From: Kordia antarctica
GTDB lineage: Bacteria > Bacteroidota > Bacteroidia > Flavobacteriales > Flavobacteriaceae
Assembly (NCBI RefSeq): GCF_009901525.1
Contig: NZ_CP019288.1
Location: forward strand, 2,695,501-2,759,500
Direction of reading: 5' to 3'
Length of the DNA stretch: 64,000 nucleotides
Both the position numbers and the translations under genes were made by a program. The notes under the pieces are model-generated. The model searched no databases. It saw only the letters and a program-made list of their open reading frames with translations, and was not told where the DNA came from. Every line of letters starts with the position of its first letter. Within the stretch, counting starts at the first letter, position 1. Below, piece after piece: positions 1 to 64,000 of this stretch.

Positions 1-2
1 AA

Positions 3-131
3 ACAATTTCAGTTTGCAATTTAAACGAAGTACAAGGTGGACGCATAGGAGCAGAAGGAACTCATTATACGCATTGCATTGGACCTAGTACTGTTTGTAC
101 AGACTACTGCACTATTACATGTCAATGGTAA
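3..131 (+). CDS. Class I lanthipeptide-like precursor, C-terminal part (5' end outside window)
   Basis: The reading frame is open from the window edge and gives 42 residues before TAA. The visible leader end reads TISVCNLNEVQGG, which matches the Thr-Ile-Ser...Leu-Asn...Gly-Gly pattern at the end of Bacteroidota class I lanthipeptide (natural product precursor) leaders. After the GG comes a Cys/Thr/Ser-rich core, with Cys at visible residues 25, 32, 36 and 40 and many Thr, ending in Gln-Trp. Such cores are substrates for Ser/Thr dehydration and Cys cyclisation. No modifying enzyme is in the window, so these would be upstream or elsewhere. A strong terminator follows directly. The family call rests on a short stretch; a general GG-leader bacteriocin is the alternative. 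Confidence 0.55.
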   Translation, partial: TISVCNLNEVQGGRIGAEGTHYTHCIGPSTVCTDYCTITCQW

Positions 132-153
132 TAAGTTATAGTTTTAAAATAGA

Positions 154-190
154 AAAACGCCTGTGAATCTTATTCACAGGCGTTTTTTTA
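154..190 (+). terminator. Rho-independent terminator after the lanthipeptide-like precursor
   Basis: A GC-bearing stem (AACGCCTGTGAAT with its complement, 3-nt loop) is followed by a T run. An A run on the other side lets it also serve the minus-strand NusG-like gene that ends at 210, so it is probably bidirectional. Confidence 0.85.
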
Positions 191-209
191 TGTCTTTTTT
201 TACTAGAAA

Positions 210-728
210 TTATGCTACTAAAGAATCGGAAAGTAAACACGGCGGAATCGTAGCTGTAATGTTTTGATGCAATGATTCAATGCGAACTACTATTTTCTTT
301 GTATTATCAACTCGTATAATTTCACACTCTAAACCAGTTAAAGGTCCATATAGAATTTTTTGAATATCGCCAACCTTAGGCAACTTATGAGTCACTTCAA
401 TGTCAGTAATTCCTTCTGCTCCTACCAAGAGTTTAATTTTTGTAATTTCATTTTCAGATACTTTGGCATATTCTTTCCCAAAACGTATGTAAGCACAGAC
501 GCCATTTACATCTAACACATCATGAAATTCCCTTGGGGATTTTAACTTCACAAACACATACGAAGGAAACATAGATTTGTATATTATTTTTTTACGATCA
601 CTCCATTTACGTACAGTTTTCATTAAAGGAAGAAAGGACTCTAGTCCATTTTTTTCTAATGTATCATGAACTTTTTTTTCATTATAAGATTTTACATACA
701 ACACGTGCCAACCAATATTAAATTTCAT
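210..728 (-). CDS. NusG-family (UpxY/RfaH-like) transcription antiterminator
   Basis: The 172-aa protein has an N-terminal NGN domain (about residues 5-105) with the usual WHVLYVKS opening and a FPSYVFVKL strand near residue 54. A KOW-type segment follows at about 118-140 (VGD...GPLTGLECEI). NusG paralogues of this size in Bacteroidota (UpxY group) bind RNA polymerase and let it read through terminators in specific operons such as capsule or secondary-metabolite clusters. Its convergent position next to the lanthipeptide-like precursor suggests a specialised role. The housekeeping NusG is normally in the secE-rplK region, which is not present here. The target operon cannot be read from the sequence. 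Confidence 0.8.
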   Translation of the reverse strand: MKFNIGWHVLYVKSYNEKKVHDTLEKNGLESFLPLMKTVRKWSDRKKIIYKSMFPSYVFVKLKSPREFHDVLDVNGVCAYIRFGKEYAKVSENEITKIKLLVGAEGITDIEVTHKLPKVGDIQKILYGPLTGLECEIIRVDNTKKIVVRIESLHQNITATIPPCLLSDSLVA

Positions 729-1020
729 TTAAAATAACTATTAAAGAATTTAGGCTTCATTAATGAAGGACAAAAATAAATAGGGGACTATTTTTTGTCT
801 TATTAACAAATAGATAACTACTCGATGCAGTTAGATTGGTTTTCTAGGGAGGGAATTTGAAGAAATCTTCAATAACAAATATAGTAATCCAATATGAATT
901 AGATATACTTTTATGCATAAATAATTTAGGTTTTACAGTAATAAAACTGATTACACCAATATTTCTAAGGCAGTATTTATACTTAGTCAATCGGTTACAC
1001 ACTTAGAGACCTATTTTACA
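729..1020. other. Intergenic, no gene seen
   Basis: AT-rich sequence upstream of the NusG-like gene. I see no open frame, tRNA or strong hairpin. It must hold the minus-strand promoter of the NusG-like gene, but no clear -7 box stands out. Confidence 0.5.
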
Positions 1021-1021
1021 A

Positions 1022-1054
1022 AAAAAATCTTCTTGATTTCTCAAGAAGATTTTA
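1022..1054 (-). terminator. Terminator of the nuclease-like gene
   Basis: The arms AAAATCTTCTTG and CAAGAAGATTTT form a 12-bp stem around a short loop, with A/T tracts on both sides. It lies about 30 nt after the stop codon of the minus-strand gene at 1081-1812. Confidence 0.75.
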
Positions 1055-1080
1055 TGTATTTCGTATGAAATTGAAAGATA

Positions 1081-1812
1081 TTAATCCTTCAAGAAATCTT
1101 TTAAAATTTCTTTTAATACCAATGTATCGTTTTCTGTGTTTCTGATCAATTTGTTTGCTTCATCACATTCAAATTGAGCGTAGTTGATTTTCATATACCG
1201 AAAACTTTTAGCAAGAACAGCTTCTTTTTTAAGCTCGTCATAATATTTTATTTGAGTGATTCGCGCTTGTTCTTTCTCGTCCAATTCTTCAAAAGGTTTG
1301 TTTTGTTGAAAAAACTCCATGACAAGTTTCAACTCTTTATAATACGCGTCTACAGGTAGTTTTGTTCTACCTTTTCCTCTTTTATGAAGGTTTCCTACTA
1401 AAGTATCAAACGTGTGTTTTCTTGACGCTTCTTGTCCTAATAATTCATCACAAATATTTAACAGATAATTCTCATCACTGTTTTTAATATCTAGAATGTG
1501 TTGTTGTTTTTTACTGATCTCAGGAATTACCTCTTTTGGTGTATATTCCTTGCCTTCTCTTACCAAATACCAATACGTGTTTTCCGTTCTTCTTTCTGCA
1601 TGTGCCGTAGGTATTTTAGTGAGTTCCGATTTTTGGTCTAATCTCCGAAGTACTTTTCGCATTGGAAATCCTTTTTTCACATCTTTCTCAAATATTCCTG
1701 CTTCAACTAATGCAGGCATTATTTCCTTTACAGGAATCCAATCAACAGCAATATTTGTATCAAAATACTGAGTTATTACTTCATTAATCTTCGCTATATT
1801 TTCATCAGTCAT
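1081..1812 (-). CDS. Unknown protein with a possible PD-(D/E)XK nuclease-like C-terminal region
   Basis: The protein has 243 aa, no signal peptide and no membrane segment. The N-terminal ~90 residues look like a small alpha-helical, perhaps winged-helix, module. The C-terminal half contains LPVDAYYKELKLVMEF (about residues 152-167), then an acidic/basic helix and a K-Y-Y-D-E-L-K stretch. This resembles the D...Y...L..EF core of small VSR/endonuclease-like domains in flavobacterial hypothetical proteins. I infer a nuclease-like fold from that pattern only, and the catalytic Lys is not certain. It is single, with its own terminator, and sits among accessory genes. Confidence 0.4.
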   Translation of the reverse strand: MTDENIAKINEVITQYFDTNIAVDWIPVKEIMPALVEAGIFEKDVKKGFPMRKVLRRLDQKSELTKIPTAHAERRTENTYWYLVREGKEYTPKEVIPEISKKQQHILDIKNSDENYLLNICDELLGQEASRKHTFDTLVGNLHKRGKGRTKLPVDAYYKELKLVMEFFQQNKPFEELDEKEQARITQIKYYDELKKEAVLAKSFRYMKINYAQFECDEANKLIRNTENDTLVLKEILKDFLKD

Positions 1813-1850
1813 ACTATGCTATTTTACCTGTTATACTTTAGGCTTGCGTC

Positions 1851-1990
1851 ATCCTAAAATAGGTTGACAGTTTTTTTATAAATTAAAATCAGAGAAGTTA
1901 ACTTCTTTGGTTTTTGTTGCGCACAAAAGTAGGTGTTTTAAAGTTAAGACTTTAATGTGATTTTTTATAATTTACTAAGAATTAATAGAA
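1851..1990. repeat. Dispersed ~135-bp intergenic repeat, copy 1
   Basis: This stretch is recognisably similar to 35579-35722 over its whole length. Both contain a perfect 14-bp palindrome AGAAGTTAACTTCT (1893-1906 here), then a CACAAAAnTnnGTGTTT segment and a GTTAnnACTTnAATG segment in the same order. It does not appear to code. Confidence 0.65.
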
Positions 1991-2150
1991 GATTAGATTT
2001 TGAACCTGATTAAAATCGGCAGTACATAATTCCTTAAGTATAAAACTATCTGTATCGGAATTTGATTTAAATGTTTCTATAAAAAGATTTGGAAAATCTT
2101 TTGTCCTAAACTTTGTTTTACTGCTGTTAACCACCGTGTTTAATGCTTTT
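1982..2150 (-). other. Open reading segment without a good start, possible gene relic
   Basis: On the minus strand about 50 codons are open, ending at a TAA at 1982-1984, with an in-frame stop just upstream and only GTG as a start. The peptide (SIQKALNTVVNSSKTK... ending FNQVQNLIFY) looks like ordinary protein sequence. I do not recognise a family. It may be the degraded tail of a gene or chance. Confidence 0.2.
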
Positions 2151-2293
2151 TGGATACTATACTAATTTTACATCGTAAATTTATAGGTGTAATTTTGATC
2201 AATTATTAGCGAAATAAAACCAAAGAATGATAATGAATGACTTTAAACTCTTTAAGATTGAATACTCATTAAATTATGTATCGTATAACTACT

Positions 2294-2324
2294 AAAAACC
2301 CTGTATGTGATGTACAGGGTTTTT
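2294..2324. terminator. Bidirectional terminator hairpin
   Basis: AAAAACCCTGTA and its near-perfect complement around a 5-nt loop are flanked by A and T runs. It lies downstream of the small secreted-protein gene at 2452-2766 (minus), with about 130 nt between. Confidence 0.7.
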
Positions 2325-2451
2325 AATTAAGGTATGTTGACAAATGACTAATCAATAATGTCTTCCAATTTTTTAACGGTTGGTTTTCAGCAATAGGCTT
2401 TGTCGTGCATTAACTTTTTCAATTTTCATGAAATTATATATATGTTGTTAT

Positions 2452-2766
2452 TTATTTTAATTCTAATTTTAGTACTGATTTGGCTTTGTACACACCATTA
2501 TCAACCTTATTTGGTTTTAATAAAATTGTGAATGTCTTCCCGACAAATGAATTAGCGTCTTGATTAAATTTCACAAACAATTTATTTTCATCATCTTCTA
2601 CAGTTATGGCATCATCTTGACTATCTGTAAAAAAACACAATCCGCCTTCGCTACCATCAAACACAACCTCATACGTAATAACGTCGTTATTTAAAGATTC
2701 TAAATTGTTGCTTACTGAACTAGTAAATAAGACTACAGCACTAAAAAAGGTTATTAGAAGTTTCAT
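2452..2766 (-). CDS. Small secreted protein of unknown function
   Basis: The 104-aa protein starts with a Sec signal peptide (MKLLITFFSAVVLFTSS, cleavage near residue 17-20). The mature part is about 85 residues, rich in Asp, Asn and beta-branched residues (VVFDGSEGGLCFFTDSQDD), and ends in a basic strand. One Cys is present at the centre. No family is recognised. It is probably periplasmic or surface exported; there is no lipobox Cys. It stands alone with long gaps on both sides. Confidence 0.6.
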   Translation of the reverse strand: MKLLITFFSAVVLFTSSVSNNLESLNNDVITYEVVFDGSEGGLCFFTDSQDDAITVEDDENKLFVKFNQDANSFVGKTFTILLKPNKVDNGVYKAKSVLKLELK

Positions 2767-3199
2767 AATTTATAGTTTTAGGTTAATAATTGTAAATTTT
2801 CGGATTCTTGGCTAACTTAAATTTTATACTACAAATATCAACTAACGACTCGAAATAGGTGTTATAGTATTTTTAAATTGAGTTATATAATTCACATTTT
2901 AAACAAATACTTCTAATTAAAATGAATTAAGGTGCGAGAAATTATTTTCTGCAATTTTTTCACAAATAGAACCTATACTTGTATCGCTTAACTCTTATTT
3001 TCATCAATATTGAGTTGAAAAAAAATCTTCTTACTCCTTTTTTTTAAACCCTAAATTACGCGCCAGCTATAATCTTATTTCGGATAAAAAGGGAAAACAC
3101 CTATGAGAATCAGTATTTCAACTATTTGATAATCAAATAATTAATAGTATTTTACTGAGAATAAAAAATAAATATTATTAACTATCAACATGTTATATT
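2767..3199. other. Intergenic region between divergent secreted-protein genes
   Basis: AT-rich DNA holding the divergent promoters of the genes at 2766 (minus) and 3200 (plus). A TATACTTG sequence near 2980 resembles a Bacteroidota -7 box, but it is far from the start at 3200. No small gene or strong hairpin is seen. Confidence 0.4.
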
Positions 3200-5275
3200 A
3201 TGAAAAACAAACTAGTTATTAGTCTGCTGATTAGTGTACTTTGCTATTTTTCCGTCACAGGTCAAAATAATAGTAACAGCACTCTTAAAGATGGGCTTCA
3301 GAGAATTAATGTGTCTACAATTCAAGGCACAATTACCGTAAATTTACCCGCAGAAATACATTCGGGCGATCAAATATCAGGAACTGTTTCGGCAATTCCT
3401 TCTGAAACAGGCACCAATAAAAAAGATAAAAAACGAGCTAAGAAAAATAAAGAAGCTTTAGAAAAATATACGGTTTCTTTTCATCAGAATTCAAGGCGTG
3501 TTTCTAGTCGTTCTTTAGATATTTTACTTTCTCCTAAAACTTCAAGTGATACGCAAGAACTTACTATTTATGATGAAAAAGGAAAAGTAATTGCTAAAAT
3601 ACCTGTACAGATAAATGATGCGAAGCGAACTAATAAAGTGTCTAATATGCAATTTCCAACATATGTAAGAGCTGGAAACACGTGTTATATAAAGGGGAAT
3701 TTTGACGGCAATATGAAGAACTCAAAGGTAATGCTTGGCGAAAACGTTCTTCCAATTATTGCAGAATCGCCTGATAGACTTATTTGTGAGATTCCAAATA
3801 CTGTTTCTGGTTTGCAAAAAATTACCGTTACAGAAAACGGCATCACAAATTCAGCAACTTGCAATGTAGTAGGAATGAATTTAAGCGTAGGAAAACTAAA
3901 TTTATTAAAAGGAGAATCTACAAATCTAGTTATTGAAGTATATGGACTTGAAAATATTGAAACTCCCGTAGAAATTTTAGTTGAAAATAAAACACAAGAA
4001 AACATTAACCTTAGCGGTGGAAATACTCAAAACATAACCATTTTTCCTAATCAAGCTTCCGCAGAAGGTACTTATAACAAAACGATTCAAGTGCAATCAA
4101 AAAGAGCAGGAAATTATACGATTGATGTCACTTTAATTGAATCATTTAGAAATTTAGAAGAATACACTTTGGATACACCAGAAACTACTGAAAACCAAAA
4201 CTCCGAAGTTTTAACAAATAACATTCGTATTCCTGATAATCTAATCACGTATACACCTCAAACGTTTAGCGGATATAATTTTTCTCCATACACAATATCG
4301 GCAGCTATATTACCAAATGTATTTTTTAGCTTTAATGTGATGATTGATGATGATGAGAAACGAAAGTTGAGAAATAAAGGAAGAAAGTTACCCGCAAATG
4401 CGCCTTTAGGTCCTACAGATCCTGACGATAAGAAAAACCCACATTCCAGACCTGTGCCAACAGGAATTAAAGGTCCAAATCATGAAGAAGTTCCAGGCGT
4501 TTGGGATACTGGAAAAGACTTGCTAGAAGAAGCCAATAAAGAAGTCAAAAGAGCCAAAGCGCACAAAGGAAAAATGACTGCTACAATGCCTGCTGGACCA
4601 GAACAAATTGGAAAAATGAATCCTCATAAAGTGATTCGAAATAATCAAAGAGGTTGTACGGAGGAAATTTATATTTTTTATGAACACTACCGCTATATTG
4701 ATGATCGTACATTAGTGCTAGAAGAACAGCTTTCGCCTTCTCATGAGTTTTTTATAGCAAAGGGAGAAACGAAAGTAGATATTACTAAAAACGAAAGCGG
4801 ATGGAGTGTGAAACCAAGTGTTTCTGCAGATGTAAAAGGATTGTCTATAGGTATTGAAGGTTCGTATTGGAAAACAACGTCGCATACTACAGAAGAAGGT
4901 TCTTTAAATTTAAAAGGAAGACACTTATGGCTATTTCACATAGGTAGACTTTATTTATACAGAAAAGCTTTTGTACGTATCAAATATGAATATCATTATG
5001 AAGTATGTACTGATGGTTCTACTAGAAATTGGGTCGTTCCTACGTATACGGACAATTGGCATTTTTGGTATGAATGGGAAGAAGAAATATTTGTTACTTC
5101 AAGAGATGATGAAGGTAGTTTTCATAAAGTAGACGGATTTCCTGAAACAATACATAATCGCAATATTGGTGGTGGTGAAAGTAATAGTTACCCAATTGAT
5201 GGTTTAGAATCAAAATATTTCGATAATTACGGTCAAAAAGGTTGGGATTTCTTCCCTGCTATTAGTAAAAAATAA
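3200..5275 (+). CDS. Large secreted protein with Ig/TIG-like domains, unknown function
   Basis: The 691-aa protein has a clear signal peptide (MKNKLVISLLISVLCYFSVTGQ, residues 1-22). Beta-rich regions follow, one of which (about 150-230, with MQFPTYVRAGNTCYIKG and a TVTENGITNSATCNV end) resembles an IPT/TIG or carbohydrate-binding Ig-like fold. A polar linker with a cationic KKDKKRAKKNKEALEK stretch lies near residue 75. The C-terminal third (about 480-691) is rich in Trp and Tyr (YTDNWHFWYEWEEE) and could be a binding domain. There is no C-terminal type IX sorting signal that I recognise. It is followed by its own terminator and stands alone. Function unknown. Confidence 0.65.
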   Translation: MKNKLVISLLISVLCYFSVTGQNNSNSTLKDGLQRINVSTIQGTITVNLPAEIHSGDQISGTVSAIPSETGTNKKDKKRAKKNKEALEKYTVSFHQNSRRVSSRSLDILLSPKTSSDTQELTIYDEKGKVIAKIPVQINDAKRTNKVSNMQFPTYVRAGNTCYIKGNFDGNMKNSKVMLGENVLPIIAESPDRLICEIPNTVSGLQKITVTENGITNSATCNVVGMNLSVGKLNLLKGESTNLVIEVYGLENIETPVEILVENKTQENINLSGGNTQNITIFPNQASAEGTYNKTIQVQSKRAGNYTIDVTLIESFRNLEEYTLDTPETTENQNSEVLTNNIRIPDNLITYTPQTFSGYNFSPYTISAAILPNVFFSFNVMIDDDEKRKLRNKGRKLPANAPLGPTDPDDKKNPHSRPVPTGIKGPNHEEVPGVWDTGKDLLEEANKEVKRAKAHKGKMTATMPAGPEQIGKMNPHKVIRNNQRGCTEEIYIFYEHYRYIDDRTLVLEEQLSPSHEFFIAKGETKVDITKNESGWSVKPSVSADVKGLSIGIEGSYWKTTSHTTEEGSLNLKGRHLWLFHIGRLYLYRKAFVRIKYEYHYEVCTDGSTRNWVVPTYTDNWHFWYEWEEEIFVTSRDDEGSFHKVDGFPETIHNRNIGGGESNSYPIDGLESKYFDNYGQKGWDFFPAISKK

Positions 5276-5286
5276 TCAAACTAAGA

Positions 5287-5334
5287 TGAAGAGTTATTAG
5301 AGGCAGTTTGCTTTCTCTTAACTCTTTTTTTTAT
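5287..5334 (+). terminator. Terminator of the large secreted-protein gene
   Basis: AAGAGTTA and TAACTCTT arms around a long loop are followed by eight T residues, 12 nt after the stop codon at 5275. Confidence 0.65.
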
Positions 5335-5456
5335 GATTTGATTTTGTATTTTTTACGTTTTTGGAATTGCAATAGAATTTATTTGAAGAACGAAAAGCAC
5401 AACTTAAAAAGCAATTGATGGAGTTTTAGCTCTAAATGAAAAATAGCTTTAATAAG

Positions 5457-5492
5457 AAAGCCACTCGGATTTGAGCGGCTTTTTTTTTATTG
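5457..5492 (-). terminator. Terminator overlapping the stop of the DUF6705-like gene
   Basis: AAAGCCACTC and GAGCGGCTTT form a 10-bp stem with one mismatch and T/A tracts on both sides. It overlaps the 3' end of the minus-strand gene at 5487. Confidence 0.65.
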
Positions 5493-6080
5493 TTTTGTTA
5501 AGGTGAGATCAAACGGAATTTTAAAAGGTATTGGATCAGAAGCGCTTGCACGCACGAAAAATAGATCCCATTTAAGCTGTGGGCTACATCCAAGGCTTAC
5601 ACACGGTAAATATTCAATATCCAAACTCGGTGAATATTTTAGCCCTTTTAAGCCAACCCTATCATAAGGAATATTGGTTGGTTCAGCATAATGCAAGTTC
5701 ATTTTTGTTGTGCTGTTAGGATAGAAACCAGAACCCGTTATTCTTAATTTTGAAGAAGCACTGAAATCAGAAAGCGTGTTGTAAATTACTGTTCCGTTTT
5801 CTTCATACTTGAATCTTGCGTAAATTTCATCGCTATAATCTTTTCCTGATGTCGCATGCACATCTTTATAGAACACTAAGGTTAATTTTTTGTTTCCATC
5901 ATCATATTTCCACGTTCCTACAAACTTATCTAAATCATTATTGATGTCTTTGTAATAATAGCTCTTACTATAATCTTGATCGTCGTGATTTCCTAGTTTG
6001 TGAATTGATACGGTTTCATCCTGTTGCGCAAATCCGCAAGTAAGAAACATTCCAAAAAGGATATATATTATTGTTTTCAT
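5487..6080 (-). CDS. Secreted DUF6705-like protein
   Basis: The 197-aa protein starts with a signal peptide (MKTIIYILFGMFLTCGFAQ). The mature start leads into LDKFVGTWKYDDGNKKLTLVFYK (about residues 51-73), a lipocalin-like beta start that I associate with the flavobacterial DUF6705 group. The call is from memory of the pattern and may be wrong at family level. It lies 5 nt after the lipoprotein gene at 6086-6451, so the two are probably co-transcribed. Likely periplasmic; role unknown. Confidence 0.5.
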   Translation of the reverse strand: MKTIIYILFGMFLTCGFAQQDETVSIHKLGNHDDQDYSKSYYYKDINNDLDKFVGTWKYDDGNKKLTLVFYKDVHATSGKDYSDEIYARFKYEENGTVIYNTLSDFSASSKLRITGSGFYPNSTTKMNLHYAEPTNIPYDRVGLKGLKYSPSLDIEYLPCVSLGCSPQLKWDLFFVRASASDPIPFKIPFDLTLTKQ

Positions 6081-6085
6081 ATGTT

Positions 6086-6451
6086 TTATATTAATCTTAG
6101 TTTTTCAAAATTTATGCCGCTTTCCTCATTTTCAATATCTATAGTATAACTTTCATTACCATAGCCATCTGTAATGCTCACAATATGATCTAGATTGAGA
6201 GTTCCTAGATAATTGGTATTCTCGCTGTGTAGATGAGCAGTAGAATTCCCTTCATTTCGTACGGTTTCTACTTTTCGTATAATAGTTTCAAGCCCAATAA
6301 CTTCATTCAGGCTAACAACCTTTTTTGTTCTTTTTTGCTCAAAAGATTCAATCTCTTCTATGTAAACAATATCATCATGCTGACAACTGTAAAAAAATAT
6401 TCCAATTCCTAATATCAGGAACAAGAAAATATACTTTTTTGTGTGACTCAT
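6086..6451 (-). CDS. Short lipoprotein, possibly a truncated larger one
   Basis: The 121-aa protein has a lipoprotein signal with Cys at residue 23 (FFYSC-QHDD). The rest has polar residues and a segment (SITDGYGNESYTIDIENEE) like the N-terminal leader region of larger flavobacterial lipoproteins, where this motif is followed by several hundred residues. Here the chain stops directly after the motif. It may be a natural short form or the 5' remnant of a longer gene. It sits first in a two-gene unit with the DUF6705-like gene. Confidence 0.5.
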   Translation of the reverse strand: MSHTKKYIFLFLILGIGIFFYSCQHDDIVYIEEIESFEQKRTKKVVSLNEVIGLETIIRKVETVRNEGNSTAHLHSENTNYLGTLNLDHIVSITDGYGNESYTIDIENEESGINFEKLRLI

Positions 6452-6612
6452 TTAATTAAAGTTTAATTTTAACCATATAAATATAAGAAAAAAACTTCAT
6501 TAAATGACGAAATAACAACTTTTAAATACTATGAGATTAATGATTACTTGTACTGTTTATAATTAATAACGGTCTTGTCCTCATGTTATTTTGAATTAAT
6601 TAGGAAAGCTCC

Positions 6613-7395
6613 TTAAAAATCTTTTTTTCTACATTTTCTATAGATGTTGAAAACTGGCAATGCAACCCATAATGACAACGTTCCGATAGAAATAAAGAGT
6701 CCGAAATTGGTTCCGAAAAACTTCTGAAAAACTGCGCCTGTATATCCTAATAATGCTGAGATATCTAACTTTAGTAGAATCAAAATTCGAGATAAATCAA
6801 TAGGATTAAATAATGTTGCGCCAATGGAAAAACCATCTAACGGATAGGATTGAAATGCAATTAGCGACATTAAGAATAAACCATCATAAATGACAGCCAT
6901 AAAAAGCCACACTAATATTGCATAACTAAATCCTTTGATTTTATTTTCATTATAGAGCGCAATATTAAACGCAAGTGCCGTAAATATTAAAGTCAGAAAC
7001 ATTCCTGTGATTAGTAGCAAAACAAAATCCCAAATTTCGTTTGATTGAAACAATCCGTAGAGCACAAAAGGAATTCCTAATCCTAAAATTAAACTCATGG
7101 AAAGTGATAATGCAACGCCTAAATATTGACCTATAAATATGGAAGATCGTTTGATAGGTTGCGCCAATAATAATTCTGTAAATTCTTTAGAATTGTAAAA
7201 GTACATAACTCCAAAAATGGTTCCTATCAGCGGAACTAAAATGATAATAACATTCATTAAAGTGATGACCGCTTTTGATAAATCGTTGTTTAAAAAAAGC
7301 AACACAGAACCTAGTAATAAATAAAATAGTAAGTAGACATAACTCCATCTACTGCGGACTAAATCATAGAAACTATATTTTAATATTTTAAACAT
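6613..7395 (-). CDS. nosY: NosY, ABC transporter permease for nitrous oxide reductase maturation
   Basis: The 260-aa protein is integral to the inner membrane with about six hydrophobic segments, including those at residues 18-35, 40-65, 95-120 and 125-150. It has the ABC-2-type permease look (YNSKEFTELLLAQPIKRSSI, about 67-86, is the usual cytoplasmic coupling loop). The start overlaps the end of nosF by 8 nt, so translation is coupled. NosY with NosF and periplasmic NosD forms the exporter needed to build the Cu-S centre CuZ of NosZ. It is the last gene of the nos run. Confidence 0.88.
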   Translation of the reverse strand: MFKILKYSFYDLVRSRWSYVYLLFYLLLGSVLLFLNNDLSKAVITLMNVIIILVPLIGTIFGVMYFYNSKEFTELLLAQPIKRSSIFIGQYLGVALSLSMSLILGLGIPFVLYGLFQSNEIWDFVLLLITGMFLTLIFTALAFNIALYNENKIKGFSYAILVWLFMAVIYDGLFLMSLIAFQSYPLDGFSIGATLFNPIDLSRILILLKLDISALLGYTGAVFQKFFGTNFGLFISIGTLSLWVALPVFNIYRKCRKKDF

Positions 7396-8095
7396 CTTCT
7401 TGAGTTAAAAGGTTAGCAATTGCGTGTTCAAAATTAGCCGTTTTGGTCTGTAATTTTAGTTCATTGATGTTTCCTTTGAAGTAAACTTTCCCTTCTAATA
7501 AAAACACAATTTCGTCTGCCATTTCCTCTACAAAACTCATAATATGAGACGTAATTAGGATAATTTTCCCTTTGGCTTTTTCTTCTTTAATAAGTTCTTT
7601 TAAATGGATTAATGCAATAGGATCTAAGCCCGAAGTTGGCTCGTCTAATATAATTATTGGACTATCGAACATGAGTGAAAGTACCAAATTTACTTTTTGC
7701 TTTGTGCCGCCAGAAAGCGTGTTCAATTTTTTGGACAGAAAAGGTTCTAGTTTGAATAATTTTATTAATTTTTCATCTTCTCCCGCACGATTTCGTACAT
7801 CCTTTATCATTGCTATAAGCTCTTTCACCGTTAGGTTTGGCGGAAAATTTGCTATTTGCGGCAAATAATCTATCTGATCTCTGTATTTCCAGTTTTTCTT
7901 TATGGAAACGTTATCGACTAATAGTTTGCCTTTATTTGGAATTACCATTCCTAATATCGCTTTAATTAAAGTCGTTTTTCCAGAACCATTAGGTCCTAAA
8001 ATGGCAACGATTCCTTTTTGGGTGATACTCAAATCTATGCCTTTGAGGACTTGGTTTTTGCCAAATCGCTTATGTAATTGTTCTATTTGAATCAT
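7388..8095 (-). CDS. nosF: NosF, ABC transporter ATPase for CuZ assembly
   Basis: The 235-aa protein is a single nucleotide-binding domain. It has Walker A GPNGSGKTT (about residues 34-42), an LSGGTKQK signature, and Walker B IIILDEPTSGLD. It overlaps nosD by 4 nt and nosY by 8 nt, a tight operon. With NosD and NosY it powers export of a sulfur-containing species, or otherwise supports CuZ maturation, in the periplasm. Confidence 0.9.
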   Translation of the reverse strand: MIQIEQLHKRFGKNQVLKGIDLSITQKGIVAILGPNGSGKTTLIKAILGMVIPNKGKLLVDNVSIKKNWKYRDQIDYLPQIANFPPNLTVKELIAMIKDVRNRAGEDEKLIKLFKLEPFLSKKLNTLSGGTKQKVNLVLSLMFDSPIIILDEPTSGLDPIALIHLKELIKEEKAKGKIILITSHIMSFVEEMADEIVFLLEGKVYFKGNINELKLQTKTANFEHAIANLLTQEDV

Positions 8096-9330
8096 TGGTA
8101 TCGCTTTATTTGTGGAGTCATATCCAATAGATTATCTGGTGTAAATACAGGTGATACTTTTTCTGAAAAATCAATGATATCAATAAATAAACTTCGCATT
8201 AATATGATGGTTTCAGGTGTTTTGTTTACTACATATGAAAATAGTTTTACAGGTCTGTACGGAACATCGCCAATACCATCTTTATCCAAATCGTAGCCTG
8301 TGTAACTGCTCCAATAATTATGTTGAAAAACATTGTCATTAATTTTATTATAGTACGAAACATCAAAGGAATTGTATAGAAAATTATTCTTCTCAAAAGT
8401 GTTGGCATAACACGCACCTAACACTTTGATAGCGTAGCCATTACTGATAAAATCATTGCCAGAATAGGTAACTCTATTTGATCCTTCAATATTAATGGCA
8501 ACCGTATTTTCTTCAAATACATTATCTTTAATTTCAGCATCATTTATTTCTTTTAGAAGCAACCCAAAAGCCGCCGTTCCCCAGTTTTTCTTAAACGTAT
8601 TGTGGAGCATTTTTATACGTTTTGAAAACATGACTGCAACTCCAGCTCCGTTATTTTCGAAGGTATTATTCGTATACAAATCATCATTAGAAAACATAAA
8701 ATGCAAGCCATATCGCAAGTTGTTTGTGCTTGTATTTTCATTGATAATAATATTGTCTGAAAACTCTAAGTAGATTCCATCACGGACTTTCTGAACAATG
8801 TTTTTTTCTACAAGTATATTTTTTGAATACCACAATTGAATGCCATTTCCAGAATTATATTCGTCTTGCGCGTCGCCAATAATTTTGTTATGATAGATTT
8901 TTCCATGATTGGATTTTTCAATGTAAATTCCAAAAAATAATTTTTCTAATACCACATTCTGTATGACAAAATTTTCACTTCTAACGACGCGTATTGCCGC
9001 ATGATCGCTGGTGTAACTTGTTCCTACATTGATGATAAACAATCCGTCAATGGTTACATTATCTGAAGTAATTCGTATAATTTCTCCTTTGTCTTCTCCA
9101 TCAATTACCGGAAAATTTTCACCTATAATCGTTAGTGGTTTATCTACTACGATATTGTATTCTTTGTACGTTCCTTTTCTGACCAAAATTGTATCACACA
9201 TCGTAGAAATTTCAATCGCTTCTTTGAGTGAACGAATACTACAATCCTTACAGACTTCTATGGTTTGTGCAGTTATTGAAACGCCATAGAAGAAGATAAT
9301 TGTAACCAGCAATTTTTTGAGTAGATTCAT
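8092..9330 (-). CDS. nosD: NosD, periplasmic right-handed beta-helix maturation protein
   Basis: The 412-aa protein has an N-terminal signal peptide (ending near residue 21, SITAQ) and then many short repeats of the CASH/parallel beta-helix type (for example SKNILVEKNIVQKVRDGIYL, with NN and N-I-I turns) from about 30 to 330. NosD docks with NosFY on the periplasmic side and is required for CuZ assembly. It sits 3 nt after nosL and overlaps nosF by 4 nt. Confidence 0.92.
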   Translation of the reverse strand: MNLLKKLLVTIIFFYGVSITAQTIEVCKDCSIRSLKEAIEISTMCDTILVRKGTYKEYNIVVDKPLTIIGENFPVIDGEDKGEIIRITSDNVTIDGLFIINVGTSYTSDHAAIRVVRSENFVIQNVVLEKLFFGIYIEKSNHGKIYHNKIIGDAQDEYNSGNGIQLWYSKNILVEKNIVQKVRDGIYLEFSDNIIINENTSTNNLRYGLHFMFSNDDLYTNNTFENNGAGVAVMFSKRIKMLHNTFKKNWGTAAFGLLLKEINDAEIKDNVFEENTVAINIEGSNRVTYSGNDFISNGYAIKVLGACYANTFEKNNFLYNSFDVSYYNKINDNVFQHNYWSSYTGYDLDKDGIGDVPYRPVKLFSYVVNKTPETIILMRSLFIDIIDFSEKVSPVFTPDNLLDMTPQIKRYQ

Positions 9331-9333
9331 GTA

Positions 9334-9777
9334 TTACTTTTTACTTAAGTGCATTTTTAACGCTTCCCAATTATATAGTTTTCCTCCTATTTCTGATTGA
9401 ATTCTTTCAGCAGCCACACGAGTTTCAAAGGCTGTTAAATATGCGCCCATAGGACTTGGCAGATTTTCACTTATTAAAAAAGTGGCATCTTCAGTTTTAA
9501 TAAATTCCGTTGGAGCTTCATAATAATTTGTAAGTATGTTTCCTATTTGAATATCTTTGGTTTGTGCCATATAATTTAGCATACATTCGGTGGCGTCAAA
9601 TTTGAATACTTTTCCTTTGTCTGTTATGAGTTCAGATCCGTGAATTTTATCGACAATAGTCATTTTACAAAAGTGACAACCATCATTTCCATAATCTATA
9701 GCTTTAGGACTTGTATTGCAGGCATTCATCATAAAAAAGACTAAAATACCAACGGCAATTTTATTTAGATGTTTCAT
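9334..9777 (-). CDS. nosL: NosL, copper chaperone lipoprotein
   Basis: The 147-aa protein has a lipobox Cys at residue 20 (MMNAC-NTS). The NosL motif CHFCKM follows at about 34-39, with Cys and Met ligands for Cu(I), then FDATECMLNYM with another Cys/Met pair. NosL delivers copper to apo-NosZ in the periplasm. The start overlaps the stop of the upstream membrane-protein gene by 4 nt. Confidence 0.92.
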   Translation of the reverse strand: MKHLNKIAVGILVFFMMNACNTSPKAIDYGNDGCHFCKMTIVDKIHGSELITDKGKVFKFDATECMLNYMAQTKDIQIGNILTNYYEAPTEFIKTEDATFLISENLPSPMGAYLTAFETRVAAERIQSEIGGKLYNWEALKMHLSKK

Positions 9778-10388
9778 ATGCTATTTTTTGTTGATTTTTT
9801 CCCAAGAAAATAAGCAATAAGCGTAAATAGCATTCCGATTCCCATTAAGTAACCGCCCAAACGTGGATATGAATACGCATCAAAGTTTAGCAACTTTTGA
9901 TGTCCCAATAATGGTGGTTTGTAACTCATTGGCGTTCCATCTGCATTTTGAAGTTTCATAATCGCATTTGGATCTAAATTCGTTCCATAATCTATCATCC
10001 AAGCATTAAAATCATACATTCCTAAAATTCCTAAAATAGTCATGAGCACAAGCCAACCTAGAAACCAATGGTAACTTACTTTTCCAAAATAGCCTAAAAA
10101 TCCTATCAACATACCAAAAATTGCCATACTACCGATTACGAGCGGAAAGACTTTAAATTCCCACATATCAGCAGCTTTAGGAATTGTTTTCATTCCTATA
10201 TAATGATTCAAGCCATCTATGTTTTGAATATCAAATTCGTTCATTCCTTGAATACCATCTATGTAAATATTCATTCCTAGCGGTTCAGGATATTGTGGCG
10301 CGCCTAGCATAATATTCCACAAAGGAAATTTAAACAAGCCCATTAATAATAGAGCACCAAGGATCATAAGAATACTTGCTTTTTTCAT
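9774..10388 (-). CDS. Nos-cluster membrane protein of unknown function
   Basis: The 204-aa protein has four or more hydrophobic segments (about residues 7-25, 85-106, 110-130 and 175-198), with a periplasmic loop of about 60 residues between the first two. Proteins of this size sit between nosZ and nosL in many Bacteroidota clade II nos clusters. I know no assigned biochemical function. The position suggests a role in electron supply or NosZ maturation. It overlaps nosL by 4 nt, so the two are coupled. Confidence 0.65.
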   Translation of the reverse strand: MKKASILMILGALLLMGLFKFPLWNIMLGAPQYPEPLGMNIYIDGIQGMNEFDIQNIDGLNHYIGMKTIPKAADMWEFKVFPLVIGSMAIFGMLIGFLGYFGKVSYHWFLGWLVLMTILGILGMYDFNAWMIDYGTNLDPNAIMKLQNADGTPMSYKPPLLGHQKLLNFDAYSYPRLGGYLMGIGMLFTLIAYFLGKKSTKNSI

Positions 10389-10450
10389 TTTAGTAAGAGT
10401 TATTGAGATTACGCTTTTATATAAGCATTCCTATAAAAAGTGTGAGATAT

Positions 10451-10479
10451 AAGCAGGCAGCATGATAAACTGCCTGCTT
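10451..10479 (-). terminator. Intercistronic hairpin after nosZ
   Basis: AAGCAGGCAG and CTGCCTGCTT give a perfect 10-bp GC-rich stem with a 9-nt loop, 18 nt after the nosZ stop on the minus strand. The following T run is weak. It may act as a partial terminator or a 3' stabiliser that lets nosZ be made in excess over the maturation genes. Confidence 0.65.
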
Positions 10480-10496
10480 CAAACTATTAATTAGTA

Positions 10497-12455
10497 TTAG
10501 TCTTCACCAAGTGACCAACTTATTTCTATGCTAGAATCTGCAGGAGAAACTCTAACATATCCTTGCATTTCTTGATGAAGTGCCGAACAGAAATCTGTGC
10601 AATAAAATGGCCACACACCTACTTGTTTAGGTTCCCAAACAGAGGTTTTAGTTTGCCCAGGCATTACAAGTAATTCTGAACTATTCTGACCAATCATTGC
10701 AAAGCCGTGAGGAACATCAAAATCTTGTTCGTGGTTTGTGATGTGGAAATATACCTTGTCGCCAACTTTTACACCTTCGATATTATCTGGCGTAAAGTGA
10801 CTTCGTATGGTAGACATATAAACGTGTACTTCTTTTCCTTTACGTTCTACTCTAGCCTGATCTGGACTTGTTACTGCGTATGGATGTTTGTTTTCATCTA
10901 ATCGATAGATTTTTTTAGCTTTTGGCGCTAATAATTCCGCAGGAATCCCAGCAGCATAGTGTGGTTCTCCGTGCGTTGGAAAATCATATAGAAGTTCCAT
11001 TTTCTCGCCAGAGATATCATAAATTTGTGCTGAATGCTCCATTTCTGGACCAACTGGCAAGTATCTGTCTTTTGTAATTTTGTTTAATGCGACTACATAT
11101 TTACCAAAAGGTTTTCTTGAGTTTCCACCTGGAATCATTAAGTGACCTACGGAATAATAGGTAGGTTTTCTATCGATAACTTCCCAAGTTCCAAGCTTCC
11201 ATTTTACCACTTCCGAAGAGATAAAAAACGTAGTATACGCATTTCCTTTGCCATCAAATTCTGTGTGAAGCGGTCCTAAACCACCACTTTTTACAGTTCC
11301 AGCAAGTACATCTTCAAATTTTAAAATAGGAATTCCGTATGCTTCGCCATCAAACTTTTTGCCTTCTATAGCAGCAATCATTTTGTCAAATGAGTGTACT
11401 GTTAAATCCGCAGAAAGTTTTCCATTACCAATAATGTATTGTCCTGTTGGATCTACGTCGCAACCGTGAGGTGACTTTGGCGTAGGCAGAAAAAATACAG
11501 CACCAGGCACATCCAATGGATTTACCGTAAGTACTTCTTTTTTCATTGTACTTGTCGCCGTATGTGTAGATTCATCATATATGTTGTGCGCATAATTTGC
11601 TGGCACTTTTGTACCGCCACCATTGTTAACATATTCTTCAATTTTTTTCCAGTTAATGGCTGCAATAAAATCTTTATCGTTTTGAGAAGCATTCACTTCT
11701 TGTAATGTATTTGCTTCTTCTGTATTATAAGTGGTAAAGAAGAACCAACCGTGAGATTTTCCACGCCCAGGATGCGAAAGATCATAGTTGAAACCAGGCA
11801 TTATGATTTGGAATTTGATATCCATATGTCCGTGTTTTGGATCAACACTTATAAAAGATAACGCTCCTTGAAAGTTTCCTTTATATTGATTGATTGGCAT
11901 GTCACGTTGTGGAATAGGAATTGAAAATCGAGTACCTGCCACTACATATTCTGTATTTTCTGTCACAAAAGATGAACTGTGATTACCAGCACTGTTTGGT
12001 ACTTCAATAATTTCTTCTGTTTCAAAAGTGGTTAAACTGATACGTGCGATTCTAGGTGTGTTATTTCCGTTGATAAAAATCCAGCGTCCGTCTAGTTCTC
12101 CATTTGTTTGAGAAATATCTGGATGGTGAGAATCATCCCAAGGAACAAATCCGTGAGACGTTTCTAGCATAGGTTTTGTTTCTTCGGAATATCCATATCC
12201 AGACGTTGGGAATTGTGAGAATACAGGTATTTCTTTGAACATTCTACCAGAAGGTAAGCCATAAACCGTTAAGTTACCACTGTAACCACCAGACATAAAT
12301 GCATAGAATTCGTCATGTTCACCAGGAGCTACATACACTTTTTCTGCTGCGCTAGAATTTAATGCTCCGCTCGATTTACCATTGTTATTACCACAACTTG
12401 TAAGCAGTATTAAAGCAACAAGGAGTGATCCTAATTGAAATTTATATTTTTTCAT
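10497..12455 (-). CDS. nosZ: Nitrous oxide reductase NosZ, clade II (Sec-type)
   Basis: The 652-aa protein reduces N2O to N2 in the periplasm. The N-terminus is a Sec/lipoprotein-type signal (LLTSCGNNNG, Cys at about 21) without the Tat twin-arginine of clade I enzymes, which marks clade II. An N-terminal seven-bladed propeller carries the CuZ His ligands (DSHHPD, PHGCDVDP, GPLHTEFDG regions). The C-terminal cupredoxin has the CuA motif YCTDFCSALHQEM near residue 622 (two Cys, His, Met). The length is normal. The upstream cytochrome c and downstream nosLDFY complete a standard clade II cluster, so the organism can probably respire or detoxify N2O. Confidence 0.96.
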   Translation of the reverse strand: MKKYKFQLGSLLVALILLTSCGNNNGKSSGALNSSAAEKVYVAPGEHDEFYAFMSGGYSGNLTVYGLPSGRMFKEIPVFSQFPTSGYGYSEETKPMLETSHGFVPWDDSHHPDISQTNGELDGRWIFINGNNTPRIARISLTTFETEEIIEVPNSAGNHSSSFVTENTEYVVAGTRFSIPIPQRDMPINQYKGNFQGALSFISVDPKHGHMDIKFQIIMPGFNYDLSHPGRGKSHGWFFFTTYNTEEANTLQEVNASQNDKDFIAAINWKKIEEYVNNGGGTKVPANYAHNIYDESTHTATSTMKKEVLTVNPLDVPGAVFFLPTPKSPHGCDVDPTGQYIIGNGKLSADLTVHSFDKMIAAIEGKKFDGEAYGIPILKFEDVLAGTVKSGGLGPLHTEFDGKGNAYTTFFISSEVVKWKLGTWEVIDRKPTYYSVGHLMIPGGNSRKPFGKYVVALNKITKDRYLPVGPEMEHSAQIYDISGEKMELLYDFPTHGEPHYAAGIPAELLAPKAKKIYRLDENKHPYAVTSPDQARVERKGKEVHVYMSTIRSHFTPDNIEGVKVGDKVYFHITNHEQDFDVPHGFAMIGQNSSELLVMPGQTKTSVWEPKQVGVWPFYCTDFCSALHQEMQGYVRVSPADSSIEISWSLGED

Positions 12456-12483
12456 TCGTTCTTAAATTTAGTTGTTATTCGTT

Positions 12484-13056
12484 TTATTCGGGTAAAATCA
12501 CTTTATCTACGACATGCACAATACCATTTCCAGCTTTTACACTTGCAAGTATTTTTGCGCCGCCAATGTATACATCGTCTCCTTTTACTTCTACTTTTAC
12601 ATTTGTATCATCAGCTTGTCCTAGTTTTTTGAAATTCTTTAAAAAGTTTTTATCATAATTTCCTGCTGTTACATGATGTTTTAAAATAGCAGCCAATTTT
12701 TGCTTGTTTTCTGGTTTTAGTAATTCTTCTACAGTTCCGGCAGGTAAAGCATCAAAAGCAGCATTTGTAGGAGCAAATACCATTAAAGGCCCTGCATTTA
12801 CAAGTACATTTTCTAAATCTGCTGCTTGAACTGCTGCTACAAGCGTCGTGTGATCTGGCGAGTTTATAGCAATTTGCAACACATTAGGTGTAGAACTGTC
12901 GTCGTCTATAAAAGCTTGTCCTTTTTGACTTTCTGAAGCAGCTTCGGTACTTGTCTGAGTCGTCGTTGATTCTTTATTTACTTCATTTTTACAACTATAA
13001 AAAAGAACAAGAAATATAGCTACAGGAATTACTTTAAATAAATGGATGGTTTTCAT
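12484..13056 (-). CDS. Fasciclin (FAS1) domain lipoprotein
   Basis: The 190-aa protein has a lipoprotein signal (VLFYSCK, Cys at 22), a Thr/Ser/Gln linker, and one FAS1 domain (about 55-190). The domain includes MVFAPTNAAFDALP (H1 motif), ILKHHVTAG, and the closing IVHVVDKVILP. Fasciclin-domain proteins are common beside nosZ in Bacteroidota; their role there is not established. It lies 8 nt after the cytochrome c gene stop and just upstream of nosZ, clearly in the operon. Confidence 0.9.
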   Translation of the reverse strand: MKTIHLFKVIPVAIFLVLFYSCKNEVNKESTTTQTSTEAASESQKGQAFIDDDSSTPNVLQIAINSPDHTTLVAAVQAADLENVLVNAGPLMVFAPTNAAFDALPAGTVEELLKPENKQKLAAILKHHVTAGNYDKNFLKNFKKLGQADDTNVKVEVKGDDVYIGGAKILASVKAGNGIVHVVDKVILPE

Positions 13057-13063
13057 ACTGATA

Positions 13064-13564
13064 CTATTTTAAGGTTCGAAAATATTCTAGTATATCACGC
13101 GCTTGCGCTTCTGTCATATTTTGGTTTGCCATTGCAGCACCGTTAAATTCTACTAGTAAATCTTTTGCACATTGATCTTCTTCTGTCATTAACTTTGGAT
13201 CTAGAATCATATTCATAATCCATTCTGGACTTCTACGCTCCATAATTCCGGTAGGATTAGGACCTATAAAACGTTTATTGGTTTTGTGACATGCGGTACA
13301 ATTTGTTTTAAAAAGGGCAGCACCTCTTTCTGCCATTGCATCATCTATGGTAGCATCTAGCGTTAGAGATTTGACTTTCCCGACGCCTTTGTTTTCCAAC
13401 GTTATTCTTTTGGATGCTGGCACTACATCAGATTTTGGAGTTTCAGTCTTAACCTTAGTCTTAGTCTGACCAATTTTAATTGCTCCTTTTTTTTCTTCTT
13501 TTCCTCCACAGCTTATTAATAGTCCGAATGCCAAAAGGAACGTTAATTTGATTATTTTAGTCAT
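13064..13564 (-). CDS. c-type cytochrome lipoprotein of the nos operon
   Basis: The 166-aa protein has a lipobox Cys at residue 19 (LLISCGG) and one heme c site CTACH at about residue 95. A Met ligand candidate lies in the following helix region (GPNPTGIMERR or GAAMANQNM). It likely passes electrons to the CuA site of NosZ. It is the first gene of the nos operon, so the promoter lies at about 13570-13680, where an FNR-like palindrome is seen. Confidence 0.9.
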   Translation of the reverse strand: MTKIIKLTFLLAFGLLISCGGKEEKKGAIKIGQTKTKVKTETPKSDVVPASKRITLENKGVGKVKSLTLDATIDDAMAERGAALFKTNCTACHKTNKRFIGPNPTGIMERRSPEWIMNMILDPKLMTEEDQCAKDLLVEFNGAAMANQNMTEAQARDILEYFRTLK

Positions 13565-13634
13565 TATATATAGTTATTATTTATTGATACTAATTTTATT
13601 AGTTCAAATCTAGGTAAGAAAGGAAAAAGAAAAA

Positions 13635-13648
13635 ATGACATTTATCAT
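13635..13648. promoter_or_regulatory. FNR/Crp-type palindrome upstream of the nos operon
   Basis: ATGACATTTATCAT has the spacing of an FNR-type operator (nTGA-N6-TCAn) and lies 71 nt upstream of the first nos gene. Oxygen- or NO-responsive Crp/Fnr regulators bind sites of this shape upstream of nos genes. A near-identical palindrome occurs at 26540-26553. The call is from shape only. Confidence 0.4.
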
Positions 13649-13680
13649 ATAAAGGACATTTTTATAGCAAGAAATCGAGT

Positions 13681-13812
13681 GAAGAGGAAAGAATAAGTAT
13701 TTCTGATATTACTTCCGCAATAAATTCTCCGAGTGCTTTTACAGCAGTAGTTTTAAAAGCAAGGTTTTATCGTAGTAAAATAACTCAAACTTCAATTGTA
13801 AATAGACTTTGA
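13681..13812 (+). pseudogene. Relic of an Rrf2-family regulator next to the nos operon
   Basis: On the plus strand the frame from 13681 to a TGA at 13810-13812 reads RISISDITSAINSPSAFTA and then VVLKA. This matches the wing-helix stretch of Rrf2 regulators in Bacteroidota (KxIxxxIxSPxAFTAxILQ). The initiator region before it and everything after the first ~60 codons are missing or unrecognisable, and the Fe-S Cys region is absent. Rrf2 (NsrR-like) genes often sit beside clade II nos clusters. I infer a decayed divergent regulator; chance similarity over about 24 residues is possible but unlikely. Confidence 0.5.
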
Positions 13813-13904
13813 GATATTTTAAATAATTTTAATCGGACACTACTAAAAGTTTATGAAATTCGGCACAATAAAAGTAGCCACTTCAATTTTTACAAAATCC
13901 CTTA

Positions 13905-14753
13905 TTAGTTTGAGTTATTTTGACACAATTTTTTCACTTCATCTAAAACACGCTGAATCCTAATTTCTGAGATTCCGATATTTTTCATTTTCTTTGTTGC
14001 ATTCATCAGTTCCTTGACTAAAACAACATCATTTTCTATTAATTGATGCTTTTCTTTTTTATTTAATGTGGTTAATGTAGTCACAGGATATAAAGCCAAT
14101 GTGTCAATATTTGCTTTTAATCCATTGTTTTTTGGGTAATCCCAACTTAATAAAGTTAAACCAACACATTTGGCATAATTTACAGCATCTTCTGTAAATC
14201 TTGTATTAGTTACTAACCAACCTTGTTTTAAATGTGTTTTATTGTTTGAATTAGTATTCCATTGTTTTTGAATATCTAAAAATCTGGAATTAATGTATAA
14301 AGGAACTTTGACGTTGCTTGTAGCTTTGACATCCGAATGAAATTTACACTCTATAGCATATACATTTCCATCTTTTTCAGCTAAAACGTCAATTTCATGA
14401 GTCACGCATTCGCCATTTAAAATAACACTTACTTTGGTTTTATATCCTTTTTCTTTTAATAGTGCGCCAACCAATTTCTCAAATGGATATCCTGTTGGAC
14501 CCAAATCGAACAAAGCACGTTTTAGACTGTAGCGTGAAGCAGATACTTTATTGTGTTTTTTTAATAAGGAAAAAGCCTTTTTATAGATTTCGTTTGAAGA
14601 AATTCCATCAAAAATATCAGGTTGAATTCTTTTTACTATAGTTTCAACTACTTCTTTGCATGCACCAGTTGATAGCAGAGACTGTTTTAATTTTTCGAAT
14701 GAAAAAAGTTCCATCTCATCATTACTCTTTTTAATATAAACTTGTTTTTCCAT
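13905..14753 (-). CDS. ATP-cone / Mrr-like restriction endonuclease fusion
   Basis: The 282-aa protein has an N-terminal ATP-cone (about residues 3-88; YIKKSNDEMELFSFEKLKQS opening, as in ribonucleotide reductases and NrdR). A PD-(D/E)XK nuclease domain of the Mrr type follows (about 90-205): GYPFEKLVGALLKEKGYKT, then HEIDVLA and YAIECKFH supplying D and E-x-K. Proteins of this architecture are presumed nucleotide-gated DNA nucleases; the target is unknown. The protein is intact. It starts 15 nt after the stop of the OMPLA-like gene, so the two may be co-transcribed. Confidence 0.8.
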   Translation of the reverse strand: MEKQVYIKKSNDEMELFSFEKLKQSLLSTGACKEVVETIVKRIQPDIFDGISSNEIYKKAFSLLKKHNKVSASRYSLKRALFDLGPTGYPFEKLVGALLKEKGYKTKVSVILNGECVTHEIDVLAEKDGNVYAIECKFHSDVKATSNVKVPLYINSRFLDIQKQWNTNSNNKTHLKQGWLVTNTRFTEDAVNYAKCVGLTLLSWDYPKNNGLKANIDTLALYPVTTLTTLNKKEKHQLIENDVVLVKELMNATKKMKNIGISEIRIQRVLDEVKKLCQNNSN

Positions 14754-14767
14754 GCTATTTTATTGTT

Positions 14768-15661
14768 TTAAAAACGTAAAATTTCAGTCATAATTCCAAA
14801 TCGAATAATAGATAATTGGTGTTCAAAATAGATATTGTAATAGTCCATTCCATGATAAAATTGAACAAATAATCCAATATCTTCTAAAAACTTTGGATGA
14901 TAATAAAAGGTAAGACTTGCATTGAATCTATCTAAATCAAAAACATCTAAGTTGTTATAATTATCTAGCATTAGCGTTGTTTCGGCTTTTAAAGAAAAAT
15001 TAGCTCTTTTCATTTCATCATTTTTTAAAGGAAACTTAAACGATGTAAATGAATTATGCCATCTTAAACCACTATACCTACCTTTCATTTCTTGAAGCAT
15101 CCAACTTTTTGGGTGAAATTCGACGGAACTTTTAATTGTTTTTATAGCTTTAAGCCTATTACTATATGCTGTTTTAAGAAAACCAAATTCAATAAAATTA
15201 GTAGCAAAATTTCCTGATTGTAAGTTGATGCTATTTTCGTCATTATAAAAACCACCATCTTGTCCGTTGGAATAATGTGCTATTTTTCCGAACAAAACTA
15301 AGTAGTTAAGATTTTCTTCTTTATTGGCTAGATAATAAAATGAAACCTGCGGAATGTAACTTGGAGTACGCACAGGATACGAATCTTCATTATACATTCT
15401 GATGGTAATTTGAGGTGTTAACAAAGCCATTAATTTAGAATCTTTTCGCTTTCTAATAACAAATGACGGATTTACATTAGCTTCAAACATCAAGGATTCA
15501 ATATTTCCAATATCTGTTGGAAAAGTGATATAACTATCGGTTTGATTGATTAATGCTATTTTGTACAAATCCAGTTGTGGAATTGTATCCACATCCTTTT
15601 GCGAAAAAACAATAAATGTAGAACATAAAAATAAAATTAAGATGTACGTTTTTGTTTTCAT
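14768..15661 (-). CDS. Outer-membrane phospholipase A (OMPLA)-like protein
   Basis: The frame is open from 15805, but I place the start at 15661, where MKTKTYILILFLCSTFIVFSQ gives a signal peptide. That leaves 297 aa. The motif IAHYSNGQDG (about residues 126-135) matches the catalytic His-x-Ser-Asn-Gly region of OMPLA, and the rest is alternating beta strands ending in an aromatic residue (ILRF), typical of an outer-membrane barrel. OMPLA hydrolyses phospholipid acyl esters in the outer membrane. Whether this copy is active is not certain. The extra 48 codons upstream have no signal and are probably not translated. Confidence 0.65.
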   Translation of the reverse strand: MKTKTYILILFLCSTFIVFSQKDVDTIPQLDLYKIALINQTDSYITFPTDIGNIESLMFEANVNPSFVIRKRKDSKLMALLTPQITIRMYNEDSYPVRTPSYIPQVSFYYLANKEENLNYLVLFGKIAHYSNGQDGGFYNDENSINLQSGNFATNFIEFGFLKTAYSNRLKAIKTIKSSVEFHPKSWMLQEMKGRYSGLRWHNSFTSFKFPLKNDEMKRANFSLKAETTLMLDNYNNLDVFDLDRFNASLTFYYHPKFLEDIGLFVQFYHGMDYYNIYFEHQLSIIRFGIMTEILRF

Positions 15662-15925
15662 TAATTTAGGTTTCAATAACGATTTAGCACTTTTAACCTT
15701 TATTCTTAGAGCTACTTTTAATCTTTGAAATAATTCCTTTTTATTTTTTAAATTATGCTCTGTACTACTCAAATAATCTTGAATAATAGCTGATACATTA
15801 TACATATACCAAATAAAGTTTTTTAATATAAAGTATTCCTTAGATTATGTATTTTAAACTTTCGTTGAAGTACATAATCTAACATTTTTTATATCAAACT
15901 TACTCACTAAAACTTTCTTTAGTGT

Positions 15926-16209
15926 TTATTTCAATAATAAAAGCTGACTATTTTTAATGCCATTTACCCAATGCTTAACAAAAGGCTCAATCATTATGTA
16001 GTCACCACTTTTTAGGGTTTCTTTAACTCCTTTTCATTTTCAAATGTAACTTCGCCAACTACACAAACTAACAAAGCTGGTATATTTGTTATATGCTCTT
16101 TAAGTTGTCGGTTTTGCAATATTTGTAAAGCTATTGTAGTTCCTTCTCCTTTAAAAAACGGGATTGCTGAAACAGGTTTTTCTGTTGAATGATTACTTTG
16201 TAAGTTCAT
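15926..16209 (-). pseudogene. Small cupin gene, frameshifted
   Basis: The intact-looking 65-codon frame (16209 to 16012) has cupin character (Q-L-K-E-H-x-x-x-x-P-A-L-L-V-C-V-V-G-E-V-T-F) and stops after KELKKP. In the next frame, directly from the same place, the sequence continues ETLKSGDYIMIEPFVKHW and ends LLLLK, exactly the second half of a small cupin (LKxGDYxxIxPxxxHxV). One missing A in the run at about 16022-16024 explains the break. It is either a recent pseudogene or a sequencing error. It overlaps the preceding membrane-protein gene by 17 nt, so translation was coupled. Confidence 0.75.
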
Positions 16210-16603
16210 GGATTTTAGTTTTTTTAATTGTAAAATATGTAAGTAGCGTATATGTAAATGTCAAACTAATTCTAAAAATCATCGCCTTTATAGTTTTTGC
16301 TTCGTGAATTCCGCCATTATTAATGTAAAATTTTAATGTAACAAAAGCAACAACTAAAATAACCAAAGCTGTAAGTAATACCCAAAAAGTCCATTTTGCT
16401 CTTTTTATAAAACCATAAACAGCAAACAGGTATAATATGCTACAAATGAAGTTTGACCAAACTATAAATAAAACATAATTCCCTTCTTTGGCTCTAATAC
16501 CAAACCAATCAAAAATTACAGCGCTACTTAAATATAAAGTAAGTAATGCAAACAGTGCTAAAGTAATTGCACTTACCGTGTTGATAATCTTTCTAGCTTT
16601 CAT
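16193..16603 (-). CDS. Small membrane protein, four predicted helices
   Basis: The frame extends to 16693, but the ATG at 16603 (MKARKIINTVSAITLAL) begins right at the first membrane helix and lies 4 nt after the LOG gene stop, so I use it. The 136-aa protein has four hydrophobic segments with a basic C-terminus. No catalytic motif is visible. It lies between a LOG-family gene and the frameshifted cupin. Confidence 0.65.
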   Translation of the reverse strand: MKARKIINTVSAITLALFALLTLYLSSAVIFDWFGIRAKEGNYVLFIVWSNFICSILYLFAVYGFIKRAKWTFWVLLTALVILVVAFVTLKFYINNGGIHEAKTIKAMIFRISLTFTYTLLTYFTIKKTKIHELTK

Positions 16604-16607
16604 CTGA

Positions 16608-17354
16608 TTATTTATTAGTTGATTCGCCAAGCCACCATTTTGGTTTGACTTGTTTTTTAACCAATCCAAATTTCTTGATGGAATTCGATTCAATATGAGT
16701 AATCAAATCTTCCACAGAATCCGTTACAAATAGCAGTTTCATATCTTTTGGACTGATGCTTTCATTTTTTGCCATTAATTGAATATGTTCACACAATTCC
16801 TTATGGTATTTCGAATCGAAAATAACCACAGGGAAATCTTGAATTACTTTTGTTTGAATTAATGTTAATGCTTCAAATAACTCATCTAAAGTGCCAATTC
16901 CACCTGGCATTACTACAAAAGCGTAGGAGTATTTTACGAGAATAACTTTCCGTAAAAAGAAGTATGGAATGTTAATCCATTTATGCAAATACGGATTTGG
17001 TTTTTGCTCAAATGGCAGAATAATATTGCAACCAACAGAATTTCCGCCAGCTTCAAAAGCACCTTTGTTAGCGGCTTCCATAATTCCTGGTCCACCACCT
17101 GTCATTACAGTAAATCCAGTTTTTGCTAAAGCAGCACCAATTTTTTCGGCATTTTTATAATGATCAGAATCTTTTGTAAATCGTGCAGACCCAAATACTG
17201 TCACGCAAGGTCCAATAAAATGCATTTTCCGAAATGCCTTTATGAAATTGAAAAATACTTTAAATGCAAAGGACAATTCCTTAAAACGCGATAAAGGACC
17301 TCGAACAAACAAAGACTCATCTTTAGATAACTTTATTTTTTTATCAGTCTTCAT
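16608..17354 (-). CDS. LOG-family (TIGR00730) nucleoside 5'-monophosphate phosphoribohydrolase
   Basis: About 248 aa; a second ATG 6 nt upstream at 17360 is the alternative start. The nucleotide-binding motifs VFGSAR, GGGPGIMEAANKGA and PGGIGTLDELFE are those of the LOG/lysine-decarboxylase-like family, which releases bases from nucleoside monophosphates (cytokinin activation in plants, purine nucleotide turnover in bacteria). No lysine decarboxylase activity is expected. It sits 5-11 nt after the ABC permease gene, at the end of the exporter operon, probably as a passenger. Confidence 0.88.
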   Translation of the reverse strand: MKTDKKIKLSKDESLFVRGPLSRFKELSFAFKVFFNFIKAFRKMHFIGPCVTVFGSARFTKDSDHYKNAEKIGAALAKTGFTVMTGGGPGIMEAANKGAFEAGGNSVGCNIILPFEQKPNPYLHKWINIPYFFLRKVILVKYSYAFVVMPGGIGTLDELFEALTLIQTKVIQDFPVVIFDSKYHKELCEHIQLMAKNESISPKDMKLLFVTDSVEDLITHIESNSIKKFGLVKKQVKPKWWLGESTNK

Positions 17355-17365
17355 ACACATTATTT

Positions 17366-18487
17366 TTACGTTGTTTTTTTATAACTCCAAACCGCTAATC
17401 CGTTCATTACAATTGCATATACTAATGTTTTTAATAGCTGTGGCAGAATATCCATAAATCCAGAACCTTTCAACATTACCATTCGCATGACTTCTACAAA
17501 GTATTTTATTGGATTGAATTCTGTGAGGATTTGAGCCCATTTTGGCATACTTTCAATTGGTGTGAACAAACCACTCATTAAAATGAAAATGACTATAAAA
17601 AACCAAGCGATAAACATGGCTTGTTGTTGTGTATCTGTAAAGTTTGAAATGAATAATCCTATCCCTAAAACCACTAAAATATAAATGGACGTATAGAAAT
17701 ACATAAGTGGTAAACTACCTAGCATTGGCACATTGAATATGAGTCTTGCTAAAATTAATCCGACAGTTAATAAGCCCATTCCTATGACCCAAAATGGAAA
17801 GAGTTTCCCTATTATAAACTGACTCTTTTTAATTGGTGTGACGTTAATTTGCTCTAATGTGCCAATTTCTTTTTCGCGCACAATATTCATTCCTGATAAG
17901 AATAAAGTAATCATCGTTACCAATAAAACCAATATTCCTGGAACCATAAAGGTTTTATAATTTAAGGTTTCGTTATACCAAAATAAAGGAATGGTTTCAA
18001 TACTTATTGGCTGTATTTGTTTGTCTGAAATTTGTATTAAATCGACTTTTAAGTGTTGATTAAAACGTTGCACAATTTGGGTTACATATACATTTTCAAC
18101 ACCTGCTGCTGCGCCATCAATAGCATTTATAGTTACACCTAAATTTGTATGTTTTTCTTTTTGCAAATCGCGTTCAAAATAATGCGGAACCGCTACTACA
18201 ACATCAACTTCTCCTTTAAGCATCGCTGCACTTGCTAGTTTTTCTGATGGAAAATCTGTTAAAACATCAAAATACGTAGACGCATTAAATTTTTCTATTA
18301 ATGCTCTGGAGGTTGAAGTGTGATCGTTGTCAATATAGCCAAATTTGATATTCTTGACTTCAAAAGTGGCAGCGTTAGATAAAATAACGAGTTGTAATAA
18401 TGGCAAAACAAAAATGATAGGAAGCATGCCTTTATTTCTAAAGATTTGCTTGAACTCTTTTTGTATAATGTATATAATTGTTTTCAT
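17366..18487 (-). CDS. ABC-2 type drug exporter permease (YbhR-like)
   Basis: The 373-aa protein has one N-terminal membrane helix, a large periplasmic domain (about 45-170), then five helices. The coupling motif NIVREKEIGTLEQINVTPI lies near residue 200. The architecture matches YbhS/YbhR subunits, which pair as a heterodimer; the partner is the gene at 18739-19845. Both serve the two ATPases upstream. A gap of about 250 nt with simple repeats separates the two permease genes. Confidence 0.87.
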   Translation of the reverse strand: MKTIIYIIQKEFKQIFRNKGMLPIIFVLPLLQLVILSNAATFEVKNIKFGYIDNDHTSTSRALIEKFNASTYFDVLTDFPSEKLASAAMLKGEVDVVVAVPHYFERDLQKEKHTNLGVTINAIDGAAAGVENVYVTQIVQRFNQHLKVDLIQISDKQIQPISIETIPLFWYNETLNYKTFMVPGILVLLVTMITLFLSGMNIVREKEIGTLEQINVTPIKKSQFIIGKLFPFWVIGMGLLTVGLILARLIFNVPMLGSLPLMYFYTSIYILVVLGIGLFISNFTDTQQQAMFIAWFFIVIFILMSGLFTPIESMPKWAQILTEFNPIKYFVEVMRMVMLKGSGFMDILPQLLKTLVYAIVMNGLAVWSYKKTT

Positions 18488-18649
18488 AATTTTAAAAAGA
18501 AAAAGAGGTTAGAAAAGAGAAAAAAGACGCTTTTTAGTACTGTTTAGTCTCTTCTCTTTCATCTATTTTCTAGTATCTATTTTTTAATTTCAATATTTAT
18601 TTTTTGCCACAAATACACGAATATTTTAATTTTAATTTTTTGTTTGACT

Positions 18650-18738
18650 GTTTACTAAAACTGAAAACCGCTTACTGAAAACTCATAACTCATAACTCAT
18701 AACCGTTAACTGATAACCGACAACTGAAAACTGAAAAC
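18650..18738. repeat. Low-complexity AACTGAAAACT / ACTCATA repeats between permease genes
   Basis: Short imperfect units (AACTGAAAAC, ATAACTC, TAACTGATAACCG) recur without coding potential in the gap between two genes that should be in one operon. This is typical replication-slippage sequence. Confidence 0.6.
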
Positions 18739-19845
18739 TCACTCCAGTCTAATTTTATATTTCTTCACACTTAATCCTATAAAAAATACTGTCATTCCTA
18801 ATAAAATCAAGGTTTCTTTCCAAATAAATTGTAATCCAACACCTTTTAGCATAATTCCTTTAATAATGATGATAAACCATTTTGCTGGAATAATATTACT
18901 GATATATTGAAGCGGAACTGGCATACTCGAAATTGGAAAAATAAATCCAGATAGCAAAATTACGGGAAGCATCAATCCCATTAGGGAAATCATCATTGCA
19001 GTTTGTTGCGTTGCTGAAATTGTTGAAATTAAAATACCTAATGCCAACGCTGAAATGATAAATAAAATGCTCTCCAAACCTAATAAAAACAAGCTTCCTT
19101 GAACTGGCATATTAAAGATGAAAATGCTCAGCATGACAATGACTATTGCGTTAATAATAGATAGAAATATATACGGAAACACCTTACCAACAATAACTTG
19201 AATTGGTTTTAATGGCGATACCAAAAGGATTTCCATCGTTCCTAATTCTTTTTCTCGCGTAATGGAAATAGACGTCATCATTGCCGAAACTAACATTAAA
19301 ATAATAGTCATCACACCGGGAACAAACATGTACACACTTTTTAATTCTGGGTTGTAAACCATTCGTGTTGCGGGAACTATTTGATACGCAATCGTAATGT
19401 CTTTATTCAACTCTTTTTGATATTGTTGTAGAATTGCATTTACATAATTACTAATTGTATTTGCCGTATTTGGATCTGTAGCGTCTGTAATAATTTGAAT
19501 AGTTGCTTTGTGTTCTTTGATTAGATTTTTACTGAAATCTTTTTCAAAATTTAAAACTGCTTTTACTTTTCCTTTCTTAAAAATGGTTTCAATATCAGAT
19601 TCTTTGTCAACAAATTGATTGATGCTGAAGTATTTTGAAGCTGAAATTTTATTGATAATTTCTTTTGTGGTTGCATCTTTTGAATGATCTAAAATTGCAA
19701 TATCTACATTATTGATTTCATTCGTTATTGCAAAACCAAACAGCAAAATTTGAGCAATAGGCATTCCGAAGAGAATAAACAACGAACGTCTATCTCTAAA
19801 AATATGGTAGAATTCTTTTTTTATGAAGCCTATGAATCTTTTCAT
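18739..19845 (-). CDS. ABC-2 type drug exporter permease (YbhS-like)
   Basis: The start at 19845 (MKRFIGFIKKEFYHIFRDRRSL) is chosen over an ATG 15 nt upstream because it matches the basic juxtamembrane start of the family. The 368 aa form one N-terminal helix, a periplasmic domain and five C-terminal helices. The SITREKELGTMEILLVSPL coupling loop is near residue 205. It is a paralogue of the next gene. Upstream of it the operon is interrupted by palindromic repeats and a GxxExxY gene. Confidence 0.87.
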   Translation of the reverse strand: MKRFIGFIKKEFYHIFRDRRSLFILFGMPIAQILLFGFAITNEINNVDIAILDHSKDATTKEIINKISASKYFSINQFVDKESDIETIFKKGKVKAVLNFEKDFSKNLIKEHKATIQIITDATDPNTANTISNYVNAILQQYQKELNKDITIAYQIVPATRMVYNPELKSVYMFVPGVMTIILMLVSAMMTSISITREKELGTMEILLVSPLKPIQVIVGKVFPYIFLSIINAIVIVMLSIFIFNMPVQGSLFLLGLESILFIISALALGILISTISATQQTAMMISLMGLMLPVILLSGFIFPISSMPVPLQYISNIIPAKWFIIIIKGIMLKGVGLQFIWKETLILLGMTVFFIGLSVKKYKIRLE

Positions 19846-19850
19846 ATCAC

Positions 19851-19870
19851 ATTCCTGCAAAGGCAGGAAT
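19851..19870. repeat. 20-bp palindrome (ATTCCTGC-type)
   Basis: ATTCCTGC-AAAG-GCAGGAAT is a perfect hairpin with a 4-nt loop, 5 nt upstream of the permease start. A related, less perfect palindrome (TTCTCAC-GAAA-GTGGGAA) lies at 21397-21414, just before the ATPase start. These resemble REP-like elements spread by repair or transposition. Confidence 0.6.
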
Positions 19871-19895
19871 CTTTTTTAATTAATACTATTCTTTG

Positions 19896-20160
19896 TCTCC
19901 CGCAGATTTCACTGATAACCGCAGATGTTTTTTATAGTGCGTTTACTATTTGTTTCCCGCAGATTGCGCTGATAACCGCAGATGTTTTTACAATTAGTAT
20001 GTTTACGTTTTTATTCATTTTCTGCGCAAATCTGCAAAATCTGCGGGATTAATTTTATAGTTCGTTTGCTTTTAGTCTCCCGCGGATTACGCTGATAATC
20101 GCAGATGTTTGACGTTTGTATTTATTTTCTGCGCAAATCTGCCAAATCTGCGGGATTATT
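19896..20160. repeat. CCCGCAGATT-type inverted repeats, three units
   Basis: Three successive imperfect units (about 19896-19930, 19949-20047, 20074-20160) begin with CCCGC(A/G)GATT and continue GCTGATAACCGCAGATG. The last two close with TCTGCGCAAATCTGCnAAATCTGCGGGA, the inverse of the opening. Each is a potential long hairpin. A fourth unit is on the other side of the GxxExxY gene (20573-20657). Confidence 0.8.
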
Positions 20161-20165
20161 TTTTT

Positions 20166-20552
20166 TTATAATCCGTTTACTTTTCTAAAAATTCCTTTTG
20201 ATATATTTTCTACATTGAAGTTTACTAAAATTCCTAACTTTAAATTTGAAAGTTTTAAATAAGTCAAAACTTGCTTATGATGTACTTTTGCCAAAGTTTC
20301 TACCGATTTAATTTCTATTATCACTTTATCATTTACTAATAAATCCAATCTAAAACCTATTTCTAATTTAATACCATCATAAAATACAGGCAGTGCTACT
20401 TGCCTTTTAACAGACAATCCTTGCTTCTCTAATTCATACAATAAAACAGCTTCATAAACAGATTCTAATAAACCTGGACCTAATTCATTAAATACTTTAA
20501 AAATGGCTCCTCGGATTAGGTATGAAATATCGTTTTCTGTTTTTTGATCCAT
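20166..20552 (-). CDS. GxxExxY protein
   Basis: The 128-aa protein carries the family motif GPGLLESVYEAVLLYEL (about residues 26-42). The PD-(D/E)XK-like core FRLDLLVNDKVIIEIKSV follows at about 66-83 (D, E-x-K). The family is widespread in Bacteroidota, often in non-operonic sites flanked by repeats; its function is unproven, and a nuclease-like fold is plausible. Here it is flanked on both sides by CCCGCAGATT inverted repeats and sits inside an exporter operon, which suggests it arrived as a small unit together with the repeats. Confidence 0.85.
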   Translation of the reverse strand: MDQKTENDISYLIRGAIFKVFNELGPGLLESVYEAVLLYELEKQGLSVKRQVALPVFYDGIKLEIGFRLDLLVNDKVIIEIKSVETLAKVHHKQVLTYLKLSNLKLGILVNFNVENISKGIFRKVNGL

Positions 20553-20572
20553 AATTGTTTAATTTATTATTA

Positions 20573-20657
20573 TTTCTCCCGCTGATTTTTTTACAATTAG
20601 TACGTTTAACGTTTATATTTATTTTCTGCGCGCATCTGCGAAATCTGCGGGATTATT
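20573..20657. repeat. CCCGC-GATT-type inverted repeat, upstream copy
   Basis: The opening TCTCCCGCTGATT, the shared centre (ACAATTAGTACGTTTA) and the closing TCTGCGCGCATCTGCGAAATCTGCGGGATTA match the units at 19896-20160. It separates the ATPase gene (stop at 20662) from the GxxExxY gene. Confidence 0.75.
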
Positions 20658-20661
20658 TTTT

Positions 20662-21396
20662 TCACCCACGAGCTAATTTTAAAAACACATCGTTCATATT
20701 ATCCGCTTTAAACTGCTCTTTAAGCTTCTTCGGTGTGTCTAAAGCTTCAATTTTTCCGTTTACCATAATAGAAACGCGATCGCAATATTCGGCTTCATCC
20801 ATGTAATGTGTAGTTACAAAAACGGTCGTTCCTTGATTGGCTGCTTTGTAAATCATTTCCCAAAACTGACGTCTGGTAATCGGATCAACGCCTCCAGTTG
20901 GTTCGTCTAAAAACACAATTTTAGGATCGTGAAGTAAAGACACCGAAAAGGATAGTTTTTGTTTCCAACCTAATGGCAAGGAACCTACTAATTTATTCGC
21001 CACTTTTTCCAAACCTAATTCTTCAATCAGAACTGCCGTTTTTTCTTTTATTCGTTTTCTCGATAAACCATAAATTCCACCAAAAAAAGTAATGTTTTCT
21101 TTAACTGTTAAATCGTCATATAACGCAAATTTCTGACTCATGTAACCTATATTCTTTTTAATGTCTTCCGCTTGTGTAAACACATCAAATCCTGCTACTT
21201 TCGCTTTTCCAGAAGTTGGTTTTGAAATCCCAATCAGCATTTTTATAGCAGTTGTTTTTCCTGCACCATTTGCACCTAAGAAACCAAATATTTCACCTTT
21301 TTCAACTTCAAACGTAATAGCGTTTACTGCTGTAAAATCACCAAACATTTTGGTTAAACTTTCTACTTGTATGACTTTGTTGTTGCTCATATTCAT
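20662..21396 (-). CDS. ABC exporter ATPase (YbhF second-half-like)
   Basis: The 244-aa protein has Walker A GANGAGKTTA (about residue 40), the SLPLGWKQKLSFSVSLLHDP signature region (Q-loop/LSGG replaced by LPLGWKQ, normal for this subgroup), and Walker B IVFLDEPTGGVDP. A second ATG 6 nt downstream (MSNNKV) is an equally good start. With the ATPase upstream it gives the two NBDs that are fused in E. coli YbhF. Confidence 0.88.
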   Translation of the reverse strand: MNMSNNKVIQVESLTKMFGDFTAVNAITFEVEKGEIFGFLGANGAGKTTAIKMLIGISKPTSGKAKVAGFDVFTQAEDIKKNIGYMSQKFALYDDLTVKENITFFGGIYGLSRKRIKEKTAVLIEELGLEKVANKLVGSLPLGWKQKLSFSVSLLHDPKIVFLDEPTGGVDPITRRQFWEMIYKAANQGTTVFVTTHYMDEAEYCDRVSIMVNGKIEALDTPKKLKEQFKADNMNDVFLKLARG

Positions 21397-21482
21397 TTCT
21401 CACGAAAGTGGGAATCTTATTATTTATATTCATGCCTACAAGGTTTTAAAAACCATGAAGGATCTTTAGATACGTCTATATT

Positions 21483-22385
21483 CTATTTTGCTAATTCCAT
21501 AAATGTATCTTCAATGGTAGCTGCTGTTTTTTCTATTTCTATATTGGATAGATTTTCAGATTTTAAATACTGTATTAAATCTTTCGGATTAAAATCTGTC
21601 CTCTTATCTGTATAATGCACAAATTCGCCAAAAGGATACACGCTGTGATTGTATTCATAGGCTTTTAAACTATTTATGAGTTGATACATATTGCTTGCAC
21701 GCACATTATAAATTTGCTTTGAATAGTGTTTCACAATTGCTTTAGGTGTGTCAATTTGCAAAATTTTCCCATCTTGAATCAATGCAATTCTATCACACAA
21801 AGCAGCTTCATCCATATAAGGCGTTGAGACCAAAATGGTAATGTTTTTTTGTTGCAAACGCTTTAGCATTTCCCAGAATTCTTTTCTCGAAACTGGATCA
21901 ACTCCAGTTGTTGGCTCATCTAAAAACAACACTTTCGGCTTGTGGATTAAAGCACAACATAAAGCGAGTTTCTGTTTCATTCCGCCTGACAATTTTCCAG
22001 CTCTACGATTTTTAAAAGGCTCTATTTGAACATATATTTCTTTTATTAATTCGTAATTTTCTTCAATGGTTGTTCCAAAAATAGTTGCGAAAAAATTTAG
22101 ATTTTCTTCAACAGTTAAATCTTGATACAAAGAAAATTTCCCAGGCATATAACCAACACTATTTCGAATCTTTTTATACTCTTTTACGACATCAAAACCG
22201 GCAACAGTCGCTGTACCTTCATTCGCAATCAAAAGTGTGGTTAAAATCCGAAACAGCGTCGTTTTTCCTGCACCATCTGGACCAATAAGACCAAAAAGTT
22301 CCGCCGGTTTTACCTCAAAGGAAATGTCCTGTAAGGCGTTTACCTTTTTGTACGATTTGCTAATATGGTTTACAGAAATACTCAC
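21483..22385 (-). CDS. ABC exporter ATPase (YbhF first-half-like)
   Basis: The 300-aa protein has Walker A GPDGAGKTTL (about residue 36), signature KLSGGMKQKLALCCAL, Walker B VLFLDEPTTGVDP, and a C-terminal extension of about 70 residues. The GPDGAGKTT variant with Asp is characteristic of the N-terminal NBD of YbhF-type exporters. It starts 5 nt after the osmC stop. Confidence 0.88.
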   Translation of the reverse strand: MSISVNHISKSYKKVNALQDISFEVKPAELFGLIGPDGAGKTTLFRILTTLLIANEGTATVAGFDVVKEYKKIRNSVGYMPGKFSLYQDLTVEENLNFFATIFGTTIEENYELIKEIYVQIEPFKNRRAGKLSGGMKQKLALCCALIHKPKVLFLDEPTTGVDPVSRKEFWEMLKRLQQKNITILVSTPYMDEAALCDRIALIQDGKILQIDTPKAIVKHYSKQIYNVRASNMYQLINSLKAYEYNHSVYPFGEFVHYTDKRTDFNPKDLIQYLKSENLSNIEIEKTAATIEDTFMELAK

Positions 22386-22390
22386 AGGTT

Positions 22391-22849
22391 TTAGTTTTGA
22401 ACAATAATTTTAGTTTCCATTGTAATTTTTGAAGTAATTGAATTTGAAATTAAGCATGCTTTTTCAGATTTTTCTACAATACGTTCCGTACGATCACGTT
22501 TAGATTCGTCTGCAATTACAACTTCTGGAAATAGCAATATTTCACTTATTACAAACTTGCCATCTACTTTTTCTAAAATACCTTTTGAGTCACATTTAAA
22601 ACTGACATATTCTAGTTTTGAAAATTCAGCAATTGCTAAAAAAGTAGTCATTAAGCAACTACTTACTGCGGCCGTAAATAAATGTTCTGGCGACCAAATA
22701 TTTGGCATTCCACCAGGAAATTCTGGCGGTGTTGCAACTTCTAAGCAATTGGTTTCATTGGTTTCATTATTTTTTAATTCTGGTGAGCACATGATTCCTT
22801 TTCGGTCTTGTGTCCAACTAACATTGACGTTATACGTATGTTTTTCCAT
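22391..22849 (-). CDS. OsmC/Ohr family protein
   Basis: The 152-aa protein shows the OsmC features PNIWSPEHLFTAAVSSCLMTTFL (about 48-70) with the second-half Cys, and a closing EKACLISNSI with the other Cys (about 130), the Cys pair that reduces organic hydroperoxides. OsmC-like genes occasionally ride in exporter operons; here the gene lies between the HlyD part and the ATPases. Confidence 0.85.
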   Translation of the reverse strand: MEKHTYNVNVSWTQDRKGIMCSPELKNNETNETNCLEVATPPEFPGGMPNIWSPEHLFTAAVSSCLMTTFLAIAEFSKLEYVSFKCDSKGILEKVDGKFVISEILLFPEVVIADESKRDRTERIVEKSEKACLISNSITSKITMETKIIVQN

Positions 22850-22867
22850 GGTAATTATTTTAAATTA

Positions 22868-23353
22868 TTATTGAAAATAGGTGTTGTATCCATTAATATT
22901 CTCTTCTATACTGTGTTTTAATTTTGAAGCTTCTTCAACAGTTTTAGCTTCCGATAGTGCTTCAATTTTTTCCATTAATGGCAAAAGCCAAACGTGTAAA
23001 TTATTATGAGAATCACCTTTCATAGAGCATTTTTTTATCACATAGCTTATGTCTTTGTTTAATTGTTCTGCCAGTTTTTGATACTCTTTTAGCGTGCTCG
23101 TTTTTTGTATTTTTATGCTATTCTGCATGTTTTTCACGCCTTCATTCGTCTCTGCATTGGCTTGCCATTTTGCGCCATTGTTCATTTTAATTTCTTCTGT
23201 CCAAGTGTTCGAATAGACTGATACTTCATTAATATTTTGTTCCGTTGCGGCATTAACGGATTCTTCAATTGCCGTTGTTTTGTTTTCTTGCTGTGTATTG
23301 TCTTTACAGCCAATTAAAGCCAAGAGACTTAGTGTAAAAATTAAGTATTTCAT
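22868..23353 (-). CDS. Lipoprotein of unknown function
   Basis: The 161-aa protein has lipobox Cys at residue 16 (LLALIGCKDN), a Gln/Thr/Asn linker, and an all-alpha mature part (about 55-161) with the segment IKKCSMKGDSHNNLHVWLLPLMEKI. That pattern (C-x-M-x-G-x-x-H-x-x-L-H) suggests a small helical periplasmic domain, perhaps metal-binding through Cys, Met and His. No named family is recognised. It is co-directional with osmC, 18 nt apart. Confidence 0.6.
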   Translation of the reverse strand: MKYLIFTLSLLALIGCKDNTQQENKTTAIEESVNAATEQNINEVSVYSNTWTEEIKMNNGAKWQANAETNEGVKNMQNSIKIQKTSTLKEYQKLAEQLNKDISYVIKKCSMKGDSHNNLHVWLLPLMEKIEALSEAKTVEEASKLKHSIEENINGYNTYFQ

Positions 23354-23470
23354 AGTTTGAGTTTTAGTAATTATATAGTTATTAATATGAGTTCGATATA
23401 AGTTTCACAAGCAGCCTTTGAGTTATTTTTAATAAAATTTCAACATAAAAACCTCATTTATAGATCTTTA

Positions 23471-23665
23471 TTTTCTTTATCTTTACTCGCACAAAGAATA
23501 CTGAATCAAGTTCAGCACAGGCTTCAACAAAAGAAAGTGCGTTTTTCCAGAGGTGTTTTTAGTTTTTTCTCTGAAAAACTAAAACCGCATTCATTTTTCT
23601 AAATTTTTTCCAAGGCTTCAAAAATTCTTAACGAAAAATGCCTGCTACACTTCGGAAAAAGAACG
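23471..23665 (-). repeat. ~195-bp 3'-UTR-associated dispersed repeat, copy A
   Basis: It is nearly identical to 52785-52985 and closely similar to 38777-39025. Shared landmarks are ACTCGCACAAAGAATACTGA or GCTCGCACAAAGAATACTGA, AAAGAAAGTGCG, a hairpin built from TTTTTAGTTTTT / GAAAAACTAAAA, and ATTCTTAACGAAAAATG. This copy begins about 45 nt after the hlyD stop codon (reading the minus strand). Confidence 0.85.
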
Positions 23666-23709
23666 AATTGCGTGAAAAAATCAATTCTTATTATATCGAA
23701 CTGACGTAA

Positions 23710-24600
23710 TTAATTTTTTAGCCACATTTCCGCAGGCATGCCGATTTTCAGGCTTTCATCATTAGTTACATCTATTTTAACTGCGTAAACTAAAGCGACA
23801 CGTTCTTCTTTTGTTTGAATGATTTTTGGTGTGAATTCGGCTTCCGAAGCTATCCAACTCACAATTCCATTATAGGATTTCATAGCAGTTTCAGCATCGA
23901 TTTTCACAGTTACTTCTTGTCCAATTTTTATAGTTGCTAATTGTGTTTCACTAATGTATACTCGTAATTGCATTGTACTTAAATTAGCAATTTTATAAAG
24001 CGGTTTTCCAAAAGCGGTAATTTCATTTGGCTCTGCATATTTGGTCAAAACCGTTCCTTTTATTGGATTGATGATTTTACTTTTCTGGATTTGATTATCA
24101 ATTTGTTTCAGCTGAACATCAATCGATTTAAGTTCATTTACAACTGGCGCATTCTGGATTTCAACACTTCTAATTTGACTTTTAATTACATCAATTTCCC
24201 CAGAAATATCATCCAATTGTTTTTGCGTTCCTGCATTGTCTTTTATTAAATTTTCAGTTCTTGTTTTGTTGATATTTGCTGTTTTTAATTTAGCATTTAA
24301 TACATTTATTTGAGATAAAACACCTTTTGATTTGGAGCTAATTACTGCTTTTGATACTTCTAATTGTTCCCGTTTTAATGCGAGTGGAATTGTATCGATA
24401 TAACCAATAAATTGTTCTTTTTGAAGCAAATCGCCTACATTTACATCAAATTGCATGAGTTTTCCGTTATTTTCGGCTGAAATCATAATTTCTGTAGCTT
24501 CAAAATTTCCGTAACCAGCAGCTTTTCTAGTGTCGTTTCCACAGGAAAATAAACTAAACGCTATCATGCATAATCCTATTATATAGTTGTAATTTTTCAT
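23710..24600 (-). CDS. HlyD-family periplasmic adaptor of the exporter (YbhG-like)
   Basis: The start at 24600 (MKNYNYIIGLCMIAFSLFSC) gives a lipoprotein signal with Cys at residue 20; the frame upstream to 24630 is not needed. The 296-aa protein has a lipoyl/barrel-sandwich start (ISAENNGKLMQFDVNVGDLL), a coiled-coil hairpin (about 80-165), the return lipoyl half (KIINPIKGTVLTKYAEPNE) and a beta-barrel end. It links the inner-membrane ABC pump to the TolC channel upstream in the operon. Confidence 0.88.
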   Translation of the reverse strand: MKNYNYIIGLCMIAFSLFSCGNDTRKAAGYGNFEATEIMISAENNGKLMQFDVNVGDLLQKEQFIGYIDTIPLALKREQLEVSKAVISSKSKGVLSQINVLNAKLKTANINKTRTENLIKDNAGTQKQLDDISGEIDVIKSQIRSVEIQNAPVVNELKSIDVQLKQIDNQIQKSKIINPIKGTVLTKYAEPNEITAFGKPLYKIANLSTMQLRVYISETQLATIKIGQEVTVKIDAETAMKSYNGIVSWIASEAEFTPKIIQTKEERVALVYAVKIDVTNDESLKIGMPAEMWLKN

Positions 24601-24610
24601 GTTTCTATTT

Positions 24611-25861
24611 TTATTGTCCTTTAATGACATTGTAATTTGCTTTCGCGAGCTGTAACTGAATTTTATGCTTTACTAGTGTATTTTCATCTTCGTATAAATT
24701 GGTGAGTTCTGTGATGTATGCCGAAGCAGTAATTACACCATTTTTAAGTTGCGAATCTGCCGATTTTAGCACTTCTTTTCTAAGATTAATTATTTCTAAA
24801 TCTGAAGTAATAAAGGCTTTCGTTTTATCAATTTCCTTTTGTTGCTGATTCAGTTCTATGTTTGTATTTAATTTGAATATTTCGGTTTCAGTATCTACAA
24901 TATCTTTGTTGATTGTTAAGGATTCGCGTTGTTTTTTATTCGAATTCCAATCGAAAACATTCCAATTCAATTTAATCCCAATTGTATAAAATGGTTGAAA
25001 AGAATTATCGAGCATATTTAATCCTGGATTGCCATAACCACCAATTGCAAAACCAACTAATTTTGAAGAATTTTGTTTATGGATTAAGCTTTCTGAGTTT
25101 TCAATTTCTTCTTTTTTTAGTTGAAATAATGCTAATTCAGGTCTGTTTAATTCTTTTTGGAATTCTGTTTCTATAAGTGGATTTTGGAAAACGGTAGAAG
25201 CATCTAATGGTCGATTTATTAAACTTGCAAGCGTTTCAATAAGTGCTGTTTTATTACTTTCTAATTCTTGAAATTGCTGACTTATTTTTAACAATTCGGC
25301 TTCCAAAATTTTATCAGAAGAAGGTAAAATAGCGCCATATTTAATACCCGATTTTACTTCTTTAAGTTTAGCTTGTAATTGTACTTGTTTTGCATTTAAT
25401 AACAACTCAGATTCTTGTGTTAATAAAATAGAGAAATAGAGTTGATTGATTTGCTGTTTTAACTGATATAAACCAACCTCAATTTGTTTTTGTTTCGTTT
25501 TAAGTTGAGCAGATTTTAATTTTAACGAAGCGTCAACTAAACCTCCATTATAAATTAATTGATTTACAGAAACCGTTGCGCGATATTGATCTTTGTTTAA
25601 CGATTCTATATTTGCATTCGGAATAGGAATCTCGATCACTTCAGATTGATACGTTGCTTGTGCATCCAAACTTAATTGCGGTAATTTTGAAGTAGAAATA
25701 ACTGCTGCATCTAATTTATTTTGCGTCTCAAAGAGTAGCAATTGTTTTGCCAAAGGATAATTCTCGATTACCAAATCGTAACATTCCTCTAACGTGATGC
25801 GTTGTTGTGCAACACTTGGCAACGTAATTAAGATGATAAGAATGATTATAAAACGTTTCAT
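24611..25861 (-). CDS. TolC-family outer-membrane efflux channel
   Basis: The 416-aa protein has a signal peptide (ITLPSVAQQ, residues ~10-18) and the opening ITLEECYDLVIENYPLAKQ of outer-membrane efflux proteins. Two repeats of long helices and strands follow (IGIKLNWNVFDWNSNKKQRE near residue 295). It is the outer channel of the YbhGFSR-type pump. It lies 2 nt after tetR's stop and just before hlyD. Confidence 0.9.
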   Translation of the reverse strand: MKRFIIILIILITLPSVAQQRITLEECYDLVIENYPLAKQLLLFETQNKLDAAVISTSKLPQLSLDAQATYQSEVIEIPIPNANIESLNKDQYRATVSVNQLIYNGGLVDASLKLKSAQLKTKQKQIEVGLYQLKQQINQLYFSILLTQESELLLNAKQVQLQAKLKEVKSGIKYGAILPSSDKILEAELLKISQQFQELESNKTALIETLASLINRPLDASTVFQNPLIETEFQKELNRPELALFQLKKEEIENSESLIHKQNSSKLVGFAIGGYGNPGLNMLDNSFQPFYTIGIKLNWNVFDWNSNKKQRESLTINKDIVDTETEIFKLNTNIELNQQQKEIDKTKAFITSDLEIINLRKEVLKSADSQLKNGVITASAYITELTNLYEDENTLVKHKIQLQLAKANYNVIKGQ

Positions 25862-25862
25862 T

Positions 25863-26477
25863 TTATGAGTTCTTTATAGCATTGATAATAAAATTAGAAA
25901 CTTCTATTTTTCGGTCTTCCATGAGTTGTTTATAGTTTTTTTCATCTGTATTTGTAAATGCCATGATTAAAGGTTTTGCCACAAATGGAAAAATATTTAA
26001 AGCCATAATATTGATGAATAATTGTTCTGCACTAATCGGTTTTAAGATGCCTTTTTGAATTTCTTCTTCTACTTGTTTTTTGAATTTCTCAAGATTTGGA
26101 AAACCTTTATTTTCCTTCAATTTTAGAATAAAATCTGGATTTCTATTGAGTTCTTGAATGATAAAATTTGGCAAATAAGGATGTTTAACGATGAATGATA
26201 TATAGTTTGAAGTAAAGTTTTTTATTTTCTCTTCTATAGAAGAATCATCATTTAGAATTGCATTTAATTGAGGTGCTAATAATGAAAATGCATTTTTAAA
26301 TACGGCTTCAAAAAGTAATTGTTTACTTCTGTAATAATAGTGAAGCATCGCTTTGTTAATGCCTGCTTTATCTGCAATTTCTTGCATGCGCGCACCATTC
26401 ATTCCTTTAGACTGAAATACATTTTTTGCAGCGTCTAATATGTGTTCTTCTTTATTTTCGTCTTTTGCTTTTTTCAT
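25863..26477 (-). CDS. TetR-family transcriptional regulator
   Basis: The 204-aa protein has an N-terminal helix-turn-helix (about 10-55; ILDAAKNVFQSKGMNGARMQEIADKAGINKAMLHYYY is the TetR signature). A helical ligand-binding domain follows. As first gene of the exporter operon it probably represses its own operon and senses an exported compound, like CecR of E. coli. Confidence 0.92.
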   Translation of the reverse strand: MKKAKDENKEEHILDAAKNVFQSKGMNGARMQEIADKAGINKAMLHYYYRSKQLLFEAVFKNAFSLLAPQLNAILNDDSSIEEKIKNFTSNYISFIVKHPYLPNFIIQELNRNPDFILKLKENKGFPNLEKFKKQVEEEIQKGILKPISAEQLFINIMALNIFPFVAKPLIMAFTNTDEKNYKQLMEDRKIEVSNFIINAIKNS

Positions 26478-26539
26478 TATTTAACTATACAGTTTAACCA
26501 TTTGGTTAACAAAGGTGTGAAATAATTTGAAAGAAGAAA

Positions 26540-26553
26540 ATGATATATATCAT
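26540..26553. promoter_or_regulatory. Perfect palindrome upstream of tetR
   Basis: ATGATATATATCAT is a 14-bp perfect palindrome, 63 nt upstream of the tetR start. It shares the half-site ATGA-N6-TCAT with the element before the nos operon (13635). It could be a Crp/Fnr-type site or the TetR operator. Confidence 0.4.
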
Positions 26554-26877
26554 GAAAAGTTTGAAAAGGGAATTCTATCTTTTCTTATTAAGTATAAATT
26601 TTGTCAATTAAGTAGCTATTTCAAACTAGTGAATGAGAAAGTAATTCACAAAACTGTGCAATACAAGAATTTGAAGTTTTCAATGAATAGATACAGATAA
26701 AAGATGGTTTTCTTAAGCACTTAAAAAAGCACTTAAGTCATTTAAAAGAAATATATACTACTAAGCAATTGAATATCAAAAGATTATTATTTACGTGATT
26801 TTATATTTCTTAAAGGGACTTTAGGATGCTGTTTGAATCTATGTTGTTTTCGTTAAAAAAGAAGATTTTAAACACAA

Positions 26878-26906
26878 AAAAAGCCTCACATTTCTGTGAA
26901 GCTTTG
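26878..26906 (-). terminator. Terminator beside the tRNA-Met fragment
   Basis: AAGCCTCACA and TGTGAAGCTT form a 10-bp stem with one mismatch and A/T tracts. Read on the minus strand it follows the tRNA 3' half, so it is the terminator that originally belonged to the tRNA-Met gene before the insertion. Confidence 0.6.
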
Positions 26907-26953
26907 CTTAGTAGCGGGAACTGGACTCGAACCAGTGACCTTCGGGTTATGAG
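26907..26953 (-). repeat. attL/attR-type direct repeat: 3' half of tRNA-Met (left copy)
   Basis: The 47 bp are identical to 35981-36027, which is the anticodon-to-3' end part of the intact tRNA-Met(CAT) plus its immediate flank. The identity breaks at the anticodon loop, leaving only half a tRNA here. This is the classic footprint of site-specific integration at a tRNA 3' end. Confidence 0.85.
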
Positions 26954-27038
26954 TCGAAAAGTCTAAAAACTAATAGACTGATTTCGTGTTATTTAAAAAG
27001 CATCAATTTACAAAAACCATACTTTTCATATACAAAAC

Positions 27039-27062
27039 GATACTTTAAAAAGATACTTTTTT
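27039..27062 (+). repeat. Paired GATACTT motif near left island end
   Basis: GATACTTTAAAAAGATACTTTT; a near copy GATACTTATAAAAGATACTTT lies at 35772-35797 near the right island end, same orientation. Placement just inside both ends suggests recombinase arm-type sites, which is inference. Confidence 0.35.
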
Positions 27063-27709
27063 ATTTTCTCTTTATAAAGGTCATTCGATAGAGTTTAATT
27101 AATACTTTTATTGATGCAAATCTGTTCTATTTTAATCTCAAGTCACATGAATATAAATTCCACAAACAGATTCAAATCAGATCGACTTCCCAAAGGACAA
27201 CTCCAAGCTATATATTGGCTTTTTCTTTCATCAATATCAAAATGACAAGTATCTTCTCTACTGCAATTCTTTTAAATACAAAAATTATGTGCTTCAGCTG
27301 TAATTTGGTTTCGGATTGCTTAAACATATAAATATATGCACCAAGTTACTATGATCTCTTAGCTAATTGTCTAATATGCAATTGAAACTCCAATAAAATA
27401 TATAAAGCTAACGGCAATATGTGAATTTATACAAGTTCAAAAAAATTGAAAGAAACAATATTGGGAATTCTCCCATGAATTGATTTTGAAAATATAAGAA
27501 ATTAAGATGTTTTTAAATCAAAAACCAACTCTATTTTACAAAAATGTAAGTTTAAACCTTATATATATTACGTTTTTTTTTTAAAACACATAAGACTATT
27601 ATTATTATATTGCGATGTAATATAGTTGTTTAAAACAAATTATTTAATCGTACAGTAAGATTTTTAATCATATATTTTGAATGTACGTAATCGCACAAAT
27701 AACCCTACA

Positions 27710-30121
27710 ATGAATTTTTCCAAATACATTTTATTCCTTCTAAGTTTCTCGTATGTGTCGCAAGCACAAACAGAGATTACAGGAAATGTTGTTGACGATA
27801 CTGATGCAGCTATTGAGTTTGCAAATGTAATTTTATTAGATCAAAATAATGATATAGTAATAGGGACAATTACAGATGAAAATGGAAAATTTATATTGAA
27901 AGCTTCAAAGGGAAATTATAGGTTACTCATTAGTTTTTTAGGTTTTGATGATTGGAAGAAAAACATTTCATTACTCAATACTGTTTCGCTTGGAAAAATA
28001 GTATTGACAACAAGCGAGAATGAATTAGAAGCAGTTACAATTACTGCTAGGAAACCAACCTTGGTTAAAAAAGTAGATCGTATAGAGTTTAACATAGGTA
28101 ATACAATATTATCTGATGGTGACGCTTGGGAAGCTCTGAAAAAAACACCTGGAGTTGCCGCTTCCGCAACGGGATCATTACAAATTTTTGGAAAATCGGG
28201 AATATTAGTCATGATTGATGATCGTCCTGTTCAATTATCTTCTGAAGAACTCAAAAATATGCTCGAAGGCATGTCTGCGTCGGAAATAAAGTCAATAGAA
28301 GTGATTACAAATCCACCTGCAAAATACGATGCCGAAGGAAATGGAATTATCAATATAGTTTTAAAAGAGAAAAAAAGCTTAGGGTACAATGCTTCTGTTT
28401 CTTCTAGATATACACAAGGAGTTTTTGCAAAGTTTACCAATGGCGCAAGCATAAATCACAAAGGAGAAAAAACGACTGTTGCTGCGAATTACAATTTGGG
28501 TAACGGGAAAAGAAATGTGGAGGAAAATAGTGATATTAATTTTCTCAATACGCAAGGTGATGTTTTTAATTTTTGGAATGAATCTTCCGATAGAACAACA
28601 GATTATCTGTCACACAACTTTAGAGCTTCGCTAGATTATTATCTATCAGAAAAAAGTATTTTGGGTGTAAAAATTGATGGAAGTATTGCTCCAAAACAAG
28701 AAACAGTAAACAAAACAATTACAAATGTGTTTGATAGTACAAATACATTAGATTCCCTTTTCGTAAATAACAACAGTACTGATAGAGATCGTGAAAATTT
28801 ATCATACAATGTTAACTTTCTTCAGAATTTTAAAAAAGATGGACAATCACTTTCTGTAGATTTTGATTTTGTAGATTATAATAGTAGTAGGAGTCAAGGT
28901 GTAAATACAGATTTTTTTAATGAAAATCAAAACTTTGAAAGAAACGAGTTTTTCACTTCAACAAGTGAACAAGATATTGAAATATATAGTTCAAAAGTAG
29001 ATTATGCGCATCCGATAGATTCTACTCGTAGTTTTGAAGTTGGAGCCAAATTTTACAACATCCAAACGGATAATGCTTTAGTCTATCTAAATAGAGATAA
29101 TACAACAGGAAATTTAATTTTTGATGCTACCCGAAGTAACCAATTTTTATACAGTGAAAAAGTATATGCAAGTTATGCTTCCTTTGAAAAAAACTTTTCA
29201 AAACTGTATCTAAAACTAGGATTACGAGCGGAATATACGGAAACACAAGGTAATTCTATTACCTTAAATCAAGTAACAAACAATGATTATTTTGAGCTTT
29301 TCCCATCAGCATTTTTACAATATCAATTAAAGGAAGGAAGTTCGTTAGGATTAAATTACAGTAGAAGAATACAAAGACCTAATTACTCATTATTGAATCC
29401 GTTTCAGTTTTTCTCAAGTCCGTTCAGTTTTATTGAAGGAAATCCATTCTTACAGCCTTCTTTTTCGGACAAATTTGAACTCTCATACAGTATAAATAAC
29501 AAATACTTTTTAACGCTGTATTACACATACACGGATGCACCGTTTACGCAATTATCAACACAAGACAACGCGAGTCAAACATTTAGGTATAACGCAGTGA
29601 ATTTGGATAAAGATATTATTTATGGAGTCTTTTTCATGACTTCGTTTGGTGTAACAGATTGGTGGCAATGTTATATGAACTTTGATGCATATTTCAATGA
29701 ATTTGAATTTGCTGCGCCTGGTACTGACCAACTAGTCACAAATGGTAGATGGGTAACTTCTCCATACATATGGAATGAGTTTTCGGTATCTAAAAAGCAT
29801 GACTTATCAGTAGAATTAACGGCACAATATTATTCGCCAAGAGTTCAAGGAGGATTTGATATTCAAGAGCGATCGGAAGTTTCTATAGGTGTAAAAAAGA
29901 AGTTATTCAATAAAAAGGGAAGCTTAGCTATATATGTTGCTGATATTTTTGACAATAACAAGTTTACATTAGTTTCTGACTATGCTTTGCAAAATCACAT
30001 ATTCAGAGAAAATCCCGAGAATCAATATGTTCGTTTCTCTTTTAGCTACCGATTTGGAAATAACGGAATTAAAACTAGAAAACGTAAAGACGGCACTCAA
30101 GACGAAAAAAATAGACTATAA
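27710..30121 (+). CDS. TonB-linked outer-membrane beta-barrel receptor with carboxypeptidase-like N-domain
   Basis: The start at 27710 (MNFSKYILFLLSFSYVSQAQ) gives a signal peptide; a TTG 33 nt upstream is less likely. The 803-aa protein has a CarboxypepD_reg-like domain (about residues 22-100, EITGNVVDDTDAAIEFANVI). A plug-like region follows (SATGSLQIFGKSGILVMIDD near 160), then a 22-strand-type barrel of the outer membrane beta-barrel family (PF14905 type). It lies inside the tRNA-bounded island, 73 nt upstream of the RiPP precursor and in the same direction. Possible roles are uptake of, or receptor for, the peptide; the pairing is positional only. Confidence 0.87.
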   Translation: MNFSKYILFLLSFSYVSQAQTEITGNVVDDTDAAIEFANVILLDQNNDIVIGTITDENGKFILKASKGNYRLLISFLGFDDWKKNISLLNTVSLGKIVLTTSENELEAVTITARKPTLVKKVDRIEFNIGNTILSDGDAWEALKKTPGVAASATGSLQIFGKSGILVMIDDRPVQLSSEELKNMLEGMSASEIKSIEVITNPPAKYDAEGNGIINIVLKEKKSLGYNASVSSRYTQGVFAKFTNGASINHKGEKTTVAANYNLGNGKRNVEENSDINFLNTQGDVFNFWNESSDRTTDYLSHNFRASLDYYLSEKSILGVKIDGSIAPKQETVNKTITNVFDSTNTLDSLFVNNNSTDRDRENLSYNVNFLQNFKKDGQSLSVDFDFVDYNSSRSQGVNTDFFNENQNFERNEFFTSTSEQDIEIYSSKVDYAHPIDSTRSFEVGAKFYNIQTDNALVYLNRDNTTGNLIFDATRSNQFLYSEKVYASYASFEKNFSKLYLKLGLRAEYTETQGNSITLNQVTNNDYFELFPSAFLQYQLKEGSSLGLNYSRRIQRPNYSLLNPFQFFSSPFSFIEGNPFLQPSFSDKFELSYSINNKYFLTLYYTYTDAPFTQLSTQDNASQTFRYNAVNLDKDIIYGVFFMTSFGVTDWWQCYMNFDAYFNEFEFAAPGTDQLVTNGRWVTSPYIWNEFSVSKKHDLSVELTAQYYSPRVQGGFDIQERSEVSIGVKKKLFNKKGSLAIYVADIFDNNKFTLVSDYALQNHIFRENPENQYVRFSFSYRFGNNGIKTRKRKDGTQDEKNRL

Positions 30122-30194
30122 TCACTTAAAATATTGTCCTGTTCATGACATTAAAAGGAGCAAAAAAATTATTATTAATATAAATTTATTAACC

Positions 30195-30362
30195 ATGAAA
30201 GTAAAATTTTCAAAACAAGACCGTGAAGCATTAAGCAAGTCTTTAGCATCATTCGAAAATGACAAGTTAAAAGAAGTATTAAATGTTTCTGGAGCTCAAG
30301 CCAAAATTTCAACTTGGGAAAGATCCGTATGGCAAAAAACTAGTGATTTATCATTAGCATAA
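30195..30362 (+). CDS. RiPP precursor peptide, triceptide/cyclophane-type
   Basis: The 55-aa peptide starts at ATG 30195. The leader (residues 1-34) is charged and helical (FSKQDREALSKSLASFEND). It ends LKEVLNVSGA with E at -8, V at -7, V at -4, G at -2 and A at -1 if cut after Ala34, which fits C39-peptidase (double-glycine type) processing by the ABC exporter downstream. The 21-residue core from Gln35 holds W41-E42-R43 and W46-Q47-K48. W-x-R/K/N motifs are the substrates of three-residue cyclophane-forming radical SAM enzymes, and WQK parallels the WSK ring of darobactin. The assignment rests on these motifs and the neighbours. A hairpin separates it from the enzyme genes. Confidence 0.78.
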   Translation: MKVKFSKQDREALSKSLASFENDKLKEVLNVSGAQAKISTWERSVWQKTSDLSLA

Positions 30363-30377
30363 GCTTAAAGGAAAATT

Positions 30378-30414
30378 TAAGGGAAGATCTGTGATTTTCA
30401 TCGATCTTCCCTTA
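30378..30414 (+). terminator. Attenuator hairpin after the RiPP precursor
   Basis: TAAGGGAAGATC and GATCTTCCCTTA form a perfect 12-bp stem with a 13-nt loop, 15 nt after the precursor stop. It is followed by TTACTTAAT rather than a pure T run, so it probably terminates partially. That would yield far more precursor mRNA than enzyme mRNA, as in many RiPP operons. Confidence 0.75.
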
Positions 30415-30638
30415 TTACTTAATCTTCATAAAAAACAATAATAATACATTTTTTCAAATCATTAGCTTACTATTAATAGATGAAAATAAAAATATCATTT
30501 AAATGTTTTTAAAGCTGTATAACATACAATTTTAACCAAAGAGAAGTGTGTATACTTGAAACAAATCCATTTAAAAAACTCCTCAATTAATTTTAATTAA
30601 GCATAGAAAAAGAATAATTAATTTTAAAAATAGCACAT

Positions 30639-31823
30639 ATGGAAATTTCAGATACCGCTTTAAAATGCAGATTTGCAATTATAAAAATAGCAAGTCGATG
30701 CAACTTAAACTGCACATATTGTTATGTATATAATAAAGGAGATTTCTCATATCTCTTACAGCCAAAAGTAATGTCTAACGATACCGTAGACAGCTTCGTA
30801 TTACAAACAAAAAAGCATTGTGTGGCACACAATATTAAAGAATTCATATTCATATTTCACGGAGGCGAACCTTTATTGGCGGGAAAAGAATTTATTCAAT
30901 ATTTTGTAGACAAAGTAAATCTTGAATTTTCTGAAATAACTACGCGTCCACGATTTACGGTACAAACAAATGCCGTTTTACTCGATAAAGAATGGTGTGA
31001 ATTATTCGATTCACTAAAGATTTCTGTCGGGATTAGCATTGATGGTCCAAAAGTATACAATGATCAAAATAGAGTGTATCATTCTAAAAAAGGATCTTAT
31101 GATGATATAGTAAAAGGAATTAATAAAGTAAAAAAGTATGGTAAATCTTCGCTAGGAATTTTATCAGTACTCAACATAGAAATTCCACCGAAAGAAATGT
31201 ATGATTTCTTTGTTGATTTGAATGTTCCAACGGTTAATATTCTATTGCCAGATGGAAATTATGATAATCCACCAGAAGGTTTGGAAGATGATAATAATAG
31301 TTTAGCGTATTCTGATTGGCTGATAGAACTATTTGATCTTTGGTATGATGATAAAAGCAAAATGAACATATCATTATTTAAAAATCTCATATTCTTAATT
31401 CTTGGTCATAAAGTTTCTGCAGACGAATTTGGTACAGGAACTACAGATGCCCTTGTCATTGAAACTAATGGAGCTATTGAACCTTTAGACGTTTTAAAAA
31501 TCTGTGGTGACGGATTTACCCTTGGAGATGCTAATGTAAATAATACATCATTCGACGAAGCATTAAACACACCTTTAGCAAAACGATACCAACTAAGTCA
31601 TAAAATATTAGCTAAAAAATGTCAAGAATGTCTTGTAAAAGACATCTGCGGAGGCGGAAACTTACCACACAGATATTCTAGCGAAAATGACTTTGACAAT
31701 CCAAGCATATACTGTCCTAATTTATATAAATTAATATCACACATTCAAAATAGAGTCATTGCTACACTGCCTGAAGATTTAGTAAGAGATTCTGGAATTG
31801 TGAAATTAGAATTCACCAACTAA
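30639..31823 (+). CDS. Radical SAM/SPASM peptide maturase, FxsB-like
   Basis: The 394-aa protein has the radical SAM triad C21-x3-C25-x2-C28 (RCNLNCTYCYVYNKGD) and HGGEPLL at 74-80. The SPASM-like end has C289, C328, C331, C337 and C359. The tail CGGGNLPHRYSSENDFDNPS closely follows the FxsB subgroup (CGGGxxPHRYxxGxGFDNPS...C). FxsB-like enzymes install C-C crosslinks between an aromatic residue and the beta-carbon of the residue two places on. The likely substrate is the 55-aa peptide 277 nt upstream. In the actinobacterial FxsB form an HExxH domain is fused to the C-terminus; here it is the next gene, 2 nt away. Confidence 0.9.
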   Translation: MEISDTALKCRFAIIKIASRCNLNCTYCYVYNKGDFSYLLQPKVMSNDTVDSFVLQTKKHCVAHNIKEFIFIFHGGEPLLAGKEFIQYFVDKVNLEFSEITTRPRFTVQTNAVLLDKEWCELFDSLKISVGISIDGPKVYNDQNRVYHSKKGSYDDIVKGINKVKKYGKSSLGILSVLNIEIPPKEMYDFFVDLNVPTVNILLPDGNYDNPPEGLEDDNNSLAYSDWLIELFDLWYDDKSKMNISLFKNLIFLILGHKVSADEFGTGTTDALVIETNGAIEPLDVLKICGDGFTLGDANVNNTSFDEALNTPLAKRYQLSHKILAKKCQECLVKDICGGGNLPHRYSSENDFDNPSIYCPNLYKLISHIQNRVIATLPEDLVRDSGIVKLEFTN

Positions 31824-31825
31824 TT

Positions 31826-32911
31826 ATGGAGCTACAAAGAAAGAACATAGATATTACTATTGCGAAAAAGGCACTTGAATTCTCAACTAGTAATTTCTTA
31901 GAATACAATAAGGTTGTGGACGCAGAATTTAGCGTATTAGTTGATACAAATATGAAGAAATTAGTAGCAGCATATCCTATATTAAAAAAAACATTTGACA
32001 ATTTACCGAAAGAGCAGCAAAATGAACTGATGTTTGCTCCAGAAATGTTGCGCTTATTATTTTATCCTGATGGAATTTTGGGAGATGAAAAATTAGAGCA
32101 TTTCTTAGGAATGGTTATTGAAGCTCAAAATGCGAAAATCACAGCAAAATTTGATCATAAAAAATATGGGCGTTCCATATGGACAGCAAATGGTTCTTTT
32201 ATGATTTCTTTTGACGAAAAAACTAATACGTTTTCTACGTTTCACCAATCTTGTTTATCCAATACTGAAATAACACAAGACTATTTTAGTCATTTCAACT
32301 TGATGAATTCTGCGGACGAAAATCATTTTTCAGAAGAAGTAGTTCCTTCATTATATTCTTTTGAAGAAGCAGATGTACTCGAATTAAAAATAGATGAAAC
32401 ATATGATAAATTAGAAACATCATTTCAAGACTTTGTTCGTCTATTTACCAACGTATTACTGCTCAAAAAAACAAATATTGATAGTTTCAAATCGGTTACA
32501 GATAACACACACATTAACAGAGTTATTATTTGTAACGGACATAGCGTTGAACTTGAAATATTAGCAGAAGCATTCATGCATGAAGCTACACACGGCTTGC
32601 TAACCATCATAGATATATTCAATCAATGGCAACCTGGAAACGAAGAAACCACTATTTTGGGCAGAACTATTCGTTCGCCGTGGACGGGTAATTTATTGAC
32701 AATAAAAAACCTAGTGCAGGCAGTTTATGTTTGGTATGGACTCTATAATTTTTGGGGAACAAAACCAGCAAACTTTGATTTAAAATATGCGGAAGATCGC
32801 GTTGAATTTATCGCAGAAGGCTTCAAAAAATTAGATATGGAGCCATATAGAAATATTCTTAGTACATTAACGTTTTCAGAAATCGGATCTATTAAAAATA
32901 ATTTCCAATAA
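31826..32911 (+). CDS. HExxH-type protein, predicted peptide beta-hydroxylase partner of the radical SAM enzyme
   Basis: The 361-aa soluble protein is mostly helical. HEATHGLLTIID contains the HExxH motif at residues 252-256, and AEDRVEFIAEGF follows at 322-333. This is the arrangement of the HEXXH motif domain (TIGR04267-like) family, which pairs with FxsB-type enzymes. Some members are iron/2-oxoglutarate-dependent peptide beta-hydroxylases rather than proteases. I infer hydroxylation of the same precursor. A protease role is the alternative. It lies 2 nt after the radical SAM gene and 3 nt before the exporter, so it belongs to one operon. Confidence 0.8.
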   Translation: MELQRKNIDITIAKKALEFSTSNFLEYNKVVDAEFSVLVDTNMKKLVAAYPILKKTFDNLPKEQQNELMFAPEMLRLLFYPDGILGDEKLEHFLGMVIEAQNAKITAKFDHKKYGRSIWTANGSFMISFDEKTNTFSTFHQSCLSNTEITQDYFSHFNLMNSADENHFSEEVVPSLYSFEEADVLELKIDETYDKLETSFQDFVRLFTNVLLLKKTNIDSFKSVTDNTHINRVIICNGHSVELEILAEAFMHEATHGLLTIIDIFNQWQPGNEETTILGRTIRSPWTGNLLTIKNLVQAVYVWYGLYNFWGTKPANFDLKYAEDRVEFIAEGFKKLDMEPYRNILSTLTFSEIGSIKNNFQ

Positions 32912-32914
32912 TCA

Positions 32915-35128
32915 ATGCTTCTTAAAAAGTTTCCATTTTATCATCAAATTTCTAACAAAGATTGTGGACCTACTTGTTTGCGCATCATAAGTAAACATTA
33001 TGGCAGAGTTTTGTCTTTTAAAGATTTAGATAAAGAAATTTTGTCATACGATGGACTTGTGATTAACGATTTAGAAACGCTAGCTTCAAAGCTCGATTTT
33101 CAAAGTATGGTAGTGAAAACTGATTTTGAATCTTTAGAAAACAAAGCACCATTGCCATTTATTGCACATTGGAATCAAAATCATTATGTAGTAGTCTATA
33201 AAATTACGGAAACGCATGTGCATGTCGCAGATCCTGCTTTTGGAAAAACAAAATATACAACGGAAGAATTTTTAAAATGTTGGCTTCCAGTTACTGAAAT
33301 AAGTACACAACAAAAAGGAATTGCACTTTTATTGGAACCTACTGACGCATTTTTTGAAGAAACTCAAAAAGAAGAAGAGTCAAGCAATCCGTTCAAAGCA
33401 TTTCTATTTCTAAAAAAATATTTCTCACTATATAAATTTCACCTTTCACAGCTGCTAATAGGCTTATTTCTTGGAAGTTTATTGCAATTTGTCTTTCCTT
33501 TTCTGACCAAAGCTATTGTAGATTTTGGAATAGAAACGGGCAATGTTGAGTTTTTAGTATTTGTATTAATTGCGCAAGTTGTGCTATTTTTATTGAGTAT
33601 CGGAATCGAATTTCTACGTGCACATTTACTCATTCACATTAGCAGTCGGATCAACATATTTATCATTTCTGATTTCTTTGTAAAAGTAATGAAACTTCCT
33701 ATTAGTTTTTTTACATATAAAATAACTGGCGATTTAACGCAGCGAATTCGCGATCATGATAGAGTTGAGAAATTCATCTCAAATTCGCTTTTAAAAAGTA
33801 TTTTCTCCGTATTTAGTATTACTGTATTCAGTATTGTGCTGTATATATTCAGTGAAATAATATTTCTCATCTTCATTGTCGGAATCACAATTGAGTTGGC
33901 ATGGATATTTTACTTCTTAAAGAAAATAACGATTTTAGATCAGAAAAGTTTTTCGCTCAATGCCGAAGATCAGAATAAAGTTTTTGAACTTATTACTGGA
34001 ATACAAGATATAAAACTGAATAATATTGAAGATAAAAAACGTTGGGAATGGGAAAAAATACAATTGAATAGGTTTAACATTGCGATCAAAAAATTAAAAC
34101 TGAATCAATTACAAGAAGGTGGACAACGCTTTTTTAGTTACATACAAATCATACTCATTACTTTTTTCTCTGCATTTTTAACTATTCAAGGAGAATTGAG
34201 TTTGGGTTCTATGATGGCAATTATTTTCATTATTGGACAAATGAGTGGTCCCATAGGGCAATTAATCAATTTTATTCTTGAAGGACAATTAGCGAAATTG
34301 AGTATTGATAGACTCATCGAAATTCATGAAAAAGAAGAAGAAAAACAAAGCGATTTAACGAATGTAGCTGCTCTTTTGGAGCATGACATTGAAATCAAAG
34401 ATATGGAATTTTCATACACAGGAAGATTAAAAGATTCCGTTATCAATAAGCTAAATTTAACCATTCCTAAAGGGAAAATATCAGCTATTGTTGGTATGAG
34501 TGGAAGCGGAAAAACAACGCTATTAAAACTACTGCTAAAATTTTATGAACCTACAAGTGGTCAAATCATTCTTGGAGACACTGACCTTACAGACATTAAC
34601 AATAGTTCTTGGAGAAGTAAATGTGGAGCTGTATTACAAGATAGTTTTATTTTCTCAGAAAGTATTGCTAATAATATTGCACTCAATGAAAACTATAATG
34701 AAGCTGTAAATCATGAAAAACTTGCGCAAGCATGTCAAACTGCAAACATCCATGAGTTTATTGAAGGTTTACCCTCAAAATATGAAACAAAAATTGGACA
34801 GTACGGAATTGGTTTGAGTCAAGGGCAAAAGCAACGATTGCTTATTGCAAGAGCTATTTATAAAAATCCTGATTATTTATTTTTCGATGAAGCAACTAAT
34901 TCATTAGATGCTGAAAATGAAAAAGTAATCATTGAAAATCTTGAAGAAATTTATAAAGGAAAAACGGTTATCATTGTTGCACACAGACTCAGTACTGTAA
35001 AAAATGCAGATCAAATTATTGTAATGGATAAAGGACGGATTGACGAAATAGGAACACACAAAGAATTAATTGAAAACAAAGGAAAATATTTTAATTTAAT
35101 CAAAAATCAACTAGAACTTGGATCGTAA
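32915..35128 (+). CDS. C39-peptidase-containing ABC exporter (PCAT) for the RiPP
   Basis: The 737-aa protein has three domains. A C39 peptidase (about 1-140) has catalytic Cys17 (SNKDCGPTCLRII) with a matching His in NHYVVVYK and Asp in VADPAFGK. A six-helix membrane domain (about 160-450) follows. The NBD has Walker A GMSGSGKTT (from 527), signature GIGLSQGQKQR and Walker B YLFFDEAT. It would cut the leader after the GA site and export the modified core. The stop overlaps the next gene by 11 nt. Confidence 0.93.
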   Translation: MLLKKFPFYHQISNKDCGPTCLRIISKHYGRVLSFKDLDKEILSYDGLVINDLETLASKLDFQSMVVKTDFESLENKAPLPFIAHWNQNHYVVVYKITETHVHVADPAFGKTKYTTEEFLKCWLPVTEISTQQKGIALLLEPTDAFFEETQKEEESSNPFKAFLFLKKYFSLYKFHLSQLLIGLFLGSLLQFVFPFLTKAIVDFGIETGNVEFLVFVLIAQVVLFLLSIGIEFLRAHLLIHISSRINIFIISDFFVKVMKLPISFFTYKITGDLTQRIRDHDRVEKFISNSLLKSIFSVFSITVFSIVLYIFSEIIFLIFIVGITIELAWIFYFLKKITILDQKSFSLNAEDQNKVFELITGIQDIKLNNIEDKKRWEWEKIQLNRFNIAIKKLKLNQLQEGGQRFFSYIQIILITFFSAFLTIQGELSLGSMMAIIFIIGQMSGPIGQLINFILEGQLAKLSIDRLIEIHEKEEEKQSDLTNVAALLEHDIEIKDMEFSYTGRLKDSVINKLNLTIPKGKISAIVGMSGSGKTTLLKLLLKFYEPTSGQIILGDTDLTDINNSSWRSKCGAVLQDSFIFSESIANNIALNENYNEAVNHEKLAQACQTANIHEFIEGLPSKYETKIGQYGIGLSQGQKQRLLIARAIYKNPDYLFFDEATNSLDAENEKVIIENLEEIYKGKTVIIVAHRLSTVKNADQIIVMDKGRIDEIGTHKELIENKGKYFNLIKNQLELGS

Positions 35129-35552
35129 TAAATTCATATCACATAGAGCGCCTGAAACAGCAGCAATACTCAAAACAATTCCGGGTTCGGCTTTGCGTTG
35201 GGGCATGTTTTTCATGAGCTTACTTGTGGCGCTAGTCATATATGCAAGTATCCATTTAATCTACTTTGACTATGATGAAGAAATTGACGTTTATCAAATT
35301 GACTCAAAGAACTTACGCATCAATCAACTTACACTTAAAAGTAAAGACTTAAATAAGATCACACACATTTCGATAGGAAATCAAACATTAAAAAAAGATA
35401 AAGATTTTCAATTCATTATGGTACCTGAAAAACCAATCGTTATAGAATTTCTCACGTATAGGTTAGATTTAAAAAAAGAAAATGAATTCAAAATTAAAAT
35501 TCAAAAGAAAGAGAGTTTATCCAAAATCATAATTGGGGATTTATTTAATTAA
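35118..35552 (+). CDS. Reduced HlyD-like adaptor protein
   Basis: The 144-aa protein starts with the segment seen at the N-terminus of flavobacterial HlyD-type adaptors of bacteriocin exporters (SHRAPETAAILKTIPGSALRWG). One membrane helix (about 28-50) and an ~95-residue periplasmic part of beta strands and Lys-rich turns follow. The coiled-coil hairpin and most of the barrel-sandwich core of a 400-residue HlyD protein are missing, but the gene is intact with a normal stop. It could be a shortened accessory subunit. It overlaps the exporter gene by 11 nt, so translation is coupled. Confidence 0.65.
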   Translation: MDRNKFISHRAPETAAILKTIPGSALRWGMFFMSLLVALVIYASIHLIYFDYDEEIDVYQIDSKNLRINQLTLKSKDLNKITHISIGNQTLKKDKDFQFIMVPEKPIVIEFLTYRLDLKKENEFKIKIQKKESLSKIIIGDLFN

Positions 35553-35578
35553 TTTTTCCAAAAAATATTTTCTGAACA

Positions 35579-35722
35579 ATCCTAAAACAAGTTCACAGTT
35601 TTTATATAAATTAAGTCAGAGAAGTTAACTTCTGTGTTTTTTTACCTCACACAAAAATTAGTGTTTGAAAGTTAGTACTTCAATGAGGTATTTTATCATT
35701 TTCACAATTTCCAATGAATTAA
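35579..35722. repeat. Dispersed ~135-bp intergenic repeat, copy 2
   Basis: It is similar to 1851-1990 and shares the 14-bp palindrome AGAAGTTAACTTCT (35620-35633) and the segments around it in the same order. It starts 26 nt after the last island gene. Confidence 0.65.
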
Positions 35723-35771
35723 TAAAGAACAATAATGGCTCAACACAATAATTTGATTTTTTCAATGAATA

Positions 35772-35797
35772 GATACTTATAAAAGATACTTTTTTTC
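35772..35797 (+). repeat. Paired GATACTT motif near right island end
   Basis: GATACTTATAAAAGATACTTT resembles the motif at 27039-27062; a weaker form (GATACAGATAAAAGATGG) lies outside the left boundary near 26691. The last one sits at the same distance from its tRNA end as this copy, so the right end and the left flank are related. Confidence 0.35.
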
Positions 35798-35950
35798 AGT
35801 ACTTAATATAGCATTTCGGTCATTTTAAAGCGTAAATAGAATGTATTTAATTGATTTTCAATAGATTAAAATTATTCATTTTCTAATTTAGGGAAGTGAC
35901 CTCTAGGTGGCATTTTACACCATTTTTCATCAAATAGAGACCTATATAAA

Positions 35951-35980
35951 CGAAAAAAGCACTGAAAACCAGTGCTTTAT
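35951..35980 (-). terminator. Terminator of tRNA-Met
   Basis: AAAGCACTG and CAGTGCTTT form a perfect stem with A/T tracts immediately after the tRNA 3' end on the minus strand. If the island model is right, this terminator was brought in by the element. Confidence 0.7.
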
Positions 35981-36057
<77 letters not shown>

Positions 36058-36116
36058 GCTATTGGATTGCAAATATACAATCATTTTTAATTCTAGCAAG
36101 AAAAAAATAAACTTTT

Positions 36117-36299
36117 TTATTGTTCTATGTTTTGTGCATCAAAACCCATGATAATTCCGTCTTCACTTTGTACGCTTAACTCAATCGGGTTGCAGCAAAC
36201 TTCGCAGTCTTCAATGTACTTTTGTTCGCGCACAGAAGTGTCAATTAGCATAGATATTTCTTCCCAACAATAGGGACATTGAAAAAAATGTTCGTTCAT
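36117..36299 (-). CDS. CPXCG-motif zinc-ribbon-like small protein
   Basis: The 60-aa protein has CPYC near residue 8 and CEVCCNP near 33, a four-Cys zinc ribbon of the CPXCG family. It ends just before the tRNA-Met and begins 1 nt after the ABC-F stop, so it is the last gene of a two-gene unit. Its role is unknown in the family. Confidence 0.85.
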   Translation of the reverse strand: MNEHFFQCPYCWEEISMLIDTSVREQKYIEDCEVCCNPIELSVQSEDGIIMGFDAQNIEQ

Positions 36300-36300
36300 A

Positions 36301-38214
36301 TCAGCTTAATTTGTCCATTTGTTCTTGTAAATTTTCCCAATTAGTCATGAAAGTTTCTAATTTTTTCTTTTTCCCTTGGTAACTATCAAAAAAATTAGGC
36401 TTCGCAATAGTTGCTTCATAATTGGCAGCCAACTCAATATCAATGTCTTTGATTTCTTTTTCTAAGTCAGAAATGTTACGTTCTACTTTGTTTAGTTTGT
36501 TGCTAAGTGATTTTTGCTTTTTCTGCGCTTCATACGATTGCTTTGTATCTTCTGTTTTAACGACTTCTTGCTTAACAACCGTACGTTTTTCAACTTCGCG
36601 CATGTTTGCCAATTTTCGTTCCTCCAAGTAATAATTAATATCACCCAAATATTCTTTTATCTTCTGATCTTTAAATTCATAAACTTTGTTGGTTAATCCT
36701 TGTAAAAAGTCACGATCATGCGAAACCAGAATTAATGTTCCTTCAAATTTTTCCATTGCTTTTTTAAGCACGTTTTTAGATTTGATATCTAAGTGATTTG
36801 TTGGCTCATCCATCACTAATACATTGAAAGGTTGCAACAACATTTTGCACAACGCCAAACGGTTTCGTTCGCCTCCAGAAAGTACCTTTACTTTTTTCTC
36901 CGCTTCTTCACCTCTAAATAAGAAAGCGCCGAGCATATCGCGTACTTTTGGGCGAGTTTTTTCGTCAGCCGCTTCAATCATAGTTTCCTCCACAGTCAAT
37001 TCGCCATCTAAATATTCAGCCTGATTTTGCGCAAAGTATCCAATTTGCACATTGTGACCTAAATCCAACGTTCCGTCATGCGGAATTTCATTGACAATAA
37101 TTTTTGCTAAGGTTGATTTTCCTTGCCCATTTTGACCAACAAACGCAATTTTACTGCTTCTTTCAACAAATAAATCAATCGTAGTTAAAACCTGCTTTTC
37201 GCCATAATGTTTCGAGATTTTTCTACCTTCTAACACTACTTTTCCAGGTTGAACCGATATAGGAAACTGAATCGACATCACAGCATTGTCATCTCCATCA
37301 ACTTCAATACGATCTATTTTTTCTAGTTTTTTGATAAGCGATTGCGCCATCGTAGCTTTGGAAGCTTTGGCTCTAAATTTTTCAATTAACTTTTCCGTAT
37401 GTTGAATGTGCTTTTCTTGATTTTTTTGAGTCGCTAATTGCTGCTCGCGAAGTTCTTCACGTAATATTAAATATTTTGAATAGGGTTTGTTGTAATCGTA
37501 GATTCTTCCCAAGGAAATTTCAATCGTTCTATTCGTAACGTTATCTAGAAACATTTTATCGTGCGAAACAATAATGACTACGCCAGGAAACGTTTTTAAG
37601 AACTGTTCCAACCAAATGATAGATTCTATGTCTAAATGGTTTGTTGGCTCATCTAAAAGTAAGACATCGTTTTTTTGAAGTAAAAGTTTTGCCAACTCAA
37701 TTCGCATCCGCCAACCACCCGAAAATGTATCTGTTTTTTTGTCAAAATCTTCTCGTTTGAAACCTAATCCTTGCAAAACTCTTTCTGTATCACCTTTGTA
37801 ATTATATCCGCCTAAGATTTCATAACGCGTTGTATTTTCGCTTAAATCTATAATGAGCTGATTATACGATTCGGTGTCATAATCGGTTCGTTCAGAAAGT
37901 TGATGATTTGTATGATCGATCTTGAGTTCTATTTCACGAATTTCCTCAAAAGCTTCATAGCTTTCATCCAAAACAGTACGTCCTTGCGTAAATTCAATAT
38001 CTTGTTTTAAGAAACCAATTTCAACATCTTTATCTGTCGAAATTACACCTTCATCGGGTTCGTTTTCTTTGGCAAGAATTTTTAGAAGCGTAGATTTCCC
38101 TGCGCCATTTTTCCCAATTAGTCCAACGCTGTCGCCAGCATTTAAACGGAAAGCAATGTCTTTGAATAAGTATGTTCCGCCAAAAGCAACGGCAATGTTA
38201 TGAATATTAATCAT
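36301..38214 (-). CDS. ABC-F family ATPase (Uup-like)
   Basis: The start at 38214 (MINIHNIAV) is preferred over an ATG 6 nt upstream. The 637-aa soluble protein has two ABC domains. The first has GKNGAGKSTL and SGGWRMRIELA. A charged linker of about 80 residues follows, then GQNGQGKSTL, LSGGERNRLAL and MDEPTNHLD, with a C-terminal coiled coil (about 545-637). There are no membrane segments. ABC-F proteins act on the ribosome; the Uup-type C-terminal coiled coil points to the Uup subfamily rather than EttA. Confidence 0.92.
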   Translation of the reverse strand: MINIHNIAVAFGGTYLFKDIAFRLNAGDSVGLIGKNGAGKSTLLKILAKENEPDEGVISTDKDVEIGFLKQDIEFTQGRTVLDESYEAFEEIREIELKIDHTNHQLSERTDYDTESYNQLIIDLSENTTRYEILGGYNYKGDTERVLQGLGFKREDFDKKTDTFSGGWRMRIELAKLLLQKNDVLLLDEPTNHLDIESIIWLEQFLKTFPGVVIIVSHDKMFLDNVTNRTIEISLGRIYDYNKPYSKYLILREELREQQLATQKNQEKHIQHTEKLIEKFRAKASKATMAQSLIKKLEKIDRIEVDGDDNAVMSIQFPISVQPGKVVLEGRKISKHYGEKQVLTTIDLFVERSSKIAFVGQNGQGKSTLAKIIVNEIPHDGTLDLGHNVQIGYFAQNQAEYLDGELTVEETMIEAADEKTRPKVRDMLGAFLFRGEEAEKKVKVLSGGERNRLALCKMLLQPFNVLVMDEPTNHLDIKSKNVLKKAMEKFEGTLILVSHDRDFLQGLTNKVYEFKDQKIKEYLGDINYYLEERKLANMREVEKRTVVKQEVVKTEDTKQSYEAQKKQKSLSNKLNKVERNISDLEKEIKDIDIELAANYEATIAKPNFFDSYQGKKKKLETFMTNWENLQEQMDKLS

Positions 38215-38254
38215 GTGCATGACAAAAGTTACAGTTTTTATAGAATGGAAGCCT

Positions 38255-38262
38255 TACTTTTG
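38255..38262 (+). promoter_or_regulatory. Bacteroidota -7 box for the DUF983 gene
   Basis: TACTTTTG fits TAnnTTTG and lies 38 nt before the chosen start at 38300. It would leave almost no leader for the earlier in-frame start at 38276, which supports the later start. Confidence 0.5.
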
Positions 38263-38299
38263 TATTTAGTAAAACTTGATATTTAATTTATTTTTGCAA

Positions 38300-38689
38300 A
38301 TGTTAAAAAAAGGATCGAAATTATATAGTATTTTAACGGGAACTTGTCCAAAATGTCATAATGAACGCATGTATGAGGTAAAAAACCCTTATAAGCTTGC
38401 CTATATTTTGAAAATGCATGAAAAATGTTCGCATTGTGGAACTCGTTATAAGATTGAACCTTCTTTTTTTTATGGCGCTATGTATGTGAGTTATGGTGTT
38501 GGAATTGGGTTTGCTTTTGCAGCATTTTTTGTTTCTCGATATCTTTTTGGCACTACTTTATTGACTTCTTTTTTCGCAATTATGGGAACACTGATTTTCT
38601 TTATGCCTATAATTATGCGGTTGTCACGAAATATTTGGATTAATCTTTTTATGTCTTACGACAAGAATTTGGATGAGAAGCGTGATTAG
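38300..38689 (+). CDS. DUF983 family membrane protein
   Basis: The start at 38300 (MLKKGSKLYSIL) is used; an in-frame ATG 24 nt upstream adds only a hydrophobic tail. The 129-aa protein has a zinc-ribbon-like pair CPKC and CSHCGTRY (about 16-50), then two membrane helices (about 60-82 and 88-108), the DUF983 layout. Function is unestablished. It is divergent from the ABC-F gene. Confidence 0.85.
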   Translation: MLKKGSKLYSILTGTCPKCHNERMYEVKNPYKLAYILKMHEKCSHCGTRYKIEPSFFYGAMYVSYGVGIGFAFAAFFVSRYLFGTTLLTSFFAIMGTLIFFMPIIMRLSRNIWINLFMSYDKNLDEKRD

Positions 38690-38776
38690 TTAACGCGAGT
38701 TCGATACAGCTTCAAAAAAAATATTCAGATCTCTTCAAGTAAATTTCGAATTAAATATCTCATTATTAGTTTTTTA

Positions 38777-39025
38777 TTTTCTTTTCTTTGCTCGCACAAA
38801 GAATACTGAATCAAGTTCAGCACAGGCGTCAACAAAAGAAAGTGCGCTTTTCCAGAGGTATTTTTAGTTTTTCTTTTTGAAAAAAACTAAAACCGCATGA
38901 ATTTTTCTAAATTTTTTAGTTCACGGTTTTCTATTTTATATTAAGGAGTTCATGAATCTTCGATTTCCAAGGATTCGAAAATTCTTAACGAAAAATGTCT
39001 GCTACACTGCGGAAAAGAATCCGTT
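38777..39025 (-). repeat. 3'-UTR-associated dispersed repeat, copy B
   Basis: It matches copies at 23471-23665 and 52785-52985, with about 50 extra bases in the middle (around 38920-38965). The hairpin arms TTTTTAGTTTTT / AAAAACTAAAA are kept although the loop differs. It begins about 28 nt after the stop of the oxidase gene at 39053. Confidence 0.8.
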
Positions 39026-39052
39026 ACGAGTTATTTCTATGTCAAATTTAGA

Positions 39053-40126
39053 TTAATTGATCTTATTATTTGAAACTTTAGGTTGCATATGTTCAAAGCG
39101 TTTGATGTCAATTTCGGTTGGCAATGCTGCTTGATGCGTTAGATGGTTATAGAGTTGTTTTGCAACCGTTGGACCAATCATGACGCCACGCGTTCCTAAA
39201 CCGTTTAAAATAGCTATTTGCGAATGATTTGGATGAATTCCAACTAAAGGTCTTCTATCTACAACTGTTGGACGAATTCCTGCAACTTGATCTATAATTT
39301 CATAATCGCAATTGATGAGTTTTGATAGTTTTTCTACCAATTCCGCTTTTGCTTCTTCCGTAATTGCATGTGTTTTGTCTTTCCAATCGTACGTTGCGCC
39401 AACACTGTAAATATCATTTCCTTGTGGAATTAAGAAAACGGATGATTTGGATACATAGTCTAAATTCAGATTTGGCGCTTTTATCATGAGTAATTCGCCT
39501 TTAGATCCTTTTAGTGGCAAGTAACTGAAATATGGATTGAGGTTGACTCCAAAACCTTCGCAAAAAATAATTTTCTTGGCTTTTATGTTTTGATAGCGAA
39601 CCGAATTTTCATCCATAATTAGATCGATATATTGAAAACGCTCTTTCCGTAACACATTTTCACTTTCTAAATATTCGCGATATGCTTTGAGTAATTTTTT
39701 TGTGTTGATTCTGCCTGTTTTTTTTACTCTTCCAAGAGAGAAAGGTGCATTTAGAGATTTATTCGTGTTTACGACCAGCTTTGTGTCTAAGTATTTTGAG
39801 AGTTTTGGCTTGTCGGAAGCTTCAAACCACATATTTTGTTCTTCTACGGCAGTAAATCGTCGCATGACTGCTAGCTTTTCATCAAATTTTACGCCTAGTT
39901 TTTGTTCTAAGGCATTGTAAAAAGGCAACGCAATTGCTAGTTGTTCATCAGCATTCCAAGTTAGTGTAAATCGTTTTAGAATGACTGGATTGTACAATCC
40001 GCCAGCAACCGTAGACGATTGTTGAGAGTTGTCTTCATATACAATAAACGTTTTTCCATCCGCTTCTAATTCTTCGCAGAAAGCAATTCCAGCTAAACCT
40101 AATCCGACAATTATATAATCTACCAT
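39053..40126 (-). CDS. FAD-dependent oxidoreductase, DAO family
   Basis: The 357-aa protein has the dinucleotide-binding motif DYIIVGLGLAGIAFCEEL (residues 3-20), STVAGGLYNPVILKR, and the closing GIRPTVVDRRPLVGIHP and NGLGTRGVMIGP of D-amino-acid-oxidase-like enzymes. The substrate cannot be told. There is no signal peptide. A TATTTTTG -7-like box at 40133-40140 is only 6 nt before the start, so the transcript may be leaderless. Confidence 0.82.
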   Translation of the reverse strand: MVDYIIVGLGLAGIAFCEELEADGKTFIVYEDNSQQSSTVAGGLYNPVILKRFTLTWNADEQLAIALPFYNALEQKLGVKFDEKLAVMRRFTAVEEQNMWFEASDKPKLSKYLDTKLVVNTNKSLNAPFSLGRVKKTGRINTKKLLKAYREYLESENVLRKERFQYIDLIMDENSVRYQNIKAKKIIFCEGFGVNLNPYFSYLPLKGSKGELLMIKAPNLNLDYVSKSSVFLIPQGNDIYSVGATYDWKDKTHAITEEAKAELVEKLSKLINCDYEIIDQVAGIRPTVVDRRPLVGIHPNHSQIAILNGLGTRGVMIGPTVAKQLYNHLTHQAALPTEIDIKRFEHMQPKVSNNKIN

Positions 40127-40379
40127 AAGTGCAAAAATAAAAGGTATTGATCTTAAGACAAGTTTTGAAGTGAAAAAAAATGAATTCCTTCTGTTTGATT
40201 TTAAGATGTTATTGTTAGAAAAGTTAATTCAACTTACAATTTTAAACATGTATTGAAATTAAATCAATAGTAATTCAGAATTTTATTTTTCTAATTTCCA
40301 AGGATTATGCGAAACTGAATCAAGTTCAGTTTGACGAAATTTATACTTTCAGAGAACCTATAGTACAACTTTCACTAAA

Positions 40380-40414
40380 CGAAAAAACGCCCACTGAATA
40401 GTGAGCGTTTTTTG
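40380..40414 (-). terminator. Terminator of the gldKLMN operon
   Basis: ACGCCCACT and AGTGAGCGT (one mismatch) with A6 and T6 tracts, about 20 nt after the gldN stop. Confidence 0.85.
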
Positions 40415-40433
40415 TATTGTTATGTTATGAATT

Positions 40434-41327
40434 TTAGTAATTCCACATGTCTTGTTCTTTTCCTCTGATCTTTTCTTTGATTCGTTCAGATTCTAATAAC
40501 TGCATGAGTGAATTTTCTCTTACATATTCTCTTACGCGTCGATCTCCTTGTACGTTTTCTTCTTTGTAGATCAATCCATTAAAACGTCTGGCGTTTAACA
40601 AGTGATCGTACGATAAAGGTTTCGCTGCATTTCGATCGTTGAATGCTTTGGCGCTGTGTAATATTTCACGAACGTCTGGATAGAATACCCAAAATAGTTC
40701 AATTAAATCTTGTTGACCATCTTGATCTATAAATTGCACATCTGGTGCTACTGGAGCAATGGCTAGCAATCTATATTTTAATTCTCCTTGACGTTTGTCA
40801 AAATACCAAACTCCTTTTACGTGGTATTCTTCAATATCGGCAGATGTTAAGTCTCTTACTTCAATGTATTCATCAGAGAGTTTTTCTCCTCTGTTTAATT
40901 GATCGAAACCAGCATCTAAGGTATCTATTTTACGTAAACTATTTTTGATGTTTTCATACGTACGAACTTCTGTAAAGTTTCCGTCTGCGTATACTTTTGC
41001 AATGTTTTTGTTTTTAACATTTTTTAGAAGTATATCGTATAAAGAACGTCTGTCAGCACGCATACCAATTGTATCTATTGGATAGTACAAAGGGAAATTT
41101 ACTCTTTCATCAAGGTCAATGATTTCCCATGTAGTAGCTGACCAAAGAATATCTCTATCGTCTACATATCCGTAAGGTAATGGACCATCGTTATCTGCAT
41201 CTTTTTGCGCTTGCGTTTTTTTTCCTATTTCTACAGGATCTTTAGCATTCAATAAATTTGCTTGCCCAAGTATTGTTCCTGTGATTAGGAACGCAAATGC
41301 TGCTGTAAATAAACCTTTCCAATTCAT
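40434..41327 (-). CDS. gldN: GldN, type IX secretion / gliding protein
   Basis: The 297-aa periplasmic protein has a signal peptide (LITGTILGQA, cleaved near residue 22). The GldN sequence pattern is clear (DDRDILWSATTWEIIDLDERVNFPLYYP near 55-82; LIELFWVFYPDVREILH near 215). GldN forms with GldK the outer-membrane-associated rings of the type IX secretion system (PorN-PorK). It is the last gene of gldK-L-M-N. Confidence 0.96.
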   Translation of the reverse strand: MNWKGLFTAAFAFLITGTILGQANLLNAKDPVEIGKKTQAQKDADNDGPLPYGYVDDRDILWSATTWEIIDLDERVNFPLYYPIDTIGMRADRRSLYDILLKNVKNKNIAKVYADGNFTEVRTYENIKNSLRKIDTLDAGFDQLNRGEKLSDEYIEVRDLTSADIEEYHVKGVWYFDKRQGELKYRLLAIAPVAPDVQFIDQDGQQDLIELFWVFYPDVREILHSAKAFNDRNAAKPLSYDHLLNARRFNGLIYKEENVQGDRRVREYVRENSLMQLLESERIKEKIRGKEQDMWNY

Positions 41328-41347
41328 AACAAATGTTTTAATAATTT

Positions 41348-42910
41348 TTAGTTTGTAATTTCAATAATTACCGGTGCTACTCTTTTAATAAGCGGCCCAC
41401 TACTTTTAGCCTTAATGTTAAGGATTTGTACTGTTTGGCCTCTTTTTGCTCTGTTTAAAGCATTTTGAGCTCTTGAATCTAACTTACTACCATTCACCGT
41501 AATTGTTGGTTGTCCTGGCACTTTGAAGTCAAATTGTGTAACTCTCAATGGTAAATCAAAATCAAAATCATCTAATTTCGCTTGTACTGTTCCTTTCGCA
41601 ACACCAGATTTACTCATTTTAGTGGATCCTGCAACTCCTCTGAAATATCCTGTTGGTGCAGGAATTTCTTTAATTCTAAATGTAGCTTTATCACCAGTAC
41701 TAGAACCGTCGTCTAATTTTGCAGTCACATTGATGGTAACACTTGTTCCTGATTGAGGCTTCATGTTATATTTTCCACTACCTGACATTTTTGTTAATCC
41801 TGCAGCATTTGCAGTTACTTTGTTATCAGAAACACCTGCAAATGATATTGTCATTGGATTATCAACTCCACGATAAACAACGTTCATTTTATCAGCAGAA
41901 ATTGTTGCTGAATTAGGTTTTGGAACTACTACATAATTACCAGTAATAGGAATTTTTAGTTCTTTGTTGTTTTCAATAAATGTAAACTCACCTTTGATTT
42001 CGTGCTCACCTACATTTCCAACATTAAAATCTAGCGTTGCTGCTCCACTTTCGTCAATAGATTCAGATAAGTTGATTTCGCTTCCTTGTACAACTAATTT
42101 TGTTGGTGGAACGTTTGCATATTTACCGATTACTACTTTTCCTTGGAATTTTTCTCCCGCAAAGAAAGCAGACTTATCAGCTAATATAATTGCTTGATAA
42201 TTGTTTAATGTTGTAGCATCAGTTACAATATTTCCTAAGAATAGACTGAACATGTTTGCCTCATTAACTTTAATGTCATTTTGCATTGCCGTTAATTTCG
42301 TATATGATGCGATTGCTGGAAAACCTTGATAGTTATATGCTAACCAATCAATTTCTTTACCATCGTTATTTTCTACTTTATCAGTACTGAATGTTTTTTC
42401 AAAAGCTTCCGCTCTACCTCTATAACTTTCATCAGTAGCAAGAATCGTTTGAATTTTAACTTTGTATTCTTCAATTTTAGCCATCACTTCTTGACCTGTT
42501 GTAGTCAATCTGTCACCTGTAAACCAAGCTTCGTCTAAAATATCAGTTTTATCCATTTCTTCAAAAGGAAGTTTTCCAGTTTCGTCAACTTCATATCCAC
42601 CTTCTCTTAAAAGTTCTACTTTTAAAGTTTCAAGGTATGCATATAAGTTATCAGAAGCGATCTTTACTTGTTGCGCTTTTGCCGCAGGCGATTTAAATTC
42701 CTTTGGATTTTCTGCTGCTTTTGTTTTCAGCTCTAATAATAATCTATCATTTCTATCAATGGTTGCCTCATTTGCATCCGCAAACTTTGCTTCCATTAAT
42801 CCGAAAGCTGAAAGTACTTCTTTTGACATATTCATTGCCATCATTGCGATGAAAACTAAATACATCAAGTTAATCATTTTCTGCCTTGCAGATAATTTTC
42901 CTCCTGCCAT
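41348..42910 (-). CDS. gldM: GldM, type IX secretion motor protein
   Basis: The 520-aa protein has an N-terminal helix with the motif RQKMINLMYLVFIAMMAMNMS (10-30), the single membrane segment that sits inside the GldL ring. A long periplasmic part follows with four Ig-like domains (about 35-515; D2 to D4 have repeated beta-strand patterns). GldL/GldM use the proton gradient to drive secretion and gliding. Confidence 0.97.
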   Translation of the reverse strand: MAGGKLSARQKMINLMYLVFIAMMAMNMSKEVLSAFGLMEAKFADANEATIDRNDRLLLELKTKAAENPKEFKSPAAKAQQVKIASDNLYAYLETLKVELLREGGYEVDETGKLPFEEMDKTDILDEAWFTGDRLTTTGQEVMAKIEEYKVKIQTILATDESYRGRAEAFEKTFSTDKVENNDGKEIDWLAYNYQGFPAIASYTKLTAMQNDIKVNEANMFSLFLGNIVTDATTLNNYQAIILADKSAFFAGEKFQGKVVIGKYANVPPTKLVVQGSEINLSESIDESGAATLDFNVGNVGEHEIKGEFTFIENNKELKIPITGNYVVVPKPNSATISADKMNVVYRGVDNPMTISFAGVSDNKVTANAAGLTKMSGSGKYNMKPQSGTSVTINVTAKLDDGSSTGDKATFRIKEIPAPTGYFRGVAGSTKMSKSGVAKGTVQAKLDDFDFDLPLRVTQFDFKVPGQPTITVNGSKLDSRAQNALNRAKRGQTVQILNIKAKSSGPLIKRVAPVIIEITN

Positions 42911-42964
42911 TTCTAATTAGTTTTTTTGGTTAATTTGTTTTGTTGAATTAAATTATAATCCTAA

Positions 42965-43600
42965 TTAGTTTTTGTTCATTGCAGATAACATTCCACCATA
43001 CACACCATTTAATGATGATAGGTTTGATGCTAAAGACTGCATTTGATCTTTTAATTTTGTAGCATTTTCAGCAGCTTCTTCATTAATCACCGTTTGACGA
43101 CTAGCGCTTTCCATTTGCACTTTATAAAGACTGTTTAAAGATTCCATTTGTGCAGCAGCTAAAGACATTTCTTGGCTGTATTTCTTAGTAGAAGAAATTG
43201 CATCAACTGTTGGAGAGATACTTTTTGCAGCTCCTTCAAAGTTACGAATGCTAGTTCCTAGGCTAGCCATTAATTCGCTGTCTATTTTAGCATCTTTTAA
43301 TAAGTTATCTAATTTCTTTGATAATATTCCTTCTGCATCAGTAGCTTCTGCATCTTTTTTAGCTTTTGCTTTCATAGAACCTCCTGATAATTCAGGATAT
43401 ACTAATGACCAGTCTAATTCGTTTGTTTGCCTTTCAAAGGCAGAATAAGTAAATACGAGTGCTTCTACAATCATTCCTACGGTCAAAATTTCACTTCCAT
43501 AAGGCCAGTGTTGAATTTTAAATAATGCTCCTACAATTACAATTGCTGCTCCAAGTCCATATACCATGTTCGTCAGCGTGATCTTGCCATTCTTTGCCAT
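42965..43600 (-). CDS. gldL: GldL, type IX secretion motor protein
   Basis: The 211-aa protein has two membrane helices (about 12-30 and 38-58; LGAAIVIVGALFKIQHWPYG carries a conserved charged/His region) and a cytoplasmic helical tail with coiled-coil character (about 90-205). It forms the pentameric stator around GldM. Confidence 0.96.
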   Translation of the reverse strand: MAKNGKITLTNMVYGLGAAIVIVGALFKIQHWPYGSEILTVGMIVEALVFTYSAFERQTNELDWSLVYPELSGGSMKAKAKKDAEATDAEGILSKKLDNLLKDAKIDSELMASLGTSIRNFEGAAKSISPTVDAISSTKKYSQEMSLAAAQMESLNSLYKVQMESASRQTVINEEAAENATKLKDQMQSLASNLSSLNGVYGGMLSAMNKN

Positions 43601-43688
43601 AATAATCTAATTTTTAGTTTAGTGTTTAGTTAATAAAGTTTAAGTATTGGGATAACCGTGGTTTAAATTTTAGTATTTTTAGTTTTTA

Positions 43689-45053
43689 CTATCTTTTTCC
43701 TGCTCCAACTACATCAGTTCCCATGTAGCTTTGTACAGTTCTAAATCCGATATAACTTCTTGCGGAATCTCTGTATTCAAAATCTCTTGTACTTACTTGT
43801 AAGAAGTACTCAACATCTTTCCATGATCCACCGCGAATTACTTTACGAGCGTTTAGTGTATCATTTACGTTTGGACTCATTGTAGACATGTATTCGTATG
43901 AACTAGGATCGTAAGACGATGCTGTCCATTCTGCTACGTTACCAGCCATATTGTATAGGTTAAAATCATTTGGTTCGTACGCATCAACTTCTACGGTATA
44001 TAAAGCTTGATCTGCTGCATAGTTTCCTCTTAATGGCTTAAAGTTCGCCAAGAAACATCCTCTGTCATTCATTGTGTAAGGTCCACCCCAAGGATATGTA
44101 GCTCCTTCGAGTCCACCTCTAGCGGCATATTCCCATTCTGCTTCTGAAGGCAATCTGAACCTATTTACTTGATGACGTTTTCTTTCACGTCTGTAGATAT
44201 TCTTTTTTAATGTTCTCCATTCACAGAAAGCTTTTGCTTGTTTCCAAGTTACACCAACTACAGGATAGTCATTGTATGCATCATGCCAAAAGTAGTCATT
44301 ATGCATTGGCTCGTTGTACGAGTATTCGAAGTCTCTAATCCAAACAGTTGTATCAGGATAGATTTCTAGATTTTCTCTTTTGATGAATTCCGTACGCTTT
44401 AAACCTTTGTTTTTAGCTGCACTCTCAATATCCATCCATGTATACTGGAATCTTACCTTTGTCCAGTTAATTGTACGCTGTCCATTGTATGATTCTGCTT
44501 CTGGAATTAACATAGAATCCATTACCTCAGCATAGAACTCATCTGGAATTTCAGACATGTCCCAAATCAACTCTTCATCGAGATTTAGTCGTCTACCTTC
44601 ATAACCTGTAACTCCAAGACCTACATAGTTATCAAGATTATATTTTTGCCACTGTGTTTGATTTGCAGTATCTACATCTTTGAATGCAAATTTTGCAATA
44701 CCATCGTCAGCAGGATCTGTTTTCCCTTCTTCATCAGCTAGAATAGCTAATTTTGTTCTGATAATGGAATCTCTTACCCAATACACAAATTCTCTGTATT
44801 CACTATTAGTGATTTCAGTTTCGTCCATGTAAAACGAAGGTACTGTAACGGTTTTAGTAGGTGCGTTTTTGGTCTGAGCAATGTCATCATCGGATTTACC
44901 CATGATGAAGGATCCGCCTGGAACTAGCGTCATACCATAAGGCTTTTCAGGATGCCATTTTTTACCTTTGACACCGACTAGCTCACCTCGATCTTTAGAG
45001 CCACAGCTATAAAGAAATGCTAAAACGGCTGCTAATACAACAATCTTTTTCAT
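43689..45053 (-). CDS. gldK: GldK, type IX secretion outer-membrane ring lipoprotein
   Basis: The 454-aa lipoprotein has Cys at 17 (LAFLYSCGSKDRG). The formylglycine-generating-enzyme (sulfatase-modifying factor) fold includes GMTLVPGGSFIMGKSDDD (about 39-56), RLPSEAEWEYAARGG (about 303-317), AGNVAEWTASSYDP and ending GFRTV. As in other GldK proteins the fold is structural rather than catalytic. First gene of the operon; the upstream gap to the arginase-fold gene is about 150 nt. Confidence 0.96.
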   Translation of the reverse strand: MKKIVVLAAVLAFLYSCGSKDRGELVGVKGKKWHPEKPYGMTLVPGGSFIMGKSDDDIAQTKNAPTKTVTVPSFYMDETEITNSEYREFVYWVRDSIIRTKLAILADEEGKTDPADDGIAKFAFKDVDTANQTQWQKYNLDNYVGLGVTGYEGRRLNLDEELIWDMSEIPDEFYAEVMDSMLIPEAESYNGQRTINWTKVRFQYTWMDIESAAKNKGLKRTEFIKRENLEIYPDTTVWIRDFEYSYNEPMHNDYFWHDAYNDYPVVGVTWKQAKAFCEWRTLKKNIYRRERKRHQVNRFRLPSEAEWEYAARGGLEGATYPWGGPYTMNDRGCFLANFKPLRGNYAADQALYTVEVDAYEPNDFNLYNMAGNVAEWTASSYDPSSYEYMSTMSPNVNDTLNARKVIRGGSWKDVEYFLQVSTRDFEYRDSARSYIGFRTVQSYMGTDVVGAGKR

Positions 45054-45204
45054 ACGGAATTATTGAGGTTAATACGTTTTTTATAGATTTTAAGGGCGTA
45101 AACCTATCTATTTATTTTTAAAAAAACAATTTTTTGTTCTAAAAACTAATAGTTTAGAATTGCTTTTTTTAAATATAATTTTAAGGTTTTCTTAACACGC
45201 TTCT

Positions 45205-46374
45205 TTAATTAATACTTTTTTTATACGCCATCCACCATCTTTCAGGGATAATTTGATTGCAAGCATTCAAATAATCTTGGTGTGTGCAAGGTAATAACGT
45301 ATGTCTTTTTAATTTATTATTCAAACTTGAAATAAATGGTATTTCTATCCACCATCTTTCCGTCTTGTTACTTTTGTAAAAAATCATCTCTTCTACATCA
45401 CTGGGCACAATATACTTCAAATAATCATCTTTTGATGCAAATGGATAATCATTAACACGATAATTTACACCTTCCATAAAATACCAAATCATTTGCGCCA
45501 CTAACATCGCAGTAATTTCTTCATCTTTTGAATTTTTATATTCAAAGATTCCAAAGGAAGATACTTTGTCGCTAATTCCCGCATACCGACTGATAGCACA
45601 GATTTCTTTCCCATCTAATCCGTTGGGCGATGTGTTTTGATTTCCGCTTACTTCAGATGCTTTTACAGCTGATAAATCAATTCCAACAATATCAGCATCA
45701 CGCGTAATTGGTTCAACAATACTAATGTCGTTTGATACTTTTCCTAAACGATAGGTATCAAAAAATAATTTTCGCATTAAATCTATTTCTTCTTGCGAAT
45801 TGAAATAGGTTTGATAACCAATGTTACTGTAATTAAACAGATTGTGCGGTGCTTCCATGATAATTTTTCCCATGTACGAATGATTACTTACCGCATGGTT
45901 GACAACTCCGAAATCGAATTTACTGTCAACATTTACGACGTTTACCATTTGCTCCAACTTGTCATACGCTCTGTACATTGCGTACATTAAGTCTTGACTT
46001 CCGCCAATAATGATAGGAATGATATTATTTTTGAGTAACGGCTCCATAATCGCCTTTAAAGCCGCATATGTATCTTCTACCGATGCTCCTTTGTGTAAAT
46101 TTCCAAGATCTACAGTTTTATGCTGCCAGTTTCCTGGAAATAGACTGTATAATGCTTTTCTAATTTCTAATAGATTGAGTTTTTCGCCCAAATAATTGAT
46201 ATCGCTACGATTTTCCAATACAGCAATGATTGCAAATTTTGCAGTCATCACATGTTCAGGAATTCCATTTTTAGATGTGTGAATGTCTATTTGATTTCCT
46301 AATGCCTGTTGGGATAGTAATTCATTATGAGCCATCAATACATCATTGACAGGCGATAAAAATTCAAACTCCAT
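45205..46374 (-). CDS. Arginase-fold protein with lost metal ligands (formimidoylglutamase-like)
   Basis: The 389-aa protein has the arginase/ureohydrolase fold: NIIPIIIGGSQDLMYAMYRA aligns with the GGDHS strand, VVNVDSKFDFG with DAHxD, and DIVGIDLSAVKASE with SxDxDxxDP. In each the Mn ligands are replaced (GGSQD for GGDHS, VDSKFD for DAHxD, DLSAV for DxDxxD). Hydrolase activity by the usual mechanism is not expected. It is directly downstream of topA (sharing one base at 46374) and next to gldK. It may be a conserved structural or binding protein in the Bacteroidota. Confidence 0.72.
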   Translation of the reverse strand: MEFEFLSPVNDVLMAHNELLSQQALGNQIDIHTSKNGIPEHVMTAKFAIIAVLENRSDINYLGEKLNLLEIRKALYSLFPGNWQHKTVDLGNLHKGASVEDTYAALKAIMEPLLKNNIIPIIIGGSQDLMYAMYRAYDKLEQMVNVVNVDSKFDFGVVNHAVSNHSYMGKIIMEAPHNLFNYSNIGYQTYFNSQEEIDLMRKLFFDTYRLGKVSNDISIVEPITRDADIVGIDLSAVKASEVSGNQNTSPNGLDGKEICAISRYAGISDKVSSFGIFEYKNSKDEEITAMLVAQMIWYFMEGVNYRVNDYPFASKDDYLKYIVPSDVEEMIFYKSNKTERWWIEIPFISSLNNKLKRHTLLPCTHQDYLNACNQIIPERWWMAYKKSIN

Positions 46375-48881
46375 TATTTTTTCGCTTTTGGTTTCGCTTT
46401 CGCTTTTGCCTTTGGTTTCGCTTTTGCTTTTTTCTTAGGAGTTTTCTCTTCAATCATCTTCTGAACTTCTTCCAACGTCAGTTTTGAAGCATCAACCGTT
46501 TTTGGAAGTTCTATTTTTATTTTTCCTTTAAGAACATTGCTTCTTCCCCAACGTGCTTTTTCAACGCGGATTCCTTCTTCTTCCCAATTATGAATGACTT
46601 TGTCTATTTCTTTTTGCTTCTTCTCTTCTATTAATTGCTCAATATCTTCTTGCGAAAGATTATCAAAGTCATATTTTTTATTCACATTAATGAAAATTCC
46701 ATTCCATTTTAGGAAAGGACCAAAACGCCCAACTCCTTTGGTTACGTCATGAGTATCATATTGAGCAATTGGCGCATCTGCTAGTTCACGTGCTTTAATT
46801 AACTCTAAAGCTCTGTCCATTTCCACACTTAAAGGATCTTCTCCTTTATCAAGAGAAATAAATTTTTTACCCAATTTCACATACGGACCAAAACGTCCAT
46901 TGTTTACCTCAACAGTTTCGCCTTTGTATTCTCCAAGTGCTTTTGGCAACTGAAATAAATCCATTGCCTCTTCAAAAGTGATGGTGTTTAGTTGTTGATC
47001 TGGACTCAGACTTGCAAATTTAGGCTTGTCTTCATCGTCAACGGTTCCAACTTGAACCATCGGTCCAAATTTACCCAAACGCACACTTACTTGTTTTCCG
47101 CTTTCAGGATCTTTTCCTAAAATTCGTTCACCTGATTCACGTTCTGCATTTTCTTTTACGTCTTCTACTTTTGGATGAAAGTCATTATAGAAGTTTTTCA
47201 TCATCACTTTCCATTCTTCTTTTCCTTCCGCAATATTATCAAAGTCTTGCTCTACTTTTGCAGTAAAGTTGTAATCTAATATCGAAGCGAAATTTTTCAC
47301 CAAGAAATCATTTACAATCATTCCAATATCCGTTGGCACTAACTTTCCTTTGTCTGAACCTACTTTCTCCGTGAGTTCTTTTTCAATGATTTTATCACCT
47401 TCTAATGTTAGTTGCTCGTATTTTCTTTCTACTCCATCAACAGTTCCTTTGTCAACATACCCTCTGTTTTGAATCGTAGAAATGGTTGGCGCGTATGTTG
47501 ACGGTCTTCCAATTCCTAGTTCTTCTAGTTGCTTTACTAAAGATGCTTCCGTAAATCTGTATGGCGCTTGTGTGTAACGTTGTGTCGCCGAAATGTATTC
47601 ATTGGCAAGTTGCTCACCAACTTTTAACGTTGGCAACATTCCGTCTTGCTCTTCTTCGTCATCATCTTTTCCTTCAAGATATACTTTTAGGAAACCTTCA
47701 AATTTTAATACTTCACCGTTTGCAGTAAAACGTTCGCCATGTGTATCTGCTTCAATTTTTGCGTTGGTACGTTCTAATTGCGCATCGCTCATTTGAGAAG
47801 CTACAGTACGTTTCCAGATGAGTTCATATAAACGAACTTGATCGTATTCAGCTTGTACCGAATGGTTTTCCATAATGGTAGGTCTGATTGCCTCGTGCGC
47901 TTCTTGTGCGCCTTTTGATTTACTTTTATAGTTTCTTGGCTTGCTGTATTCTTTTCCATAAGCACGAGTGATTTCTGCTTCCGCTGCGCTTTTTGCATCG
48001 TTAGACAAGTTTACACTATCCGTTCTCATGTATGTTATATACCCAGCTTCATATAAACGCTGTGCCAAGGTCATTGTTTTACTTACAGAGAAATATAGCT
48101 TTCGCGATGCTTCTTGTTGTAAGGTTGATGTGGTAAATGGCGCTGCTGGCGATTTTTTTGCTGGTTTTGTTTCTAAATTGGCAATTTTGAAGTTGGCGCC
48201 AACATTTTTAGCTAAGAAATCTTTTGCTGCTTTGTGTGTTGGAAATGTTTTATTGAGTCTGGCTTTGAATTTTTTTCCTTCTGAGTTTAGGAATTCGGCA
48301 GCTACTTTGAAAGTTGCTTGCGGATTGAATTCTTGAATACTACGTTCGCGCTCTACAATTAAACGAACCGAAACCGATTGTACTCTTCCTGCAGATAATC
48401 CGCCTTTTACTTTTCTCCAGAGTACTGGCGACAATTCATAACCTACTAATCTGTCTAAGATTCTTCGGGCTTGTTGTGCATTTACTAAGTTATAATCAAT
48501 ATCTCTTGGATTTTCGATTGCTTTTAGAATGGCAGTTTTGGTAATTTCGTGAAATACAATTCGCTTTGTACGTTCTGGCGTAAGCTTTAATGTTTCCGAT
48601 AAATGCCATGCAATTGCTTCTCCTTCTCGATCTTCATCACTAGCGAGCCAAACCATTTCTGCTTTCTTCGCTAAGTCTTTCAGTTTTTTTACAACTGCTT
48701 TTTTATCATCAGAGACTACATATTCTGGCTCAAAATCGCCATCAACATTTACACCTAATTCTTTGGAAGGTAAGTCAGCAATATGTCCAAAACTCGATTC
48801 TACTTTGAAATCTTTCCCAAGAAATTTCTCAATCGTTTTTGCTTTTGCAGGTGACTCAACAATTACCAGATTCTTTGCCAT
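46374..48881 (-). CDS. topA: DNA topoisomerase I
   Basis: The 835-aa protein has a Toprim domain (about 3-115; LVIVESPAKAKTIEKFLG and DEDREGEAIAWHL). The active-site Tyr lies in GYITYMRTDSVNLS (about 285). The C-terminal TopRIM repeat region (KFGPMVQVG, RFGPYVKLG, RFGPFLKWN) replaces zinc fingers. The last ~25 residues are a Lys/Ala/Pro repeat (KAKPKAKAK type) for DNA binding. Relaxes negative supercoils. The -7 box is at 48901-48908. Confidence 0.97.
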   Translation of the reverse strand: MAKNLVIVESPAKAKTIEKFLGKDFKVESSFGHIADLPSKELGVNVDGDFEPEYVVSDDKKAVVKKLKDLAKKAEMVWLASDEDREGEAIAWHLSETLKLTPERTKRIVFHEITKTAILKAIENPRDIDYNLVNAQQARRILDRLVGYELSPVLWRKVKGGLSAGRVQSVSVRLIVERERSIQEFNPQATFKVAAEFLNSEGKKFKARLNKTFPTHKAAKDFLAKNVGANFKIANLETKPAKKSPAAPFTTSTLQQEASRKLYFSVSKTMTLAQRLYEAGYITYMRTDSVNLSNDAKSAAEAEITRAYGKEYSKPRNYKSKSKGAQEAHEAIRPTIMENHSVQAEYDQVRLYELIWKRTVASQMSDAQLERTNAKIEADTHGERFTANGEVLKFEGFLKVYLEGKDDDEEEQDGMLPTLKVGEQLANEYISATQRYTQAPYRFTEASLVKQLEELGIGRPSTYAPTISTIQNRGYVDKGTVDGVERKYEQLTLEGDKIIEKELTEKVGSDKGKLVPTDIGMIVNDFLVKNFASILDYNFTAKVEQDFDNIAEGKEEWKVMMKNFYNDFHPKVEDVKENAERESGERILGKDPESGKQVSVRLGKFGPMVQVGTVDDEDKPKFASLSPDQQLNTITFEEAMDLFQLPKALGEYKGETVEVNNGRFGPYVKLGKKFISLDKGEDPLSVEMDRALELIKARELADAPIAQYDTHDVTKGVGRFGPFLKWNGIFINVNKKYDFDNLSQEDIEQLIEEKKQKEIDKVIHNWEEEGIRVEKARWGRSNVLKGKIKIELPKTVDASKLTLEEVQKMIEEKTPKKKAKAKPKAKAKAKPKAKK

Positions 48882-48900
48882 ATATGATTTTTTCAGAGTA

Positions 48901-48908
48901 CAAAAGTA
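48901..48908 (-). promoter_or_regulatory. Bacteroidota -7 box of topA
   Basis: Read on the minus strand, TACTTTTG fits TAnnTTTG, 20 nt before the topA start. Confidence 0.5.
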
Positions 48909-48986
48909 TATAGATTTTTAATTATTGACACATTTTTTTTGTGTTTATACTTTTTGCACACTTAGAATGAATCACTTTTTAAGGGT

Positions 48987-50072
48987 TTAGAAATCATATT
49001 TTACACCAATTGTAAATCCTCCAAACCTCTTATTTCCGAGGTAGTTTATATACGGAGAAAATTCATATTTAAAAACGAGTCCAATTTTCTTGTAGTTCAA
49101 TGTAGTGGCTAATCCGTAATTAATTTTTCGTTCAAAAAAGTTCGCTATTTTGCTGTCAAAAATTTTATTGTTTGGAGCGTAAAACTCATACCCAATATAT
49201 GCGCCAGCTTCTACTCCGTAATTTCCAAACCTTTTTTCTAAACTTGTGAGCAAATTTAGACTCAATTCACCTCTATTGAAACTGCCAGCATCGTTTTTGA
49301 AGCGTAAATTCCGAAATTGAACGGAAGCTCCATAGTTGAGATAATAGTTGTTTTTTAACTTTTTTTCTTCCGTGTACGATACTTCAATTACATACGATTT
49401 GAAGAATTCGTAATCGTTTGGCTTAAAAAATCCGTTGAGTCCTATCATTAAATCTAAGTTTTCATAGACTTTTTCTGCTTTGGCTTTTTTAGATCGTTTT
49501 TTACGTTTCCTTTTGAGTGTTTCAGGTGTTATTAATTCCCAAGGAGTTAATTTTACTCCAGCGGCTTCTAAAAGAAATTCTTCTTCTGTGTTTTCTAAGG
49601 TTGTGTTTGAAAATGAAATTGAACTCGAAATTGAAGTTGTGTTTGTATTTTTAGCAGTTTGATACTGATTTTTTTGTGTGGTAGTTTGTGTTCCTGCAGT
49701 GTTTGTTCCAGCTTGACTGGCATCTTTATCCGAAATCGAAGTTGAAGTTGAAGTTGAAAGTGAATCTGAAAGTGAACTCGAATTTGAGTCCGTATTTTTA
49801 TGTTGGTTTGAATTGTTATTGTTTCCAGATTTGAATTGCTCCAAATTTTTATTCGTTACTGAATTGCTATCTATTTCAGAGTTAAAATTGATTGCTTGAT
49901 AGATTCCAAACGAACATATCAACGCAAATAGCAAAAAGAATACGAGAAATTTTTTCCGTTTTGCACGCTTCATTTTTTGCTGAATAATATTCCAACCATC
50001 CGCTGAAGGAACTGCTGTACGATTTGAAAGCTCGCTTTGGGCAAGCGCATCTATGTAATCAAAGTCTTCCAT
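48987..50072 (-). CDS. Anti-sigma-like, envelope-spanning protein with C-terminal beta-barrel
   Basis: The 361-aa protein has a cytoplasmic N-terminus (about 1-38) with the pattern PSADGWNIIQQKMKRAKRKK, like Bacteroidota anti-sigma-type proteins (xPxxxAWxxIxxxL...KKRK). One membrane helix (about 42-61) and a Ser/Thr/Asn/Gln-rich linker (about 65-160) follow. A C-terminal region (about 200-361) of amphipathic beta strands ends in KYDF, typical of an outer-membrane barrel. It overlaps the ECF sigma factor gene by 14 nt, so the two are translated together. The product may tie an outer-membrane signal to the sigma factor. Confidence 0.65.
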   Translation of the reverse strand: MEDFDYIDALAQSELSNRTAVPSADGWNIIQQKMKRAKRKKFLVFFLLFALICSFGIYQAINFNSEIDSNSVTNKNLEQFKSGNNNNSNQHKNTDSNSSSLSDSLSTSTSTSISDKDASQAGTNTAGTQTTTQKNQYQTAKNTNTTSISSSISFSNTTLENTEEEFLLEAAGVKLTPWELITPETLKRKRKKRSKKAKAEKVYENLDLMIGLNGFFKPNDYEFFKSYVIEVSYTEEKKLKNNYYLNYGASVQFRNLRFKNDAGSFNRGELSLNLLTSLEKRFGNYGVEAGAYIGYEFYAPNNKIFDSKIANFFERKINYGLATTLNYKKIGLVFKYEFSPYINYLGNKRFGGFTIGVKYDF

Positions 50073-50655
50073 TGGATTGTTTTGTGGTTTGTAATTGGTC
50101 TTTTAAAATTGTGCGCGCTCTGAATAAACGTGTTTTGGAGGTTGCTTCTGGTATTTTTAGCAACGCTGCTATTTCTTTGTGTGTGTATCCTTCTATTGCA
50201 TATAGGTTGAAAACGAGTTTAAATTCCATCGGAAGTTGTTCAATGAGTCGTTGAATTTCCGACGTTTCTTCCATCGGTTTTTGGTAGGTTTTTTGCTTTT
50301 GTAGAATTTCCTCACTTTGAGAAGCAATACGGAATTTTTTCTTTCGCAGAAAAGATAAACTTTCGCGCACCATAATTTTACGAACCCAACCTTCAAAGCT
50401 TCCTTCTGATTTGTATTTTTTTATATTGAAAAAGACTTTTACAAAACCATTGTTCATAGCTTCTTCTGCAACTGTTTTATCGGAAATAAAGTTTTGACAC
50501 GCAGCCAACATTTTAGGCGCAAGAGCTTCATAAACTGCTTTTTGCGCTAGTTCATCGCCCTTGACTAAACCTTTTATGTTATGTGTTCCTGCGTGTGTGT
50601 TTTCCAAAAACGTTTGGTCTATTTGATTGTTTTGTATTTGAATTGCTCTTAACAA
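50059..50655 (-). CDS. ECF-type RNA polymerase sigma factor
   Basis: The 198-aa protein has sigma-70 region 2 (about 40-105; ALAPKMLAACQNFISDKTVAEEAMNNGFVKVFF) and region 4 (about 140-190; RLIEQLPMEFKLVFNLYAIEGYTHKEIAALLKIPE, with the helix-turn-helix). It overlaps the lipoprotein gene upstream by 7 nt and the anti-sigma-like gene downstream by 14 nt. It probably responds to an envelope signal. Confidence 0.93.
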   Translation of the reverse strand: MLRAIQIQNNQIDQTFLENTHAGTHNIKGLVKGDELAQKAVYEALAPKMLAACQNFISDKTVAEEAMNNGFVKVFFNIKKYKSEGSFEGWVRKIMVRESLSFLRKKKFRIASQSEEILQKQKTYQKPMEETSEIQRLIEQLPMEFKLVFNLYAIEGYTHKEIAALLKIPEATSKTRLFRARTILKDQLQTTKQSNGRL

Positions 50656-51710
50656 CTCGTCGATCTGATTGTAATTGGAATTATGAAAAACTCATCAATT
50701 GTCAAATAATACACACGTACATAGATTGTTTGTTCTGGCAACGTGTTTTGATACGAACTTTGCGATAGCGGATTTGTTTCCGTATCGGCGTCTGTTACTG
50801 TTTCGTAGAACGCAATGGTGTCATCTGTTGTTAATTCGGCTAAATCTTCGATTTGTAGAATGCAAGGTATGTAATCTTGAAATACAAATTCAGAAATTTC
50901 AGATCCAACTACGTCTTCGCATTCCGAAAAGATGAGTTGTGTACAGTAATTTTCTTCTTCACATTCTTGCGTCAGTGTAAATGATTCATTCGAGTTTGTA
51001 AACGTCATGATATTGTCTGGTAAGATTTGAGTTTTCCAATCAAAATTCCAATCGTCAGCCGTTATTCCTGGTTCATCAAAAGTAACATTGGTATGCAATT
51101 CGTCTTCAATGAAGTATACAATCCAAGTTCCTTCATGCAGTTCTCCGTTGTTGTAAAATTTGAAAGTTCCATCGTCAGCGACATCAAATACTGCATTTTC
51201 ATACGCATCTACCGTTTGATCGTCGTGACTTACAATCCAAACACATTCTTGTAATAGTTGGCGACAATTCCCTGCAATTTGATCTTGTTGCAAAGCAATA
51301 CAATCATCAATAGCGATTTTGAGTTCGTCTTTGTTTTGAATTAGAAATTCTTCTCCACTAGCTAGCGTACTTTGTATTGGAAAGCTGATTCCGATGCTGT
51401 TTCCCGCTGGAATATTTTCTAGTAATACACTAAATTGCGGATCGCTTGATACGACATGTTGATTTACTACCATGAGACTACTGTCAAATTCTAACATTGT
51501 AAATGAATACAAAAATTTGATACAGGTAATTTCGTCTTCATCGTCTGTTTTCGCCACACGCTCAATTAAACCGAATAATTCAGATTCTTGTTCAATTAGG
51601 TTTACAAGGTCTACAGTTCCAATTTCTTCATTATCATCTAAATCAGAACATGAAAATGATAAAAATCCTATAAGTGCGAGTAGTGTAGTTTTTAAAAGTT
51701 GTTTTTTCAT
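50649..51710 (-). CDS. Lipoprotein of unknown function upstream of the sigma factor
   Basis: The 353-aa protein has lipobox Cys at 21 (FLSFSCSDLDD). The mature part is acidic with repeated Cys (EITCIKFLY, CIALQQDQIAGNCRQLLQECVW, ECEEENYCTQLIFSECEDV) and lipocalin-like strands (DGTFKFYNNGELHEGTWIVYF, about 193-213). No family is recognised beyond that. It shares a 7-nt overlap with the sigma factor gene, so it is part of the same regulatory operon and may be the sensing component. Confidence 0.7.
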   Translation of the reverse strand: MKKQLLKTTLLALIGFLSFSCSDLDDNEEIGTVDLVNLIEQESELFGLIERVAKTDDEDEITCIKFLYSFTMLEFDSSLMVVNQHVVSSDPQFSVLLENIPAGNSIGISFPIQSTLASGEEFLIQNKDELKIAIDDCIALQQDQIAGNCRQLLQECVWIVSHDDQTVDAYENAVFDVADDGTFKFYNNGELHEGTWIVYFIEDELHTNVTFDEPGITADDWNFDWKTQILPDNIMTFTNSNESFTLTQECEEENYCTQLIFSECEDVVGSEISEFVFQDYIPCILQIEDLAELTTDDTIAFYETVTDADTETNPLSQSSYQNTLPEQTIYVRVYYLTIDEFFIIPITIRSTSC

Positions 51711-51779
51711 AATATGGTTTTGTTAACGGTTCTATATATATAGACGCGTGCAATTTTGAAAAGGTTCCCGAGAAAGCAT

Positions 51780-51813
51780 AAAAAAGCCTATCTTTTTGTG
51801 ATAGGCTTTTATA
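51780..51813 (-). terminator. Terminator of the membrane-protein gene
   Basis: AAAGCCTATC and GATAGGCTTT arms with a short loop and A/T tracts, about 20 nt after the stop at 51832. Confidence 0.8.
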
Positions 51814-51831
51814 GAGTATGTATTTTATGTA

Positions 51832-52614
51832 TTACTCTATTGTTTTCATTTCCATAGAATCGACTCTGTAATCATCATCAAAACCAATTACATGTTTGTA
51901 AACAAAGTATATTGGTAAGTAACTAAATGAAGCTGTAAAAAACACTCCTACTACACATAGTATTCCTCCAACAAGCGATGCCAAAAACCCTGAGACGATC
52001 ATTAGTGCAAATGTAATTCCCCACTTTTTAGTTCCTATTTTAAAACCAACGCTGATAATATCGCTTGCGCTTAATTCTGGATTGAACGTAAATATTAGTG
52101 TAAAGAAGGCAATTGGAATCATTACAAAATATACAGGGAAAAAACATAATAACATTGCAACAATAGAGATTCCGATAGAAGCCATTACTAAAAGTGCCAT
52201 TTTTCTAAAATATTTTCTTTTCAAATAATAAAAGTAATCATCAGAACCTACTTCATTGAAATCTTTAATTTTACAAATTCTATAAAAACCAGCGGATAAT
52301 GCCATTGTAAACACTCCTGCTCCAACGATTGCTAAAAGCATCAACCCAAAGATTAATACTAACATTGGTAACGCCATAACTGGTGCCGCTGATTCGCCCA
52401 TATAACTTGTTGTAAAAGCAAAAGAGCCTATGATTAATAGGATTGGTACTTGAAAAAGGATTATTAATAAAATTCCTAAAACTCCTTCCAATAAGATTTT
52501 TATAAAGCCTTGTAGCCAAACTTTCTTGAAAAGTTCAATAGATTCACTAAAGATATCTCCGAAGGATAAATATTTTGCATTTTCAATTTTTTCAATTAAT
52601 AAATTCTTATTCAT
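51832..52614 (-). CDS. Integral membrane protein, unknown
   Basis: The 260-aa protein has a short cytoplasmic N-terminus and five or six long hydrophobic segments (about 34-65, 75-108, 130-160, 165-180 and 200-235). Ala/Gly/Ser-rich helices and a YLKRKYFRKM basic loop recall DUF975/GDPD-membrane-type proteins. No enzymatic motif is visible. Monocistronic with its own terminator. Confidence 0.6.
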   Translation of the reverse strand: MNKNLLIEKIENAKYLSFGDIFSESIELFKKVWLQGFIKILLEGVLGILLIILFQVPILLIIGSFAFTTSYMGESAAPVMALPMLVLIFGLMLLAIVGAGVFTMALSAGFYRICKIKDFNEVGSDDYFYYLKRKYFRKMALLVMASIGISIVAMLLCFFPVYFVMIPIAFFTLIFTFNPELSASDIISVGFKIGTKKWGITFALMIVSGFLASLVGGILCVVGVFFTASFSYLPIYFVYKHVIGFDDDYRVDSMEMKTIE

Positions 52615-52784
52615 GAGTATTTTGGTTAGTTAGTTGAATAACAAAAATAGAAGAATTATTGTAAGTCTTGTAAATTGATTGCAAAAGTTCATCAACTTTT
52701 TAGTATAGCATGATTATTTATAAAAAACCACCTTTAAGAATTTCCAAGGATATTTTAAATTAAAAACTTAATTTTCTACTTCTT

Positions 52785-52985
52785 ATTTTCGTTTTCTTTG
52801 CTCGCACAAAGAATACTGAATCAAGTTCAGCACAGGCTTCAACAAAAGAAAGTGCGTTTTTCCAGAGGTGTTTTTAGTTTTTTCTCTGAAAAACTAAAAC
52901 CGCATTCATTTTTCTAAATTTTCTCCAAGGCTTCGAAAATTCTTAACGAAAAATGTCTACTACACTTCGGAAAAAGAATTCGTTA
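52785..52985 (-). repeat. 3'-UTR-associated dispersed repeat, copy C
   Basis: It is almost identical to copy A (23471-23665). It begins 8 nt after the stop codon of the LVIVD lipoprotein gene and has the same orientation relative to its gene as the other two. Confidence 0.85.
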
Positions 52986-52992
52986 CATAATT

Positions 52993-54234
52993 TTACTGAA
53001 TTGTAAACTCGCTCAGAAGTTCAATTCCTGTATCTGTGTAGTTGTATTGTGTGAGTGTGTTGGCTCCAATCATTAGTAATTTGTCTCCTAAAGGAATTAC
53101 ATCGTATGCGTTAATGTTTGCATAGTTTTGTAGTAATTGCAAGCTTGATACATCTAATTTGTTGTATACTTTTAAGCCAGAAGCGCCATCGCAAATAAAC
53201 AATCTATTTCCTTTGATTCCTAAACCATAAGGTTCGTCCATAAAATAGGTTTGTTCTAATTGTGGATTGTAAATGTCTGAAATGTTTATAATTTCCAATC
53301 TACTTTCTAGCATTTGCGTTTCGCCGTCCATACAACTTGCGCCAGCACGAAGCGTTACATATGCGTAGTTTCCGTCTACAACGACAGGATCACAAAATTT
53401 TAAATGATCAAAATCTGAAATGTATTGTGGCGAACTTGGTTGTGAAATGTCGTAAATAAACATTCCCGATCTAGTTCCGATAAATAATTTGTTATCAGTA
53501 TGAAAAATAGTTTCTGCTTCCCAAGTAACATACGTTTCATTAACCTTTACAGGCGACGTTAAGTTTTGAATATCAAATACATTTATTTTACTAGCATCAA
53601 TCGCATATAAATAATCATCAACAATTTTAAATCGCGCTAACGATCCGCCACTTCCAGTAGCAACATCGCCGCCTGAAGAACTTACATTAATGGATTCGTA
53701 ATCATAATTTATAATTTCTCTGCGTTCTACGACAACATTCCAACCAACAATAATATCGGTAGCATAATCATAGCCTTCCCATTCAAACAATTGAGCGTTT
53801 TCAGGATATTCAACATTGTAGTTTTCAATGACATCTTCCACGCGTCCAATTTGCTGAATGTTATTTATATCGGCAATATTAAAAACCACTAAGTCCATTC
53901 CGCTATCAGCGTATAAATAATTATTTTTTATAGAAATATCTCTGTTTAATGGAATTTTAAGAAAGTTGATCTTTATTGGTTGCAAAGGATTTCTATTATC
54001 AATTACATGCACACCTTTATCTTTATCATTTACAAAAATATACTGCTCATACGCATATATTTTTCCAGATTCTACAATATTTTGTGAAGGTAAAACTGCT
54101 ACGGAAGATCGTAATTCTGCAACACTCAACGTTATTGGTGTTGCTACATTGTAATACTCATATTGCTGATCGTCAGAGGAACACGATATAAAAAGACATC
54201 CGACTAAAAATAAAAATACATAGGTAAGTTTCAT
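52993..54234 (-). CDS. LVIVD-repeat lipoprotein
   Basis: The 413-aa protein has lipobox Cys at 19 (LFISCSSDDQQ). Several ~40-residue LVIVD/beta-propeller-like repeats follow (IFVNDKDKGVHVIDNRNPLQ, FNIADINNIQQIGRVED, VFDIQNLTSPVKVNETYV, IYDISQPSSPQYISDFDHL). Such repeats form surface-exposed propellers. There is no enzyme motif. Likely an outer-membrane-anchored binding protein. Confidence 0.8.
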   Translation of the reverse strand: MKLTYVFLFLVGCLFISCSSDDQQYEYYNVATPITLSVAELRSSVAVLPSQNIVESGKIYAYEQYIFVNDKDKGVHVIDNRNPLQPIKINFLKIPLNRDISIKNNYLYADSGMDLVVFNIADINNIQQIGRVEDVIENYNVEYPENAQLFEWEGYDYATDIIVGWNVVVERREIINYDYESINVSSSGGDVATGSGGSLARFKIVDDYLYAIDASKINVFDIQNLTSPVKVNETYVTWEAETIFHTDNKLFIGTRSGMFIYDISQPSSPQYISDFDHLKFCDPVVVDGNYAYVTLRAGASCMDGETQMLESRLEIINISDIYNPQLEQTYFMDEPYGLGIKGNRLFICDGASGLKVYNKLDVSSLQLLQNYANINAYDVIPLGDKLLMIGANTLTQYNYTDTGIELLSEFTIQ

Positions 54235-54350
54235 GATTCTGGTTGTTTTTGATTGATCTACTTTGTAGATACAAATTTACTAAAATGGTTGCGTTATTTG
54301 GAAACTTTTTTATTTAACATGTCATTATGTCACTTGTTTTGAAATAATCC

Positions 54351-54358
54351 TATCTTTG
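54351..54358 (+). promoter_or_regulatory. Bacteroidota -7 box for miaB
   Basis: TATCTTTG fits TAnnTTTG, 42 nt before the miaB start. Confidence 0.5.
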
Positions 54359-54400
54359 CATCTTAAATATTGACCAAAAATTTACGCAGAAGATTACACA

Positions 54401-55849
54401 ATGATAGAAAAGATTATAGACGAAGACAAACAAGGAGCATCTATTGTTTTAGCTGAAAATCCAAAGAATACCCGAAAGCTATACATTGAAAGTTATGGTT
54501 GTCAAATGAATTTTGCCGATAGCGAAGTAGTTGCTTCTATTTTGGCGAAAGAAGGATTTAATACCACAAATCGTTTGGAAGAAGCTGATTTGGTGTTAGT
54601 AAATACGTGTTCTATTAGAGATAAAGCAGAACAAACCGTTCGGAAACGTCTGGAAAAATACAATGCCGTTAAACGAATAAATCCGAAAATGAAAGTTGGC
54701 GTTTTGGGTTGTATGGCAGAACGCTTAAAGAGTAAATTTTTAGAAGAAGAAAAAATTGTAGATATGGTCGTTGGACCAGATGCATATAAAGATTTACCAA
54801 ATTTACTCCAAGAAATTGACGCAGGACGAGACGCCATTAATGTAGTATTATCTAAAGATGAAACGTACGGTGATATTTCGCCAGTTCGCTTAAACAGCAA
54901 TGGAATTAACGCCTTAGTTTCTATTACCAGAGGTTGCGATAATATGTGTACATTTTGTGTAGTTCCGTTTACACGTGGACGCGAACGTAGTCGTGATCCG
55001 CAATCAATTTTAGAGGAAATTGAAGAATTATCAGCTAAAAACTTTAAAGAAATTACGCTTTTAGGTCAAAATGTAGATAGTTATTTATGGTACGGCGGCG
55101 GCTTGAAGAAAGATTTTGTAAAAGCTTCTGAAATGCAAAAAGCAACTGCGGTAGATTTTTCTAAATTGTTGGATTTGGTTGCGATCAAATTTCCAAAATT
55201 AAGAATCCGTTTTTCTACATCGAATCCGCAAGATATGCACGAAGATGTGTTTCATATTATGGCAAAACATAGAAACATTTGCAAACATATTCACTTGCCA
55301 GTACAAAGCGGAAGTGATCGTATTTTAAAAGAAATGAATCGTTTGCATACGCGCGAAGAATATTTTACGTTGATAGATAAAATTCGTCAAATATTACCAG
55401 GTTGTGGAATTTCGCAAGATTTAATTGCTGGTTTTCCAACAGAAACAGAACAAGATCATCAAGATACACTTTCATTGATGGACTATGTAAAATATGATTT
55501 CGGATATATGTTTACCTATTCAGAACGTCCAGGAACGATGGCGGAACGAAAAATGGAAGATGATATTCCAGAAGCAACAAAAAAGCGAAGACTTGCAGAA
55601 ATTATTGAACTGCAACGCTCGCATAGCGCTTATAGAACCAAATTACATCTACACACGATACAAGAAGTTTTGATTGAAGGAACTTCAAAAAAATCGGACG
55701 GACATTGGATGGGAAGAAGTTCTCGAAATACGGTGGTGGTTTTTCCTAAAGAAAACTATCAACCAGGTGATTTTGTAAATGTAAAAATACACGATTGTAC
55801 ATCAGCAACCTTAATTGGTGAGCCAGTTGCACTTTCAGAAAATAACTAA
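54401..55849 (+). CDS. miaB: tRNA-2-methylthio-N6-isopentenyladenosine methylthiotransferase MiaB
   Basis: The 482-aa protein has an N-terminal UPF0004 domain with three Cys ([33 protein letters not shown]). The radical SAM triad is [15 protein letters not shown] (about 182-196), and a C-terminal TRAM domain (about 415-478) completes it. Length and order are typical. It methylthiolates i6A37 of tRNA. First gene of a plus-strand run. Confidence 0.97.
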
Positions 55850-55891
55850 TATTATTTGTTTTCATCAACAATCAAAATAAAAACAGAACCA

Positions 55892-56851
55892 ATGAAAAAA
55901 ACTTTTTTAATCACTTCGGTACTTTTAGCATTTCTTTGCTTTTCATGTGACGACGAACCTTTAGATGCTGATATAGCAATTGATATTCCGACTCAAGGCA
56001 CACCAACCGATCCGACAGATCCAACTGACCCGACGGATCCTACTGACCCGACAGACCCAACAACAACACTTACAGCTTATACGTACGATGTTACTACAAA
56101 TGCGCCTCTTTTCGGCGAAATTATTATCGATACTGATTTCAATATTCAAAATGGTATTGTAGTAAGTCAAAATACGGAACTTACTATATTTGGATTTACT
56201 GAAAACTCATTAAGTACGTACACACGAAATACAAGTGGAAACATTACGTTAATTCAAGACAATGCTGGCGGAGGTGGTCAAAACACAACTACGATAACGT
56301 ATGACGGAACTAATATTTCGCAAATTGATTATGATTTTTCTGCAGATGACGTCGATGATTATACTCATAATTTTACATACAGCGGAAATACGATTTCTAA
56401 AACCACAGTAGGATCAACCGATACAGCAACCTTTACATTCGATCCTTCAACTAGCAGATTGGTAAGTATTGAATATTTTGACAATGGTACTTCTATTCAA
56501 ACAGAAACACTTAGCTATTCAAGTACAGGAAACTGCACACAATCTGTAGTTACTACAGGCGGAACTCCAAGAACTTCAACATTTAACTTTGACACCAATA
56601 CAAATCCATTAAAAACGGTTTTCCAAGATGCATATATGTTATCTATTTTAAATGGAGATCATGAAGATGAAATTGCAAGCACAATTGCTAATTTTCATGG
56701 AGCAAACAATTGGATCGGTGGCGAATCTACAGATGGTACATTTGATTTCAGCGCAATGTACGATACTAGTAATAAAATAGTAAGTAAAAGTGGAAACTAT
56801 GACTTAGGTGATGGCGTAACTGTTTTACAATCGGAAACGTTTCAATATTAA
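55892..56851 (+). CDS. Lipoprotein with DPT repeats, tandem copy 1
   Basis: The start at 55892 (MKKTFLITSVLLAFLCFSC) gives a lipobox Cys at 19; the ATG at 55856 is out of pattern. The 319-aa protein has a (T/D)PTDPT repeat linker near residues 35-55 and then a beta-rich region with RHS/YD-repeat-like strands (SNGNITLIQDN type). It is a paralogue of the next gene, with the same organisation. Surface or periplasmic, function unknown. Confidence 0.7.
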   Translation: MKKTFLITSVLLAFLCFSCDDEPLDADIAIDIPTQGTPTDPTDPTDPTDPTDPTDPTTTLTAYTYDVTTNAPLFGEIIIDTDFNIQNGIVVSQNTELTIFGFTENSLSTYTRNTSGNITLIQDNAGGGGQNTTTITYDGTNISQIDYDFSADDVDDYTHNFTYSGNTISKTTVGSTDTATFTFDPSTSRLVSIEYFDNGTSIQTETLSYSSTGNCTQSVVTTGGTPRTSTFNFDTNTNPLKTVFQDAYMLSILNGDHEDEIASTIANFHGANNWIGGESTDGTFDFSAMYDTSNKIVSKSGNYDLGDGVTVLQSETFQY

Positions 56852-56877
56852 TTGAAAAAAGTAATTACCGTATTCTA

Positions 56878-57870
56878 ATGAAAAAAACAGTTCTATTCAC
56901 CACAATTATACTTTCGTTGATTTGCTTTTCATGCGATAACGAACCGTATGAAGGTGAAATTTTCATAGCAGATCCATCTACAGGAAATCCGACAGATCCC
57001 GGAAACGGAGATCCGACAGATCCTGTTGACCCGACAGATCCTACAAATCCAGGAACTACGTTGCAATTGGCAGACTATGATTATATGAAGAGTTTTTCTT
57101 CTCCACTTGGTGGCGAGACTTCATTTACTGCCGATTTTGTAATTAATTCTCAAAATCAATTTACAGCACAAAATACAAGTATCACTTTTTTAGGAACTAC
57201 CGTAAATGGTGTTGGTGCTGTTATTAGAGATCAAAATAGTGACGTTATTGAACTCAGAACAACCGTAGATAATATATTAGTCAATAGAACAACAGTGACG
57301 TATAACTTAGGGAAAGTAGTTGAAATTGCTTTTGAAGATTTACAAGATCCTGTGGACAGTTTTACATTCTCTTTCATACATAACAACAACGAAATTACAC
57401 GTACTAAAGAAGGCACTAATTTCACTACTAAATTTACATTTGATGCCACCACGAGTAAACTCCTCAAAAGAGAAACTATAGAAAACGGAACTATTAACAA
57501 AACAGAAATAATTTCGTACGATGCTGCTGGAAACTTAACTTCTGCTGTAATTACTGGGCAAGATGCAAATACATATACGTACACGTATGACAGCAACACA
57601 AATCCGTTGCGCAATACATTAAATGATTTGTATCTGTTTTCTATTTTGAATGACGAATATGATGACCAATACGAACATTGGCAAGCTGTGATATACAGTA
57701 CAAATAATATGACGGTTACAACTACGTCACAAGGAAGTTCAAACTTAGACGTACAATATGATGCAAGTAGTAGAATAACGAGCAGAAGCGGAACTATTTT
57801 CACGTCAGTTCCAACTATTTCTAGCGATGCAACCATTACAATTAACGAAACGTTTCAATACGTAAACTAA
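56878..57870 (+). CDS. Lipoprotein with DPT repeats, tandem copy 2
   Basis: The 330-aa protein has lipobox Cys at 19 (SLICFSCDNEPYEG). A linker with GNPTDPGNGDPTDPVDPT (about 35-58) leads into a homologous C-terminal domain ending ITINETFQY, matching LQSETFQY in copy 1. It begins 26 nt after copy 1's stop. Tandem duplication with divergence. Confidence 0.72.
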   Translation: MKKTVLFTTIILSLICFSCDNEPYEGEIFIADPSTGNPTDPGNGDPTDPVDPTDPTNPGTTLQLADYDYMKSFSSPLGGETSFTADFVINSQNQFTAQNTSITFLGTTVNGVGAVIRDQNSDVIELRTTVDNILVNRTTVTYNLGKVVEIAFEDLQDPVDSFTFSFIHNNNEITRTKEGTNFTTKFTFDATTSKLLKRETIENGTINKTEIISYDAAGNLTSAVITGQDANTYTYTYDSNTNPLRNTLNDLYLFSILNDEYDDQYEHWQAVIYSTNNMTVTTTSQGSSNLDVQYDASSRITSRSGTIFTSVPTISSDATITINETFQYVN

Positions 57871-57886
57871 ACACATAACAACAAAC

Positions 57887-59143
57887 ATGGAATCCATTCA
57901 AGCGATCAAACAACGTTTTGGAATCATTGGTAATGATCCTGCGCTCAATCGTGCTATTGAAAAAGCCATACAAGTATCGCCAACGGATATTTCTGTGCTA
58001 GTAACAGGCGAAAGTGGTGTTGGAAAAGAAAGTATTCCGAAAATAATTCACTCGCTTTCACACAGAAAACATGGAAAATACATTGCAGTAAACTGTGGCG
58101 CTATTCCTGAAGGAACTATTGACAGTGAATTATTTGGACACGAAAAAGGTTCTTTTACAGGCGCAACACAAACTCGAAACGGCTATTTTGAAGTTGCCGA
58201 TAATGGAACTATTTTTTTAGATGAAGTTGGAGAATTGCCACTTACCACACAAGTACGTTTATTGCGTGTGTTGGAAAATGGCGAATTTATCAAAGTAGGT
58301 TCTTCCAAAGTGCAAAAAACAAACGTTCGAATTGTAGCAGCCACAAACGTAAACATGTTTGAAGCTATCAAAAAAGGAAAGTTTAGAGAAGATTTATACT
58401 ATCGTTTAAGTACGGTTGAAATTTTGCTTCCGCCATTGCGCGCACGTAAAGAAGACATTCATTTACTTTTTAGAAAGTTTGCGTCTGACTTTGCTCTAAA
58501 ATACAAAATGCCTTCCATTCGGTTGGATGAGCGTGCTGCTGAATTATTGATAAAATACCGTTGGAACGGAAACATTCGTCAATTGAGAAACGTAGCAGAA
58601 CAAATTTCTGTATTGGAAGAAACAAGAGCGATTACACCAGAAACATTATTACAATATTTACCAAACACCTCTGGAAATTTACCTGCTGTAATCGAAAAGT
58701 CAAAAAGTGATAGCGACTTTAGTTCGGAACGTGAAATATTGTACAAAGTGCTTTTTGATATGAAAAGTGATTTGAATGATTTAAAAAAATTGACGATGGA
58801 ACTCATGCAAAATGGTGTTTCAGAAAAAGTCAAAGATGAAAACGAAAGTTTAATTCAGAAAATTTATGGAGACGAAACTGATGAAGTTTTTCAGGAAGAA
58901 GAAGACGATTCGCCCGTAAAACTATTGCCAGTTTCTCAACAAAATGCTGTCGCAGAAGAAACAGATAAATATCACTTTGCAGAAGATGTGGAAGAAGAAG
59001 AAACGCTTTCCTTGCATGATAAAGAATTAGAATTGATCAAAAAATCGTTAGAACGCAACAAAGGAAAACGAAAAGCAGCAGCAAAAGAACTTGGAATTTC
59101 TGAGCGTACACTTTATAGAAAAATCAAACAATTTGATTTATAA
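57887..59143 (+). CDS. Sigma-54-dependent transcriptional activator (no receiver domain)
   Basis: The 418-aa protein starts directly with the AAA+ domain (about 8-235): Walker A GESGVGKES, the sigma-54 contact motif GSFTGA (usually GAFTGA), Walker B GTIFLDEVGELP, and the arginine-finger region VRLLRVLENGEF. A helical linker follows and a C-terminal Fis-type helix-turn-helix (about 380-418; RKAAAKELGISERTLYRKI). With no N-terminal sensor domain, its activity would be set by abundance or a partner. Conserved next to lptE in Bacteroidota. Confidence 0.92.
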   Translation: MESIQAIKQRFGIIGNDPALNRAIEKAIQVSPTDISVLVTGESGVGKESIPKIIHSLSHRKHGKYIAVNCGAIPEGTIDSELFGHEKGSFTGATQTRNGYFEVADNGTIFLDEVGELPLTTQVRLLRVLENGEFIKVGSSKVQKTNVRIVAATNVNMFEAIKKGKFREDLYYRLSTVEILLPPLRARKEDIHLLFRKFASDFALKYKMPSIRLDERAAELLIKYRWNGNIRQLRNVAEQISVLEETRAITPETLLQYLPNTSGNLPAVIEKSKSDSDFSSEREILYKVLFDMKSDLNDLKKLTMELMQNGVSEKVKDENESLIQKIYGDETDEVFQEEEDDSPVKLLPVSQQNAVAEETDKYHFAEDVEEEETLSLHDKELELIKKSLERNKGKRKAAAKELGISERTLYRKIKQFDL

Positions 59144-59147
59144 TTAT

Positions 59148-59651
59148 ATGAAAAAGATAAAAATTATAATTGCTACGCTTGTTGTAGCAATCACTTTAGT
59201 AAGTTGTGGCGTATACAACTTTACAGGAACAGGAGATTTGAATGCGAAAACATATCAAGTAAACTATTTCCAAAATAATGCGCCAATTATTGAACCTGGA
59301 TTGGATAGAGATTTTACACTTGCTTTGCAGGATTTAATCCTAAACCAAACAAGTTTAGACTTAGTTAGAGCCAACGGAGATTTACTATATGAAGGCGAAA
59401 TTGTAGAATACCGTGTATCGCCAATGAGTGCAACTGCAAACAATACAGCGTCGCAAAACCGTTTAACAATTGGTGTTCAAGTTCGTTTTACACATAAAAA
59501 CAGACCTGAAGACGACTTTGATCAACGTTTCTCATTTTTCTATGATTATCCTGCATCTACACAATTAATAAGTGTACAAAGCACGGCATTTCAAGAAATA
59601 TTTGACCGTATTACACAAGATATTTTCAACGCAAGTTTAGCAAAATGGTAA
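59148..59651 (+). CDS. lptE: LptE-like LPS-assembly lipoprotein
   Basis: The start is the ATG at 59148 (MKKIKIIIATLVVAITLVSC), 4 nt after the activator stop. The 167-aa protein has Cys at 20 and the LptE-like sequence CGVYNFTGTGDLNAKTYQV. It plugs the LptD translocon for lipopolysaccharide export. A following ~340-aa gene and secG are in the same direction. Confidence 0.85.
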   Translation: MKKIKIIIATLVVAITLVSCGVYNFTGTGDLNAKTYQVNYFQNNAPIIEPGLDRDFTLALQDLILNQTSLDLVRANGDLLYEGEIVEYRVSPMSATANNTASQNRLTIGVQVRFTHKNRPEDDFDQRFSFFYDYPASTQLISVQSTAFQEIFDRITQDIFNASLAKW

Positions 59652-59661
59652 TGATTTCAAG

Positions 59662-60684
59662 ATGAATATTTCTGATTTTACATACATATTACAAAATCCA
59701 ACGCAAATCAATGTTTCGCAAACCGAAGCAATTGAAGCAATTACGAAAGAGTTTCCGTACTTTCAGGCGGCGCGTGTTGTACACTTAAAAGGATTAAAAA
59801 ATCAGGATAGTTTCAAATACAATCAAAACTTAAAAGTTGCTGCGGCGTATACAACAGATCGTAGTATTTTGTTTGATTTTATTACTTCGAGAACCTTTGA
59901 TCAGCATAAAATTTCAAGTACAATCAAAGAATCGCACAACAATACCAATGAAATTGAAGTTGCTATTGAAGAAGTAAAAATAGATCAAAATCTATTAATG
60001 GAAGACGCAATTAAAACCAAGATTGAAGAAGCAAACGCCATTCTCGATCCTGATTTGTTTCAACCAAAAGTAACCGAAACATTGATTCCTATTGCGGCTG
60101 TTGCTGAAATTAAGAAAGACAAGAAGAAAAAAGGTAAGAAGAAAGACAAGAAAAAGAAAAAATCAAAAGATAAAAAAGTAGTTGCTAAAAAAATTGAAAT
60201 TGAAACAATAGAAACTCCCGAAGAAACTTTACAACTTGGAAAACCATTAGCATTTGAGCAAAGTGAAAAGCATTCGTTTTCGCAATGGCTGCAATTGGCA
60301 AGTCTAAAACCTATTGACCGATCTGTTGACCAATCTCCTGAAAAGGAAGTCGTAAAAGAGCCGGAAATAGTAGCAAAAGAACCCAAAAGGAAAGCTTCAA
60401 AGGAGGAAAAAAGAAAAAGATTTGATCTTATAAGCAAATTCATAGACAAAAATCCGAAGATAAAACCGAAGCCAACACTTCAAAAAACGATCAACTTGGC
60501 AAGTGAGACAAACGTAGACCAGTCAATGCTTATGACGGAAACTTTGGCAAAAGTTTACTTGGAACAAAAGAAATATAAAAAAGCAATGAAAGCTTATGAT
60601 ATTTTAATTTTGAAATATCCAGAAAAAAGTGGTTTCTTTGCAGACCGAATTCGGGCAATAAAAAAATTACAACAAAAAAATTAG
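59662..60684 (+). CDS. Conserved cytoplasmic protein with Lys-rich linker and TPR-like end
   Basis: The 340-aa protein has an N-terminal helical domain (about 1-75), an acidic segment, a strongly basic run (about 153-170, mostly KK, KD, KG) and a C-terminal TPR-like helix pair (about 290-330; ETLAKVYLEQKKYKKAMKAY). No signal peptide. Such proteins occur beside lptE/secG in flavobacteria; the role is unknown. Confidence 0.65.
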   Translation: MNISDFTYILQNPTQINVSQTEAIEAITKEFPYFQAARVVHLKGLKNQDSFKYNQNLKVAAAYTTDRSILFDFITSRTFDQHKISSTIKESHNNTNEIEVAIEEVKIDQNLLMEDAIKTKIEEANAILDPDLFQPKVTETLIPIAAVAEIKKDKKKKGKKKDKKKKKSKDKKVVAKKIEIETIETPEETLQLGKPLAFEQSEKHSFSQWLQLASLKPIDRSVDQSPEKEVVKEPEIVAKEPKRKASKEEKRKRFDLISKFIDKNPKIKPKPTLQKTINLASETNVDQSMLMTETLAKVYLEQKKYKKAMKAYDILILKYPEKSGFFADRIRAIKKLQQKN

Positions 60685-60690
60685 TACAAA

Positions 60691-61035
60691 ATGAGTTCAA
60701 CGTATTACATTTTCATAATCTTAATCCTTATCGTAGCATTTTTATTAATGTTAGTAATAATGGTACAAAATCCAAAAGGTGGCGGATTATCCTCTTCTTT
60801 TGGTGGTGGCGGAACCCAACAAATTGGTGGTGTTCAAAAAACAACTGACTTTTTAGATAAAAGTACGTGGGCTTTAGCTACTATTTTAATTGGTTTAATC
60901 TTAGTTACGAATTTTACAAACTTAAGTAACTCTAGTAGCCAATCTAAAGTTTCAGGTGACGCTATTGAGCAAACAACGCCTCCAGTAGATACGAATACAA
61001 ATACAACAGATGAAAAAACTACTAACGGACAGTAA
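60691..61035 (+). CDS. secG: SecG, preprotein translocase subunit
   Basis: The 114-aa protein has two membrane helices (about 4-24 and 55-75) and the SecG signature MVQNPKGGGLSSSFGGGGTQ (about 24-43), then a polar tail. 6 nt after the previous gene. Confidence 0.95.
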   Translation: MSSTYYIFIILILIVAFLLMLVIMVQNPKGGGLSSSFGGGGTQQIGGVQKTTDFLDKSTWALATILIGLILVTNFTNLSNSSSQSKVSGDAIEQTTPPVDTNTNTTDEKTTNGQ

Positions 61036-61054
61036 AAATTTCATCGTAAACATA

Positions 61055-61092
61055 TAAAAAATGCCAGCTTATGACAAGCTGGCATTTTTTAT
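61055..61092 (+). terminator. Terminator after secG
   Basis: AAATGCCAGCTT and its complement around ATGAC, with A and T tracts, 20 nt after the secG stop. It separates the operon from groES. Confidence 0.88.
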
Positions 61093-61100
61093 TTCAATTT

Positions 61101-61133
61101 GTCAGCATTACTACAATGGCACAATTTCTGACT
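61101..61133 (+). promoter_or_regulatory. Putative groESL promoter/operator region
   Basis: GTCAG (61101-61105) and CTGAC (61129-61133) form an inverted repeat around TGGCACAATTTCTGA (61117-61131). The latter has the TGGCAC half of a sigma-54-like -24 element but no good -12 GC. The groES start is about 53 nt further. It could be a heat-shock operator specific to Bacteroidota. Shape only. Confidence 0.35.
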
Positions 61134-61185
61134 ACATGTTAGTCGTAAATAATAACATAATTAATCAAATTAAATATTCAACAAA

Positions 61186-61464
61186 ATGAGCAAAGTTAAC
61201 ATCAGACCACTCGCGGATAGAGTCTTGATTGCGCCATTACCAGCAGCTACAAAAACTGCTTCAGGGCTTTACATTCCAGATTCAGCGCAAGAAAAGCAAC
61301 AACGAGGAACAGTAGTTGCGGTTGGATCAGGTAAAAAAGACGAACCTTTAACAGTAAAAGTTGGTGACACGGTTCTTTATGGAAAGTTTTCTGGATCTGA
61401 AATCAAGTATGAAGGAGTTGATTATATCATCATGAGAGAAGAAGACATTTTAGCAATTGTTTAA
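61186..61464 (+). CDS. groES: Co-chaperonin GroES
   Basis: The 92-aa protein has the mobile loop and core [20 protein letters not shown] and ends ILAIV. Normal length. It forms the lid of the GroEL folding chamber. 77 nt before groEL. Confidence 0.97.
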
Positions 61465-61535
61465 TTACTCATTATAGTAAATTAAATAGTAAAATAATTC
61501 TAGTCAAAGGCAAATAGCTGAAGGCTAACAACTAA

Positions 61536-63176
<1,641 letters not shown>

Positions 63177-63180
63177 TATT

Positions 63181-63260
63181 GAAGTTGAAGTTGAGGTTGA
63201 GGTTGAGGTTGAAAATGAAGTTGAAAAGCTGAAGTTTGAAACTGAGCCTGAGACTGAATA
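63181..63260. repeat. GAAGTT/GAGGTT hexanucleotide repeat after groEL
   Basis: Imperfect GAAGTT, GAGGTT, AAGCTG and GAGCCTGAGACTGA units follow the groEL stop. The same type of hexamer occurs inside the Ser/Thr linker of the anti-sigma-like gene (about 49738-49800), where it is translated. Simple-sequence slippage is the likely origin. Confidence 0.6.
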
Positions 63261-63266
63261 TATATT

Positions 63267-63356
63267 AAAAAAGGCTGTCTAAAAAGTGTTAGAAAGCGTC
63301 ATTCTGAACTTGATTCGGTTTGACGAAAATTCGACTTTTTAGACAGTCTTTTTTTA
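63267..63356. terminator. Large convergent terminator after groEL
   Basis: AAGGCTGTCTAAAAAGT and ACTTTTTAGACAGTCTT form a 17-bp stem with one wobble. The ~46-nt loop contains CTGAACTTGATTCGG. A and T tracts on both sides make it serve both groEL and the convergent AraC gene. Confidence 0.82.
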
Positions 63357-63383
63357 TCTGATAAATTAAGTGTATTTCACATT

Positions 63384-64000
63384 CTAAAACTGCCTTAGAA
63401 AACTAGAAACGGTTTCACCTGTGTTTTTCTGAAATGCTTTTGAAAAGGATTCTGTAGTACCAAAACCCGATTCTTTCGCCATCGCTTTTACGGTATATTT
63501 TCTGTAATTCGTATTGTTTTCTAATTCTTGAAGACTATGTTGAATTCGCAAATCATTGATGTAATTTCGAAACGATTTTAACTTATACGTATTAATCACT
63601 TTTGATAAATATTTCGTGTTCGTTTTTAGTTGCTTCGCAAATTGGTGCAATGTAATTTTTGTGATTAAAAAACCTCTTTCTTTTTCAAATGCTTGAAGAT
63701 TTTGCAGAATGGAAGCCACAATAGTTTCATCAATTTCTATGTATGTTTCGTTACTTTTTTTATCATCATTACTTTTATCTTGGTTATTTTTTTCAAGCAA
63801 TTCAATAATTTTTTTAAGATGATTGTATCCTTTCGTTTTTCGAGCGCATAACAACCCGAAAATGAGTACTAATAACAATACAATTCCTATTGATAAATAA
63901 TATCTAGTTTCAAGTGCTTGTTGTGTTTGCAAAAGCTGTTCTAGTTGTTTGTCTTGTGTTTGGTAAGCGAAACTATCAACGGTTTGTTCAAAATTTTGCT
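63384..64000 (-). CDS. AraC-family membrane-anchored regulator, C-terminal part (5' end outside window)
   Basis: The frame stays open to the window edge (residues read QNFEQTVDSFAYQTQDKQLE before the membrane helix), so the gene continues beyond 64000. Visible are a membrane helix (YYLSIGIVLLLVLIFGLLC), a short cytoplasmic linker and an AraC-type HTH domain (LHQFAKQLKTNTKYLSKVIN and VKAMAKESGFGTTESFSKAF). Relatives in flavobacteria have an N-terminal TPR sensor in front. Confidence 0.85.
   Translation of the reverse strand, partial: QNFEQTVDSFAYQTQDKQLEQLLQTQQALETRYYLSIGIVLLLVLIFGLLCARKTKGYNHLKKIIELLEKNNQDKSNDDKKSNETYIEIDETIVASILQNLQAFEKERGFLITKITLHQFAKQLKTNTKYLSKVINTYKLKSFRNYINDLRIQHSLQELENNTNYRKYTVKAMAKESGFGTTESFSKAFQKNTGETVSSFLRQF

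Follow-up and report, generated by a model that had tools for sequence, protein, structure and literature searches.

What peptide does a compact gene set of Kordia antarctica make, and how would that peptide leave a cell with two membranes? To our knowledge, the exit of processed peptides from diderm Bacteroidota is poorly worked out. We analysed a window, the whole stretch of 64,000 nt at forward-strand positions 2,695,501-2,759,500 of contig NZ_CP019288.1 (assembly GCF_009901525.1), which sits in a single-contig genome of 5.50 Mb. A first-pass annotation had described an operon of five co-directional ORFs. All five were found where it had placed them, on the + strand, and the last four are as tightly packed as it had claimed (successive gaps of 2 and 3 nt and an overlap of 11 nt), but the unit opens earlier than proposed: its first gene, at 27677, encodes a PF14905 barrel. 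That annotation had overlooked the barrel, the shortening of the HlyD protein and the tRNA-bounded cassette. The features are as follows.

26907..26953, no strand: left 47-bp direct repeat; apart from four bases it is the 3' half of tRNA-Met, and it is presumably an attachment site
27677..30121, + strand: PF14905 (OMP_b-brl_3) outer-membrane beta-barrel protein (Pfam E 2.4e-101); in-frame ATG at 27710
30195..30362 (ATG 30195), + strand: precursor, 55 aa, aligned with six orthologues
30378..30414, + strand: RNA hairpin in the gap between precursor and radical SAM genes; folding z -4.58
30639..31823, + strand: predicted radical SAM/SPASM cyclophane-type peptide maturase, 394 aa (NCBIfam YhhB, FxsB; PDB 9gm3)
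31826..32911, + strand: HExxH protein with the fold of aKG-dependent oxygenases, 361 aa; HEATH at residues 252-256
32915..35128, + strand: C39 peptidase-containing ABC exporter, 737 aa (PF03412, PF00664, PF00005)
35118..35552, + strand: mini-adaptor (HlyD N-terminus and one membrane helix), 144 aa, TTG start (hhalign to full HlyD)
35981..36027, no strand: right 47-bp direct repeat, mostly within tRNA-Met
35985..36058, - strand: tRNA-Met (CAT) (ARAGORN, Rfam tRNA); presumed integration site

This six-gene unit appears to produce a small two-ring peptide, perhaps oxidised, and an outer-membrane barrel seems to assist in its export. Relatives were collected by scanning genome contigs with a two-sequence alignment and two short peptide patterns, a scan that relatives lacking those patterns escape. 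Of 250 candidate stretches, seven were confirmed: Tenacibaculum caenipelagi, T. discolor, three Flavobacterium, Chryseobacterium indologenes and one Cupriavidus, the last with a different radical SAM gene. The six Bacteroidota loci share the gene order barrel, precursor, radical SAM, HExxH, C39-ABC and small membrane protein, and their radical SAM, HExxH and ABC proteins are 35-73% identical to those of the window. Since the same order and a conserved precursor beside the maturase recur in six other Bacteroidota genomes, as the first-pass annotation had suggested checking, the operon is beyond chance. The HExxH protein was rare in even draws (1/11 in the genus, 1/397 in the family and 1/395 in the phylum, its own genome each time); the family and phylum draws missed the Tenacibaculum, Flavobacterium and Chryseobacterium loci of the pattern scan. 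A comparison of protein P0004 with plasmids gave no match.

The maturase scored 375.1 bits against the NCBIfam model for YhhB (NF041707; cut-off 445) and 342.6 bits against that for FxsB (TIGR04269; cut-off 370), and the YhhB model gave 344.7-377.4 bits with the five relatives scanned. It also matched the radical SAM domain of ChlB (PDB 9gm3) with E 1.6e-73. These matches support a cyclophane-family maturase; the protein, earlier labelled 'FxsB-like', is closer to YhhB and lies under both cut-offs. Like the three-residue-cyclophane systems of YhhB and FxsB, the radical SAM/SPASM enzyme aligns along the whole domain, and YhhB substrates likewise carry aromatic-x-Arg motifs; unlike them, the Kordia system has a Trp-x-Arg and a Trp-x-Lys pair in its precursor and an export side made of barrel, C39-ABC protein and mini-adaptor.

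The precursor reads MKVKFSKQDREALSKSLASFENDKLKEVLNVSGA / QAKISTWERSVWQKTSDLSLA, where the slash marks the predicted C39 cut. Its frame stays open upstream, and an ATG at 29982 would give 126 aa; the start at 30195 was chosen on the basis of the orthologue alignment. The conserved leader ends with Gly33-Ala34, after which the C39 domain would cleave, and the core holds the ring motifs W41-E-R43 and W46-Q-K48, so that aromatic-x-x motifs stand beside a cyclophane-type radical SAM gene. Invariant positions across the seven precursors include K4, F5, S6, D9, E11, L13, K15, S16, F20, N22 and L25 as well as G33, A34, R43, S44 and W46, with a shared core pattern of aromatic-x-R-S-x-W-x-[R/K]; the six orthologues carry W/F-x-R pairs. 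Three cores without an HExxH partner follow the same idea: AWEEAWGESWGESWAES (locus L030), AYSR..EWGK..WSR (L031) and WTQHSSWTKHS (L043). In 7/8 cores an Arg, Lys or Glu stands two residues after every aromatic (W, F, Y or H), the exception being L043. XncB forms three-residue Trp-Cbeta(Arg) rings and YhhB three-residue Tyr/His-Cbeta(Arg) rings, as described in PMC11002830, and this chemistry makes two three-residue cyclophanes the natural prediction. The two motifs of the conserved precursor are consistent with the doubly ringed substrate proposed earlier; by analogy, the Trp crosslinks of the predicted product would be W41-R43 and W46-K48.

The hairpin behind the precursor stop has counterparts of different sequence in the same place in 4/4 relatives folded (L011, L012, L013 and L016; z -3.2 to -4.5). 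It probably damps or processes read-through, a role that would fit keeping the precursor in excess. A search with a Bacteroidota promoter consensus yielded 3 matches in the window, fewer than the 5.6 expected, and no match near the operon.

The separate HExxH protein of the first-pass annotation is present and has the aKG-HExxH fold, although it scored 20.9 bits against TIGR04267, the model named there for checking it (cut-off 40); two relatives scanned gave 24.3 and 29.0 bits. In a comparison spanning the families of the VIA list, it showed the fold of ChlH and SjiH with the HExxH element. It shares fold and active-site landmarks (HExxH; SPW in ChlH) with ChlB/ChlH (9gm3, 8s5f) and SjiH (22nu, 22ob), and a radical SAM partner with ChlB; it differs from these in being a separate gene and in lying under the TIGR04267 cut-off. 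The division into two genes had been put forward as a novelty, which we rejected: Rhizobium (L078, L079) and the actinobacterium Nocardia (L018) also have a separate HExxH gene next to a radical SAM gene of this kind, and in R. etli (L007) one adjoins a radical SAM gene of another kind. Gln298 was considered as a unique altered metal ligand and likewise dropped. The equivalent position is Gln in 7/7 Bacteroidota HExxH proteins and His in ChlH and in the 6/6 non-Bacteroidota sequences collected, but the solved SjiH has Gln too, so we make no claim of new chemistry from this residue. The residues named in PMC12636437 as targets of ChlB are Asp and His. Neither is conserved in the HExxH-linked cores, so the oxidised residue here is probably a different one, with the invariant Arg43 and Ser44 as candidates.

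The barrel belongs to PF14905 (340.2 bits, cut-off 27), also matches PF00593 and is TonB-receptor-like, with a carboxypeptidase-regulatory-like N-terminal domain and a length of 803-814 aa. Its gene lies directly upstream of the precursor, as in all ten modules with a mini-adaptor, this one included. Among 26 Bacteroidota clusters classified (the window, L011-L016, L028-L036, L043-L048, L052-L054 and L008), a barrel adjoins the precursor/radical SAM pair in 14, as detected by BLAST to two barrels, which other barrel types escape. PF14905 is common, with 19 matches in this genome; for random neighbours, about 0.06 barrel-linked clusters would be expected (from the 11 strong hits in the genome, ignoring shared descent). 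Four of the 14 (L028, L033, L034 and L044) have no C39-ABC gene downstream, and L044 has an ABC gene upstream of its barrel. Among the clusters without a barrel are L008, with a 238-aa protein in the place of the adaptor, L032, with a full one of 432 aa, and L046, with a broken ABC gene.

The Pfam domains of the ABC protein bear out the C39-peptidase exporter (PF03412, E 7.5e-33; PF00664, E 4e-29; PF00005, E 3.9e-31). The 'adaptor' corresponds to only a part of HlyD. Residues 7-59 align with the N-terminal anchor of full HlyD (hhalign probability 92.1, E 6.2e-7), the match stops at residue 59 of 144, and the periplasmic body (hairpin and lipoyl domains) is absent, which leaves about 50 N-terminal HlyD residues and a short tail. 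Pfam and NCBIfam gave no match for the mini-adaptor. Four clusters (the window, L011, L012, L030) encode a version of 141-144 aa; in six others (L013-L016, L031, L043) it measures 41-43 aa and its HlyD match is weak (probability 23%). Full-length HlyDs, by comparison, have 432 and 464 aa. The other ABC transporter of the genome with a near-full PF03412 has the 464-aa HlyD beside it and no barrel. Because only the inner-membrane anchor of HlyD is left, a continuous HlyD-TolC duct is unlikely; since the genome carries a gene for full-length HlyD at another place, an ordinary duct could still act in trans. ColV-type export by a PCAT, a membrane fusion protein and TolC, as presented in PMC10352776, shares the C39-ABC exporter and the HlyD N-terminal anchor with the Kordia system, which lacks the HlyD body and has a TonB-receptor-type barrel and no TolC gene in the cassette. 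On the barrel side, the system resembles Bacteroidetes graspetide loci, where PF14905 is among the families listed (31 occurrences; text and table of PMC8939145 differ in cluster numbers) and TonB-receptor-related proteins are predicted to serve export. Those loci use the ATP-grasp class of maturase, and the passages of PMC8939145 devoted to them describe neither a truncated adaptor nor co-segregation.

Barrel, transporter and mini-adaptor co-segregate against the modifying enzymes. The radical SAM tree unites the seven HExxH loci (100/99), whereas the ABC tree unites L013-L016 with L031 and L043, which have no HExxH gene (100/100), a grouping found again in the barrel tree (99/97 or 98/97 in two runs). 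In AU tests, with groups named after the trees had been seen, the radical SAM data rejected the export-side grouping (p 5.6e-7), and the HExxH grouping was rejected by the ABC (p 1.5e-67) and barrel (p 1.6e-4) data. The ten ABC proteins with mini-adaptors form one side of a branch (100/100) opposite those of L032, L077, L008 and L044, of which the first two are paired with a full HlyD and L008 with a 238-aa adaptor; the ABC tree leaves the placement of L030 open. The simplest reading of these trees is inheritance in two units, one made up of the precursor, radical SAM and HExxH genes, the other of the barrel, ABC and mini-adaptor genes. Over the 14 clusters, the identities of the barrel and of the radical SAM protein still correlate (r 0.82), so exchange is the exception and not the rule. 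Different modules use barrels of different subfamilies: the barrels of the 14 clusters fall into three clades, two of which have other barrels of this genome as nearest kin (L059; L060 and L061), none of them beside a radical SAM gene of the Kordia maturase family. Given these separate nearest kin, the link to a barrel may have arisen or been renewed more than once.

The boundaries of the unit are marked by the direct repeat, identical at 47/47 bp and of the kind expected for an integrative element at a tRNA gene. The repeats enclose exactly six genes and lie 9,074 bp apart from copy to copy (~9.07 kb); with up to one mismatch, a 22-mer of the repeat has only these two sites in the 5.5-Mb genome. 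The unit contains no recombinase of its own: the stretch from the left repeat to the barrel gene holds no ORF above 44 aa, and none of recombinase size lies elsewhere in the unit. A flanking ABC-F gene is found in 11/11 genomes of the genus, the 22-mer in 11/11 of those loci and the tRNA-Met in 9/9 longer stretches, and none of the cassette genes occurs among the first ORFs listed (at most 12 per stretch) in nine genus stretches. Neighbours vary among these stretches; some are recombinases, one of the tyrosine type (L091) and large ones of the serine type (L093, L094). Three homologues of the serine recombinase are encoded at other places in the genome of the window. From this we infer that 26907-36027 was acquired as a cassette; because the moved unit includes the barrel, the barrel counts as part of the system. 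In a congener, a sister cluster without HExxH (L030) lies between two copies of a 29-bp repeat, 7,381 bp apart, that match the 3' end of a comM-like Mg-chelatase gene. Repeat bounding as a general feature was rejected, as 2/10 modules have repeats of at least 29 bp and the other eight no exact repeat above 13 bp within 2.5 kb on each side (for L014, about 340 bases downstream).

Observed gene content, conservation, folds, families, co-segregation and repeat boundaries are best explained together by the following account, which we consider probable as a whole. A cassette without its own recombinase would have been acquired, and modification would be confined to the C-terminal 21 residues of the precursor. 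There, the radical SAM enzyme would form two three-residue cyclophanes at -2 Da each, one between the Trp ring of W41 and R43, the other between that of W46 and K48. The HExxH protein would next add +16 Da to the cyclised peptide, or carry out a different two-electron oxidation on it; the likeliest site is the first ring or a residue next to it, given the invariant Arg43-Ser44. Cleavage by the C39 domain after Gly33-Ala34 would accompany transfer of the core to the periplasm by the ABC protein, and the step at the outer membrane would fall to the PF14905 barrel, acting either as the way out or as a cognate receptor. The peptide probably serves antagonism or signalling.

The strongest competitor, which we rate at somewhat below even chances, makes the barrel a receptor: the peptide would leave through a HlyD-TolC duct acting in trans and be re-imported or sensed through PF14905, like a signal or metallophore. 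PF14905 proteins do resemble TonB-dependent receptors, as the PF00593 match also indicates, and the genome does encode a full-length HlyD. Against this, the ABC proteins with mini-adaptors are set apart at 100/100 from the four others, the cassette has no regulator or further uptake gene, and barrel clade tracks adaptor length, a co-segregation that suggests an export unit. The same co-segregation would not be expected if the barrel were an immunity factor, whether a resistant form of the outer-membrane target or a decoy for it, such as a darobactin-type RiPP would need. The place of the barrel right upstream of the precursor in 10/10 mini-adaptor modules, the variation of its subfamilies between modules and the lack of an immunity-suggesting family match in any other gene of the window's cassette would suit such a factor; the darobactin target given in PMC12079272 is BamA, not a PF14905 protein, and we regard this role as unlikely. 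Less likely still, the HExxH protein would be a protease that trims the leader instead of an oxygenase: it has the motif, and the related PflC is reported in PMC12636437 to hydrolyse a substrate truncated to lack its leader.

The single parts have precedents: cyclophane maturases (PMC11002830), HExxH oxygenases in RiPP loci (PMC12636437), C39 export (PMC10352776) and PF14905 barrels near Bacteroidetes RiPP loci (PMC8939145) are in print. Our literature search found no description of the Kordia cassette architecture; as far as it shows, the combination is new, and so are an adaptor body lost by degrees in step with barrel type, the module exchange and the recombinase-free cassettes. Tentatively, the locus may stand for recombinase-free, att-bounded RiPP cassettes of Bacteroidota that export through a TonB-receptor-like barrel and a relic HlyD anchor, swap modules as units and apply an unclassified aKG-HExxH oxygenase to a double Trp cyclophane, probably at Arg or Ser and not at Asp or His. 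The two-ring peptide with its unclassified oxygenase would add a substrate to the aKG-HExxH enzyme class, and the small, sharply bounded gene set suits heterologous expression. With an anchor-only transporter and a barrel in 10/10 modules, in two matched versions, an alternative route across the outer membrane becomes directly testable.

A congener of Kordia antarctica carries a sister RiPP cassette (locus L030), whose precursor has a core with four W-x-E triplets:

L030:5314-12723, sister RiPP cassette, inserted at a comM-like gene (3' end) and bordered by a 29-bp repeat

A second cyclophane-type cluster is present elsewhere in the K. antarctica genome (C1:1535000-1548000; L028), and clusters of the same kind were found in three other Bacteroidota loci (L033, L034 and L044). 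They share the following layout:

L028, L033, L034 and L044: barrel, precursor and radical SAM genes, then three or four tandem proteins of 278-309 aa

In these four clusters the precursor ends in a YDK motif. A Pfam search of two of the tandem proteins returned no match, and an NCBIfam search of five proteins of this type, four from L028 and one from the Bacteroidota cluster L045, gave no match better than E 0.03.

A third radical SAM cluster was observed at K. antarctica C1:1640000-1656000 (L029) and in another Bacteroidota locus, L035. Its precursors are of the GG type; those of L029 contain two RCPDG(F/Y)YW motifs and that of L035 has one. Neither a transporter nor a barrel gene adjoins the cluster.

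In a Rhizobium etli plasmid (L007) and in Cupriavidus (L017), HExxH proteins are adjoined by another kind of radical SAM gene and by short precursors. These precursors have AAFVDFNSGCG in common, and the R. etli locus additionally contains JmjC and GNAT genes.

Outside the cassette, the window holds an efflux set:

18739-26477, minus strand, efflux set with a TetR regulator, just beyond the left repeat of the cassette

The regulator matches PF00440; the other members, named by reading their translations, are ABC-2 permease and ATPase genes together with membrane-fusion- and outer-membrane-factor-like genes. Judged by eye from translations alone, positions 6613-12455 resemble a set of nos genes for nitrous oxide reductase.

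At the tRNA-Met locus of one congeneric genome (L094, genome G009), the tRNA and a serine recombinase gene flank another repeat-bounded unit of ~5 kb, which has no internal recombinase; the 3' end of the serine recombinase gene overlaps the second repeat copy of the unit. The tRNA-Met adjoining an ABC-F gene (window 35985-36058; genus stretches L091-L099) looks like an integration hotspot within the genus.
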